Part shown: positions 1 to 64,000 of the stretch, in pieces
Layout of the letters: every line of letters starts with the position of its first letter
Numbering within the stretch: position 1 is the first letter of the stretch
Assembly: GCF_047511655.1 (NCBI RefSeq)
Contig: NC_133392.1
Span: 162,244,542 to 162,308,541 of the forward strand
Direction of reading: 5' to 3'
Length of the DNA stretch: 64,000 nt
Origin: Castor canadensis
Lineage: Eukaryota > Chordata > Mammalia > Rodentia > Castoridae
The notes under the pieces: generated by a model
Database searches by the model: none
What the model saw: only the letters and a program-made list of their open reading frames with translations
What the model was told of the DNA's origin: nothing
Translations under genes and position numbers: made by a program

Positions 1-106
1 AACATTTCTGCCGGCTTGGTTTTCTTCATGTACAAAATTACAGGGTGAGAGTAGGGAGCAGTTCTAGGAACCATAACACTGGGGTCTGTTAAAAGAGTCT
101 CCAGGG

Positions 107-185
107 GCTGGGATGTAGCTCAGTGGTTAAGTATTTGCCTAGCATTCACAAGGCCCTGGGTTTGATTCCCCAGTCCTGCAAAAAC
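107..185 (+). repeat. ID-type tRNA-derived SINE
   Basis: Shows the pol III A box region (TAGCTCAGTGGTTAAG), the B box (GGTTTGATTCC) and an A-rich tail with CAAACA units. Confidence 0.8.
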
Positions 186-477
186 AAACACACAAACGAA
201 AAAGTGTCTCAGTGTGATTGTAAAAGAGAACTGTTTGGAGAGGGAGCCAAAACGAAGGAGGAGAAAAAGGAGATGGTGAGGGGGGCAAATATGATTGATG
301 TGCATATATATATATTTATATATATAACAAAACCCACTAAAAACTGTTCCAAAAAAGAGGGGGAGAGTGTGAAGAAAAAGTAGTGGGGTAAATGTGATTA
401 AAGTACATTACATCCATGTATAGAAATATCACAGTGAAACCCCTTTATACGATTTATTTATGCTAATATAAAAACTA

Positions 478-900
478 GGGGGCTGGAGGGAGAGCACTCA
501 AGAGTGGTAGAGCATCTACCTTGCAAGTGTGAAACCCTGAGTTCAAACCCCAGCACCACCGGAAAAAAAAAAAAAAAAACCACCCTCAGGTGGTTAGTGG
601 ATCGGCTCAAGCAGTAGATTGCCTGCCCAGCAAGCACAAAGCCCTGCATTCAAATGCCAATACAGAACATAAAAAATTGGCTGGACGCTGTACTACATAG
701 AATCCCAGCTACTCAAAAGGCAGAGATCAGGAGGGAGAATTGTGGTTCGAGGCTGGCCTTGGGCAAAAAGCAAGAGACCCTATCTAAAAAAATGACTGAA
801 GCAAAAAAGGGCTGGGGGCATGGCTGAAGTGGTAAAGCACCTATTTAGCAAGCGTGAGGCCCTAGTTAAACCACAGTGCCACCACAAAAAAATAATAATA
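478..900 (+). repeat. Cluster of ID-like SINEs and a B1-ID dimer
   Basis: Two diverged ID-like units, the first with an A17 tail, are followed by a B1-like half (GAATCCCAGCTACTC) joined to an ID-like half ending in an AAT-rich tail. Confidence 0.7.
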
Positions 901-1999
901 ATAAAAATAAAATAATAAAAGTCCCAGGTTGTTTTTAGCAGGGGCTCAGCTGCCTCCCTTCTCTGGAAAATGCTGGGTTATTTCCATGTTCACACCACTA
1001 CTGCTGTAAGGTTGGGGAATTCCTCCGCCTGTGACTTCAGAAACACTGAGGACCCATCACAAGGAGGCATCTATCTCCGAAGGCCATGTGCTCCCTACAG
1101 GCCCCTCCTCCTAGCTTGGTGACCCGAGAACAGGGTAGTGTCCACTGCCAGCCTAGAAGGGCAGTAGAAAAGCAGCTGGGACTCCAAGCCTAGCATTTGA
1201 TTCCAGACACCAGTCTCCTCAGTCTCCCTCATTGCTTATGCATCTCCATCGAGTGGACCTCTAGTTGGATGCCCAGGACAATGGCTGCTATCTCTTGTCC
1301 AGTGTGGGGAGATCTGATGCTCTCCCCTGATGGCACAGAGCAGGACACCTGGAGTCACTGGAGCCCCCAGCCCCAGGAGTCACTGGCTCAGCAGATCTGT
1401 AGACAGCAAGGCCTGAGTGGCCTCAAGAAAGCCGCAAAGGAGAGGACTGAAGGCCAACTCAGGCAAGCCCATGGGCTCCTTTGCCTTCCTTGGTGCTCGT
1501 GGCACAGGGTGAGGCTTGGGCAGAGCAGAGAGCTGGCCTGAACCCATGGCAGCAGCAGGCTGCCCGGCCCTGGGAGGTGGAGGTGAGTCATGCAGCCTGC
1601 AAGAGGGAGTTACATTAGGTAGATTTGAAGTCCCTGCCTGATGATTTGTGAAGAATAGAGAATATGGCAGAGATACAGAGCGGGTTTTATTGAGCTGAGG
1701 GTGTAATTATTAATCCTGAGGTTTTCAGATGGAATCCATTCATCTGAGCAAGCAGAAGAAACTTGGCAGGCAGGAGCAAATGCAAAGCACTTAGAGCCGC
1801 CCCGAGACCAGCCACCTACATCAACGGGGGATGCAGCAACCAAGGCATAAGAATCACCAACAATCAAACTTTGGCACTTAGGACAAAAATCCACACTTGA
1901 GCCAGATGGTACATATGCACGTACCATCGCTCGTATCTAACGTAGAGAAGCCAGAATTCTAGTCTCATATTTAAGTTTTATTACTTGTTTATTTATTTT

Positions 2000-2230
2000 G
2001 CAGTATTTCGATTTGTTTTCGGTGATACTGGGTTTTGAACTCCGGGCCTCATGCTTGCTAGGCAAGGGCTCCATCACTTGAGCCCCGCCCCCCTGTTCTT
2101 TTCCTTTTAATTTGCTTTTCAAAGAAGGCTCACACTTGCCCAGATGGCCTCGGACCAGGATCCTCCTACCTCCTGCCTCCATCTCCCAAGTAGCCGGGAT
2201 TGCAGGTATGAGCCCACCACCTCCAGCTTC
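2000..2230 (-). repeat. B1-ID dimeric SINE
   Basis: Read on the minus strand, the B1 half (CTCCCAAGTAGCCGGGATTG in plus sense) lies upstream of the tRNA-like half. Heavily diverged. Confidence 0.7.
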
Positions 2231-3109
2231 ATATATTGTTTTTAAAATGACATTTTGAATTTGTTCCTACGATAGAAAATGTTAAACACAAGTGTCAATC
2301 AAGTGAGATAAACATCCTATGCTGGAGATGAGCATGACTGAGCTGATAATGTGAAAATCCCAAAATGGATGGCCAGGGAGACAAAATCCTACATTGGGCT
2401 GAAATTGCATCGTGGCCTCTGTGGGCTCCCGCGGGTGCCAGGTGAGGAAGACAACTGGACCCCCTGGCTCCTGCTGACCTGGATGCTGATTCTGGGATGT
2501 TAGAGAAATTAAAGCAGATTTGCTGTCATCTTTCTCATCCTGGACACTGGAATTAAAGTACCTCAGGGAGCCCCTCACAGATCCCTGTCCACCTCAGCCA
2601 TTCAGAGAACTGGCCATCCTATCACAGGCCGGCTACTGGTGTCAGTGTTGGATGTGACTAAGAGATAAAAGGTCCCTGTTCCTAGGAGAAGATAGACAAT
2701 AGGCCACTAAACTAGAGAGAGAAAGAGGTGAGTTACAGCATAACACATGTCGTAAGGGACTTAAGTAAGATGACATGGTCAAGTGTAGCCGTGCTGGAGG
2801 ACACTTTGGCTGGGTAGTCAGTGAACAGATACTATGAAGTAGGTTCTATGGGGTGACAGAGCTGAGACTTGCAGAACACCCTACCACTTTTGGAAAAAAA
2901 AAAAAAAAAGGCAGCTACCAAGACCCGGATAGCATTCCAGGAGAATGGACAGCACAAAGGTCCAGAGGCCAGAGCCCACTAGCAAGTCCAAACGCAAGCA
3001 AAGCCAGGCTGACGCGGGCCTGGTGCGAGCAATGGGGCAGGGTAGTGGAGCAAGGCAGACAGAGTCAGATCAAGCAAAACCCATTAGGTCATAGACTGGA
3101 GTCCAGATT

Positions 3110-4170
3110 GTATATTATTTTATTTTATTTTTTAATTAGTTTTATTAAGACAAAATTCATTTACCATAAAATCACTGATTTTAAGTATGCAAATTGACAA
3201 GTGTTGAATATGTGCAGGTTTGTAGAAACCACCACCAGAATCCATCACCTTAAAAAGTCCCCTTTTGTCAGTCAGTCTCCTCCCCCAGCCCTAGTCCAGA
3301 ATGACCAGGGTATCTACCTGTCTTCTTTCACTACAGCTTCGCCCTTTCTGAAATATGGAAATGACATTGGCCTTTCACGACAGCTTCCAAGATCCTGCCT
3401 GTTGGTTCTTGTGGTCTGCTTCCCTGTATGTGGTATGGACCCAGTGGCTTGTAATGACAGCCAGGAGCACTGAGGAATCGCAGGATTCATTCATAAAGGC
3501 TGTAGCTTAAATCTCGCTGGCACATCTTGTGCATCTGCTTTCCATGAAATCAGCTGGCTATGTGAGCTAAAGGATCACAGGGCAAGGAAGGAGGGCAGCT
3601 TCAGCCAACAGCCAGTAGGAATATGGTCCCAGTCTCCAGAGGGACAGGAACCAAGTTCTGCCCTACACCCTGCCTGAGACCGGAAGTGGGTTCTGCTGCT
3701 GAACCTTGAGCTCTGTGAGCTGTCAGATGACATCCAACTGTAGAGTCAGGCACCCTGATAGAAAAGCTGAGATCACGAATGTGGTTTGAAGCCCTGACAT
3801 CTTGCGGGCTTGGCTGTACAGCAACGGCATCTTTCACCCGACATAATACTTTTGAGAACCAAAGAGCTCATTGTTGCACACTGGTGGGTTTTTATGGCAC
3901 TGTCTGAATGTACCTGTCGGTGGTCATTTGGGTTGTACCCAGCTGTGGCTATTATGAGTAAAACTGCTTTCAACATTCAAGTCCAAGTCTTTGGGTGGAC
4001 ATATGTTTTCATTTCTTTTGAATAAATACGTAGGTGTAGGATTACAGGATTTCAAGAGAATGTATGCTTAACTTTATAAGAAACTACCAATCTGCTTCCC
4101 AAAGCGGATGAACCATTGGGCAATGCACGAAAATTTGCACCCCTGCACCTCTTCATTAACACTTAACGTT
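3110..4170 (+). repeat. Old L1 fragment (3' UTR region)
   Basis: The text resembles the 3' end of ancient mammalian L1M elements: 'GTAGAAACCACCACCAGAAT' near the start and 'GCTGTGGCTATTATGAGTAA' near 3950. The middle (about 3450-3800) is less clear. The same element resumes after a SINE insertion at 4760-5060. Confidence 0.55.
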
Positions 4171-4239
4171 GTAAGTCTTTTTTGGTGGCCATCCTATGGC
4201 TAGGTAGAGGTGTCTCATTGTGGCTTTAATGTGCTTTTT

Positions 4240-4340
4240 CTTTTCTTCTCTTTTTCTGGTGGGACTGGGGTTTGAACTCAGGGGTTCACGCTTGCAAAGC
4301 AGACACTCTACCACTTGAGCCACACCACCCGCCTTTTTTT
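4240..4340 (-). repeat. ID-like SINE inserted in L1
   Basis: Reverse-oriented tRNA-like unit (TTTGAACTCAGGGGTTCACG, then CACTTGAGCCACACC) that interrupts the L1 relic. Confidence 0.8.
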
Positions 4341-4569
4341 TTATTGTTGTGATGGGTGGGGGTACATTGTAGCAATTACAAAAGTTCTTACAATGTATCA
4401 AATGTATCATGCCTGAATTCACCCGCTCCACCTTTCTCCCTATCCCCTCTCCCCTCATTCCCAGAATAGTTTCAACAGGTCTCATTTTTCCATTTACATA
4501 CAAGAGTACACAGTATTTGTACCATATTCACCCTCCCACACCCTTTCCCTACCTTTTCCCTCTTAAAGA

Positions 4570-4765
4570 TCTCTTGGTGGGGCACAGTATTGGGGTTTGA
4601 ACTCAGGGTCTCCCACTTGCTAGGAAGGCACTCTACCATTTGAGCCACTCCGCCAGTCCTTTTCGTGTGTGTGCGTGTGTGTGTGTGTGTAGTACTGGGG
4701 TTTGAACTCAAGGGTTCATACATGCCAGGCAGGCGCTTTACCTCTTGAGCCTCACCTCCAGTTCA
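4570..4765 (-). repeat. Two ID-like SINEs flanking a (TG)n run
   Basis: Two reverse tRNA-like units lie back to back with a TG microsatellite (about 4663-4690) between them, probably the mutated A-rich tail of the second unit. Confidence 0.8.
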
Positions 4766-5060
4766 CATGTGCATTTTCTTAATGGCTGGGCATCTTTTTA
4801 TGTGCTTATTTGTTTATATATATGGTGTGTCTGTTCAAGTCTTTTGCTAATTAAAAAAGATGAGGTTTTCCTATTACTTCTTATTATTAAATAGTAGGAG
4901 TTATTTATATTTTTAGATATAAGTTTTTTGTTAGATGGGGTTTTTTTGTAACTATTTTCACCCAGTCTGGAGTTTGCCTATTCATTTTTCTAGCAATATC
5001 TTTTAAAGACCAAAAGTTTTTAATATCTACTTTGTCAGTTTTTCTTTACCTTCATTTCTT
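4760..5060 (+). repeat. L1 fragment, continuation
   Basis: Resembles the L1M 3' end passage about fast-evolving T-rich text (GTTCAAGTCTTTTGCTAATT, ending near TTTTGTCAG). It is separated from the upstream part by SINE insertions. Confidence 0.5.
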
Positions 5061-5279
5061 TTCTGGAACACAGCCTAGAAACTTCCCCAGGTGGGAAGCT
5101 GGGGTGTTCTGAGGGTTCCTTTGCCCTCATGTCTTCTCTCTAAGCTCACTCTCCTTGGTTTCCTGAGGCCCAATAACTTGAGAGCAGTCATTGAATATTT
5201 TGTTCAGGTTTTAGTTGTTCTAGGCCAGAGGTAAACCCAGTAGACTTCCCTTCATTTATTTACATACTTATTTATTATT

Positions 5280-5630
5280 AGCTTTCTTTTTTTTTTGCAG
5301 TGCAGGAGATTGAGCCCAGGGCTTCACCCACACAGGGCTTCATTCACACTCTACCACTGAGCTACTTCCCCAAGTCATCTTCATTTTTCTTTTCTTTTCT
5401 TTCTTTCTTTTCCTTTTTTTCTTTCTTTTTTTTTTTTTTTTTTTGTGATACCAAGGCTTGAACTCAGGGCCTATGCCTTGAGTCACTTCACCAACCCTTT
5501 TTGTATTAGGTATTTTCAAGATAGGGTGTCACGAGCTGTTTGCCTAGGCTGGCTTTGAATCACTATCCTCCTGATCTCTGCCTCCTGAGTAGCTAGAATT
5601 ATAGGTGTGAGCCACTGGCATCTGGTGCTA
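5280..5630 (-). repeat. ID SINE, CT-rich tract and B1-ID SINE
   Basis: Two reverse SINEs are separated by a TTTCTTTC-type polypyrimidine tract (5390-5445) that represents an expanded poly(A) tail. Confidence 0.75.
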
Positions 5631-5659
5631 TCTTTGTTTTTGTTTAAGAAAAAAAAAAC

Positions 5660-5990
5660 TTTTTAAAAATAATAGCTTTAGCCAGGTGTGATGGCTCACA
5701 GTTATAATTCCACTTATTCAAAAGGTGGAAACCTGGAGGATGGCAGTTAGAAGCCAACACAGGCAAAAAGCTACCAAAAACCCATCTCAACAACAAGCCA
5801 GGCATGGCAGGGCAGTAAGTAGAGGATGGTGATCCTGGCCAGGCAAAAATGCAGCCCCTGTTAGAAAAAATAACTAAAGCAAAAAGGATCGGGTGTGGCT
5901 CAAGTAGCAGAACACTTGCCTGGCAAGCATGAGGCCCTGAGTTTAAACCGCAGTACTGTCAGAGAAAGACAGAACAAAACAAAAAAAATC
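5660..5990 (+). repeat. B1-ID dimeric SINE
   Basis: The B1-like half (GCCAGGTGTGATGGCTCACA) is followed by an ID-like half ending in an A-rich, AACAAAAC-containing tail. Confidence 0.8.
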
Positions 5991-6059
5991 CAGCTTTATT
6001 GCTGACAATTTGCACACCATAACATTGCCTTCATTTTTAACAGCTTCTTCCCTGGATGT

Positions 6060-6360
6060 CCATGTTTAGGTCATCCCAGTGCTTTTGTCCATTTTTGCTC
6101 TTTCCTCTATATTTTCTGGTTATGTAGTCTTCTGGCTTGACTGGTGTTTCACAGCATGTTTATTGATATTTCTTTTGGATCTGTATGTCTTTTCTTTAGA
6201 TGTATTAAAGAGTTTTTATTTAGTTCTCATTTCCATCAATTTGATCATTGCTTGTCTTGGTGTGATTTTCCTTGATTTATGTGGCTGGAGGTTTGAGTAG
6301 TTTCCTGGATCTCTTGTTTACAGTGTCCATCTCCTTTGGAAAATTTCCAACTACTTTGGC
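6060..6360. repeat. Probable L1-like relic
   Basis: T-rich text with 'TTTCCATCAATTTGATCATT' and 'GGAAAATTTCCAACTA' recalls the 3' part of old L1 elements. Family and orientation are uncertain. Confidence 0.35.
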
Positions 6361-6559
6361 AGGGGGTTTTCAGGATCCATTAGGGTCTTGCAAAGGTATC
6401 AGATCCCCCATGCTCTGTGCCCTAGGTCATAAATTCCCCCCTTTCCCAGTCTACATGTTGGCTCCCTTAATGACGCATCTTGGAACCCACTCCTGGTGTG
6501 TGGTGCCTTTCTCATTTATCAGGCCCTGCTTATGTCTGACTAGGTGTCAAAGAACAAAA

Positions 6560-6675
6560 TTCAACTGGGTGTGTTGGTGCGTACCTGTAATCCCAGTTAT
6601 CAAGAGGCAGAGGAAGGAGGATGGTGAGTTTAAAGTCAGCTTGGGCTACAGAGTGGGGCTCTGTCTCAAAACACC
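6560..6675 (+). repeat. B1-like SINE monomer
   Basis: Shows CTGTAATCCCAGTTATC and the terminal GGGGCTCTGTCTCAAAAC, without an ID-like half. Confidence 0.75.
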
Positions 6676-6909
6676 CCATTTGGTTGGCTTTTATTTACGA
6701 ATTGTTATTCATAAATTGGTCAGAATTACATCAAAAGATTCAGAAAGGGTGCTCTGCTGGGCATAGCAGAAGAGCCAGTTTTTACAAAGTGCCTCAGCAG
6801 GAGTGAGTAGCCAGCATGGGACACAAGGTGGACTGGTGACACCAGGCAGTTTCAGGTTGTTCTCCTGTTAAGGCTAAACTGGCCTGCTTAGAGAGATCAC
6901 TACTCTCTT

Positions 6910-7035
6910 TCCCTCTGATTTCGTCCTCTTCCTCCTTCTCCTCCTCTTCTTCCTCCTCCTCCTCCTTCTTCTACTGCTGGGGACTGAACTCAGAGCCTTG
7001 TACTTGCCAGGCAAGTGCTACATCCCCAAACCCCC
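6910..7035 (-). repeat. CTT/CCT tract plus ID SINE
   Basis: A polypyrimidine tract of CTT and CCT units (6915-6975) leads into a reverse ID unit (GGGGACTGAACTCAGAGCC). Confidence 0.75.
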
Positions 7036-8049
7036 TCCTGATTTCCTACAGGGTGAGGGGAATAGCTTGCTTTCCACTTGGGGACATGGAACCTCAGTGT
7101 GAGTGACCACTGTGGGCTGGTCTGTTGTGGCCTAGATGGATCAACAGCCTCCTACAAACTTTATTTTCTTCTTCGTTGCCAGTCCAGCAGCCAAGGGAGA
7201 GGGAGGGACAGACATGAGAGAACACTGTTGTCTTTTGGGGAGGCCTCTCAGCATCTTCCTGCATGGTGGGAACTGCCCTTGTAGGCTCTTGAGTCCAAAA
7301 GATGCTGAATAGCTAAGATTCAGGGGCATCTGTCTGGGATCCCCACCCCACAGGTCATCTCAACTGGGACCCTGACCTGGGCATGGCAAGCTGTGCTTGA
7401 CTGAGACCCAGTCCTTGAAGCCCAGCACAGATCTTTGGTTCTCACTCTGGTCCTGCATTTCCTTTCCTCCCACCCTGGGAGATCAGGCCTCTGCCAGCTA
7501 CCAAAGCAGTGCTGGCTTCCATGCTTGGTGTCCATAGTTGGTGTCCATGGCTGGTTAGGACATCTGAGTTTTCATGGTCCCTCTGTAGGATATTAATGCA
7601 AATGAGTAGCAGCTGGATTGTTATCCTGCAACTCCAGACACCCAGCTTCCCCCAAAGCCTGCATCATGGCATCAGCCACCATTCTCCCAACTCCTTGAGA
7701 TGCGATTCTCATTGTCAGCTGGGCAGTGAGCAGTCCAGTTCCAAATCCCCATCTTACTGTCTTCTCTCTCAGGCCATTCCTGTGTGGAATGTGTCCTTCA
7801 GCTGTCCATGAGGTGGAATTGGTAATCTGGAGATTCATGGCGGGCTGGGGGGAGGTTCACACCTTTGAACGATCAGGGGAGGAGGTGGAGCTGGGCTGAG
7901 AAAGCCTTCAGCTCTGGATGACTCATCTGACATCAGCAAAAGGAAAGTGGGAGGAAGCTGACCTGATGCCCATCCGACAGGTTTGGCCAGTCCAACAAAG
8001 GGGAATGGAGGCCTCTGGGGCAGAGTGTCCACTGGAGGAGTCTTGTGTT

Positions 8050-8455
8050 GGTGGATGCGTTGGTCAGTTTTTCATTGCTGAGACAAACACCCGAGAAACA
8101 ATTTACAAGGAAGAGGCGTCACTCCATGGTCAGCAGGCTCCATTGTTTCAGGGCTGTGGTGAGGCAGAACATCATGGCCAAAGGGTATGGAGGAGCAAAG
8201 CTTCTCCTTGCACAGAGGCCAGGAAGCAGAGAGACAGAGACAGGATGGGACTGGAGATAAACCATGTCTTTCCAGGTCCCGCCCCCAGTGACCTACTTCC
8301 TCCATCAAGGCCTCACCTCCCAATAATGCTGTAAGATTATGAATCCATCACTGATTTGGTCATCATGGGCTAATCACCTCTCAGTGACTGGACTCACCAG
8401 CCATTTGACACATGTGCCTCTTGAGGGGACACTTCATATCAAAACCACATCAATG
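8050..8455 (-). repeat. Old dispersed mammalian repeat, LTR-like
   Basis: Contains the well-dispersed phrases 'GGTGAGGCAGAACATCATGG', 'CCCAGTGACCTACTTCCTCC' and 'GGGGACACTTCATATC', which I recall from a common mammalian interspersed repeat read from its 3' end. I cannot name the family. The reading frames here are not genes. Confidence 0.5.
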
Positions 8456-8669
8456 GATGTGACTGCCTTGTGCCCCATCTCAGTCACTGGCCTGGCCCCC
8501 CCAGAGGAGGGTGGGCACAGCTCCCAGGTCCCCACATCTGTAGCTGGAGATTGACAACTGGCTGTGTTCCCCTCAGCTAAAGGCCAATCTTTTCTTGAGG
8601 GGTGACAGAATCACACATGGCTGCAACAGTATTTTTTCAGACCAGCCCCTACAAAGGTAGCCAATGAGG

Positions 8670-8895
8670 GCTTTATCTTTTTGTGTGGGTGTGGGGTCCT
8701 GGGGTTTGAACTCAGGACCTGCTAGGCAGGTGCTCTACCACTTGAGCCACAACCCTAGCTCCACCAGCCCTTTTCTGTGTTAGGTAATTTTAAGATAGGG
8801 TCTTCCTTTTTGCCCAGGATGACCTCAAAACAAGATTCTCCTGATCTCTGCCTCCCAAGTAGCTAGAATTACAGGCGAGGGCCACAAGCACCCAG
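8670..8895 (-). repeat. B1-ID dimeric SINE
   Basis: A reverse ID half (GGGTTTGAACTCAGGACC) is followed by a B1 half (CCCAAGTAGCTAGAATTACA). Confidence 0.8.
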
Positions 8896-9254
8896 CGAGG
8901 GCTTTGTCTTTTAGTCGAACTCATGGACACTAGTACATTTTGTGTGCACCAGTCTCTTGCAGCTCACTCTTTTCTGGTGCTGAAGTTGTCCTTACTTGGG
9001 CAGTGGGGCCCTCACACTGTAATGTGTCCTCTGACACAATCCCAGAACCTTTGGTAATTTCCTGTTTTCTATAGACAAGATTCCAGGATCATCTTCTGCT
9101 TCCTACTTGAAGCCAGTTACTTTTCTAGGAAGCAGTGGCCCCACTTAGTGGCATGGGTTAGTGGCACATGGGACAACCGTCTGGGCACTGGGAACTCATT
9201 GCTGCAAGGTCCAGTGGCTGTTTCTAGACAAGCCAGTCCTAGAGGGGCTGGAGG

Positions 9255-9360
9255 TCTTTTTTTCTTTCTTTCTTCCTTTTTGCAGTGCTGGGGATGGAAC
9301 CAAAGACCTGGCACATGCTGGGCAAGTGCTCTGCCACTGAGCTGCACCCCCAGCCCTCTT
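9255..9360 (-). repeat. ID SINE
   Basis: Reverse ID unit (TGCTGGGGATGGAACCAAAG, ending GCACCCCCAGCCC) with a T-rich (tail) side carrying TTTC repeats. Confidence 0.8.
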
Positions 9361-9479
9361 ACTTTTTTTCGTTTCTGCATGGGTTGTCATTTTTATATCT
9401 GACCGGATGGGAGCCACTAGCCACACAGGTCTCCTGGGCACTTAAAATGTGGCTTTTGTGACTGGAGTGGAATTTTTTT

Positions 9480-9925
9480 TGTTTAATTGAAACTTTTTAT
9501 TGTGAAAAAGCCCATTTTGCCCATTTTTAACTGTGCAGTCAGTGGAACTAATGGTTGTGCAGCCATCAACATGCCTCCTCCAGAGCTCCAGCTTCATTAA
9601 GTATCAAAGTCCTCATTCCTCTCTCCTCCCAACTCCTGGAAACTCCATTCTATTTTACTCTGTGAAGTTGACAACTATATGTAAATCCTTTAAGTCAATT
9701 TTAAAATATTGTAAAGCCTTTTACATCAGGCTTTATTTCGGTTAGCATAATGTCTTCAAGATGTATTTATATTGTAGTATGTATCATAATTTTAATCTTT
9801 TTTAATACTGAATATCCATGTCCATATCTTACATTTTGCTTATCCACCCATCTACTGATGGACATTTGGGATGTTACCAACTTGTGGCTACTACGAATAA
9901 TAGCAACACGCCATGAATATTGGTG
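9480..9925 (+). repeat. Old L1 3' UTR fragment
   Basis: Includes 'GTGCAGCCATCAACATGCCT', 'AGCATAATGTCTTCAAGATG' and 'GATGGACATTTGGGATGTTA', the familiar succession of the L1M 3' end. It is followed by a B1 monomer at about 9925-9990 (minus). Confidence 0.65.
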
Positions 9926-10544
9926 TCCTCCTGCTTCTGTCTCCCAAGTGCTGGGATTCCAGGTGTGCACCGCCATGCCCAGCTCTAAACTGTTGGGTTT
10001 TAGAGTCATTTGAAATGATCGTTTTCCGAATGGTTAAGACCCTAACTTGAACAGTTAGGTCCAAATTGTTTCCAATTTTTAGGACTCTTTTTTCTATGTT
10101 GGCTTATCTTTGGCTTTTATAATTATATAGTTCTATTGCCAAATGTATACACACTTAGAAAAATATAGTTTCTACTCTGCCTTCCCGCCCCTGGTTGGTA
10201 AGCATTGGTAATGTAAGAAAATACACATGTATATCCTTATTACCCCTGGCAGATAAAATCCTTTGCACACTGTCCACATCTTGATTTTTTTTCACTAAGC
10301 AACATGTTTTGGAGGTCGGGCACAGAGTGAACCCTGTGCCTCTGACAACTGTACTTACTGCATTCGGGTCTTCCTCTACCAGCTCCCTGTCTGTGGACTT
10401 GGGGACTTTCAGTGTTTGTCCTTCCCTTCTCTAGTAGAAAGTGCATTAATCATGAATCGGAAAGGTCCAGAGAAGCAAAGCTGATAAGAAAGAAACTCCA
10501 TCATTTGGGTGGGAAAGAAAAGTATAATTTCTTTTAGAAAAATC

Positions 10545-10600
10545 TATAACGGAGCTAGGGATGTACTCAGTAGTAGACCAAAAAAAAAAAAAAAAAGATA
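10545..10600 (+). repeat. Truncated ID SINE with A-run
   Basis: Only GGAGCTAGGGATGTACTCAG and an A17 run remain. It lies directly before the CpG island. Confidence 0.6.
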
Positions 10601-11119
10601 TAATGAGCGGGGTTCAATTCTGTTCCTCAAGCCCAACATCTGCTTGCTTGCTTGAGGTGGTAGACAAGTGCTCTGCCCCGAGCACCCCACCTCCCAGCCC
10701 AGGACTTCGAGCAGGAAAAGTGGGGGCTCCCTGGCCGAGCCATCTCCATCCCGAGGTAAAGCTGACAGGCCTTTCGGGGCACCAGGAGGGGCTGATGCAG
10801 CCTGGAAGGGCAGGGGACACGTCCATTCGCTCCAAGCGACAAAAGGGCGGCCCCCGCACCTGCAAACCCAAAGTGGGGGTCACACCCAGGCAGGCGTCAG
10901 GTGTAAGGGGAGAGGCGGGGCGCTGCCGGGCGGGGACATTGAGCCCATCTTCTGTTCACAAAGTGGAGCGGGAGGTCCCGGCTTTTGTGCAAACGGTGCT
11001 GTTCTTCTAAGTTAGCAGTTAACGCAAACTTGGGCCTGCGTGGGCCAAACCACACAGCGCACTGCCCGGTCCTGGGCTGTTCTCCCCGGGCTCCGCCCAG
11101 CAGCCCGGGATCCCAGCTC

Positions 11120-11131
11120 TGCGCATGCGCG
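11120..11131. promoter_or_regulatory. NRF1 binding motif
   Basis: The 12-mer TGCGCATGCGCG fits the NRF1 consensus YGCGCAYGCGCR at every position and is palindromic in its core. It lies 68 bp upstream of the X-box-like element inside the CpG island. Confidence 0.7.
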
Positions 11132-11199
11132 GAAACTGCCGGGACCGAACCATCACGCCGCGGGGGAGGCTGTCCCCGCCCTCCGCCGTGGAGCTTTCC

Positions 11200-11213
11200 G
11201 TTGCCATGGGGAC
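11200..11213. promoter_or_regulatory. RFX X-box-like element
   Basis: GTTGCCATGGGGAC differs at two positions from the ideal RFX palindrome GTTGCCATGGCAAC; the left half-site is perfect. RFX2 and RFX3 drive many motile-cilia genes through X-boxes close to the start site. Its place about 100 bp upstream of the likely exon 1 donor fits control of CFAP74. Confidence 0.65.
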
Positions 11214-11229
11214 GCGTGTCCAAACCGAG

Positions 11230-11303
11230 CCGCCGCCGACCCGCCGTTGTTGTCGTAGCCCGGGGACGGTCGCCGGAGCTTCTCCGCTGGACCTGCTGGA
11301 GAG
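11230..11303 (+). other. CFAP74: CFAP74 probable non-coding exon 1
   Basis: The first coding exon opens with an in-frame stop and a 3' splice acceptor, so an upstream untranslated exon is required. The best candidate is the GC-rich segment ending GGAGAG with donor gtgggt at 11304, just after the X-box-like element. The start is only an estimate. Alternative donors lie at gtgcct (about 11367) and gtgggg (about 11385). Confidence 0.45.
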
Positions 11304-12689
11304 GTGGGTGTGGGCACGGCCGGCTCCCCCCCCCCGCCCGGCCTTGGTGCGGCGTCTCTACCCGCAGGTGCCTGAGCCGGAGCCAGGTGGGGACAGCGCG
11401 GCTCACCCCAGCCTCATCACCCTATCTGCCTTTAATATCTGCAGCCTTTCTTTGGAAGTGGAGCCTGTCTTTTTTTATTTTCTATAAACTAGAACACTAG
11501 TTTACAGTCCTTAAACCTGTACTGGAAGCCAAGGACTGAGCCAGGTGGTGGGCGGGTTGCTCAGGTATCCGCAATTGAGAATTCACTAGTGCATACGCTC
11601 TGCACGAAGACGGTGCATGAATTCATGTCTGTGCATTACAAAGCAAACACGACTGCCACAACCAAGCAATAGATACCCAGGTCATACCGCCCCCATCTCG
11701 CCTTACTGACCTTGAGCTGACTTTTGTGATTCTAATTTCCTTAGGAATACAAACGTATTTCTAAACAGAGGTTAAGTTTCACCTACTAAGTTTTATATAA
11801 ATGGAGGAATACTGTGTATATTCTTTTTTTAAAAAAAATTGAAACATCCCCAAACTTAGATAAAAGTTGCACGTTCACGAAACTTTTCCTGATACATTTG
11901 AGAGTAAGGTGCCTTCACCTTAAGTAAGGTGTCACCACCAAATACTTTGTAACACACAGTGCATAGGAAGACATCGTCCACCATAGCCACCACTCAGCCA
12001 CCAAAGTCGTTAGTAACACTATGCCTGGCCCTATAGTCTGTCAAGCGTTTTTGCAGGTTGATCCCATAAGTTACCCAAAGTGAAGGAATTGAGTCCAGGA
12101 TCACACTTTGCTCCAAATTGTCAGCATATCTTTTTAGTCACCTAAGGTGCCTTGAAGGTTATGGACCAAAGTCCCTGCACTGGGTTGTCTGATGTTTTCT
12201 GAAGATTCAACTCTCATTATGCATCTTTGCAAGAGTCACAGAAGTGACCTGTGGTCTGCTCACCTCCTCCCACACCCCCTGCAGGTGGTCACAGTGGTTC
12301 ATCCCTCACATAACTGATTCTTCCATTTGTAATTAACAGGCATTTTGTTAGAAGGTGATTCAAAGCTATGCAAATGTGTTGCTCTGCTCTCACAGCAGAC
12401 CCCTACCTTACCCTCTGGGCTCTGACTCCCTTTACCTCCCTGGAGCTGCCCTCTTCCTTCCCAGGCACTGACATCCATGTCTGGGCTACTGCATGTGCTG
12501 CTTGACCTGTCCCACCCAGGGCAAAAGGAGAAGGAAGAGCAAGACATGCGCCTTCATGTCCTCTTTCCTCCCCAGTGTCAGAGGTTCCATCCTCACTCAT
12601 CCACACTTTTGTGCATGGCTAGCGTTGGTTCATCCCTGCATCAATCATGCCCAGAGGCTGTGTGAGCACAGCTGCTCTGCAAAGCTTCA

Positions 12690-13550
12690 TGTATCCCTAG
12701 TATGTGTGTTATGAGTGGGATTGTGTCTCTGCAAAATTCATGCAAAGAATATAGCTTAGTGGTGGAGTATTTACCCAGCATGTATGAGGCCCTGCATTCA
12801 AGACCCCACCCAGCAAAAAAAGATTCACTTGTTGAGATCCTACCCTTCAGTATCTGAGAATGCAACCTGATTTAGAAATAGGGTTGTTGGCTGCAAGTAG
12901 TTAAGATGAGGTCATTCTGCAGTAGGGTGGGCCCCTAATCCAATATGACTGATGTCCTTATTTTTTAAAAAAAACTTGTTGCCAGACACAGTGGCTCAAA
13001 CCTGTAATCCTAGCTACTCAGGAGGAAGAGATTGGGAGGGTTTTGGTTCTAGACTAACCCTGGCAAAAAGGCCATAAGACCTCATCTCAACCAATGGCTG
13101 GGTAAAGTGGTGCATACCTGTCATCCTAGCTACTCAGGGAAGCACAAACAGGAAGATCCAGGTCCAGACTGGCCCAGGCATAAAATGAGACCCTATCTCA
13201 AAAAAAAAAAAAAAAATGCAGAAAGGGCTCACAGAATGGCTCAAGTGGTAGAGCACCTGCCTAGCAAGTGTGAGGCCCTAAGTCAACCCCTAGTACCACC
13301 TTAAAAAAAAAAAAAAAACCATAAAATTTCACATAGAATGACATGAGCAGATTGGAGTTTCATTGGACAACCAGAGAACTACCAGAAGCCTGGGACAGGC
13401 CCTTCCCGAGCACCTTCAGAGGGAGCACAGCCCTGCAGGCACTTTAATCCAGACTTCTGGCCTCTAGACTGTGAGAACAAGTTTCTGCTATGGAGCTTTG
13501 TGATGGCAGTCACAGAAAGATAATGCCACCTGTGAGAGCTTCTGTCTGCC
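12690..13550 (+). repeat. Ancient LTR relic with SINE insertions
   Basis: Two blocks resemble an old MaLR-type LTR: 12820-12965 ('AGGTCATTCTGCAGTAGGGTGG', 'TAATCCAATATGACTGATGT' in shorter pieces) and 13330-13530 ('CCTTCAGAGGGAGCAC', 'GACTTCTGGCCTCTAGACTG'). An ID unit (12740-12825) and a B1-ID/ID group (12970-13320, plus strand) split it. Confidence 0.55.
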
Positions 13551-13639
13551 CCCTCCAAGGAGGGGCATTTTTTTGAAGAACAGTGGCCCTGAGGCATACC
13601 TGTCCAGATCCTCTGACCCCATGAACATCTGAGGCTCCA

Positions 13640-14360
13640 TTGCTAAGGAGAGTTCGGGGCGGGGGGGGGGGCGGTTATCAGCTGCCTTTCAGAAGGGAGG
13701 TGGCCCTGGCCATCTCCAGGGCCCAGTGCAGTCAAACTGAAAGGGTCTTTTAAGTGGTAGAGGAGGCAGGAGAAAGAACTGGAAAGCCTCACACTCAGCT
13801 GACATGCAGCTTTAAAGATGGTGAGATGGGGCCTGGAGCCAAGAATTGAAAAAGGTGGAAAAGGCACCTCCAAAAAGGAGGGCTGTTCCAGAACAACCCA
13901 TCCTAGTGTCTGAGGACCTGCCCCACTTGCTAAGAGGCGGGTAGTCTAGGATCGCACACGCTGCAATATAACAGGGGCCTTTCTGAATGACAGCAATATC
14001 AGATTGAGGCCTACAGTTTGGGTCAGAAGGAGGGGTGCATCGATGGGGTACAACAGAGGTGGCCATCCTGGCTGGAACGCACCTGTTTTATCTAAGATCA
14101 TATTGAGCCAAGTGCACCCTATAGCCAGGATCCGGTTGTAAGGCCCCATGACTGCTACTGGAAGGTCAGCACAACCATCTCTGTTCTTGTGTCCATCAAG
14201 AGATTTCAGGCAAGACGAAAAACATAGTGAAAGTAACAGCAAAGTTTATTAATGACAGTAAAGCTTATTTGACTAGAAAAGGTACTTTCGAAGGCAAAAG
14301 CCTCCGAAAAGAGAGGTTTCAGAAAGAGAAGTTAAGAACGACACTCACACCCTGGCACAG
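13640..14360 (-). repeat. Possible LTR-like fragment, unidentified
   Basis: Read on the minus strand, AATAAACTTTGCTGTTACTT near 14235-14255 looks like the polyadenylation/R region of a retroviral LTR. I cannot match the rest to a known family. Two overlapping minus-strand frames (84 and 98 codons) show no recognisable protein. A G-run of 11 lies at about 13661-13671. Confidence 0.3.
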
Positions 14361-14834
14361 GCTTTGTTGAAGTCTAAGGGGCTTGGAGGATCAAGTCCCT
14401 CCCAGGACAGGCCTGCAGGGACATGGAAGTTGTGACCCATCTGAAGACTCAGAGCAAGGTTGGTCTTGAGGAGAGTCTGAGACATCAGGCCTTCTCCTCA
14501 CTGGTCTGCACCAGGGCTCCTTCCTCTTGTTCTTCCCCGGGTCTCTCGTGTTTCACAGGTGTTTTTACAAGGATGTAGAGCCAAAAGCCTAGGTCAAGAC
14601 AAATTTAACTTGCAGCGTGTGAGCAAGCAGACTACGAGAAAGAGAGATCGGGGCTGTCAGCACATATGCCCTGAACCAAGGATTCTCCATGTTTTAGGTT
14701 CCTGCTGTGTAGCCCCCATCACTCATGTCTAACTGCTACCTGTTAATGTGACTCGGAAGGTTTCATCTATTATCGTTTGCTGGGAAACCATGCGGGAAGA
14801 ACCAGCTAGGTGTCACTTCAGAGCAGTCATGGCG

Positions 14835-14990
14835 GCGATGACTCCAGATGGCTGTAGTCACGTCAAGCTAAGCCATACAACTGTGGACACCTTGGTTTTA
14901 GCTCAGTCTGACCTCCAGAACTGTGAGATAATAAATCTAGGCTGTTTTAAGGTACCAGTGCGTGGGAATTTGTTACAAAAACAGTAAGAA
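14835..14990 (+). repeat. MaLR/MLT-type LTR 3' part
   Basis: 'GACCTCCAGAACTGTGAGAT', AATAAA, 'GCTGTTTTAAGGTACCAGTG' and 'AATTTGTTAC' follow the order seen at the end of MLT1/MST LTRs. Confidence 0.6.
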
Positions 14991-16289
14991 AGAGCAGAGA
15001 GTGAGGGTTTTTGTTGTTTTTTGCTAGTTACGGTCAGGTGCTTTGAAAGCCCCAGCTTCACTGTTGGATGTCAGAGCCTCCCATGGCTTCACCGCCCTGC
15101 CAGCACCTGTTAGGGCCAGGCCATCCATGGTCCCATGGCTGTGACAATACCTCACCCAGGCTTTAACTTGCCTTTCCCTCATTACAAATGATACTGAGCA
15201 AGTTTTCGTGGTTCATTACCACAAAATGGTTTTATCATCCAGGAGGCAGCACTGTTAATAACAGCAGAGGAACGAATGGATGTGGTCGCCATACAGGCTG
15301 ACCAAGCTGTTTGCGGTGTTATGGCTGTGCTTCTGCATGGACTCGATGTGCACGTTAAGCCTTGGGCTGCTCCGTGATCATCTTCTCTGGTTTTTCTTTC
15401 TGTCCTCATGGTGCCATCTGATAAGAACTTTTTCATGCAGGTGGAGGCAACTCTACCCTGAAGTCATGAAGCCCCCCTACCCTCTCCCCTGGGGTAGAGT
15501 TTTGTCTTTAATTCACGTTTTGCTGAGTAGCTGACTTTTGGAGGGGGTGGGTGTCCAGTTTCTCAGCCGCCTTCCTCAGCCGCTGCTGAGCAGTCAGACC
15601 TCTGCACCAAGCAGCACCAGTCCGTTAGTTCTGTCCCAATTTATACGCTCAGAATAAACCTTAGTACTGGTGGGAGGTCCCTTCTCCCTTGCGCTTCCTC
15701 AGCACTATTCTCGTGCCTTTGTTTTCCCATATAAATTGTAAAACCCACCAGAGAGGCTTCTCGCTCTTTTCTTTCTCTAATGGGTATACACAGTCGCTTG
15801 TGGAGCTCTGTGGGGTTTTGTGAAATCGCCTTCTCCGTAGCAGTGAACCGCCCATACCTGAACCTGCCCTTACTGTATTTATTTGTTTGTTTGCTTAGGG
15901 TTTTTATCTTTTCTTTAGCTTTTATTTCGGAAATCCTGAGAGTCGTGGAAACCCCCCCACTCCATGCCCCTCTCATCCCTCTAAAGCCTTAGTTTCACCT
16001 CTGAAGTGAAAGACTTACTTTTAGCATAACCACAAAATCATTGTCAACCCCAACAAAATTAGCAGTAATAACTGAATTAAGAATGAATAAATAAAACTGA
16101 ACAGCAGTTTGTGAAGATTTTCAGGAATCATGTCCTTGCTTAGGGTTGTTTGCTCAAACCAAGAGCCAAACACAGTCCCCACACGTGGTGGACTTGTCCC
16201 TAAGGCCCTTTTAATCTGAAACGGCCCCTTCCCTCGTTCCCTGCGACATTTATTGTTAAAGGAACTGGGTCACTTGTTCCATTTATTCC

Positions 16290-16900
16290 TATGTAGGTCT
16301 ACTTTAATGTCACCCAGCGGGGTTTCATCATTTCATCTTTGGAAATCGTCACGTCTTTTGCTGTGTTTATTCTTAAGTATTTCATGGGGTTTTTTTTTTT
16401 GTTTTTTTTTTTTGTAAGTAGCAGCTTTCCCCAATCCTATTTTCTCCTTATCTGTCCTGGTACATGGAGTGCACTTGATTTTCTATTACTGAAGTTGTAT
16501 CTGGTGACATTACTAAGATGTCTCAATAATCTTAATAATTCATCCATATAGTCACCTGGATTTTCTATACACACAGATCATATTCCCTGAAAATAATACT
16601 CTTTCCTGCCCCCATACCTCTTATTTCTGTTACATTTGGTCATTCTGGTTGGGGATTTAGTGGACACGGGGATGGAGAAGTGGCTCTGGTGAGCACCCTT
16701 GTTTTGTTTGCAATCTTTTTCTTTTTATTTTCTTTGGTGGTGCTGGGGATCGAACCCAGGTCTTTGTGTATGCTGGGCAGGTGCTCTACCACTGAGCTAC
16801 ACCCCCAGCCCTTGTCCTCGATCTTAAAGGAGCGCTTTTAATACTCACGATAGGCATGATGCTTGCTGTGGGCTTTTCTATGGTAAGCTGACGATTTAGA
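16290..16900 (-). repeat. L1 ORF2-derived relic split by an ID SINE
   Basis: The plus-strand text 'GAGCACCCTTGTTTTGTTTG' and, after the SINE, 'TTGTCCTCGATCTTAAAGGA' with 'TGTGGGCTTTTCTATGG' is the antisense of a reverse-transcriptase region common to mammalian L1. The ID SINE (minus) fills 16725-16815. Confidence 0.6.
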
Positions 16901-17599
16901 ATTCTGTAAGTTGACGGGCTTCAAAGCGATGTTATTCGTGGACACACGTGGAATAATTAAGTCAAGCCAGGTAACTGTCGTCACCTCAGGAACTTAGCTT
17001 TCTGTAACGAGGACATTTGGAACATGGTCTCTCGGCATTTGAAAGCACACAGGACTCTTAGGAAGTTTGTCCTTCACGCTGGGTACCAGGGCTAAGATGA
17101 CCCGGCCCTCGGTCCCCCGCCCCCGCCCTGTGGCCGCCACTCTTCTGGGAACTTGGTTGTTTTGGGCCCCACACGTGAGTGGAACCACAAGGCATTTGTC
17201 CTTCTGGGCCTGGTTTATTTCCTAAGTGGCCCCTTAGGTTTTTTTGTAAGGTTTTCGATGCTGCTGCCCCCAGGCCCCATGAGCCCTTCGCACAAGTGTG
17301 GCACTCGGGTTCTACACGCCGTTGGGTCTCCCCACGCAACGGCCTCCATCTGTGGGCTGCACCCCCATCCTTCCACTTCCCAGCCTCGCCTCAGCTGCCG
17401 TCATTTCTCCTCTCATCTGCCTCACGTGCGGGTCTGTGGGTTGAAAGCAAAGAATTCTCCCAGTGTTTTTAGTGAGGGTTCAAGAGGAGTCGGGGGGTGA
17501 ACACCAGCGTGGAGCTGCCACCCGTGCTTGTCACTCAACGTGTACACGACTCCATGGGGTCGTTTAAAACGGAACTTGTCTGCATGCAGTCCCAATTGC

Positions 17600-17835
17600 T
17601 TTCCCCCAGTACTGGGGTTCGAACTCAAGGCCTCACGCTTGCTAGACAGGCGCTCTACCACTTGAGCCTCACTCCCGGCCTCTTTTGCTTTCGTTTATTT
17701 TTCAGATAGGGTCTCGTGTTTATGCCCAGGCCATCCTGGACCATGACCCTTCTGCGTACCCTCCTGTATGGTGTGATGGCAGACAGGTGCCACCAAGCCT
17801 GTCCCTGGTGCCACCTATAGGTTATCATCATCGGA
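17600..17835 (-). repeat. B1-ID dimeric SINE
   Basis: Sharp ID half (GGGTTCGAACTCAAGGCCTC, TACCACTTGAGCCTCAC); the B1 half is strongly diverged. Confidence 0.75.
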
Positions 17836-18194
17836 GGCACCTAACAAAGCTATGTTGTGACAGCCACAAGGAGCTCGTGAGCATAGAGCCAAGTAGGTTT
17901 GACCATTTTGGAAGTATCTTCTGGAAACCCCAGATAAGCCTGTGAAACTTGGTGCAGCATCCATCGTCATTAGGGAGACACAGGCTAAGCCGTGATGAGA
18001 TGACCCTGCTCACTCCAGAATAAAAACACCTGCAATACAGGTGCTGGCAAAGACATGGGCGCTCACACTGCTGCAGGGTGCAAAATGGCACTTGAATTCC
18101 GCCAGGCGGTTTCCTGAAAACGCATCTCCATAGACGACTGCACTCCTGTGTGCTCCTAAGAAACAAGAACATGGCTTGAAAAAATGTATACAAG

Positions 18195-18520
18195 GACGGG
18201 CGCCGGGTGGCTCACACCTGTAATCCTAGCTACTTGGGAGGCTGAGACCGGGAGGATCACAGTCCAAGGCCAGCCTGGGCAAATACTTTGTGAGACTCAT
18301 CTTCGAAGCAAACAGAAGCAAAGTGGACTGGAGGTATGACTCAGGCTGTAGAGCGCCAGCTTTACAATTGTGAAGCCCTGAGTTCAAACCTCAATCCTAC
18401 CAAAACAAATCGGCAGACAAAAACTAAGCAAAAGGGCTGAGGCTGTGGCCCAAGTGGTAGAGCACCTGCCAAGCAAGGAGGCCATGAGTTCACACCCCAG
18501 TACCACAAAAAAAAAAAAAG
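18195..18520 (+). repeat. B1-ID dimer followed by a second ID unit
   Basis: The B1 half (GGGTGGCTCACACCTGTAAT), an ID-like half and a further ID-like unit each end in an A-rich tail. Confidence 0.85.
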
Positions 18521-18929
18521 AAAAGCAACAAAAACCACTTTATAGAAGCAAACATTTTATCAATACTGGGAAGGCACAACTGACATTAAAGTAACAAATA
18601 ATTCCAGATGATGTGCATAAATTATATATATACATGGTTTTAAACTTGCAGAGGGTGTGGTTTTCACTGCTTAATTTAGCATGTTTCAGAATAATTCACT
18701 AAAAATATTCTCAATGTCTCATGTTACTTGGATAAATTACTAATAAACCAATGACAGTTAATTTATTTTTAAAAAATCCACAGAAACTTTTGTCTAAAAA
18801 AAAAAAAGCTACAAAGAAACAATTGTCTTGAGAGAGAGAATTTTAAGGCATCTTGCAGGGCACTTAGTAATCTTCCTCCCGCTTGAAAGAATGGATTTGC
18901 CCTCCCAGTTTGTGAGTGGGTAAAAGTCT

Positions 18930-19065
18930 GACCTTTTAAAAGTGGAGTTTGGGCTTTATATCGTTGATATTTAGGAGCTCCCTGTGTATTCTGGACACAC
19001 GACCTTTGTCAGAAATATTTTTTTTCCTAGTCTGTGGCTTGTCTGTTCATTCTATTGCTTTTTGT
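18930..19065. repeat. L1-like relic
   Basis: 'CTGGACACACGACCTTTGTC' and 'GTGGCTTGTCTGTTCATTCT' recall the L1M 3' end. Short. Confidence 0.45.
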
Positions 19066-19084
19066 TTTGCTTTGCTTTGTTTGG

Positions 19085-19460
19085 TTTGGTTTTTGTGGCA
19101 CTGGGGTTTGAACTCAGGGCCTCACGCTTGCTAGGCAGGCGCTCTACTACTTGGGCCCCTCCACCAGCCCTGTCTATTCATTTTCTTATGTGTTTCTATA
19201 AAAGAATTTTTTTGATGTTATTTTATTTTTTCCTGATGCTGGGGATCAAACCCAGAGCCTTGTGCATGACAGGCAAACACTCAATCACCAAGCTACATCT
19301 CCAGCATCAGCAGCATCCCCAGCCCTTGGCCTTTTTTTTTTTTTTTTTTTTTGAAATAGGTTTTCAATCTATAACTAGGCTGGCCTCAAATGCACCATCT
19401 TTCTGCCTCAGCCAACTGAGTGCTGGGATTATGGGTTTCTGCCACCTCATCCAGCCAATT
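19085..19460 (-). repeat. Two ID SINEs and a B1 monomer
   Basis: Reverse ID units lie at 19085-19175 and 19235-19325. A T20-plus run and a B1 unit (about 19330-19460) follow. This cluster ends only 80 bp before the first coding exon. Confidence 0.8.
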
Positions 19461-19539
19461 AATTCTTACAAAGTTCACATGGGTTTTTTTTTTTAATCTA
19501 TGATTTTATTAATCTGTATTTTGTAATAATTTTTTACAG

Positions 19540-19625
19540 CTAATTGTCTCCCAGTATGGAAGACATTGCTAGCCTGCTTTCTGCGGAGGAGTTTGTGGAG
19601 AACGTCGTCCCTCTCACCGAGGATG
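19540..19625 (+). CDS. CFAP74: CFAP74 exon 2 (start codon; residues 1-24)
   Basis: The acceptor is tttttacag and the donor gtaata. The ATG at 19556 has A at -3 and G at +4, a strong Kozak context. An in-frame TAA at 19541-19543, inside the exon, rules out an upstream start. The protein begins MEDIASLLSAEEFVENVVPL. A second acceptor (ctcccag, ending 19554) would leave one base before the ATG. The exon ends in phase 1. Confidence 0.88.
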
Positions 19626-22600
19626 GTAATAAAAGCCCTTTCCAGATAACACGAGTCCCAGCGACAAGAAAGACACCGTGTGCCTCTTGGTTGCTCTTTA
19701 ATTCCCTTTATTTTCGGGAGAGTGTATCTACTGGATTCACATTTTTCTCAAGGAGAGAACTTACCCTACTGTCTTTTGTTGAAAAGATAAGTCATGGCTG
19801 AGAGTTTTTGAAAGTGGTTGACCACGGTTTTCTAGTTCCCAGCATCACCACAGAAATCACACGCCATTTTTGTCCCAATCCTTTGAATGTGACCTATTTT
19901 TATTTCTTTTCCTGGGAGCTTTCAGGTTTTCGTTTTTACATTACTGATGATCTGAAATTTTTCTGAGGTCTGTGGCTGGGCCCCAGGCAGCCATCATAGT
20001 CTGGAAATTTGGTTCCCTGTCCACGGCACATTTTCTGGATTTGTGAGGAAGGGTGAGAGCAGTTTGTCCCTGACCCCCCGACCGGAGCGCTCCACCTCTC
20101 ACCCGTCTTCCCTTTCTCATCCTCCTTGACTTGGGAGACTGGTACCGTTTAAATTCCCTGTCAGTTTTTTCTGCAGATTTGACAAGGACATGGAGATAAA
20201 CCCGATAGCTCAGTTGGACATGCTTGGCTGGAAGTCTGCAGCCATGCTTTTCAGACGATGTTCTGACAGTTTTTCTCTGAGAACCCCCCTACATCCTTAG
20301 AAATTGCCGGAGCCCCAAGGAGCCTTTGCACGTGTGTTGGTGAAACCTTTCCACATTTACCGTGCAAAGCTGAAACATTTTAATGCCAACAATTATTATT
20401 ACAAGTAAAAGAGGCGCTGGCTCAGTAGAGGACAGCTGCATCTCCACGTCCCGCCACCTCTGAAACTCCACGTTGTGCACGGGAAACAAGAACAAGTGTG
20501 GCCACAGTCGTGAGGACAGTTTGAATCTGCAGACCTCTGAAGAGGTCTGGGGGACGCCCAGGGTTCCCTGCACCACTCTTTGAGAACTTGGCCATCCAGC
20601 TTGAGCTGGTCAGAATTTACCTAGAACTTCAGACTCAATGTTTGCTTTGCAATTTCTTTCTTTTTTCTTTTCCTTTTTGCAGTACTGGGGCTTGAACTCA
20701 GGGCCTTCACCTTAAGCCACTCCACCAGCCCTTTTTTTTTTTTTTTTTTGAAGGGTTTTTTTCAAGATAGGGTCTGGTGAACTACTTGCCCAGGCTGGCT
20801 TTGAACCTCGATCCTCCTGATCACTGCCTCCTGAGTAGCTAGGATTACAGGCGGGAGTCACAAGCACCCGGCTCTGCAGTTTCTTGCTTAACTATCACCT
20901 TGATTTCTAGGAGCCGAGTTAGAGGATCCAGAGTTTGAGGTGGAATTTCTTCCTCAGGAAGGGGAAGATGCCACCGCCCTGGGATCCTGCAGGTAATTAT
21001 CGGGGTGCAGCTTCCCTCACCCCTGAACCTCAGGGGCACAGCAGGATGAGGATCCGCCCTGCGTAGACCAACCAAGGCCACGCTGAGCGCCACAGGTGGC
21101 GTGGGCAGCGCCTCTGTCCTTTTCCTTCCAAGCTCAGTGAAGGAGCAGAGAGCCCATGCTGAGAAAATGAAGAAGACGACAGCTATGAGAGACAGAGCCC
21201 GATTATCTCACCTGCAGAAGAGCCTGGACCTCCTGGACCAGATACACGAAGAGAAAGACCTTTTCCTTCAGAAGACCAGGTGAGCCTGCTGGCCGAGGGA
21301 CAAACAGAAAACCCCTGTGGCCCAGCTGCCTCCTGCTCCCCACTGTGCAGCGTGAGAGTCCTGCCAGGGCCTCAGCCCCCTTTTCCCTCCCTCCGTCCTG
21401 TCAAGTTCCCAGAGAACCAAGGTCCTCCCAGGTCCCACTAGGCCCTCAGTCACCTACATGGAGCCAGGCAGCTGAAGCCCTACTGGGCAGCCCCCTGCCT
21501 CCCCGGCCTGCTGGGCTGGGCCTCGCTGGTGCCTGGTCTGCAGGGTTATGCTCCCTTCCTCTGCCAGCTTGGTCAGCAGGCACACCTAGATGTTCCCTAA
21601 CATCTAGGAAGAAAAGTCCCAAACGTACAGAAAAGATGGAAACTAACAGATGGCTGTCCACCAGCATGACAGCGCGCTGGTTAGATCTGTGATTCTTCTG
21701 AATTATTTGAAAGCAAATGCAGGATCGTGACAGTTTACTCTTGGCTATGTCAGGGTCTGACCAACAGAAGCGTATTTGTGCCTGACCTCAGCACACCAGG
21801 TCACCTGTATCACCCCCCCAGCACCTCCCACTGCTGGTCCCTGTTGTCCTCCAAGTGGCCCTTAGGGCTTGGCCTTTGGGGTTTGTTCTGTTGCTTTTAA
21901 CGGAGGTGAAAGTCACAGGCCAGCGTTTGGCCCAGGCCCATATGGCGCAGCTGTGGTCAGCTTTGACTTCCGCAGGCCCAGGCTAACTCCATTCCTGCCT
22001 TGCCCTTCACCACCTCGGCACGTCACCTCTGGGGAAGCTACACAGCTGATCCCCTTGACAGGATTTTCAGAAAACAGGTGCTCTTTGTCACTTGATAGCG
22101 AGACCCCAGGAAAGACCTGGTCTCTGCCCAGCCCGCTGCCCCCTTCCAAGGCTGGAGCTTCAGGACACTGTTGTCCCAGTTCTCGCTTCCCCATTCCAGA
22201 CAGGAGCTGAGTGCTTGTCGTCACAGGATGGACCTCCTCAGCAAGCAGCAGGAGAGCGTGACAGCCGAGATGGCTGCAGAGAGAGAGGCCAACAATATGT
22301 AGGTCATCCTGGTGGCGAGGGCCGGGTGGGACCACACTGGTCATGGTCACACTGTACCATAAAGCTTCCTTCCCTTGCTCAAGCTGGGTATTAAGCACCT
22401 ACTGTGTCCAGCCAGGTGGACGCAGACAGTCCCTTCACGGTGGGGAACAGACAACCCAACACACAAGTGTCAGAGCCCACGCAGCTCTATGCCTGGCCAC
22501 CGTGACAGAAGTGGCTTCTTTGTGGGTTTTATAAACCCAGCTGATTCTGTGGGATACCATAGCCCAGTGTCCACCAGTGATGCAGGCCTGACAGCAACTG

Positions 22601-25600
22601 CAAACCCACAGTACACGTACATGCAGGGGCTCTGATCTGTGTCCCCGTGCAGGTCCTCTGGTCAGTGTCACTCAGACTCTTCTCATAGAAGAAGTCCCTC
22701 CCACCCTGGCTGCCCCCCTCCCACCGTGGTAGCACTGAAGAGACACCTGCTCACCCTCCATAATACACTGGCCATACCTGGGACGGTGGGTGGCACCCTG
22801 GAGAGCTGCATCTCAGGATGGAAGAGGGACGAAGTGAGGTTCACCGTAGCTCTGAGCAGGAAGGCCTGGCAGCGTTTTGGCAAGTGTGCTGGGTCCCTCC
22901 TGGGCCTGAGGCCTGCATGGCCTGCTCAGGAAACTAAGAGAAGAATGAGAGGCCGGTAGCGGAGACAGCGTGACAGGGTCAGGGTGGGGTCCTGTGGTGA
23001 GGGGAACTGGATGTAGGAAGAGCCTTCTGTGGACACCACACGTCCTCGCCTCTGGTCGGCCAGTGCAGATGGGCTCTGCTTCTGAAACTGAGAAGGCCAA
23101 GGGCAGGTGGCCAGGCTGCCTTCAGCCCTCTTGGTGGACCACAGTGCTGACCCAGGCTCGTCCTGCCCTGCTTGCTGTGCTCCAGGGCAACTGTGGGCCG
23201 TCTTCAGGCTGCATCCAGACGCCTGCACATAGAGCTGGAGAACGAGAGAGACCTGCAGTCAAAAATCACAACCACACTGAAGGAGAGCGAGTAAGTCAGC
23301 CATTGCCTGGAAAGAACTAGCGCTGGGAGTCAGCCCTGGTGAGGCAGCAGGATGCAAGCCCAGAGCAGCGGTGGGCCAGGCCTAGTTTGAGGATGAAGAA
23401 TAGACTGGTATATTTTGTTCTTCACCTTCAAACTGCATAGAGATGCAGTGCCTGACAGGACCAACTTTCATATTTCTAAGTGTTCACCATCTTAGGAACA
23501 GCGAGATCCGTTTCTCACCCTCTCTCCTTGTCTCCTATGCTTGGTGCTTCCACAGGACAACCAGCACCATGGTTGAGGGCTTCTTGACTGGGGCTGTGGC
23601 TTCCTGCCAGTTACGAGGCCCTGGTTCCACAGGACAGAGACAGCTGCTTGATATTTTGGTGGTACTGGGGTTTGAACCCAGGGCCTTGCATTTGCTAGGC
23701 GGGCACTCTACCACTTGAACCAGTCCTTTTTTGCTTTTAGTTATTTTTCAGGTAGGGTCTGATGATTTTGCCTGGGGCGGGCCCCAGACTTACATCCTCC
23801 CGCCTGTGGCCTCCCACATAGCTGGGATCCCAGATGTGCACCACCATGCCTGGCTTATAGATTGAGATGGAGTTTGCCCAGGCTGGTGTCAAACTCAGAT
23901 CCTTCTAATCTCCACCTCCTGAGTAGCTGGGTTTACAGGTGTGAGCCACTGCACCTGGCCTAGCTGCAAAAGTTCTGTACTTTACTGGTCGGAGTTTGGG
24001 CTATAAGTATCAGTACCGCCTCTGGTAGATTTACACAGAAAGGGTATTTGCGCAGAATCTGAACAATTCACTGTTAACACGAGGAAGAGTTCCCCGGAGC
24101 CCTCAGCCCAACAAGCCACAGGACTGCTGCCTGGCCACTGGTCCAGATCACAGCCCTGCTGTTAGGTGACCAGCAGACAAGCTTGGGAGCTTTCCAGCCT
24201 GTGAGGGGGAAAGGTTCATGGAGAGCTAGAACACCTGCAGGCCACCCTGACCGTGAGCGCCACAGCCGCGGCTGTCGCTGCACACCATGGCCAGTCCTCA
24301 TGGTACCAAACACCCCATCCCCTTCCTCTGGTATAATGAATCACAATCCAAGCTGGTGTCCAGGGACCCATGGACTGAAGGGCAGAGCTGACCTCATGAT
24401 GCAGCCACATAAAAGGCAGGGTGGCACACAGCTAGAGAAGGTCAGTCCATCTGTGGCCCAGCGGGAATGCAGACACCTGGTGGGCACTTGGCACTTCCTC
24501 TCTCCACAGACCAGCACCAGGGCTGGCAAGATCCCTGGAGATCCTATCTCTGTTGGTTGCCATGACCACCCATTTGCTTCTAAAAAAGAAAACTAAACCT
24601 ATTTTTTTTTATTTTGAAGCAATGTGAAACTTAAGGAAGTGATACAAAAATGGCAGAGGCCAACCGTGGTTGTGCGTGCCTGTAATCCCAGCACTGAGGA
24701 GGCAGAAGCAGGAGGATTTCAAGTGTGAGGCCAACCTGGGCAACATACAGAAACCTGTCTCTGAAGGACCATGTGTCCCCTGGCCCGTGTCCCAGTGACA
24801 TTTCTTTGAAGGAAGAAGCCCCTCCTGGGTGGGGCATCTGGTTGTCTCAGGTCCTTCATCTCCCCAAGGCAAGAGAACCCTCAGCCTTCCCTGGTGCTGG
24901 TTTTGAGGATCCCAGGCCCATGAATGAATGTCCTCTATGGGTTGCCTCATTGTCAGCATCTTCTCAGGAGGCCACGATGGCCACTGGCCCCATCCTGGTG
25001 GGTGTGGGCAGAGTCTCCTCACTGCCCCCTTGGAAGCTGCAGTGCAGCCTGTGGGAGATGACTGGGGTCTGGGGAATCACATGGGTCTTGGAAGCCAGTG
25101 CTGGCACTGTGGACCTTGCTGCCCGAGTCAGGTGTGACAGGGCCATCAGAGGTGGTGTCTGACCCGCCATTCTTTCACATGTGAGCTGGCTCTCTCCCAT
25201 CGGCATGGGCTGGCTCTCCTTCACTCGGTCACTCACAGCCCTTTCTGTCATTGTTTATTTTGGCGCGCTGGCCACCCTGAATCTGGCAGTGGAACCCTTA
25301 GAACCAGCTCCTGGGTCGGCTGACGTGTGTCTGCCATCCTTTAAGCTCTTCCTGGCAGGGTAAGATGCCCCAGGTCCCCCTCATTCTTTGCTGCCCCAGT
25401 CTCGGGCCCAGCTATTTGTCCAAGGAGCCCTGGCTCCTCACGGTGACAAGTGGTTCTCAGGAGACAGGCAGGAATTGTGCCTGTGTCCTCCTGTCTGTCC
25501 ACATGGAGACCCACGCTCACGTCTGTGATCCAGGTTTCTCCTCCTCCCTCCTCCACAGGGAGACCTGCCTAGGTACCCAGACCACTCACGCACCCCTTCC

Positions 25601-28600
25601 CCCAGCCCTGACCCCTCACCTGCCTGTCCTCCTCACACAGACCATGTGGCATAGCTGCTGTTACCCTGCCTGGTTCCTTTTCTCTTGTTTTTTGTTTTTG
25701 GAGGTACTGGGGTTTGAAGCCAGGGTCTTGCACTTGCTCTACCACTGGAGCCGCTCTGCCAGCCCTTTTTGCTTCAGTTATTTCTTTGCATACCGTCTCC
25801 CATTTTCACCCCAAGCAGGAGTGCATCACCATGCCCAGCTTACTTGTTCAGATGAGGATCACACTAGCTTTTTCCCCAGGCAATACTCCTCCTCCTGAAT
25901 ACCTGGGATTACAGGCATGAATCACATGCCTGGCCTGTATTTTGTTTTTGAGATAGGGTCCCTCTAACATTGCCAGAGCTGGCCTTGAAGTTGAGCTCCT
26001 TCTGCCTCCAACCTAGATTATATGGGATTACAGCCATGTGCCACCGTGCCCACCTTTGTTTTCAATCAGCTTCATTTAGGTCTAATTTACATGCAATAAA
26101 AAGCCTCCCTAATTTCCCTGATGTATCTTTGGGCAGCACCCCACAGCCCCATCCAGGTGGCCTCTGGCCTGGTCCCCAACCCTATGGGTTAGATGCTTGT
26201 CTTTTAAGAGCTCTGGCCATCAGGACCCTTACAGCAGGCTAGCTGGTCCCTGTTCTAGGAGTTGCGCCCTACATGGCTGGGCTGCTTCTGAGAAGGGCAG
26301 TACTAGGCCCAGAAGCCCTGGTTCTGACACCCCTGCTGGGTCTCACTGGAAGCAGCACCCACTGCCTCTATAGCTGAGCTCTGTTGACCTGTGGGTGCTG
26401 GGCAGCTCTGTGGATCTGTGGGTGCTCAGCAGTTCTATGACAAGGTGACTCACACCTGTAATCCTAGCTACTTGGGAGGTGAAGACGGGAAGAATTGCCA
26501 TTGCAAAAAGTTAACAAGACCCCATCTCAACAAAGAAGTGGGGGGTAGTGTTTCAAGCTTGCAATCCCAACTAGGCATAGGTGGTATTGTGACCTGAGGC
26601 TGGCCCTGGGCAAAAATGAGACCCTACCTGAGACATTACTAAAAGCAAAAATTGGCTTAAGTGGCAGAGCACCTGCCTAGCAAGCGTGAGGTCCTAAGAG
26701 TCAAACCCCGGTACTACCAAAAAAAGAAAAAGATAAGCCAGAAACATCCCTGAGTTGTTCAGGGAGCTCAAGGGGTGCTGTGCTCTCGACAGTCAATGAC
26801 AGATTCACCCAAGACCAGAGGTTAGCCAGGTCCCTTGTTGTCCAGCCAAGGACCAGCCTTAGCCCTGGGCAGGGCTGGTGAACCCCACCCCCTGGCATTT
26901 GAAGACTCGGGGATGGCATTGTTGGCATTGGTAACACTGGTAGCTCCAGGGGTTCTCCAGCCCTGCAGAAGATAGTCACAGCCACCCTCCCAAACGCCCA
27001 CCATGGCTAGCTGACCCAGTGCTCAGCCCAGTGAGTGCCCAAGGGCACATAGGAAGTGTAGGGCCAGACTGTAGCCCAGGCTGGAGTTGCTGTGACTGTG
27101 ATCTTCCTAAGGTTGGAGGCGAGGCAGCGGGACTTTTGTCTCCAATTTGTTAGGCCAAGGGGGCCCTTGGAGGAGGGAGCTGACCTGTTGGTGGTAGTGT
27201 CCATCATCCACCTGGAATATTTGTCACACTTTAGTGCCAGGCCTCCCCAGATCCCCCGGGTGGCTGCTCCACAGAGGGCCAGCTCTGAGTCTTCAACCCC
27301 AGTACCACCATAAACAGCAAGTGGCCCCTTGTTTGCAAGGAACACCGTGTGGCACATTGAAATGGAGAAGAGACAGTTTGAGGATGTCAGGAAGTATAAC
27401 CAAGAGGAAGCAGAGGCCAGGGACAGGTGTCTCCAGGCGCGTGCAGTCCAGCAGCTCTACAAGGAGGAGGAGGCCTTGGGAAAGGCAGAGAGGAACCGAC
27501 TGCTGAGAGCCCGGTAAGTGGCACCCATGCCTGCTCCGTGGTCCCAGCCTGGCTCCTGCCATGTTCTCTGCCTTCCCTATCAGGGCTTCCCAGATCCAGC
27601 TCACAGCCACTCTCTGCATCTGTCCCACTGGCCCTGTCCAGGCTCCCTGCCACTCCCAGGCTGAGTACTAAGTGCCCACAGACGCCAGGGACCAGCATCC
27701 CTGAACAAGCAACCCCTGCTTCCTCCACTCCCTCTTCCCTCCCCAGCCAGACTGCTCTCTGGCTGCTCTGCCACCCTAAGCCTTGGAGTGCAATCCATAC
27801 ATGAGCCATGGAGCAGCCCCTGCCTCCTGCTCAGCCACCTGCCAGACATGTCCCCTAGGGTCTCAGGACTGTTGGATCCTGCCCTCCGCAGCCCTAGAGA
27901 AAGTCTCTCTCCTCTGGATCCCCCAGGCTTGCGCTGCACACCTGGCTTCCCCACCCCCCTCATTATGGGTCCCGACTTTCGCCCAACAGTCAGCTTCCTC
28001 CTGACTCTACCCCATCCCCCATTGTGCCAGCTCACTGCCACATGTACTGCTCCCTGTGTGGCTAACCCTGGCTGTAGACGCTTGGAGTCCTCGCCCCACC
28101 CTTCCTCCTGGTCCCTGGTCTCTTCTCTCCCTTAAACGCAATCTCTCTTGTTCTCTTCCCCTCCCAGGCCTTTGCCAAGCCCAGACCAAACCCCACTTTT
28201 GGAGGCTCCCTCACTCTGGAGCCCCCAGCAGCACTTCCTTTAACATCTGTGTCACCTGTAGTGTCAACCCTTCACAGTGTTCCCCAATCCTGGCCTCACC
28301 CGAGCCTTGCAGGATGGACACTGAGTGCAGGAGTCCCAGTATAGATGTCCTGTGACACTGCGCTATCTGTCCTCTGCCCCGTACTGCTGCAGGAAGTCCA
28401 CACACATGCAGAAGGAGCTGGGGCTCAGACACCAGAAGCTGGTGGAAGACGCCCAGAAAAACCACAAGGTTGCAGTGAAGTTCCTGAAGGCCTCCCTGGG
28501 ACGGTGCGTTCCCTCTCCAATCTTCCTTGTCGATGCCTCTGAGGAATCCAAGAATGCAAGCCCCTCGATTTCATTTTGAGATTCCCCAGTATTTAAATTA

Positions 28601-31600
28601 AGTTATCCCCTAATCATCAGAAACCAGAAGATCTGCAGTTCTAGTTCTGAGCTGCCACTGGTTTTTGGAAGAGGACGATGGGACACAGCAAGGCCCTGTG
28701 GTCAAGACAATGCACTCTCAGCCATGTGTCCTCCTGACCTGGCCCTGGGCGACAGGGCCTCTCCATTTACCTTTGTGGTGTTGTCGCTCATTACTTCCTG
28801 GGTGGAAGTGACCAGTGTCTAAGGCTGCCACAGCTCTCTGTAATCACCAGGTTACTCGCAGGAGTCCCTACTAAAAACGTACACCTCTCTCCAGAATTCG
28901 AGAGCGAGAGCAGAAGGAGGAGATGGAGTCCCGCGAGCAGATGAAACGGCGTATGGACGCCGTGCTGGCTCTGAAGAACAGTATCACTGCCAACCGGGTA
29001 GGCACGGTTGTGCCCCAGTGCCCGCCTCATCCAGGCGGGCACGGGCCCTGCTTCTTGAGGGCTCCCGTCAAGGGCTGACCAGCCCGCTTAGACACTCCCT
29101 GCAGGGTCACTGAGCCTCCATCACAGGCTTCCTTTCTGCCCAGGTCCAGTGAGGTTCATGTGGTCCTGGGGGTAGAGGAGAACGTGATGTGGCTCTCTCA
29201 CTGGGGACACCGTCCTTCTCTGGCTGTCACAGCTCTAAATGTGACATGACCACATGCCTTCAGTACCACCACGTAGCCTAGGAGAGCACAAGGCCTTGTG
29301 CTAGGGCCGGGGCCAGGGTCAGGAAGGAAGGTGGTTCAGGGACTGGTGAGGCACAGTGCCCTAAAGGCTTAGAGGGAAGGTACTGCGGGGGGTGGGGGGG
29401 GGACCACACGCCCAGACACTCCGACAACCCCACACCGGCTCCAGGGGCCCCCAGGGCTGTGCCTTGGAGCGTTTTGGCTGTCTGCAAACTGTCTGCAGTG
29501 GGATCCCCAGGAGGTGGCATTGATCTAAGGGCACCCGTTCCAAGGACAGGTCTGCCTCTATGTGGACGGGAGCGTGTGCTGGTGCTGTGGCTTCAGTGTT
29601 CCCTCTTCCTAGGAAACACTGCGGAAGTTTCAGGCCTGGGGCCAGGCCAGGGCAGCTGTGGCTGAGCAGAAGGCCCAAGCCGAGAAGGAGGTGATCCTGG
29701 CCCAGGGCGGGGATGCATTCAAGCATCTTTCCTGTCAACGCCGGCGCCAGGAGCTGGAGGCCCAAAGACGGTGAGGGCTGGGAGACTGGGGGGCACCCCC
29801 GCCTAGGCAGTGGGTGCAGGGAGAATGGGGGCTCCACCATCACAATGAGCAAAGCTGATTGCCCAGGCCTCCCACCACAAGCTGCTGTGGGATATGGAAA
29901 GAGGGTTCCAGTACTCCCCACCTTGCTCTGGTCCCCTTCTTCACCTTGACTGAGATCCACCCTGGCCGATCACCCCAACTCCTCCCTCCATGCCCTGCTG
30001 CCAGCCCTGCCCCTCTGCCCCCTGTGCCCTTTCCAGCCCCTGGCACCACAGCCCTCTGCAGAGCCACTCTGCCCAGCTGTGGGAGTCTCTAGGAGCACAC
30101 GGTCCTGGACTGGGGACTTCTTTCCTCATTTCAATCCACTTGGCTTCCTGGTGGGACAGCAGCAGGTTCCTGGGCCCTTGTGGCCCTCTCCTCCTTGGGT
30201 GCTGCCCAGGGCTTGTCCTTCACACATTGCCTTCTGGCTTCATTGTCTGGTCTCCCCAGATCAGTGCCCACTGCTGCCTCCTCCACCCCCTCCATGTGGG
30301 TGTGTTTCCAAAGAGGCCGCCTCCTGTCTGTCCTTGTACCTTGCACGCGATGCTCCAGTAATTTCCATTTAGCCCACCCTCTTGGTGCCTCTGCCTGAAG
30401 CTGTCCTCATCCTGGAGGGCCCAGCTTTTTTCTCCCCAATCCTGGACCCCTACTGGTCACTGAAGAGTCTGTGTGGTGGGGAGCATGTGATCCTTTCACC
30501 AGGGACATCGTCCTTCTCTGGCTGTCATAGCTGTGAGTGCAATACCGCTGCGCACCTGCAGTCACCACCAGGGTTTTGCTGCTGCCTGTCTGGCTGTCCA
30601 CATTGTGTCTGGGCAGGCCTGGCAGTGCCCAGTGAAAAGTCACTGGGGTACATGAGTGAGTATGCGAGTGAATGAGTGTGTGAGTAAGAGTGTTGAGTGA
30701 AAAAGTGAGTGAACAAGTGTATGAGTGAATGAGTGAGTTAGTGAGCAGGTGTGTGGGCTATTGGCTGGGTGAGTGAGTGAGTGAGTGAGTGATGGGTAGA
30801 TTGGGCCAGGCCAGGCAGAGAAGAACTGGACAAGGCAGGGTTGGAGTTGGAGTCTAACGTCTCTGGCCTGGCAGCCCTGCTAGGGGTCATGTGTCTTGCT
30901 CTACCTGGGGGCCAGGGTTCACCCAAGACCAAATGTTCCTGCCTCAGAGCACCACTAGGCTGAACCTGAGCTCCTGGACAGGGGCCAGAGAAGGTTGAAC
31001 AAGCTAGTGGCCATCCAGGCACCAGCCTGTGGGTGCCAAGAAGTGATATGTGGCTCCTTCCCCCAGGGCCTTCGAGGAAGAGCAAAAACTCCGGAGGCAG
31101 GAGATTGTGAGTAAGATTTTAAAAGAAGAAGCCGAGGAAGAAAACCGGAAGAAGAAACAGCATCCATCACCTGCCAAAACCACTAACCGAAAGACTCTGA
31201 GAGACAAGACTTGGAGTTACATCTCCGACTTTTGTGAGGGGAAGACAAACGTCTCCACTTACACACAGGCAAGCAAGGCGCTACCTGCGGGTGCAGGTGG
31301 GATGAGCCCCAAGCCCAGTGTGAAGGAGGCCGTGCTCAGAGCTCTCAGCCTTAGCGGAGTGACTTCTCTATAGGATTGGGACAAGCCCTCACCTGTTCCG
31401 AGGTACAGAGTAGGGTCAGCCCTGTGTGGGGCCTGTGTGCCACTGAGTCCACAGCAAGCCATCACTGCTACCAGGAGTCCCTCATACCTCCTTTCACCCT
31501 GGTCTCACTCACACCAAGGGCCTGCTCTATAGGGCCTGTGTAGGCGACACCCCGGGCTGGGGATTTACTTCTAGTTCATCTTTCCCTGAGGGTGTGGGCA

Positions 31601-34600
31601 GGGATGGCCCCTCCTGAGTCCAGTTCCCTACATCAGCCACTGCCCCAGTCTGCCTGGTACAGCCCTTTGTGGGGTCTTCCTGTGCATCTAGTGCACCATA
31701 GAAGGCCTTTTCCTGTTTCAGGAATTTTAGGTCTGTCTGTTCCAGGCTCCCTGTGTGTCTGTGAGTCGCTCCCCTCAGCCTCGCCCCTCAAAACCCATGT
31801 TCCTGGCCCTTCCTTCACACCTTCCCTCCCTTAGGGAGTACGCCCCCAGAAGGTCACCCCACATTTCTGCACTGCAGCCTCAGCCCCTTCTGCTAGGAGC
31901 AGGTCCCATCCTCTGTCCTCCAGGCCATGGTGCCCACTGCAGGCCTGGCACAGAGCCCAAGCATTCAGATGAGGTCTGAGCCCCCAGTCAGTTCTAGGAA
32001 CCCCTCCTGGGGTTCACATGGGGCTCTGCCAGGCCTGGGGGTTATCAGTGGGAATTTGAGGTAGTATACACCAGAGGAGGGGGTGGGGGGGATCATAGCA
32101 CATCCACCCATCAGAATGATTTCCTATCAACAGAAATATCTGGGACTGCTTTATAAGCACAAAGCCATGAGTTCAAACCCCAGTCCCACCAAAAAAAAAA
32201 AAAAAAGAGCTGAGCATTGTAGCACAGCGTTTGGGAGGGTACAGACAGACGTGTTAAATTCTAAGTGGAAAAGTTACAAAGCTCTGTGTGCCATCCTCTC
32301 TGTAAAGAGCAGAAGAACAGGAAGAATGATGTGAGCCGTCAGAGGCCGAGTGGGCTTTCATCTCTTCCTGCCCATCTGCGCCTTCACCACGTCCACAATG
32401 ACCACGTCTTGCTCATCTCTCTTCTGCCCACAGGAGTATGGAGCCACAGCACGCCCTGAGCCCTCTTGGCTCCTGACAGCCCTCTCCAGCGAGTCCGTGC
32501 AGGCCAACCTGGGGGCCAATGCAGAGGAGGAAACGCTGGCTGAGCCAGAGATCCCCGGGCTTTGGAGTGAAGACTACAAGCAGTACCAGGTGACAGCTTT
32601 CCTCTGTCAGGTCCTTGCCACACCTGGTCTGTGCCCTTCCTTGCTGTGCCTCCCTACTCAGCCACTGCCCAACCATCTCCTTCCTCCAAACCCCAGGCCC
32701 CACTCTCCTTCCCAGAGCCCCCAGGTATCTGGCCTGTTCCTGTTGATCCAAAACCCCCCTTCCCGTCACCGGGGCTTCAGTGGTCAATGACACCACACAC
32801 TGCTGTGGGTGGCTAAGGACAGAAGGGCCCGAAGGTTGTCCTGCGTCAGTCTGCTTATTATCAGGGAGACATTCCTAGAAAAAGGCATGAGCTCAAACTT
32901 CCTTCAACAGCCCTTTTCAAGAAATGCATCCCATCCAGAGCACTTGCTCCTTTGGATTGCTGAGGAGAGGCACCAGCTGTGGGTCTGTCCCCCAGCTCAT
33001 TCCCCTCTGCTTTGTGGGTTTCCATCGCTGCTAGGCAAATCTATTTAATTCTGCTGGTTCAGAAGAAGCAGCAGACAAGACAGGCCAGGCTGACCATTCC
33101 ACTCAACCAGGAGGGAGGGAGGTGGTGGGCACAGTCAGGCACCAGGCACTTTCCACCCCAGAGAGCCAGGGGAAGACCACCTGGTGACCAGGTATGGGCA
33201 GCCAGGGTCAGAAAGAGAATCTCGGGTCTGTCTTGAAGTATAACTTTTCCAGCTGCTAGCGTCAGCTCACAGAGTGGCCGTGCATCTGGCCGAGAGCAGT
33301 TCTCACTCCTACGGCCACTCGAGAAAAGTGCTTCCTGCAGAACTTTTCAGAAACCTTCTCTCGTCCTGACCCAACGATCCAGAACATTTCCCCTGGGCCA
33401 TTCCTTCCCAGAAGTCTGCCTGAGTCCTGGGTATTTCCTTTTCCTTTCATTTTTCTTTCTCTGAAACACGGGACCCTGCCAGGTCCGTGGGCCAGGATGA
33501 AGCTGGGGCCCCTTGAAGTAACTCCTGGAGTCCTTCCCTGCTCTGCTGGTGCCCACAGGCTCGGCCTTGAACCAGCATGGACCTTTGTCTTTGTGAACCT
33601 AAGGTGCCCAAGGAGGAGGTGGACCGAAAGCCCGTGGGCGGGACCAAAATGGATAAGGACATCCTGGCCCGCACCGTGGAGCAGCTGCGCAGCGGGGTGG
33701 TCCACAAGCAGGTGGTGTCCGGGCGGGAGTTCAAAGGCCGCCCCTTCAACAGCAAGCCCGAGCTCATCCACTTCAAGGTGAGCCTGCCCCACAGTCAACG
33801 AAGGTGTGACTGGGTAGTTGCCTGCGAGGCCCCTTCTACCCGGGCAGATCCCAGCATCATATGAGGCAGCCCCAGGGAGTCCAACCCCACTGACTTGCCG
33901 GCCAAGGTCACCGGGCGCAGAGGGGCAGGGTGAGGCTGAGACCGGCCACCTGCACTTCCGTTCTTTCTCCTACCCCGCTGGACCCCAGGATGCCCCTGCT
34001 GTGGGTGACAAAGTTCTTAACAAGACAGACTCCTCAGCACGCCCTTTGTGAACCCTGGGGGGCCCTCCTCAATTCAGGGGAACCCTCCCTGGGGACCTCT
34101 CCCTAGTCAGTGCAAGGTCCCAAGCAGCACCCGGAGGAAAAGTGGCAGGAAGGCCACTGCCACAGCTCCCCTGACCTGCTCTGAGGCTGCTGCCCGGGGC
34201 CTGGGCTCGTGGCGTCTCCTCCAACTTCTCCAGGACTTTGACGTTGGCAAGGTGTACAAGAAGAAGGTCACGTTGATCAACGCCACCTACACCATTAACT
34301 ACTGCAAGCTGGTGGGCGTGGACGAGGACCTGCGAGACTTCATCCACATCGAGTGAGGCTCAGACTGCAGAGTTTGGGCGGAAGCCCTGGGGTCCACTTT
34401 CCGTGGAGTTTTGGGAGGTGGCTCCTCCACCCCCTCAGGTTGAGGTCATTGAGCCCAGCCCTGTCCCCCTCCGTGCACGCGCACGGCCCAGCTGCCCAAC
34501 CTCCCTCTCGCTCTCACGTTGGTGAGAGGCAGCTGGCACGCCGGTCACTGCGACAAAGTCAGCCTCTGGGTTATTTTCCTCCGTGGAGACTCTGCTTTGG

Positions 34601-37600
34601 CGGGTTTTGGGCGTTCCTTGACAGCCCTTCGAGTCTGTCGTTTTCTGCTTTTCCATTTTATTTTGCCCCCTTTGCTGTGTTTTCTGTGGTGCTTCTCTCG
34701 GCTCCTGTTCCTCAGCACTGGCCTTGGATTTTCTTGTTGTTTTTCCTCAGTCAGGGTCTTGCTATGTAGCCCAGGCTATCCTTGAACTTGGATCCTTCTG
34801 CCTCAGCCTCCTGAGTGCCGTGCCTGGCTCACAGACAGCTTTGGAGGCCCAGGATGACTTTTTCGTGTCTCTTAGCACGGTCCGCTTGGGCAGGACGCTA
34901 ACCCACCCTCTCTGCTCAGGCTCCAGGGGCGACTTTCTCCCCCCGCCCCCGCCAGCATGGCCTCCCAAGGCTGCTCCTGTGGGTGCAGCCCACAGCGCTG
35001 GCCTGGGGCTCTCGGTGCTCTCAGTGCAAGAGGACTGTCTGTCTGTCCTCTTGGGTGCCGAGTGGAAGTTGGTCATAGGACCTTTCTTTCCCTTTCCCTA
35101 CAATTTTCCAGAATTGAGCTGCCCTCAAGGCTTGCCTGAGGAGTGCTCTGGAAGCTGATGTCCGCTTCCTCCCTTCTGGTCATGCTGACCCGTGTGCTCT
35201 TCGCCCGCCGTCTTCCTGGGGGTGTATACAGGGCCAGGTTGGTGGTCTCTGTTACCTCAGCTACCCCATCCCTCCTCCCCAGGCTGGATTCGAATTTCTC
35301 TCGGGACCTGGAGGGAATTTCTCGTTCCTGCCTCCTGGTTTCTGCTGCTGCCATGGTCATGATTCCCTCATAGGCTCCCCGATTTCTGCCCAGCCGCTTT
35401 CAACCTGTCCTCCTTAGGGTCCTGCTGCCCGTCCAGCTGGTTGATTTGTCTTGCTCTTATTATGCCTCTTGGAGCTGAAGGCCAGGCCTCTCCCCAAGCC
35501 CCTGCTCCTTCCAGGGAAATCTTCCCGTCACCCCGATGCCCCGGTGTTCACACTCCATCCTGCTCCTCGGGCAGCGTGCAGTGTCGCCAGCTCCCGTGTT
35601 CAGCTGTGTCTGACCAGCTGTTGGAGTTGCTGACTGTGCGTCTCGTCTCGGTGCTGTGTTTCTCATTTCTAAGCTCTCCAAGTTCCGTTTCAGATGAGCT
35701 GGCATTTCTTAACAGCGTCTTCTTCTTCTCATGTCTGCGATTCTCTATTTATGTCTTTAACCATTTTAATTACACATCTTTTAAAAGCTCCGCTTCATAG
35801 TTCTTGCCATTCCTGGAGCTGGGCCCTGCTCTTTGCTGGCTCGGTTCTCGTGTCCCGTGCTTTTGTGAAAGATCTTGGATTCCGACGCTCTCACCTTGGG
35901 ACTGCTTCCTGGGGGTTCTGTGTTGTAGTCTGGCATCAAGAAAAGAAATTTTATCTTGTTCATTTCCAAACTAAGCAAATTAGGTAAGAACCCAACTTTG
36001 TGAACATAGACCTGGTGTTCACAATAGGACTTCTGTGGAGAGACTCTTCATCTCACCCAGAATCCAGTTAGCCAAGACAGACTAACTCCCAGCTCCCCTC
36101 TCTGAAGCTGGGGCTTTTTCTGGGTGACTGGGGCCCACCGCCCATCTCCCCAAGTTGTTTCTATTTTGAGGGGGGGTTTCTGGCAGTACTGGATTTTGAA
36201 CTCAGGACCTTCAGATTGCTAGGCAAGCACTCTACCACTTGAGCCATGCCACCAGCCTCCACTTTGGTATTAAAATCCAGCATCTTTGGTCCCAGGCCTG
36301 GTGCATGTCCCTGGGGGAGCCAGTCCCACTGACTCCACAGCTCTCATCCCTCGGGAGTTGGCCCCCAGGACCTTGCCTCACTCGCTCACTGCTCACTCAC
36401 TGGCCAGACATTCAAAGGTCACTTTAGTATGTCCTGTCCACTGAGGACTGGGGTCAGCAGAGAAACCAGCAGACCCAGAGCTGCTCGTTGGCCAGGGCAT
36501 CTGAGCAGATGGGAGGGCAGGAATCCAAGGGCCCTGTGAGAGGTGCGGCGAGCACCCACCTTCCATAGTGACCTGACCACCATTGTTCTGTGGATGGTTC
36601 TGCTGACAGCTTTGACCCCCCAGGCCGCATGTCAGCCGGAATGTCCTGCGAAGTGCTGGTCACCTTCAAGCCCATGGTAAGTCACAGGGCCCCTGTTTTT
36701 GCTGTTTCATCCAAAAATGTTCAGCCTCATCCTGACATGCTAGGCGGCATTACAAGGTGGCTGTCTAGTTCACTAGCCAGCGGGTGTGGCACCTCGTGCT
36801 CTCATGCACTTGGGGCTCAGTGTGGTGTGGAACCTGTTTCCACAGACCCTGCTCACGTGAGGCCCCTCTTGAGATGCATTCTGGGAACTCCTTCCCTGGG
36901 ACCCACATGGCGGGTGGCAGGCAGGCCCAGGCTCCTTAACTGGGCATTGCAGATGTTTATGGCAGTCAGGGTTGTTTTATTTTTTAGATAAATAAAGACC
37001 TGGAAGGAAATGTTTCATTCTTGGCACAGACAGGCGGATTTGCCATTCCACTGAAATGTTCGACAAAAAAATGTTCCGTAAGTTTGAAGCTGTGTGCTGG
37101 CACTTCTCCATGGCTCCAGAGGACTGTACCCCTGGAGTGTGGGTGCCGAGGGGCACGGGGCCTGAGTTCCACCACAGGCCTTGGTCTAGTGGCAGCTGAG
37201 GACAGGCCCAACCTGGGCCTTGGGTGGAAAAGGTGAGGTGTTCTGCAAAGAAGAGAGCTGGAAAATCCTAGACTAATCCTGCCCTGTGTGGGGACCAGAC
37301 TCAGGGTCCGTGGGTCAGAGGAAACCTTAGGACCATCTGAGGAGACCCCAGTCCTTTCTGCAGCTCTGTGGTGTTTGAACTAAGACAATGTTGAAACATA
37401 ATGAAAAGCAGAAAGAATGGTAAAATGAATCTCTGTATACCCGCCACCACAACCCGTATCGTCACACTACCACCTTTTTTTTTTTTTTTGTGGTCCTGGG
37501 GTTTGAACTCAGGTCCTACATCTTGAGGCTTTGAACCACGATCCTCCTGAACTCTGCCTCCTGAGTAGCTAGGATTAGAAGCGTGAGCCACTGGCACCGG

Positions 37601-40600
37601 CTTAGCTTGACTTTCTTAAAACTGGACTCAGGCGGGCACCAGTGGCTCCCACTTGTAATCCTAGCTACTCAGGAGGCAGAGGTCAGGAGGATCGTGGTTC
37701 AAAGCCAGCCCAGGCAAATAGTTCTGAAAGACCTTATCTCGAAAAAACCCTTCAAAAAAAGGGTTGGTGGAGTGGCTCAAGGTGAAGGCTCTGAGTTCAA
37801 ACCCCAGTACCACCAAAAAAAAAAAAAAAATAGACTCAGACACCCTAAATTGTCCTGATCACTTCAGGAATCTACGACTTCTGGGGAGGGTTGTGTCCCT
37901 GGGTGTGCAGTAAAGGACTTGCACAAGTGCTCATTCCAGCCCTATCCATCCTACATGGAGCTGGACACAGGCTCCCCATGAGGGGGAGGGAGAACCAGGC
38001 TCCTGTGGCCCCTTGACAAGAAGGAAAAGAGCCCTTGCCTCGGGGGCACTGGATTCCCTGGGCCGAGGCGTGGTAAGGACCCCGTGCTCCTCCTGAGCAC
38101 CCTGTGGCCTGGAGCAGCCACACTGGCTTACTGGTGTCCTTTGACAGCTGTCTCTTGACAAGGAGCTCATCAACTTTGGCAGCTACACAGTGGGTGAAAC
38201 CACATCTCAGACCATCACTCTGACCAACACTGGGGGCCTGGGCACGACGTTCAAATTTCTTCTGGCGTCTGAGTCCTGTGAGATGGAGGACTACGAGCCC
38301 GTCCCGAAAACAGTGAGTGTGCTGCTGCTGGCTCCTGACCAGCAGCTGTGGCGACCACGGGTCCCTGTGGTTCTGCTCAGGCAAGAGCAGGGCACTGGGT
38401 CTCTCCCCTCCCTGAACACGGCCCCACAGACTGTAAAGACGGGCATTGAGAGGAGTTGTCAGCAGCAGGTCTAGGAAAGGTGAGGAGAGGGGCATCTCGC
38501 ATCCTACAATGGCCGCAGGATGCCGTGTCCCTGCATGTGACAACGAGCAGCACCAGGGGACCTCCCTAGGTGTCCCTGGAGGGCAGGGTCCACGGGAAGC
38601 CTCATGACCTCACTGCACCAGCTCCCAAAGCAGACAGGGGCCTGCGTCTTTCCCAGGAAGGTGTGCAGGGGCCATGGGTGAATGTTGACAGCCTCGGGGA
38701 ATCCTGGGGGTCCCACTGAGGAAAATGGCTGTCACCCCCCAGTGCATCATTGAGAGGTCATTTCGGGGGGTGCAAAGGGAACCTTACCTTTTCTCACGCA
38801 CTCCTGAAGAACTCAAGCATTCTTACAAGAAACTCTGCCCCACGGTTCTGTTGGCCATGTCCGGGGATCCCAGCAAAGGCCCCCAACAGGGTCTCAGCCA
38901 GGGGAGGACAGGACCACAAGTGGCTGTGGCCACGGCAGTATGGGGAGGCAAAGGCTGCTATGGCAGGAGGGGGGGACAGATAGATGGGGGCCTGTGGGAA
39001 GGGCCTGCTCTGGGCAGGTAGGGGACAAGTTGCCCAGGGCAAGGCAGAAAGGGGACCCGACTCAGCAGCTCATGGGTGGAGTCTAAGATGGAGCTCCTGT
39101 GCCGGGGACAAGGAGGAGCAACTCTGTCCCGATATAGGAGGCAAAGGGTCAGCCTCACACCCTAGGCAAGCTGCTGCTGTGGTCCCAAAATTCAGGATAG
39201 ACAGAATGAGTCATGGACAACCAAGGAGACATGTGGGGACCAGCAGCCCCCAGCCCAGACACAGTCGTGTCCTCACCTAAGCCCTCCCGACCGCAAGAGT
39301 GTCTGGTAAGAGGGTGGTAGAGACGTTGTGTTCCCTTCCAGAGCAGCCTGTTCACCTCTGATGATAAAAGTGTCTATGACAAGGTCCTTGCCAGTTTCTC
39401 TGAGCCTCCATTTGAGGGCAATGAGTCCTTGCTGGATGTCCAGAGCCGGAAGGAGTCGGACAAACAGCAGGAAGGTGAGGGACAGGGAGGCCTGTGGACG
39501 GGTGGTGGGTATTTAGCCCAAGCTCCTTCCTGCCTTGGTTCCTGAGACAGCTGGGGCACTTGGCACCCACAGAGACTGGACAGTTAGAGAGGAGGTCTGG
39601 TGTGGGCAGGAGGGCCTCTGAGGAACAGCAAACTGGGAGCCACTCTGAGATCCACAGTTTGAGCTTAGACCCTCCCACAGAGGAAGCAGAGCCCCAGTGT
39701 CTCAGCCAGGGACTGGGGGATCTGGGGCCCAGGTGATGCTGGGGAGAACCAAGACTGGTTATTTTGGAGATAAAGTCTTACCAACTATTTTCAAGGGCTG
39801 GCCTCAAACCACAATCCTCCCAATCTCAGCCTCCCAAGTAGCTAGGATTACAGGCATGAGCCCCCAGCATCCTGCAAGACTCAGTCTCTCTGTGTGGATA
39901 TCCACTTGTTCCTGAGATGTGCATTGAAATGTTATCGGTTTTCCCCTTTGATTGATAACCTTCTCTGAGCCAATAACCAACTGACTGTGTGAGCATGGGT
40001 GTGTTGCTGGGCTGTCTGTTCTGATCAGTCCATTCATTTGTCCACACTTATGCGTCCTGGTTATTGTAGCCTTAGAGTAAGTCTCGAAGCTGGAAAACGT
40101 ATATCACCCAACTTTGTTCTCTTTTTCAAGATAGTTTCTTTAGGTAGATTGGTTCATTGCATTTCCATAGACATTTTAGAATCAGCTTCTTGATTTTTAC
40201 CCCCAAAAAGCCTAGCATGAGCCAGACACCAGTGGCTCACACCTGTAATCCTAGCTACTTAGGAGGCTGAGATCAGAAGGATTGCAGTTTGAGGCCAACC
40301 CAGGCAAATAAATTTGCAAGATTCACCCCCCCCACCCCCCACCTCAACCAATGGCCGGGTGCAGTGGTGGACGTCCATCGTCCCAGGTTGCCTGTTAATG
40401 CACTCTGACAACCTTTGACTTTTTCCACATTTTTGGTGCACTTGAATTTGTTTCTGCCGTCCGATTTGTCTTCCAGAAGCAGAGGCGATACCCATGACCA
40501 GCAACATGGCACTGCCTTCCAGCGACCAGCAGGGAGAGGTCACCCTGGGGAAGGTCAGTCCACCCGCCATACTGAAACCTTGAGTGCCCCCAGCCAGGAG

Positions 40601-43600
40601 GCAACCCTCACCCGTGCAGGCCCAGTCACTCACGCCTTCCTGATCCAATGACTCCTGCCCTCAGGTGGCCCTTGCATCTGACCAGAGCCAGGCTGGACCT
40701 GCAGCCTCTGGGCACCTGGTGGTCTCAGCCAGCATCAAGGGAAGCCCCTTCCCTCTCTGGAGCTGGGCAGGACCAGAGCAACAGGGCCAGTTTCCTGGAT
40801 GCAGGGCACCTGGTCCAGCTTGGCAGTGCCCCCCTCCCCCAGCTGGAGCACGGTGTGTGCTAGAAGGGAGACTGTGGAGAGGGGTTCAGACTCCCTCTTG
40901 ACTGGGACTCCGTGGCAGTAAGCCCTCGAGGCAGGGCCAGGCTTGGAACTAGTGCTTGCGTGTGACCAAATAACCACCCACCACCCATCCTTGCAGTGAC
41001 ATGGCTATTGTGAGGGTTGGTAGGAGGTACCCTAATAAAAACCGTGACACCTGCTGACCCAGGGTCCCCCTCCTCCTACGCAGATGACAGAGGGGGAAAT
41101 TGGCCCCTTCAGCTCCATCAAAGTACACATCATCTTCTCTCCAGTGATCCCGGGAGCAGTCCAGACCAAGTTCAAGGTCATGTTTAGGAATCCACAGTGC
41201 CCAACAGTGAGTGTCCCTGATGCTTCTTGGTGCACTTGGTCCCCCTCCCACCCACGGCCTTGTCGGGCAGCTGCCCTAGGTTGGCGTTTAACCAAGCTCA
41301 AGTGACTAGTTGGTGGCACAGAGGGGTGGTGCCTTAGTCAGTGCACATACACACACAGAGGCTCACACGTGTGAGTTTATGCACTCGTGCGCACGTGTGC
41401 GCCTCTGCACGTGACACAGGGCTCTTGCTCTCCCCACACCTTTTTTTTTTTCAATGCCGCTGATTGAACCCAGGGCCTTTCTCATGCTGGAGCATGCCAC
41501 CATTGAGCTACACCACCAGCCCCCCAGCCCCCCAGCCCTTGCTCTTCATCGCCAGAAATGTCTTTCTTAATTTCTGAGTCCTTAAATTTGTACGGCTTTT
41601 TATTATTTATTGGTAAGTATTAAATTATGATCAGAGAATAAGACCTATAAACTTTTTTCCTGTTAAATTTTTCTTTGTGACCGGAGACAAGATTTATTTT
41701 ATCAGTGTGGTGAAGTGAACGTGAAGAAAGCATCTTTGTGTGACGGCTGCATGCGAGCTTGCTGAGGGGATCGGTCCCCACCTGTTCCTTCCAGGTTGTC
41801 TGTGTTCCCTTGTGATTACGTTTTGTGTTTCTAGAACAAAGCAGCTTCAGGGAGCTGCTTTACTTGTTGGTGCCTGAGCTTTTACGCCTGGTTCCTTGTT
41901 GTGAGTTGTGCCTTTTATCAGAACCAGCCACCCTTCACCCTCAAAGTCATATATACGTATAACGTATACCATCTTTCTCGAGACACTGGCCTCAAACTGG
42001 AGATCCTCTGGCCTCAACCTCCCAGGTGCTGGAATTATAAATGTGCCCCCCCACTTCCACGCCTGGCTAATAGTCACTTAAAAATAACAACTTTCAGGCT
42101 CTCTTCAGGGGCCAGGTTTTGTCTGTTAAGCAAGACTACTATTTTCTTTCTTGTGAGAATCTCCTGTGCTCACGCGGGTGAATAACTGTTGCCCTTTGTG
42201 TCATCCCTTAGTGTGTCTGCTATTTACTTTACAGCGCCTTCTCCCGGCCCTCGGTTTGATCGAGTCACCACCTGTCCTGCTTTCCCCTCTGCTACCTGGA
42301 CACCTGTTTCCCTCCCGACCCCTCCACCTGCTTTCTGTTTCTCACGTGGAAGGAGAGAATCCTCCCAGAAACACACCCCAGCAACACACCCCAGCACGCC
42401 CTGATTTCCTGAGATAACTGTGGGTACCGTTAGGCAGTCCGTGTCCTCAGGACCTAGGCTGGCTGTCAAAATGTCCTCGACTGCCCTGCGCTGCTGCGAG
42501 AGTGCTTGTCCATACCCACGTGTGAGGCAGGCACCATCCGATCCCACCATGGGGTGTTCTGTGCTCGGGGCCCTCACTCTCCACCGTCCATCAGGAACTC
42601 TGTGCGGGTGCGTTTCCTTGAATCACTCCGGGTGGACAGAAAGGGCGCAGCATACAGAGCTGCTTTAAGACTAGGCACAGTGGCTCACGCCTGTAATCCC
42701 AGCCACTTGGGAGGCGGCTATCAGGAGGCTCTCAGTCCAGGCCAGCCTTGGACATAAAGCAAGACGCCATCTCAGAAATAACCAAAGCGAAAAGGGCTGG
42801 TGGAGCAGCTCGAGTGCAGATCCCTGAGTTCAGCCTCAGTGCCCTCCCACCAAAAAGGGACTGCTCGCAGCAAGGAGAGACAGGAATAGTTTACAACAGG
42901 AGCGTCAAAGGACCAGACCACCTCCTAGGAACCCATAACCCCGACTACATGGCAACGGCAAGCCTCACAGTATCCCTGAGGCCAGCAGTGCCCCACAGTA
43001 ACCCGCAAGAGCCGCGTTGTCCAGTGTCCACATGCACGGTGCCCAGGAGCCCACACCGCCCCTAGACCCACCGCCACCACGGTTCCCGTGGTCCCCGTAG
43101 TTCCTATGGTACCAGTGGTTTCCACGGCACCCACAGTTCCCACGGCACCCACAGTTCCCATGGTCCCCACGGTTCCCATGGTACCCATAGGATCCATGGT
43201 TCCCATAGTTACTACAGAACCCCGGTTCCCAGAGTGCCCACGATTTCCACACTACCTGCACTTCCCACAGCTCCCGCTGACTCCGAGGGCCCGCAGTACT
43301 GTCACAGAGCATCTCTGGCGGCCAGCTAAGGTGTCATGATAGAGGAAGGGCCAGAACTGTGAGCTGAGTGGCTTCCTGGCATCAGTGTGGCAGGCAGAGA
43401 CCTTGTGAAGGAAAGTGATCCTGCAGGGCGATCCTGGAGATTAAATCCTGACCCTGCCCTCTTTCCTCCCTCCAACTCCCCCTACATGGAGTTCACGCAG
43501 TCAGCCTCCCATGCTGCCCACTCTTCCATCACAGGCCCTGCAGACCCCTCCCAGCCCTGACAGCAGTGAGGCCTGTCCTGCATCCCCATCCCCTGGCCAC

Positions 43601-46600
43601 AGGGGTTGAGATGCTGCCCGTCCCTCAGGGACGCAGCAGGTGCTTGAATGGGGCACTCACCAGATGAGCCCTCAGAATCCATCCTACCTGACCACCTGTG
43701 GCCTTCGGCTTCCAAGGCCAGTCCTCTACCTCGCGACACCCCAGGACTTCCCTCCTTTGTCACCCAGGCCTGTCCTCCAGATCTGAGCCTTCTTCACCCT
43801 CACAGTCCCTGTCTCCCCACTGCAATGGGCTTGTACCTTGATACTTGAGCACCTCAGCTCATGTGGGAGCCTCATGGCTTGTCACACTCTTGGTGTCATC
43901 ATTGTCCTCCTGACTCTCCAGCAGGTCTGTGCCACAGGAATGTTTTCTGTTTCTGTCTGACCTTTTTGTCTCTGGCCCCACAACGGGTTGCATTTTTTGA
44001 CAACCCTGCGGCCTCAGACCTGGTGGCAGGGCGTTTTAAGTGGCCCAAGTCCTGCAGGTTGTGGGAAAAGAAGCATCAGCCCCAACCCCATCTCAATGAC
44101 CCCACCCACCCCCATGGACTGGTGTTCTAGAAAGGGCGGTCACCTGCCCCAGGCTGAGAGTCCTGGCAATCTATGCAGATGTTTGAAGCCTCCACTGGGC
44201 CTGTAGCCCACAACAGTGCCTCCTACCCAGGCGGCTCCACCCTGGGGTGGCCAGGCCTCCCCAGTTCTGGGGCTTGCTGTGCTGAGTTCTCCCTGTAGGC
44301 CATTCACAAATCCCAAGACCTCCACTCATCTCGCCCAGCCTCCCCAGACCCAAGGCGTCAGAGTGTGTGGAGAAAGCAGCAGATGGGGTAGGGGTGAGGG
44401 GGGACAAAGGCCCCTTCTCAGGTCCCTGCAAGAGTTCTGAGCTCCCAGTTCCTCGTTAGCTGTGAAAGTGTCACGCATGTGTGCACACAGTTTCTGTGTA
44501 ATGCGGTGTGTGTAATAAAAAGTTGGGGAGGGAGTGTTTTGGGATTTTGGTTCTGGGCCTTGCATGTGCTAAGTAAGCACTGCACTCCCCCAGCCCAGAG
44601 ATTTTAAGCAACTAAGAGTAATGATAATTATGAAGTTGAATGATGGGTACATGGTGATTTGGCATTGTATTTGGGGGGGCAGTACTGGGGTTTTGACTCA
44701 GGGCCTTGTGCTTGCAAGGCAAGAAGCTACCACTTGAGTCACTCCTCCAGCTCCCTCTGCTTTAAGTTATTTTTCAGACAGCGTCTCTTGCTTTTGCCCA
44801 GGCCAGTGTAGAACCACGCTGCTCCTACTCATGCCCCTGAATAGCTGAGATTACAGGCATGAAGCCTTTTGTTGAGACGGAATGTCACTAACTTTTTGCC
44901 CAGGCTGGCCTTGAACTGAGATCCTCCCTATCTCTGCCTTCCTGAGCACCTGGGATTACAGGCAGGGTCACCACACCAGCTGTATTCAGGTTAATTTTTA
45001 CATTTTTTGAGCATAAAAAGAATTTTTAATGACAATGACATGAAAAGTGCCACAGAACTTGGAACATGGCTTGTTTAGTCATTGCTCTTCCAGTACTTGT
45101 GAGGCAAGTTACAAAAGTCAAGCCACGAAACTGCTGGGCTGTGTTAATACTCGGGCACGGCCTGCAATGCAAAGGAAGCACACGCCGTTGAGTTCACCTG
45201 TCCAAATTCAGCTGTATTTCAGAGCCATTGGCGTGGCCGTTGATGTCCCCGTCTGGGTGCCAAGACCCAACGTGGACCTGAAGATCTGCACCTACGACCG
45301 GCTGTACCAAGACTCCATCCTCGTCCTCACGCGGTGAGCCCCCTGCTGGCCAGCAGGAGCACGGCACTGTGAATGGGCACCTGGGTGACAAAGGGGAGGG
45401 AGGTGAGCCAGGTGTCATTCAGGCACTGCCATGGGGCGGGTCAGGGACAGAGTCAGATTGAAGATGAAGCCAAGGAACGCCAGGACCTCCAGCCCAGCTC
45501 CGTGAAGGGGCAGCTGTCTCCATGAGGGAGAAGGGTGTGGAAGGGAGGGCTATTTGGGGGACCGGGTTGAACAGGGTCCCTGCAGGATGCAAACTGCCTC
45601 TTGGTCGTGTGGCACAGAAGGCAAGAGGGATCCGGGGAAGTGTCACTGTATCGACCCCTCCCCAAAGGACACGTTTGTTTGGTGATTCTTTAATCCAGTA
45701 TCAGTGATTTGTAGCTTTGTTTAATGTGGTAGGTTTTACCTAGCTGGTGTAGGTGGGTAATTCATGAAGACCCCTTCCTGTTTGTGTCCAAGAACCAGCA
45801 CTGGCCAGTGTGGAGAAGCAGTGGAGCCGGCTGGCTGCCACAGTCTCAAGCAGCAGGAGAGCAGGACACGCATTGCAGGGCTTGTCTCTGGGGCTTAGAA
45901 GGGATAAAGCTGAGGTCACCTCGGCTCTGGAGGCCACCTCAGCTCTGGTAGCCTTCCAAAAGGCAAGAGAGAAAAGACAGGCCCGTTCCTCTTGATCCTC
46001 ACTTGTGTACTGCCCAGGGGTCAGCCCAGCTGTGGCTCCCTGGAGAGTCACCGCTTCGCTCAGTGTCTGTGACCTGGCCTTGCCACCTGCACCTCTGGAT
46101 CACTGTGGACCCAGCCCTCAGGGCCATGTCTGAGAAACACCAGGCAGCAGACCCTGAGTGGCCAGACAAGAATCATGCAGAGCATTCTGAAGAGGTGTTG
46201 GAGGGCTGGAGGTGCGGCTCGAGTGGTAGAGCGCCTGCCTCTGAGCTCAAACCCCTGTATCGCCAGGAAAAAAAAAAATTCTGAAGAGGTGCCTGGAGGC
46301 TTAGAAGGCTCTGGAGCCTTTACCTGAGATTCCCAGGCAGACACGAGAGCCTCCCTCTTTAGGCTGCCTTTTCCTTCTTGGGCTGAGATGGTTCCCCCAT
46401 AGAAACTAAAGGAGACACTCACAGGGAGCAAGCAGAGGGTGTCACCCAGAGCTGCCTTAGCAAGGGCTCGGCCACTGTCACTGCCTTCAGCAGAGACCTC
46501 AAGGCAGGCAGGGCCATGAAAGAGCTTCATGGTGGTCACAGGAAGGCCCAGGTGGGCGCTGGTGAGGTGTGGCCTGCAAAGAACTCCAGGTGACTGGCTA

Positions 46601-49600
46601 GAGGCACGCCTGGCTTCCTCTGGCTGCTTCTGAGTTAGGAGCTTGGGTGATTAGCAAGGCCCGGACATCCAAGGCTTCCTGGGTGCCCTGTACAGAGCCC
46701 CGGGACAGAACCCCAAAGGAAGGTAACCAGCCCTCATACTCCCTCCAGGCCCTGCACCCACAGATGCCTGGCTGGAGTTCTTCCCAGAAAACACTGGGGC
46801 CTCTGAGAACTGATTTGGGCCCAAGTTCAGCTGCAATGTATTTTTACTTTCAAGAATTTCTCAGATTTCGTAGGAAGCAGGCTTTGAAGATGCTCTTAAC
46901 CATCCGGGTGCTTGTGCTTGGTGTGGAGTTGGTGTGCACTGAGTGCTGTGGCTGACTCAGTCATCAGACGTACCTTAATGACTCAAGGGATAAAGCACAC
47001 ACAGGCCCTGGCAATCACCTGACCCGGTGCCCGTGATCCGCCCGCAGAGCGAAGGCGGCCCTACGCCTGAAATTTGAGGTCTGCAAGGAGCTGAGAGGCC
47101 ACATGGAGCTCCTGCCTGAGACGGGCTACATCCAGGCCCTGTCGTCCTACTCGGTGCAGCTCAAGTTCTTGCCTCGGTGAGAGCTGGGAAAGGCCTGGGC
47201 TGGCGGGGGCTGGGGAGAGAGCCGACCTCCTGCTGGTCACTCTGGACTGGGCACACATCACAAGGGTGGGCCACCTGCCAGGATAAGATCACCTGGCCTC
47301 CTGTGTGTGGCACCTGCCGTGGCTTCTGCCCAGCCACAGCGGGCAGCTGCTGTCCACATGCGTTTCTCGCAATGTCTCCGACTCCCCAAGCTTCTTGAAG
47401 TTTGTCTTTTGCATCCGTGCCGAGGCTCTTCTACCTATGGGGTCCCTGCATTCTCCTGCTCCAAGGCCCTTCTTGGCCCTCCCTGGTGGACCCTGGGAGT
47501 GGGCACTGTAGGTGTCAGGCTTCCTTGACGTGTCTGTGGGCATTGCTTCCGAATGACTCACTTCAGCTTTGGAAGCCAGAGGTCCTGTTTTTTAATTCTG
47601 CTGCTTGCTGCCTGGAGCAGCCCTTGGCTCCTGTGCTGGGGTCCAGGACCAAGACCACGGGCTGCAGGCTGTGTGGCCCGGGGAAGGGGGTGTGGCAGGC
47701 CAGGCACCAGGGTGAGTGCTGGATTTGCTGTTTGTTAAATAGTCAGAGCTGCAGCCCAGGCTTGCCTCGCCCACTACCCACCGTGGCAAAGTGGGCCTCT
47801 TGTTTCTTATTTGTACTTTTCCTGACATTCCTCTGGGATGCTAATTTCCTTTTTCTCACTATGTAGCCCAGACTGGCCTCAAACTTGTGATCCTCCTGCC
47901 TCAGCCTCCCAAGTGCTGGGATTATAGGCATGTGCTAACATGCCTGGCAAGAGCAACTTTTTTGGGGGGGGGGTTCTGAGAATGGAACCCAGGGCCTTGC
48001 ATATGCCGGGCACAAGCACTACCACTGAGCCTCATTCCCAGTAGTGGGGTTTGAACTCAGGGACTCATGCTTGCTAGGCAGATGCTCTATCACTTGAGCC
48101 ACACCCCCAGCCCTTTTTGCTTTAGTTATTTTTCAGAATAGGGTCATGTGTTTTCCCTGGCTGGCATGGAGCTCTGTCCTCCTACCTATACCTCCCCAGT
48201 AGCTGGGATTACAGATGAGTACCACAACACCTGGCATATTAGTTGAGATAGAATCTTGCTAACTTTTTTCTCCCCAGACTGATCTCAAAACCTGATCCTC
48301 CCAATCTTTGCCTCCTGAGCAGCCAGGATTGTCAAAGGGGCTTTTTAGCATTCCTTTAAGTGACAGCATCCTTATTAATTAAAACACAACTGTTGAATTT
48401 ACTTCTGCTTATTCAAACGCAACCATTCAGAAATATGTCTGGGTCACTTAATCACAGCGCACCTGCCAGTACCACTTGCCCTGGAGTGATTTGCTGCTTG
48501 TAGTGCTAACACATCCAGAGGTCTTAAAATGCACAGGTGCACACATTAGCTGCTGGGTCCACGTGAGAACAGGAGCTTCGGCACCAGGTGAATCTTGAAG
48601 CAAATCCACTCCATCCATTACACAGGTCTTGCGTGATCTAAAAGCACCAAGTGCAGGTCAGTTTTACTGTCACTGTGCAGTCGCTGTACCCTCACCCTGC
48701 CTCTTGCAGACACTCCCTCCCGGAAGATGCGGGGAAGTATTTTGACAAGGAGAGCCGGGTTCTGGAGGCTCCAATGACAATCTGGGTGGCTGACCAGGTC
48801 TGTCCAGGGCCCCTCCCAGGAGGAATAGGAGCAGCTCTGGGGAACAGAGGGCTACTGTGATAGGCCAGGCCCTGCACCCCTGGGAGAGCAAAGCCCTGGT
48901 CCACTTGCCTGCTGGTGGGCTGTCCAGAGGCCTGACAGACACCTTTGCCTGGGCCCCACACAGCCCCTACACAGCTACAAGAAGGGGCCAGAGAGCAACG
49001 TCCACCCCCAGCTGGGCAGGACTATCTCAAGACACCTCACCTGCACACGCACACAGGAAGTGTGCCCACACACTCGGACGAGGACCTATCATACGTGCAC
49101 ACAGTGTGCTCTCCGTGGCGTGGGTGCATATGCACACACATGCACACATGCAATGTACCAGACACACAGCCTCGTGCACTCACACAGTCACACCCGCTGG
49201 GTCCCTCTGCTGCTGCCTGCACCTCCCTCCTCCACCCCACACCCTGGCCCAGGTGCTCACGGCCACAGGGAAGGGCACTGGTGAGAGACTCACTGTAGAA
49301 ACGGTGCGCTGTTGGCCACAGGCAGCAGAATGCCGGTGCGTTTGTTGTTCGGGGGGTCATTGTATAAACACTGCCAGTGTCTGAGAGTGTGCTTGGCCCT
49401 TCGCACCTCAGATCAAACCAGTGGAGTTCACTGTCCAAGCCATTGTCACTACCTCGGACCTGGAAGTCTTCCCCGCAGAGGTGGACTTTGGGTACTGCAC
49501 CATCTACGAGGCCATCAGGACAGAGATCAGCCTCACCAACCACTCGCTCCTGCCCCAGGAGTTTGGGTTTGTTGGACTTCCCAAGGTACCTGCCGTGGTC

Positions 49601-52600
49601 AGGCCCTGGAGAGGAGAGGGAGGTGGGGGACGTAGGGGACATGGTGGACGGGACCACAGCAGCCGCTGCTCCAGGTTTAGGCCCCTGGACACCAGTGGCC
49701 ATCCTGCCCTGCACACCTGGCTGCTGCTGCCTCCCAGCCGTCCCTCTCCTGTCCTGGCTGCCCCCTCTCTCTGGCCCCCCATCTTTCTGGCTTTCTCCCT
49801 CCCTCTGGTGTGGTACACCCACAGAGCTCCAGTCTCTCTCCCTCCCTGCCTTCCAGGACTTTCCTTGCTCAGACCCTCCATGACAGCCTAAGAGGACGCT
49901 CAGGCCTGGTGCCCTCAGCCCACACCAACCCTGGTCCACTCTCCACAAACTCAGCAGCACTGAAGACTCACACTCACAAGCATACACATACCCTCTGGGG
50001 GTTTTTTCAGGGGGAGTGGCTGGTTATTGAGACAGGGGCTTGCTATGTAGCCCAGTAGGGCCTCGAACTCATCACCCTCCTGCCTCCGCCTCCTGAGTGC
50101 TGGGATTACAGGCGTGAACCACCATGCCCAGCTTCACACACACTCATGTGCACACTCCCACCAGCATGTACACTCACACCCGCCCCGCACAGACTCCCCC
50201 ACAGAGCACCAGTTTTACTCTGGCACGGATGTGTTCCAATTTCCCAGTTTGTGGACATCCAGCCCAACGACGGGTTTGGGACGATCATGCCATTGGAGAC
50301 TTTGCAACTCGACCTGCTCTTCCAGCCCACCAAAGCCAAGGAATACAGCTTTGAGCTGATTTGCAAATCTGAGATAAACCGGTGAGCCTGTGGGGCAGAG
50401 GGAATGCATGGCCCCGCTCAGCCTTCCCAGTCCTCCTCACCCGGCTCTCCCTGGACCCCACCAGGCTAATCACAGAGCTGAGCCCCAGACACAGGAGAAC
50501 AGGCCTGCACCCCCGTGGCCTTTCACTGTGGCCCAGCTCACCCTTGTGTGAGAGGAGTGAGAGCAAGCGTGTGGACACGAGTGCAAAGCAGCACGTGGCA
50601 TGGCTTCCGTGGGCAGGTGTGAGTGCATCGCGAACACGTGCACGCGTGCCAGTGTGCACCCACGAACTCGTGGGCATGTGTGTGAGGGAGTTCGCATTTG
50701 AGTGGGCGTGCATGCGTGAGTATGGGTGAGTGTGTGCGTGTGCGAGAGTGCACGTGTGTACAGGTAAGAGTGAGCGTTCTTGTCTGCAGTCTGTGTGAGC
50801 GTGTGTGAGCGTGTGTGCCTCTGATTGTGGGTGGGCGAGAGTGTGAGCGGGTGGTGTGCAAGCCCCTCTGCATACGGCAGGTGCGTGCTGAGCGGGCTCA
50901 GTCTCTCCTCCCTGCAACCGGGGGGCGGGAGTAGGAAAGTAGGGAGAGGGAGAAAAGGTGCTGGGGTCCGGGCCACACGAAGGGCCCGGGGGGGATCAGC
51001 CTGGGGAGGACGTTCTGGGGCGGAGGCCATGAGCTGCTGAGTCAGTTCCCAGAGCACCCCATGCTGTCTCCAGCCAGCTCACCCAGGAGCCTGTCTTTTC
51101 TTTCCACCCTTCCACCAAGCTGCAGAACCATCGGTGAGAATCTGTGTTTCATTGTTAAAAACGATCCACCTGTAAACAGAAGTTACCAAAAGTGAGCCGG
51201 GACCATGTCAGTGTCCTAGGTGGCTTCCCCCGGTCACCTCAGGAAAGAAAGTGTGGGGTGGCCAGGGGCTTGGCGGCCCCACTCAGAGGCAGCCTTGGGT
51301 CCCCCGTCATGGCACTCATAGGTGCAGGTGCGGCACTGAGAGGACCCCTCTCTCCTCCCCACCCGTCCAAAGCTGCCTCCCTGCAGCTCCACCGTTTCCA
51401 GCCAGAACCCTGGATCCCGCCTTGGCTCCTCGTTCTCACACACCCCACAATCTCTCTTTCTTTTTGAGACCGGGTCTTACTCTGTAGCCCAGGCTAGCCT
51501 TGGACTTTCTATCCTCCCGCCTCTACCTCCAGAATGCTGGAATTACAGCCATGTACCACCACAATTGGCTCCTCTCTCTCTCTCTCTTTTAGGGATGGGG
51601 TCATTATATGTAGCCCAGGCTGCCCTTGAACTTGTGATCCTCCTGTCTCAGCTTCCCAAGTTCTGGGATTATAGGTATGCATCACCACATCTGGCTTTAT
51701 TTTCCTTTTCTTTTTTGGTCCTACTGGAGCTTGAACTCGGCCTCACGCTTGCTAAGCAGGTGCTCTACCACTTGAGCCATTCTGCCAGCCCCACGGGTGG
51801 GATTTTCCTGTGTCCCTCTGGCATCAGTGAACACATCCCTCTGCTCAGCGTCATAGATAAATCAGTCACTGGAGCCCCGGCCAGCCAGATTCCAGTTTGA
51901 TTTTCCCAGCAGCTGAGTGGTAGCAGGTCCCTCACCAGGCAGCCGGTGATGCCTGAGCCTCTGTGCTCAAGGCCTAGCTCCACCAGGAGTTGCCAAAAGA
52001 CGCTATTCCAGCTCAAACCCTCCTGCTCCAGGCACTTGCTGGCATATTTCTGCTATTATTCAGTGGCATGCTTCCTAAGCAAAGGAGGTCAAAGACTTGC
52101 TTCTTCCCTCTCACATTTTCTAAGTCAGGAGCTGGTGGGTGCAGTTTGGAGGAGGGTACAATAAGGGACTCATGGATGCAGATGTGTCTGACATGCCCCC
52201 TCGCCATGTCACAGACTTTGTTCCTCTACTGTCCCTTCACCGGTGTGAATGTCGTCCTCCCTTGTGCTCTTTGTCAGCTTTGTGATCTGATCTTTCTCTG
52301 CTGCTCATTTCCATGCCCAGTCATCTCCTCTGGACTCTTAGTGGGGAGCCCAGTTTGGGTAGCCACTCTAACCTGATGGCCCGAGGGCTCTCTTCTGCTT
52401 CTGCATCTCCACCTTCCTTCGCTCTGTGCTTTCTTTGTCCCTCTGCCTTCAGATAACCCGAGAACTCAGATGACCAATGGCATGTACCCCCACCCAAAAT
52501 ACCGTTCACGTTTTTATCATATCTGCCTCAGTTACAGAAGTAAATACTCTACCTGTGGCAAGAATTACCTTTGTTCTTCCTCCTGCCCAAGAGCCAATAC

Positions 52601-55600
52601 TTCCAAGTTCCACTGTCTTTCACTATGCAACTCTGTGCCTGTAAACTACATGCACATATATGCATGTACCCTGTGTGCCAGTGTCACTAAGCTGCTTTTT
52701 CAAGAAGTAGAAAAAGAGCCAGGCGCCAGTGGCTCACACCGGTAATCCTAGCTACTTAGGAGGCTGAGACCGTGAGGGTCGTGGCTCAAGGCCAACCCAG
52801 GCAAATAGTTTGAGAGACTCCATCTCCAAAAATAACCAGAGCAAAATGGACTAGAGGTGTGGCTCATTTGGTAGAGTACCTGCTTTGCAAAGCCCTCAGT
52901 TCAAACCCCAGTCCCATAAGAAAGAAAGGAAGGAAGGAAGGAAGGAGGGAGGGACGGAGGGGGAAGGGGACTGGGGGAAGGGGAGGGAGGGAGGGGGAAG
53001 GAAGGGAGGGAAAGAAGGAAGGAAAGTATAAGACCAGATGTGGTGGCTCACTTCTGTAATTCCAGCTACCTGAGAGATAAAGATCAGGAGGATTTTTGTT
53101 TGAGGCCAGCCCAGGAAAAAAGTAGCAAGACCCCATCTCAACAAATAAACCAGGAGTGGTGGTATACATCTATAATCTCAGCTATATGGGAGGCAGAGGT
53201 AGGAGGATCTTGGTCAGAGGCTGGCCCTGATCAAAAATTCAAGCCCCTATCTGAAAAATAACTAAAGCATAGGAGGTGAATTTGAATATAATATATTTGA
53301 TACATCGTAACAACTTTTGTAAATGTCACAATGTACCCACCCAGCACAACAATAAAGAAAAAGGCAAAAAAAAAGTTCAAGTATAAAGGGCTGATGGCAT
53401 GGCTCAAGTGGTAGAGCACCCGCCTAGCAAGTGCAGGGCTGTGAGTTCAAACGCCAGTACCACCACCACCCCCCAAAAAAAGAAAGAAAAGAATATTTCA
53501 GTATTGAAGACATTTTATTTATAGATGAGTATAATAGACTAATCCACATTAGCCTTTAAAGCATTAAAAATTGATGTAATTAGATGGGCACCAGTGGCTC
53601 ACTCCTGTAATCCTAGCTATTTGGGAGGCTGAGATCAGGAAGATCAAGGTTAGAGGCTGGCTCAGGCAAATGGTTTGCAAGACCCTATCTCCAAAATAAC
53701 CAGAGAAAATGGACTCGCAGGTGTGGTTGAAGCGGTAGAGCGCCTGCTTTGCAAGAACAAACCCCTGAGTTCAAACCCTCTCTGTCCCACAAAAAAAAAA
53801 AAAAAAAAAAAAAAGAAGGCTGAGGTGCAGCTCAACGAGAGTGCTTGCCCAGCAGGCATGAGGCCTAGCACTGCAGGTAAACGTTGATGGGGAAAAGGCG
53901 ATGAGTGTGAGCTCAAGGAAAACGTGGAATGTGAAATTTTCAAACATCTCTTTTCTTAATGTTTGGTGATGGGGAATCAATTCACCATGGTGTATAGAAA
54001 TCCCTGCTTACATTTCAAGAGTGACTTACCAGTTTTAGCTTTTAAATGTCAATAAGCATGCAACATAAGGCAGGAATTACTTCCTTTGCAACTGCTGAAG
54101 CTTCAGGATCAAGTGTTAGTTACCCACCAGATGTTAACAGGGCAGCAAACGACTGTGACAAATGCAAGAATGAGTCCTGGATACCAACCCCCCCCCAGGC
54201 CACCTGTCTGTGGGCACCGGCGTCCAACACATGGGGAGCTGTGTCTCCCCCGTCCCCTGCTCAGGGTCACAGAGGGACCACAGATGCCCCTTCATATCTG
54301 AGCACCTTCCCCTGCCACTGGTCTCTTCCAGGTGCTTCAAGATATCTTGCCGAGCCGTGGGTGTCCATCCACCCCTGGAGCTGTCCCACTACCAGATCAA
54401 GTTTGCAGCCACTGCACTGTATGACACCTCAGTGGCCACGGTATACGTCATCAACTCCCACCTGAGCATGAACAAGCTGACTCACTCCCTGCCCCGCATC
54501 GGCTCCGAGGAAGCCTCCCCAGTGGGACCAACGTCTTTTGAGTTCCTGCTGCCCCCCAACTCACCCATCACCATCTCACCCTCGGTGGGGACCGTGTTGC
54601 CAGGAAAGGTGAGCATAGGCTTCACTGGCAAGCAGGGAGGCAGGGGCTCCAGGCTACCATGCCTTACTCTCGGGGTGCCTGGCTCTGCCACATGGGGAGT
54701 AGGAAGAGGTCCTGCCTGACCCAAGGGGCAGGGAGCATCTGACAGATGGCCCAGAGGCACCCGCCTGGGGCTGGAGCAAGGGCAAACTCTGGGATCTCAC
54801 AGCAGACAGGGTACAGGGAGTGCAGGACTGTGGCCCCTTTCCATCCAGTGTCCTGCCTGGCCTCCGGCAGGGTTTCAAAAAATACAATTAATGAAATGTG
54901 TTTCATTACAAATACCACTTAAGTACTGGTTCTGTCTCCAGTGGACTATCACAGATGCTAGCTTGCTCCACCCACTTTTCTCTCTCCACCTCCCCCCTTC
55001 TTTCTGTCCCCTCTCTCTCCCTCTTTCCTTCTCTTCCCCCCTTCTCCCTCCCTTCTTCTCCTTCTCCACCATCATGTCACCCCCTACACTTACAATGAAC
55101 TGAACCACTGTGGAATCTGTCATGGAGACATCTTTCCATGAGGACTTGCAGATGGGGAACAGGTTTCCCCTTATTGCTGGGCCATCAGGCAGTGGGTGAG
55201 GTCCTAACCCATCCAGAACTCTGTTCTCAACACTTTCCATCATGGACCTCACCCCATTCTGCCCGCTCCAGCTGCTTGGGGCATTGCCTGGGAAGCCCTT
55301 TTGGGAGGGGCCCATCTAGACCAGAATCTCAAAAAGGTGACCTGAGGGGATCCAGGCTGGGATGCAGAGGAGCGAGTTCTGAGTAGTGGGCAGTGCAGCA
55401 GTAGGGCCTCCTATGCCCTCTGGGCTTCTGGGAGGGAAGGTGGCAGCTCTGTGTCTCCCCGCAGAGGTGCCTGGTCCAGGTGGCCTTCAGGCCTGTGCTA
55501 CCCCACAAGCTGATCATCGAGGAAGCCATGCAAATACTGAACAAGGAAATGGAGACCAAGCCAGTGCGTGGAGTGTCAAGGGCAGGTGTATGGTGCCTTA

Positions 55601-58600
55601 GGATGGGGGGGGCACAGGCCTCTGGCGCCTTGGATTGCAGAAGGTCCCAGGAACAGGTGTATGGGGAGCAAGGTGCATCAAGCTATGTCCAAGAGGGAAA
55701 AGGTTTTCTTGCAGGAGCCTCCACTCCCTGAAAGCACCACCAGGTGGCAGAGCCAGAGCTGAGATCCCCAAGAGAGGCTGGGACTGTGACCAAGGCAGGA
55801 CTGAGACCTGCCCAGCCTCTCGAAGTCACCTGGGGAAGGCCCTGGCAGTGGCAGGCATCCTGCCCACAGGCTCTGTCCAACACCATGTGCTTCCGTGTAC
55901 ACTGTGCCAACCCCCAGAGCTGTGTGTGGTCACTCACTTGCACAATTTTTTTTTTTTTGGTGGTGGTACTAGGGTTTGAACTCAGAGCTTCATGCTTGCT
56001 AGGCAGGTGCTTTACCACTTGAGCCACGCCCCCAGCCCTTCTTTTGCTTTAGTTATTTTTCAGATAGGGTCTCATGTTTTTACCAGAGCCAGCCTCAGAA
56101 TGCAATCCTTGTACCTATGCTCTCTGCATAGATGGGGTCTTAGGCACATGTCACCATGCCTGGCTTGTTGACTGAGGTGGGGTTTGCTGACTTTTTGCTG
56201 GGGCTGGCTTCAAATCCCCCATCTCCACCTCCTGAGTAGCTGATATTAAGGTATATGCTACCACACACGACCACAAAAGTGAAGAGCACTGGCCTTCTAC
56301 TCACCAGAGAGGCAGCGAGGTGTCGGGGAAAGGGGACCCCAGTTCTGCGGGCTCATTGCCCCCATTCTCCCAGCTTCCCCACTGCAGACATTGCAGTCAG
56401 TGAGCAGCTTCAGGGGTCTCTGCACTGGTACCTCATGCATCCCCTGAACACTCACCTTTCTCCACTGCTTAATACTGTGGTACCTGTCAGTCTTTCCTAA
56501 GGGCACAGTGGATTTGGGGTCCCATTCAGTCCAAAACTGAACCTTTGGCTCCCACAGCTCTGGTCAGCCCAGGTCTTCTGGGGGGGATAGTGTAGTGCCT
56601 CCTGGGCAGAGGGCAGAGCCCCTGGGGCAGCCCCACAGCCACTGCTACCCCACAGTTCCGAAAAGACACAACCACTCAAAGGAAGGAGCTGTGGAAGCAG
56701 TCCCTGTCTGCGATGCGCACGCAACCCCGGGATCGAATACTCCGGGTGTCCACACCCCATGTCCCAGAGGTGAAGAAGCAGGAGCTCGATGCCAGGTGGG
56801 CTGGGGGGACCCGCCCCACCTCTCCCCATCTGGCCTCATGGAGGCTTTCCCCACAAATGGCCTGGAGCACAGCTGCACCGACTTATGTGGCTAGAGGTCC
56901 AGGGCCGACTGGGTTTCAGACAGCTGGATCCAGATGCTCCCTTCTGGGCATCTGTCCACCCGTTCCCCTAAGCCTGCCCTCTCCCTGAGCAGACTTCAGC
57001 CTTCTTAGTGTGCAGGTGAGCTCAGGAAAAGCCCCAATGGCTTAGGCCACTTGCCCCTAGTAAGGTGCCAAAGCCACCGGCTCCCTCGTGGCTGACCAGA
57101 ACCCAGGAGTGATGGAGAATGTCCCCACAGAAGCCACTGAGAAAGCTGCATTGCCATACAGAGCTGGGAAAGCCTCCTCCTGGGGCCCACCTGGTCCCTG
57201 GCTGCTGCCTCTTCCTTACCCCTTCGTCTCCCCAGAAAGGCTACTCAGCCAGGACCCTAGGGAGTAGATGTGGCCTCATGGACCCCTTCTGTCTGGGAGT
57301 CGCTGATCCTATGCTGAGGAGCACAGGGGCAGAGCCTGTGGTTGAGGGGATCAGGGACATGAATGTATCTTGATGACTTCATTCCAGTTCTAACCAGTAC
57401 CAGATCGCCCAGGCCAAACTGACCAGAACTTTCCAGGCAACGTTTGACAAGTTTGTGGTTCCCTGTGTTGTTGCTAGTGGTGATGTCAAAGACAGGAAGG
57501 CACTGGAACCTCTAAACTTCAGGTGTGAGATGCTGGGGACAGGATGGGGCGTGATTGGCCACAAACTGACTGCCCCTCCTCTGCTACTGACCAAATCTGA
57601 GGTCCGGGTGGGCACAGGGCCACCCCGCTCTGCCCTCAGCATGCCCTTGTCCCTCCCCAGCCCCCACAACACCCTGTACCTGGAGCTGTGGTGTCCAACG
57701 GTGGCTCCAGCTATTGTGGTGACATCCGGCAAAGGCAAGACGGTCTTCGACTTTGGGGATATCGCCGTAGGTGTGTCCTGACTGGACCCTGACACCCCCC
57801 ATGAACCCCTCACCTCAGGGATCCATCCTCACCATAGGAAGAGGTGCTCCTTAGAGCCTCGGGTTGGGCCTGTGACCTAACACTCTCTGACCCTTTGTTT
57901 TAGGACACCGCGGGATAAAGAAGGTAACCCTCCAGAATATCTCCTCTGAGGACCTTGCCGTATCCTTGTCCACACAGGCACAGGCAACTTGCAGGGGGCA
58001 GGATGGGGCCTGTGGCAGAGCCCACAGAGGCCATGTCTCACTCCTTGACACTGAACCCTCAGATGGAGTTCTCAGTGCTGAACCCCAATGGCCCCTTTGT
58101 CCTGCTGAACCCCTCCCCCAAACTGCGCTCGGGTGAGACTTATAACCTAGTGCTGTCCTTCTCGCCCCAAGAGAGCATCCTGGTGAGTACCAGGCCCGGG
58201 GGAGGCTGTAGCCCTGGGCCCCACACACTTCAGGAACACATCGTGGCTGCAGACAAACACAGGCCCAGAACTGACCAAGCCAGGGTCTGCAAGTGGCTGG
58301 CCGTCCTAGCCATGCTCTGGCTGGCAAGTCAGAGGAGGCAGAGGGCTGTAGGGACTCCAGGCTGTCTCACCAGCATGTGCCCGAGCCAGACGCTCAGGAA
58401 CAGAGTGCCCCACGTGCCTGACGGACGTCTGATCCTTGCTAAGAGACATGGTCTCCTTAGGCTCAAGAAACACTGGACATCATCACCAAGAGAGGCTCCC
58501 TCACCCTCACCTTCATGGGAACTGGTGTGGCATCCATGATCACATGCTCCATTGAAGGTGACGTCCTCAACATGGGCTACGTGCTTGCCAGAGAGTCACT

Positions 58601-61262
58601 CTCCTCAAGCTTCAAGGTGCAGTGTGTCCTCTGGAAGAGAGGGAGGCTGCCCCCACCCCTAGTCCACTGTCCTGTTCAGTGCCCCTGTCCTTCTGCCTCA
58701 GGGCCTTTGCATAGGGCCCCCTTTCACCCCTCTCCTGCTTTGCTACTTGAATACTTGCCCCATCGGAGCTCAACTCAGACAGCTGGGGTGAGAGTTTGCA
58801 GACATCCAGAAAGAAGCCATGCTGCCCTGTGGACTTCCTCACCTGTGTATGAGGGCAGGCCTGGCTCAGGTGCCCTTCCTCTAAGGAATGCCCCAGCCTT
58901 GGGCCCAAGCAGCCTACAGAACACCTGCCTGCCCGCCTGCTCAGGCGGGGTCCTGGAAGCAGAGCCCAAAACTGGGACTATATAGGTTGGGGTGCTCTCT
59001 GGAGAGGGGACTGAGGGCAAGAAAGAGGCTGGGGTAAGGATGTGGGTTGGGTTCCACTAAGGGGAGCTCCGAAGAATAGATGGCATCACAGACCTGGCCA
59101 CCAGGCTGAAAAGGACCAACAGGAGATGGATGAGCCAGAGTGGGTATGGCAGTCCAAATCTCTGCTGTGAGGGTCAACATGGTCACTGCTGGGGACACTA
59201 CCAGGTGGGGCTTGGAGTTATATTGCCACCTGGTCCCCATATTGCCACCTGAACTCAGTGGCAGGTGACCAAGTCCTGGGCACTGACCACAGGCAGAGGG
59301 CAGCCTGGGGTGTGCTGGAGTGTGATGTCCTGTTCTTGGTAGCTGCAGAACGACTCCTCGCTCCCCATCAAGTTCTGGGTGAAGCTGGAGAGCCTTTCTA
59401 GCAGCAGGGTGGAGGCCCGACAGCAGCTTCCAAAGTTCCTGGATTCATCAGCCCAGAGGACAGAAGTTGTGGGTGAGCTGGCAGAACTGCCTAGAAAGGG
59501 GGATGCTGGGAGTGGTGCAGGACAGTGAGGGATGGGGCCGGACAGGCTGTGGAGAGGCTGGGCAAAGAGGGTGCAGAGGGTTGTGCTGGCCGGGCAGGAG
59601 AGTGGCATAATTCCCAGCTCGGTGGAGCAGGGCTAGGGGACAGAGGGGCTGTCAGCTACCACAGTTGCCCTGCCCACAGGCACGCAGAACCACAATGGCC
59701 AGAGTGTGTTCAGCGTCACACCTGTGGAGGGCCTCATGTTCCCCGGGAAGGCACAGGACTTCACCGTGACCTTCAGCCCCGACCACGAGAGCCTATACTT
59801 CTCGGACCAGCTCCAAGTGGTGCTCTTTGAAAAGGTGCAGCTGGAGACCTGGCCTGGCCCCATGGACCCCATCCCACCTAGGAAGGCACCCGTTGTATAT
59901 CCCCTCCCTGCCACTTCAGAGGCCTTGATCACCTGGTGGCTCTGTGGGTACCACGTTAGAGATGTCAAGCAGAGACCAGCATCCGTAATCCTATGGTGCC
60001 CCACCCTAAGATAGGCTCGGACCCCAGTCGTAGAGCCGCAGGGACAGGCTGCTGTGCTCTTGTCCCCAGAAAATCTCCCACCAGATCCTCCTGCGGGGTG
60101 CAGCACGAGAGCACATGATGTTCGTGGAGGGTGGGGACCCACTGGATGTGCCTGTGGAGTCGCTGACCGAGATTTCCGCCTTGGACCCCGAGCATAGAGA
60201 AGGTGGGAACTGTGGCACTGGGGGAGGGGAGGCAGAGACAACCTCAGGGAGTCAAAGAGGACCAGCCAGCAACCCCAGCCAGCAAGTGGATGCACTGTGG
60301 CCAGGGAGGAGGACAGGGATTCCCAACCCATCACCCCCAGAGTCAGACAGGGTAGGCACTTCTGGCCAGAATGCTTAAGAAAATTAAACCCCACCCCACC
60401 CCTTGCTCTACCCAACCTTGGACAACTCCCCTCCCTGCCCAAGCTACATCCCTCCACACAGCCAGCCCCCAGGGAGGCCCTCCCTCTCCAGAAGCTGAGG
60501 AACCAAAGCCCATCTTGGTGACCCTGGACTACGTTCAGTTTGACTCAGACACACCAGCCCCACCTGCCACTCGTGAGCTGCAGGTGGGCTGTATCCGGAC
60601 CACCCAGCCATCTGCAAAGAAGGTGACCACAGCACTACTCCAAGTGGTACCCTGGAAGCCTCTCTGGCCTCTCCTGGACTTGCCCCTCCGTGGGCTTGCC
60701 TAGGACTTCCTATGGCAGGAGTGGGATGGGCAGTGGGATGGGCAGCCCCTGATTAGAGTGGAGGGGTGGGTGGAGTGGGGCATCCTCACCCCCAGCCCAG
60801 CCCAGCCCACTGCCTCCTGGGAGTGCCTGGCCACCAGCCTTCAGCAGTGCAATGCCTCACAGACCGTTGAGTTCAGCCTGGACAGCATCACTTTGCTGCA
60901 GCACAAGGGTTTCTCCATCGAGCCCACCAGAGGCTCTGTGGAGCGAGGCCAGACCAAGACCATCAGCATCTCCTGGATGCCGCCCACTGACTTTGATGTA
61001 GGTGCAGGGGGGACCCCAGGCTGGGCTTGTGACACCCCTGCCCCACCGCAGGGAAGGGTGGCCATGGAGCCTGTAGGGCAGGGTAGTGAGAAAGACCATG
61101 GCTCTGCCCCGGGAGCCTGCCGACTGAGGGTCCCCCTTCTCCCACCTGCTCCTGCCCCAGCCGGACCATCCACTCATGGTGTCAGCTCTGCTGCAGGTCA
61201 GGGGAGACGTAAAAGAGACCTACAAGATCATCTTTGTAGCCCGTGTGGTGACTGGTCCCTAG
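19556..61262 (+). CDS. CFAP74: CFAP74 coding region (38 coding exons, spliced)
   Basis: CFAP74 is a structural protein of motile cilia and sperm flagella. Its algal counterpart FAP74 belongs to the C1d projection of the central-pair apparatus with FAP46, FAP54 and FAP221. Human variants are linked to ciliary dyskinesia and sperm-flagellum defects (from memory). Joining exons 2-39 listed below gives one open frame of about 1,633 codons ending in TAG at 61260-61262. Residues about 50-410 are rich in Glu, Lys, Arg and Gln and look coiled-coil. From about residue 460 onward there are repeated MSP/ASH-like beta-sandwich segments, for example 'FDVGKVYKKKVTLIN', 'LINFGSYTVGETTSQTITL' and 'VDFGYCTIYEAIRTEISL'. 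There is no signal peptide or membrane segment. TMEM52 follows about 2.4 kb downstream on the same strand, as in human. Exon borders are my inference from phase and consensus; transcript data could shift a few. Confidence 0.93.
20680..20875 (-). repeat. B1-ID dimeric SINE
   Basis: A shortened ID half (GGGGCTTGAACTCAGGGCC) and a B1 half (TGAGTAGCTAGGATTACAGG) end 35 bp before exon 3. Confidence 0.85.
20911..20992 (+). CDS. CFAP74: CFAP74 exon 3 (residues 24-51)
   Basis: The acceptor is ttctag and the donor gtaatt, with phase 1 in and phase 2 out. The product is strongly acidic (many Glu and Asp), typical of a disordered N-terminal tail. The next intron is only 140 bp. Confidence 0.85.
21133..21279 (+). 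CDS. CFAP74: CFAP74 exon 4 (residues 51-100), coiled coil begins
   Basis: The acceptor ttccaag is chosen over the nearby ctcag because only it restores the frame after exon 3; the other hits TGA within nine codons. The peptide includes VKEQRAHAEKMKK and a heptad-like leucine pattern (LSHLQKSLDLLDQIHEEKD). Donor gtgagc. Confidence 0.87.
22227..22298 (+). CDS. CFAP74: CFAP74 exon 5 (residues 100-124)
   Basis: The acceptor is tcacag and the donor gtaggt, phase 2 to phase 2. It encodes MDLLSKQQESVTAEMAAERE, a charged coiled-coil segment. Confidence 0.9.
23186..23290 (+). CDS. CFAP74: CFAP74 exon 6 (residues 124-159)
   Basis: The acceptor is gctccag and the donor a perfect gtaagt. The exon encodes a coiled-coil segment containing LHIELENERDLQSKITTTL. 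It is followed by a 4.0 kb SINE-rich intron. Confidence 0.92.
23655..23965 (-). repeat. Long ID plus double-B1 SINE
   Basis: An ID half is followed by two B1-like passages (CATAGCTGGGATCCCAGATG and GAGTAGCTGGGTTTACAGGT), so the unit is trimeric in appearance. Confidence 0.8.
24655..24765 (+). repeat. B1 monomer
   Basis: 'GTGCCTGTAATCCCAGCACT' and 'GGCCAACCTGGGCAACATAC' mark a B1/7SL-type element. Confidence 0.8.
25695..26065 (-). repeat. ID plus double-B1 SINE
   Basis: Same trimeric arrangement as the element near 23.7 kb, with B1 passages at about 25885-25930 and 26000-26060. An L1-like A/T stretch follows to about 26100. Confidence 0.75.
26440..26730 (+). repeat. B1-ID dimeric SINE
   Basis: The B1 half (CACACCTGTAATCCTAGCTA), a B1-like middle and the ID half (GTGGCAGAGCACCTGCCTAG) end in AAAAAAGAAAAAG. 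Confidence 0.8.
27340..27513 (+). CDS. CFAP74: CFAP74 exon 7 (residues 159-217)
   Basis: The acceptor is tttgcaag and the donor gtaagt, phase 2 to phase 2. The product is highly charged coiled coil with MEKRQFEDVRKYNQEEAEA and a tri-glutamate run. Confidence 0.92.
28393..28503 (+). CDS. CFAP74: CFAP74 exon 8 (residues 217-254)
   Basis: The acceptor is ctgctgcag and the donor gtgcgt. It encodes THMQKELGLRHQKLVEDAQK and continues the coiled coil. Confidence 0.92.
28895..28997 (+). CDS. CFAP74: CFAP74 exon 9 (residues 254-288)
   Basis: The acceptor is ctctccag and the donor gtaggc. The exon encodes an Arg/Glu-rich helix (REREQKEEMESREQMKRRM). Phase changes here from 2 to 0. Confidence 0.93.
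29613..29770 (+). CDS. CFAP74: CFAP74 exon 10 (residues 289-341)
   Basis: The acceptor is cttcctag and the donor gtgagg. It encodes ETLRKFQAWGQARAAVAEQK and then an Arg/Gln-rich helix. Confidence 0.93.
30645..30800. repeat. (TGAG)n-type microsatellite
   Basis: Imperfect GTGA/TGAG tetramer array with variants such as TGAATGAG; its cleanest run (GAGTGAGTGAGTGAGTGAGT) is near 30772-30790. It lies in intron 10. Confidence 0.9.
31067..31268 (+). CDS. CFAP74: CFAP74 exon 11 (residues 341-408), GC donor
   Basis: The acceptor is cccccag. The exon closes the coiled coil with a basic/acidic stretch (EEEQKLRRQEIVSKILKEE) and then a linker containing TWSYISDFCEG. The exon ends CAG|gcaagc. Only this GC donor leaves phase 0, which exon 12 needs. 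The nearby GT alternatives (gtgagg inside the exon, gtggga about 30 bp downstream) shift the frame into early stops. Confidence 0.88.
32130..32210 (+). repeat. 5'-truncated ID-like SINE
   Basis: Only the B-box side (GAGTTCAAACCCCAGTCCCA) and an A17 tail remain. Confidence 0.7.
32434..32589 (+). CDS. CFAP74: CFAP74 exon 12 (residues 409-460)
   Basis: The acceptor is gcccacag and the donor gtgaca. The exon is symmetric at phase 0. It encodes a low-complexity acidic linker with several Trp and Tyr (WSEDYKQYQ) between the coiled coil and the first beta-sandwich region. Confidence 0.9.
33604..33777 (+). CDS. CFAP74: CFAP74 exon 13 (residues 461-518)
   Basis: The acceptor is aacctaag and the donor gtgagc, symmetric at phase 0. 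It encodes MDKDILARTVEQLRSGVVHK followed by REFKGRPFNSKPELIHFK, which leads into the first ASH-like domain. Confidence 0.94.
34234..34352 (+). CDS. CFAP74: CFAP74 exon 14 (residues 519-558), ASH-like domain
   Basis: The acceptor is cttctccag and the donor gtgagg. DFDVGKVYKKKVTLINATYT is the classic opening of an MSP/ASH beta-sandwich: an FxVG turn followed by a 'xVxLxNxT' strand. Confidence 0.95.
34735..34830 (-). repeat. B1 monomer
   Basis: 'CAGGGTCTTGCTATGTAGCC' and 'GCCTCAGCCTCCTGAGTGCC' identify a reverse B1. Confidence 0.8.
35400..35985. repeat. Possible LINE-like relic
   Basis: T-rich text around 35690-35880 (for example 'TTATGTCTTTAACCATTTTA') has the feel of an old L1 3' region, but I cannot match it firmly. 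It lies in intron 14. Confidence 0.3.
36175..36260 (-). repeat. ID-like SINE
   Basis: Clean reverse tRNA-like unit (TTTTGAACTCAGGACCTTCA, CACTTGAGCCATGCCACC) in intron 14. Confidence 0.85.
36610..36676 (+). CDS. CFAP74: CFAP74 exon 15 (residues 558-580)
   Basis: The acceptor is gctgacag and the donor gtaagt. PPGRMSAGMSCEVLVTFKPM is the 'xGxSxxVxVxFxP' strand typical of ASH domains. Confidence 0.94.
36988..37077 (+). CDS. CFAP74: CFAP74 exon 16 (residues 581-610)
   Basis: The acceptor is tttttag and the donor gtaagt. It encodes LEGNVSFLAQTGGFAIPLKC, the last strands of the first ASH-like domain. Confidence 0.94.
37470..37605 (-). repeat. ID-B1 SINE, left arm of inverted pair
   Basis: A deleted dimer (ID part fused directly to the B1 part). 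Its B1 portion pairs with the next element. Confidence 0.85.
37625..37835 (+). repeat. B1-ID SINE, right arm of inverted pair
   Basis: The B1 half, the link 'ATCTCGAAAAAACCCTTC' and an ID half end in A16. It faces the preceding SINE head to head. Confidence 0.88.
38148..38312 (+). CDS. CFAP74: CFAP74 exon 17 (residues 611-665), ASH-like domain
   Basis: The acceptor is tttgacag and the donor gtgagt, symmetric at phase 0. It encodes INFGSYTVGETTSQTITLTN, a second domain opening with the FGxxxVG pattern, and ends in an acidic stretch. Confidence 0.95.
39342..39474 (+). CDS. CFAP74: CFAP74 exon 18 (residues 666-710)
   Basis: The acceptor is cttccag and the donor gtgagg. The product is acidic and Ser-rich, a loop or linker (SLFTSDDKSVYDKVLASF). 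Phase 0 in, phase 1 out. Confidence 0.88.
39745..39875 (-). repeat. B1-like monomer
   Basis: 'TCAGCCTCCCAAGTAGCTAG' and 'GATTACAGGCATGAGCC' lie in intron 18. Confidence 0.75.
40215..40390 (+). repeat. B1-ID SINE, internally scrambled
   Basis: A B1 half, a C-rich break (CACCCCCCCCACCCCCCAC) and part of a second B1-like unit (GGCCGGGTGCAGTGG). Confidence 0.7.
40477..40553 (+). CDS. CFAP74: CFAP74 exon 19 (residues 710-735)
   Basis: The acceptor is tcttccag and the donor gtcagt. It encodes a short linker (AIPMTSNMALPSSDQQGEV). Phase fits both neighbours, but the sequence is low in recognisable structure, so confidence is lower. Confidence 0.8.
41084..41206 (+). CDS. CFAP74: CFAP74 exon 20 (residues 736-776)
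   Basis: The acceptor is ctacgcag and the donor gtgagt. IGPFSSIKVHIIFSPVIPGA is an ASH-like strand pair, and the exon ends FKVMFRNPQCPT. Confidence 0.93.
41440..41525 (-). repeat. ID SINE
   Basis: Reverse ID unit (TTGAACCCAGGGCCTTTCTC) whose CCAGCCC end is duplicated three times. Confidence 0.8.
41980..42070 (-). repeat. B1 fragment
   Basis: 'CTCAACCTCCCAGGTGCTGG' and the ending 'CACGCCTGGCT' identify it. Confidence 0.6.
42670..42860 (+). repeat. B1-ID dimeric SINE
   Basis: The B1 half (GGCTCACGCCTGTAATCCCA) and a shortened ID half end in ACCAAAAAG. Confidence 0.8.
43081..43215. repeat. 9-bp-period minisatellite in intron 20
   Basis: About 15 imperfect 9-bp units such as GTTCCCATG, GGACCCACA-like GCACCCACA, GTCCCCACG and GTACCCATA alternate, so an 18-bp higher period is also visible. 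The array keeps all frames partly open and creates Gly/Val/Thr or Pro/Val tripeptide repeats that are not real proteins. Confidence 0.85.
44530..44990 (-). repeat. ID fragment and ID plus double-B1 SINE
   Basis: A short ID remnant (44540-44605) is followed by a trimeric unit (44675-44985) with B1 passages ending 'GATTACAGGCATGAAG' and 'GGGATTACAGGCAGGGTC'. Confidence 0.75.
45212..45333 (+). CDS. CFAP74: CFAP74 exon 21 (residues 777-817)
   Basis: The acceptor aaattcag is chosen because the stronger-looking atttcag 11 bp downstream breaks the frame. The peptide LYFRAIGVAVDVPVWVPRPN completes the preceding beta sandwich, followed by VDLKICTYDRLYQDS. Donor gtgagc. Confidence 0.91.
46200..46280 (+). 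repeat. ID-like SINE
   Basis: A recent-looking unit (GGCTCGAGTGGTAGAGCGCC) with A11 tail. Just after it, TTCTGAAGAGGTG repeats the ATTCTGAAGAGGTG found just before it: a clear target-site duplication (46183-46196 and 46279-46291). Confidence 0.88.
47048..47176 (+). CDS. CFAP74: CFAP74 exon 22 (residues 817-860)
   Basis: The acceptor is cccgcag and the donor gtgaga. ALRLKFEVCKELRGHMELLP and then YSVQLKFLPR read as Ig-like strands. Confidence 0.94.
47840..48335 (-). repeat. B1, ID and ID plus double-B1 SINE cluster
   Basis: A B1 (47850-47955), an ID unit (about 47965-48035, after a G-run) and a trimeric unit (48038-48335) abut one another in intron 22. Confidence 0.75.
48710..48797 (+). CDS. 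CFAP74: CFAP74 exon 23 (residues 860-889)
   Basis: The acceptor is ctcttgcag and the donor gtctgt. It encodes DAGKYFDKESRVLEAPMTIW. Phase 2 in, phase 0 out. Confidence 0.92.
49040..49200. repeat. CA-rich simple sequence
   Basis: Interrupted CACACA/CACACG runs in intron 23, not a clean microsatellite. Confidence 0.6.
49412..49585 (+). CDS. CFAP74: CFAP74 exon 24 (residues 890-947), ASH-like domain
   Basis: The acceptor is cacctcag and the donor gtacct, symmetric at phase 0. It encodes VEFTVQAIVTTSDLEVFPAE and then VDFGYCTIYEAIRTEISLTN, a clear domain start. Confidence 0.95.
50010..50145 (-). repeat. B1 monomer
   Basis: 'CTTGCTATGTAGCCCAGTAG' and 'GAGTGCTGGGATTACAGGCG' lie about 100 bp before exon 25. 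Confidence 0.85.
50248..50381 (+). CDS. CFAP74: CFAP74 exon 25 (residues 948-992)
   Basis: The acceptor is tttcccag and the donor gtgagc. FVDIQPNDGFGTIMPLETLQ and LDLLFQPTKAKEYSFEL form the middle and end of an ASH-like domain. A 3.95 kb repeat-filled intron follows. Confidence 0.95.
50560..50840. repeat. Degenerate TG/CG-rich simple sequence
   Basis: A long alternating purine-pyrimidine tract (GTGTGCGTGTGCGAGAGTGC and similar) in intron 25. Such DNA favours Z-form structure. Confidence 0.65.
51455..51795 (-). repeat. Two B1 monomers and an ID SINE
   Basis: B1 copies at 51460-51570 and 51580-51700 are separated by a CTCTCT run, followed by an ID-like unit (51705-51795). Confidence 0.85.
52715..52925 (+). 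repeat. B1-ID dimeric SINE
   Basis: The B1 half (GCGCCAGTGGCTCACACCGG) and the ID half (GTGGCTCATTTGGTAGAGTA) lead into the purine tract. Confidence 0.85.
52918..53028. repeat. Polypurine (GGAA/GGGA)n tract
   Basis: An almost pure A/G stretch of about 110 bp made of GAAGG, GGAGG and GGGGAAGG units, grown from the poly(A) tail of the preceding SINE. Confidence 0.9.
53030..53480 (+). repeat. B1-rich SINE, A/T spacer and ID-like SINE
   Basis: Two B1-like passages (TAATTCCAGCTACCTGAGAG and 'ATAATCTCAGCTATATGGG') and, after an A/T-rich spacer, an ID unit (53390-53465) with ACCACCACC tail. Confidence 0.75.
53580..53870 (+). repeat. B1-ID SINE with A24 tail and appended ID fragment
   Basis: The B1 half (GGCACCAGTGGCTCACTCCT), the ID half, an A-run of about 24 and then a second, truncated ID unit (GAGAGTGCTTGCCCAGCAGG). 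Confidence 0.8.
54332..54608 (+). CDS. CFAP74: CFAP74 exon 26 (residues 992-1084), largest coding exon
   Basis: The acceptor is tcttccag and the donor gtgagc. It encodes LSHYQIKFAATALYDTSVAT followed by VYVINSHLSMNKLTHSLPRI, then a Pro/Ser loop ending ISPSVGTVLPGK. It spans the end of one beta sandwich and most of the next. Confidence 0.95.
54975..55070. repeat. Polypyrimidine tract in intron 26
   Basis: An irregular C/T run of about 95 bp (CTCTCTCCCTCTTTCCTTCT and similar). Confidence 0.8.
55465..55563 (+). CDS. CFAP74: CFAP74 exon 27 (residues 1085-1117), weak donor
   Basis: The acceptor is ccccgcag. It encodes CLVQVAFRPVLPHKLIIEEA and then MQILNKEMETKP. The donor AAGCCA|gtgcgt has A instead of G at -1, but it is the GT in this stretch that yields phase 0, as exon 28 needs. 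The alternative gtgtat (exon ending GCAG) gives phase 1 and garbles exon 28. Confidence 0.82.
55945..56270 (-). repeat. ID plus double-B1 SINE
   Basis: A clear ID half (GGGTTTGAACTCAGAGCTTC, CACTTGAGCCACGCCCCC) is followed by two diverged B1 passages in intron 27. Confidence 0.8.
56656..56795 (+). CDS. CFAP74: CFAP74 exon 28 (residues 1118-1164)
   Basis: The acceptor is accccacag and the donor gtgggc. The product is basic (FRKDTTTQRKELWKQSLSAM, then RDRILRVSTPHV), likely a helical insert between beta sandwiches. Confidence 0.9.
57388..57522 (+). CDS. CFAP74: CFAP74 exon 29 (residues 1164-1209)
   Basis: The acceptor is cattccag and the donor gtgtga. It encodes NQYQIAQAKLTRTFQATFDK, then VVPCVVASGDV. 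A 138 bp intron follows. Confidence 0.92.
57661..57770 (+). CDS. CFAP74: CFAP74 exon 30 (residues 1209-1246), ASH-like domain
   Basis: The acceptor is ctccccag and the donor gtgtgt. LYLELWCPTVAPAIVVTSGK and then TVFDFGDIAVG end one sandwich and open the next. A 133 bp intron follows. Confidence 0.94.
57904..57959 (+). CDS. CFAP74: CFAP74 exon 31 (residues 1246-1264), donor of U12 intron
   Basis: The acceptor is tgttttag. It encodes HRGIKKVTLQNISSEDLA, the N-xS strand of the ASH fold. The donor is GCC|gtatcctt, the minor-spliceosome consensus rather than the major one. The exon exits in phase 0. Confidence 0.92.
57960..58062 (+). other. CFAP74: U12-type (minor spliceosome) GT-AG intron 31
   Basis: The 103 bp intron opens with GTATCCTT, matching the U12 5' splice-site consensus RTATCCTT exactly. 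It contains TCCTTGAC at 58042-58049, matching the U12 branch-site core TCCTTRAC. The branch adenosine (58048) is 14 nt from the end of the terminal AG, in the usual U12 window. It lacks a polypyrimidine tract, as expected. Phase and protein continuity on both sides confirm these borders. Confidence 0.85.
58063..58182 (+). CDS. CFAP74: CFAP74 exon 32 (residues 1265-1304)
   Basis: The acceptor accctcag belongs to the U12-type intron. MEFSVLNPNGPFVLLNPSPK and then ETYNLVLSFSPQES give the central strands of an ASH-like domain. Donor gtgagt. Confidence 0.95.
58461..58616 (+). CDS. CFAP74: CFAP74 exon 33 (residues 1305-1356)
   Basis: The acceptor is tctccttag and the donor gtgcag, symmetric at phase 0. 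It encodes ITKRGSLTLTFMGTGVASMI (the 'xLxGxG' end strand of an ASH domain), then the start of the next domain. Confidence 0.95.
59343..59472 (+). CDS. CFAP74: CFAP74 exon 34 (residues 1357-1400)
   Basis: The acceptor is cttggtag and the donor gtgagc. It encodes LQNDSSLPIKFWVKLESLSS, then a Ser/Arg/Gln linker. Phase 0 in, phase 1 out. Confidence 0.94.
59680..59834 (+). CDS. CFAP74: CFAP74 exon 35 (residues 1400-1451)
   Basis: The acceptor is gcccacag and the donor gtgcag. FSVTPVEGLMFPGKAQDFTV and then TFSPDHESLYFSDQLQVVLF form a near-complete ASH signature. Confidence 0.96.
60070..60202 (+). CDS. CFAP74: CFAP74 exon 36 (residues 1452-1496)
   Basis: The acceptor is gtccccag and the donor gtggga. 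It encodes ISHQILLRGAAREHMMFVEG, closing the previous sandwich, then an acidic loop. Confidence 0.93.
60462..60622 (+). CDS. CFAP74: CFAP74 exon 37 (residues 1496-1549)
   Basis: The acceptor is ccacacag and the donor gtgacc. A Pro-rich linker is followed by ILVTLDYVQFDSDTPAPPAT and RELQVGCIRTTQPSAKK. Confidence 0.92.
60845..60997 (+). CDS. CFAP74: CFAP74 exon 38 (residues 1550-1600)
   Basis: It encodes VEFSLDSITLLQHKGFSIEP and then GSVERGQTKTISISWMPP, the last full ASH-like domain. Donor gtaggt. Three in-frame acceptors compete: ttcag (exon from 60845), the adjacent cag (60848) and cctcacag (60863). The last would remove six residues and start the exon at TVEFSL. The true start is undecided. 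Confidence 0.88.
61161..61262 (+). CDS. CFAP74: CFAP74 exon 39, C-terminus (residues 1601-1633, stop)
   Basis: The acceptor is ctgccccag. It encodes PDHPLMVSALLQVRGDVKET and YKIIFVARVVTGP, then TAG, a final beta strand with a short tail. Confidence 0.95.
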   Translation, partial: PDHPLMVSALLQVRGDVKETYKIIFVARVVTGP

Positions 61263-61665
61263 GCCACAGGAGCCTCTCCACAGAGCCCCTGCGACCCTCC
61301 TGCCCACCCTCGAAGCCCTGCCCTGGCTGTGGGCCAGGCCAAACCCCACTCTACCCTGAGGCCTGGGACCTAGGTGTCCCCTGCAGGATAGGTTCTAACA
61401 GGCAGCCCTCTGTACGGACCCAAGCCCAGAACTCCGCACTCCATGGACATGACTGATTCCTGCTGCCCTGAACCCAGGGAGCCTAGAGCTGGAGAACACC
61501 ATACACAGCCCGACTCAGAACCACTGATGAGACCAGTTAAACCCACAGTCTGCTCCTAGCTTGACCCTCTTGGATCCCCCAGACCCACCAGCACCCATCC
61601 AGACCCTAGAGGCCCCAGGGAAAGCCCTATCCTCAGGCTGTCAATAAACTCTGTGAGCCAACTCA
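61263..61665 (+). other. CFAP74: CFAP74 3' untranslated region
   Basis: The unique sequence after the TAG runs to the AATAAA signal and about 20 bp beyond. The exact cleavage site cannot be seen. No repeat is inserted here. Confidence 0.75.
61643..61648 (+). terminator. CFAP74: CFAP74 poly(A) signal AATAAA
   Basis: A canonical hexamer about 380 bp after the stop codon, followed by a TG-rich stretch (CTGTGAGCC) that can act as the downstream element. Confidence 0.75.
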
Positions 61666-61669
61666 TACA

Positions 61670-63440
61670 GCCTACCGTGCACAGAGTGAGAAGCGGGGCC
61701 CCAGAGAAGCAGTCACCCCCCTTCAATCAAACACATACGCATTCATGCATGTGCTCACATTGCATGCTTCACCAATGAAACAGTGCACTCTGCCAGGTGA
61801 GGCCCTCCGGAGGGGGACAATCTTGCCCTGGAAGATCACCCCAGCCCAGAGGCCGGAAAACCCTAAACTGATTCACTGAGGGCCATAGCAGGCAATTCGG
61901 GGGTCAGGGGGCTTAGGTGCAAGGTCGGAGTGGAGATTGGTCCAAACCTGGAGAGGTACAGGGAGGAAGGAAAAGGGGACAATGGGCTCCAAATCCCAGG
62001 GAAGGTCCCTCAATGCTCTCAGCTTCCAAGTTCCAGGGCCCTGATGACCCCAAGCAAAAGCTGGGCAAAGGTTAGGGCCCAGCTCACCCACATCCTCCGC
62101 TCCAAGCCAGGGGCCAAGGGGAGGCCCAGCCTGAAAAGAATGGGTTCTGCTTTTTGGGTCCTGACCCATCCTTCCAAGGAGAAGACTGCTCCCCACTCCC
62201 GACACGATGTGCTCCTGCATCACGATCCCACTGCCCTACCAGCTCTTGCCCCCTGCAGAGTGATTGGCTGGACACTTCCCCACAGAGCTCTGACTGCTTG
62301 GCCCTCCTGTCATCACAGCATACCCCACCCTGTCCCCCGACCGGAACCAGCCACCAGGAGAGCATATGCAGCCTTCCCTAGCCTGGCACATCCCTGAACA
62401 CTTCCCTTCTAGGTACCTTCAGTGCCCTTGGTACTTAGAAGCCTTCCATTGCCCGTACCTGAGCAGGTAGGCATTTTGCAGGACTTCTGTCCAATGGTCT
62501 TGAAGGTGGCTGACCAGCCATGACCCCAGACCCTTGGCATGCTTCCAGGCCAGATGAGAGGAGAAGGGAGGTCCACTGGGCCAGATGAGCCTCACAAGGA
62601 TGTGTTCCAGGGAAGTCACTGCCCCCAGGCAGGGCACTCCCTTCTAAACCCAGGCCTGACTATTCTGCATAGGACCCACATGAGCTTCCTGGAGTCAGGC
62701 TGCACTTGTACGGTTCTTCCTGCTCAAGTGCTGGCCCTCCAATACCAAGCACAGCCAAGGCAGTGGCAAGGAGGAAGGAAGGCAGTAGCCAAGCTCAGGG
62801 GCCTGGCTGGGGCTGGGCAAGAAGGAAGGGCCCTGTGGGAATGCAGGACAGCTGTTGGCAGAGCCCTGAAAGGTCTGCCTTCCTCCAGCGGGGGCAACCA
62901 TGTGAACATTATCCTGAGGGTATGTCCTGAGCAGTGAGGAAATAAAAGGCAGGGAGAGGGTCGGGGCTCCCCTTTTGCTGTGCTGACCACCAGACTGTGC
63001 TGCTGGTCCCACGGTTAGTGGAAGGGCATAGTGGAAGGGCAGAAGGAAGCAAAGGGCAGAGTAGCCAGGAACAAGAAACACAAGTCCACCTGGAAGAAGC
63101 AGCCCAGCCCCCCCACAGCAGAATGACCAGCAAGCATTCCCAGGGGAAGGAGGGGGACTGGCTCCAGTCCGGGTGGGCCGGCCCTCAGACAGTGCCCACA
63201 GTATGAGTACAACAGCAAATGTCCATGGACGGCTTGTTTGGAGGCCCAGCGTCCTGACAGTGAAACGCCCCCTTCTTTACCTGGAGCGCTGGTGTGTGCG
63301 AGGGTGGATTTCATTTGTCCCTCAAAGAAGCCACACCCAGTGCATCCCGGGTCACAGCTTTCCATGAGAACAACTGGGGACGGCAGGCCACATCCAGCCA
63401 GCTGCAGGACAGGCCCATGTCCACGCCGAGGGCAAGACCT
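61670..63440. other. CFAP74-TMEM52 intergenic interval
   Basis: Moderately GC-rich unique sequence with only short chance reading frames. An AATAAA at 62940-62945 could serve a longer transcript, but nothing else supports that. I see no SINE in this 1.8 kb, in contrast to the rest of the window. Confidence 0.5.
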
Positions 63441-63660
63441 ACCCTGACCGGAGACCCTAAGCGCCCAAGTCGCTGCGAGGCCCGGCCCTGGGCGGGGCGG
63501 GCAGAGGGAACCGGACAGCCGGGCCGTAAGGGGCGGGGCTCACCCGGAGCGAAGCATTCTAAGGGCAGAGAGACCGTGGGCGTGGCGTGGGGGCGTGGTT
63601 AATTTGGGCGTGGCCTCACGGTGATTGGTTTCACCCCTATGGTGGGCGGGGCAGTGCTTC

Positions 63661-63666
63661 ATAAAA
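63661..63666 (+). promoter_or_regulatory. TMEM52: TATA-like element of TMEM52
   Basis: CATAAAAGC lies within the GC-rich promoter. With normal TATA spacing, transcription would start near 63690, leaving a 5' leader of only about 20 bp. Confidence 0.5.
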
Positions 63667-63707
63667 GCGCTTGCTTGCTGGGCTGCACTCCGCTGTCCCC
63701 GCCGAAC

Positions 63708-63773
63708 ATGGCTGCGGGGCCGCGGGCCGCCTATGGGCTCCTCCTACTGCTGCCGCTTCTGCCGCTGTCACAG
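63708..63773 (+). CDS. TMEM52: TMEM52 exon 1 (signal-like N-terminus)
   Basis: TMEM52 is a small single-pass membrane protein of poorly known function. The ATG sits in a strong context (AACATGG). The 22 codons begin MAAGPRAAYG and continue with a hydrophobic Leu-rich run (residues 11-19), as in a signal peptide. Donor gtgggt. Recognition rests on similarity to the remembered human N-terminus (Leu/Pro-rich, then QVALG and DxSCDPS) and on synteny. Confidence 0.85.
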
Positions 63774-63860
63774 GTGGGTCGGGTCGCGCGTGGCGTTCAA
63801 GTATACAGGGCGGGTCTGGGCTCGGCCACGCCCCTCCCGGGCTCACCCCTGTCCCCACAG

Positions 63861-63907
63861 GTGGCGCTGGGTTCTGCGGAGGACGACAGCTGCGACCCCT
63901 CAAACCA
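63861..63907 (+). CDS. TMEM52: TMEM52 exon 2 (partial gene; continues beyond window)
   Basis: The acceptor is tccccacag and the donor gtaagt, phase 0 in and phase 2 out. It encodes VALGSAEDDSCDPSN plus two bases, the short extracellular segment before the membrane span. The transmembrane helix and cytoplasmic tail must lie to the right, outside the window. The intron between exons 1 and 2 is only 87 bp. Confidence 0.85.
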
Positions 63908-64000
63908 GTAAGTCGGGGCGGGGGAGGGAGGCGTGGCCTGGCCTGGCCTGGCCCGGCCCGCGCCGCGGGGAGGATCGGGCGGTGAGATCGGCCAGGCCGA

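Follow-up and report, generated by a model that had tools for sequence, protein, structure and literature searches.

The 103-nt intron at positions 57960 to 58062 of the beaver (Castor canadensis) stretch analysed here interrupts CFAP74 and is almost certainly a GT-AG intron of the U12 (minor) type. This assignment, advanced by a sequence-only reading, is supported by exact U12-type motifs, by borders that are fixed by the protein and by splice-site scores that set the intron apart from the other 36 coding introns of the gene. The class to which it belongs is well known and the mechanism is not new. Minor-spliceosome disease and the genes of motile cilia are each the subject of current study, and the CFAP74 intron provides a concrete candidate to look for in retention data. 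All coordinates refer to the window, the whole stretch of 64,000 nucleotides that was analysed.

Gene model and borders of the intron

The identity of the gene, proposed previously as CFAP74, is borne out over the whole length of the protein. Protein-to-DNA mapping placed 1635 of the 1636 residues of the NCBI Castor canadensis protein P0001 exactly on the window, in 38 coding exons, the sole unmapped residue being located at an exon junction; by sequence comparison, the mouse CFAP74 chain 9ijj_C also matches the CFAP74 of the window. The features around the intron are the following.

19556..61259, + strand: CFAP74 coding region, 38 coding exons, mapped from NCBI Castor canadensis protein P0001
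57904..57959, + strand: coding exon 30, 56 nt, with a U2-type acceptor on its left and, as assigned here, a U12-type donor on its right
57960..58062, + strand: coding intron 30, GT-AG, 103 nt, phase 0, assigned to the U12 type
58063..58182, + strand: coding exon 31, 120 nt

The intron had been numbered 31. It exists as described, but it is the 30th of the 37 coding introns, and the number 31 would apply only if a non-coding first exon precedes them. It is also the shortest of the set, the other 36 all measuring at least 133 nt. Elsewhere in the gene, coding intron 10 (31269-32433) has GC-AG ends.

Joining exons 30 and 31 in frame yields SSEDLA/MEFSVLNPNG (the slash marks the junction), and the same peptide is present in P0001. 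The earlier argument that the passage from EDLA into MEFSVLNPNG fixes the borders therefore holds, with mouse 9ijj_C also running through this point without a gap. Two protein searches, of which 120 of 500 and 120 of 384 above-threshold matches were listed, gave 140 distinct homologues, and the EDLA/MEFSV junction is gapless in 138 of these 140 among the matches listed; the list contains many isoforms and closely related sequences, and its named entries are all from mammals, so the 138 cannot be taken as that many independent species. When both borders were shifted jointly by up to 60 nt, one alternative pair appeared (AT..AC at -21), and there was no second GT-AG or GC-AG pair within that range. 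An exact pattern search of the beaver genome located the opening 25 bases of the intron at a single place, in this window. A folding-energy comparison of the intron RNA gave an unremarkable z-score of -0.17.

Two further observations concern the remainder of the window. Four Rfam tRNA matches on the - strand (4257-4329, 16735-16806, 19235-19299 and 55961-56033) are probably repeats of tRNA origin, not tRNA genes. Another gene starts at 63400-64000 on the + strand, with a reading frame that begins MAAGPRAAYGLLLLLPLLPLSQ; by gene order, it is probably TMEM52.

Splice-site signals and intron class

57924..57929, + strand: possible cryptic U2-type donor GTAACC in exon 30 (AAG/GTAACC)
57960..57967, + strand: U12-type 5' splice site GTATCCTT, exact RTATCCTT
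58042..58049, + strand: U12-type branch site TCCTTGAC, exact TCCTTRAC; the last base of the intron lies 14 nt downstream of the branch A at 58048
58061..58062, + strand: 3' splice site AG

Both motifs were recovered, without mismatch, where they had been reported, as was the spacing of 14 nt between the branch adenosine and the end of the intron. This distance is short; it falls near, and just outside, the branch-to-3' optimum of 11-13 nt given for U12-type introns in PMC3584512. The intron is in phase 0, which is less common among minor introns, at approximately 22% on average (PMC10639083).

Splice-site scores were compared over the 37 CFAP74 coding introns. With the rough matrices used, intron 30 has a U12 donor score of 13.8 (the other 36 introns reach at most -5.0) and a branch-site score of 12.5 (the others at most 10.0, this maximum belonging to intron 1, whose U12 donor score is -16.5). 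The same rough matrices give it the lowest U2 donor score of the 37, -7.8 against at least -0.3 for the other 36, and also the lowest U2 acceptor score, -3.2 against at least -1.6. Thus, on both the U1-fitting donor and the tract-bearing acceptor expected of a U2-type intron, intron 30 ranks last in its gene, and the earlier judgement that its donor would suit U1 poorly agrees with these values. The accompanying statement that a polypyrimidine tract is absent carries less weight: although the acceptor score is the lowest of the set, pyrimidine runs near the 3' end reach a length of 6, which is also the median value for the other 36 introns, and a missing tract is therefore weak evidence.

Either motif by itself is as frequent in 64 kb as expected by chance, with two occurrences of RTATCCTT in the window (shuffle mean 1.73) and five of TCCTTRAC (shuffle mean 5.13). 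The strict pair, no more than 150 nt apart and with the AG in place, occurs once in the window; of 300 simulated windows, 0.7% contain it, a frequency that leaves exon borders out of account, as do those that follow. Relaxing the spacing to 500 nt or 5000 nt raises this proportion to 2.3% and 22%, respectively, and a loose branch site together with a donor within 150 nt is found in 9% of simulated windows. The second RTATCCTT of the window (10231, ATATCCTT) was rejected as a U12 donor: the only branch-site match that accompanies it is a loose one at a distance of 1.2 kb, and loose matches within 5000 nt are at chance level (mean of 3.55 per simulated window).

Protein models with extra residues at the junction

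Inserts located exactly at the EDLA/MEFSV junction are present in two of the 140 protein models among the matches listed, one from otter and one from bank vole. The otter (Lutra lutra) CFAP74 model P0053 has 36 extra residues at 1309-1344, equivalent to 108 nt. The insert starts with ISL, which is compatible with ATATCCTT and incompatible with a GT start. Near its end, VLDTGPQ is compatible with GTCCTTGAC; there TCCTTGAC fits with its adenosine 13 nt from the end, the single placement that TCCTTRAC can take in the insert. The background consisted of 13,787 stop-free 108-mers from the gene region, which overlap and so are not independent; the donor was matched by 23 of them and the branch site by 67, but no 108-mer matched both. 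Compared with the beaver intron, the whole insert scores above 300/300 real-sequence controls and 300/300 shuffles, its 3' end above 2000/2000 of each, and its 5' end above 1999/2000 of each. A protein search with the insert and short flanks (57 residues) returned no match beyond the otter protein itself.

The bank vole (Myodes glareolus) model P0038 contains 18 extra residues after EDLA, the first four of which, VSLS, are those that the beaver intron would encode. The resemblance of VSLS to the beaver intron was equalled by none of 2000 real-sequence controls and by 8 of 2000 shuffles. This start is also compatible with a U2-type donor, and the vole insert consequently weighs less than that of the otter.

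Taken at the level of predicted proteins, P0053 appears to translate an entire 108-nt minor intron, and the additional residues of P0038 probably come from annotation of the opening 54 nt of the intron as coding sequence. Both inserts look like the product of gene models in which a minor intron was left unspliced; on that view, the U12 signals would be common to a rodent and a carnivore and are probably older than the split between them. Conservation of the U12 class thereby gains indirect support from the otter model and weaker, partial support from that of the vole. In general, read-through gene models preserve minor-intron sequence as protein and offer a cheap source of comparative evidence.

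The ends of the otter intron, known from the protein model only, would be AT-AG if its last codon is CAG. It would then share its ends with the AT-AG U12 introns, a disfavoured combination (PMC3584512), whereas the beaver intron is GT-AG. A gene predictor that disallows AT-AG ends would read on, which may account for the read-through; the insert could instead reflect an assembly error. It is conceivable, at somewhat less than even odds, that a recent change of the first base from G to A gave the otter a disfavoured and poorly spliced AT-AG U12 intron whose 108 nt stay open in frame. Were this subtype switch real, a read-through product with 36 extra residues would be expected, and in one lineage a gene of motile cilia and sperm would contain a naturally occurring minor intron that may be leaky.

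That the two inserts represent genuine coding additions or faults of assembly, and are uninformative about the intron, is improbable. They belong to predicted proteins, they are confined to those two of the 140 models among the matches listed, and a second vole model, P0032, is without an insert. Against this, both begin exactly at the junction, and the otter sequence outscored every one of its 300 real-sequence controls and 300 shuffles in the whole-insert comparison. Less probable still is that intron 30 is a U2-type intron removed by the major spliceosome and that its U12 motifs are fortuitous. Its GT-AG ends, a pyrimidine run that matches the median length in the gene and the chance-level frequency of the single motifs in 64 kb would all suit such an intron. 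Its U2 donor and acceptor scores, however, are the lowest of the 37, and an in-frame GC at 57984 or GT at 57924 outscores the true donor under the U2 matrices; the plain junction is nonetheless the one found in P0001 and in 138 of the 140 homologues among the matches listed. The otter insert, moreover, is incompatible with a GT start and agrees with the U12 signals. The assignment of intron 30 to the minor class is thus the preferred reading.

Predicted splicing, its failure and known minor introns

Donor and branch sites of this kind are recognized by U11 and U12, after which U6atac takes over. Transferring these established roles to intron 30, U11 would recognize the donor GTATCCTT and U12 would pair with the branch site TCCTTGAC; U6atac would then displace U11, and the intron would be excised at the AG that ends 14 nt downstream of the branch adenosine, joining EDLA to MEFSV. 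Exon definition has been found to need contact between both machines when an exon carries mixed U2 and U12 sites (PMC8034651). Exon 30, with a U2-type site on its left and a U12-type donor on its right, should therefore require contact of the two spliceosomes.

58134..58136, + strand: first stop on retention of intron 30, predicted from sequence

Retention of the 103-nt intron is predicted to shift the frame and to reach this stop, and skipping of exon 30 (56 nt) or of exons 30 and 31 together (176 nt) would likewise break the frame. If the minor spliceosome fails, the cryptic GT at 57924 could be used with the normal acceptor, at the cost of 12 residues in frame; use of the GC at 57984 as donor would add eight residues in frame. 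Degradation of mis-spliced transcripts is not to be assumed, since exon-skipped transcripts with early stops escaped decay in PMC8034651.

A further proposal, compatible with the U12-type assignment, is that the intron serves as a brake as well, being removed slowly enough to limit CFAP74 mRNA and so to couple motile cilia to minor-spliceosome activity. Limiting U6atac suppresses many genes with minor introns (PMC3728624), retained minor introns are shorter (PMC6717393) and intron 30 measures just 103 nt, its retention would shift the frame, and loss of ZCRB1 mis-splices ciliary genes (PMC13216214). CFAP74, however, has no occurrence in the main text of this last paper, and we regard such a role as unlikely, if less so than the alternatives weighed above. 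The gene itself has been tied to primary ciliary dyskinesia and sperm-tail defects (by the title of a reference in PMC12703936), zebrafish in which it is knocked down show effects on cilia and left-right patterning (PMC9749982), and in pigs one of its missense variants shows linkage to a marker for sperm traits (PMC12703936). Among the papers listed by literature searches, none was found to link CFAP74 or KIAA1751 to a U12-type intron or CFAP74 to the minor spliceosome, or to treat minor introns together with CFAP genes and the axoneme; the human or mouse intron may well appear in supplementary tables or intron databases.

Among known systems, the closest are the GT-AG U12-type introns, with which intron 30 shares the RTATCCTT donor, the TCCTTRAC near the 3' AG, weak U2-type sites and its position as the lone such intron among many of the U2 type. 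The mechanism would be the same, the differences being the 14-nt distance, against the optimum of 11-13 nt (PMC3584512), and the phase 0. The minor introns of IFT88, IFT74 and IFT80 (PMC13216214) likewise reside in cilia genes; CFAP74, in contrast to these, encodes a protein of the central apparatus (PMC12297659) rather than of intraflagellar transport.
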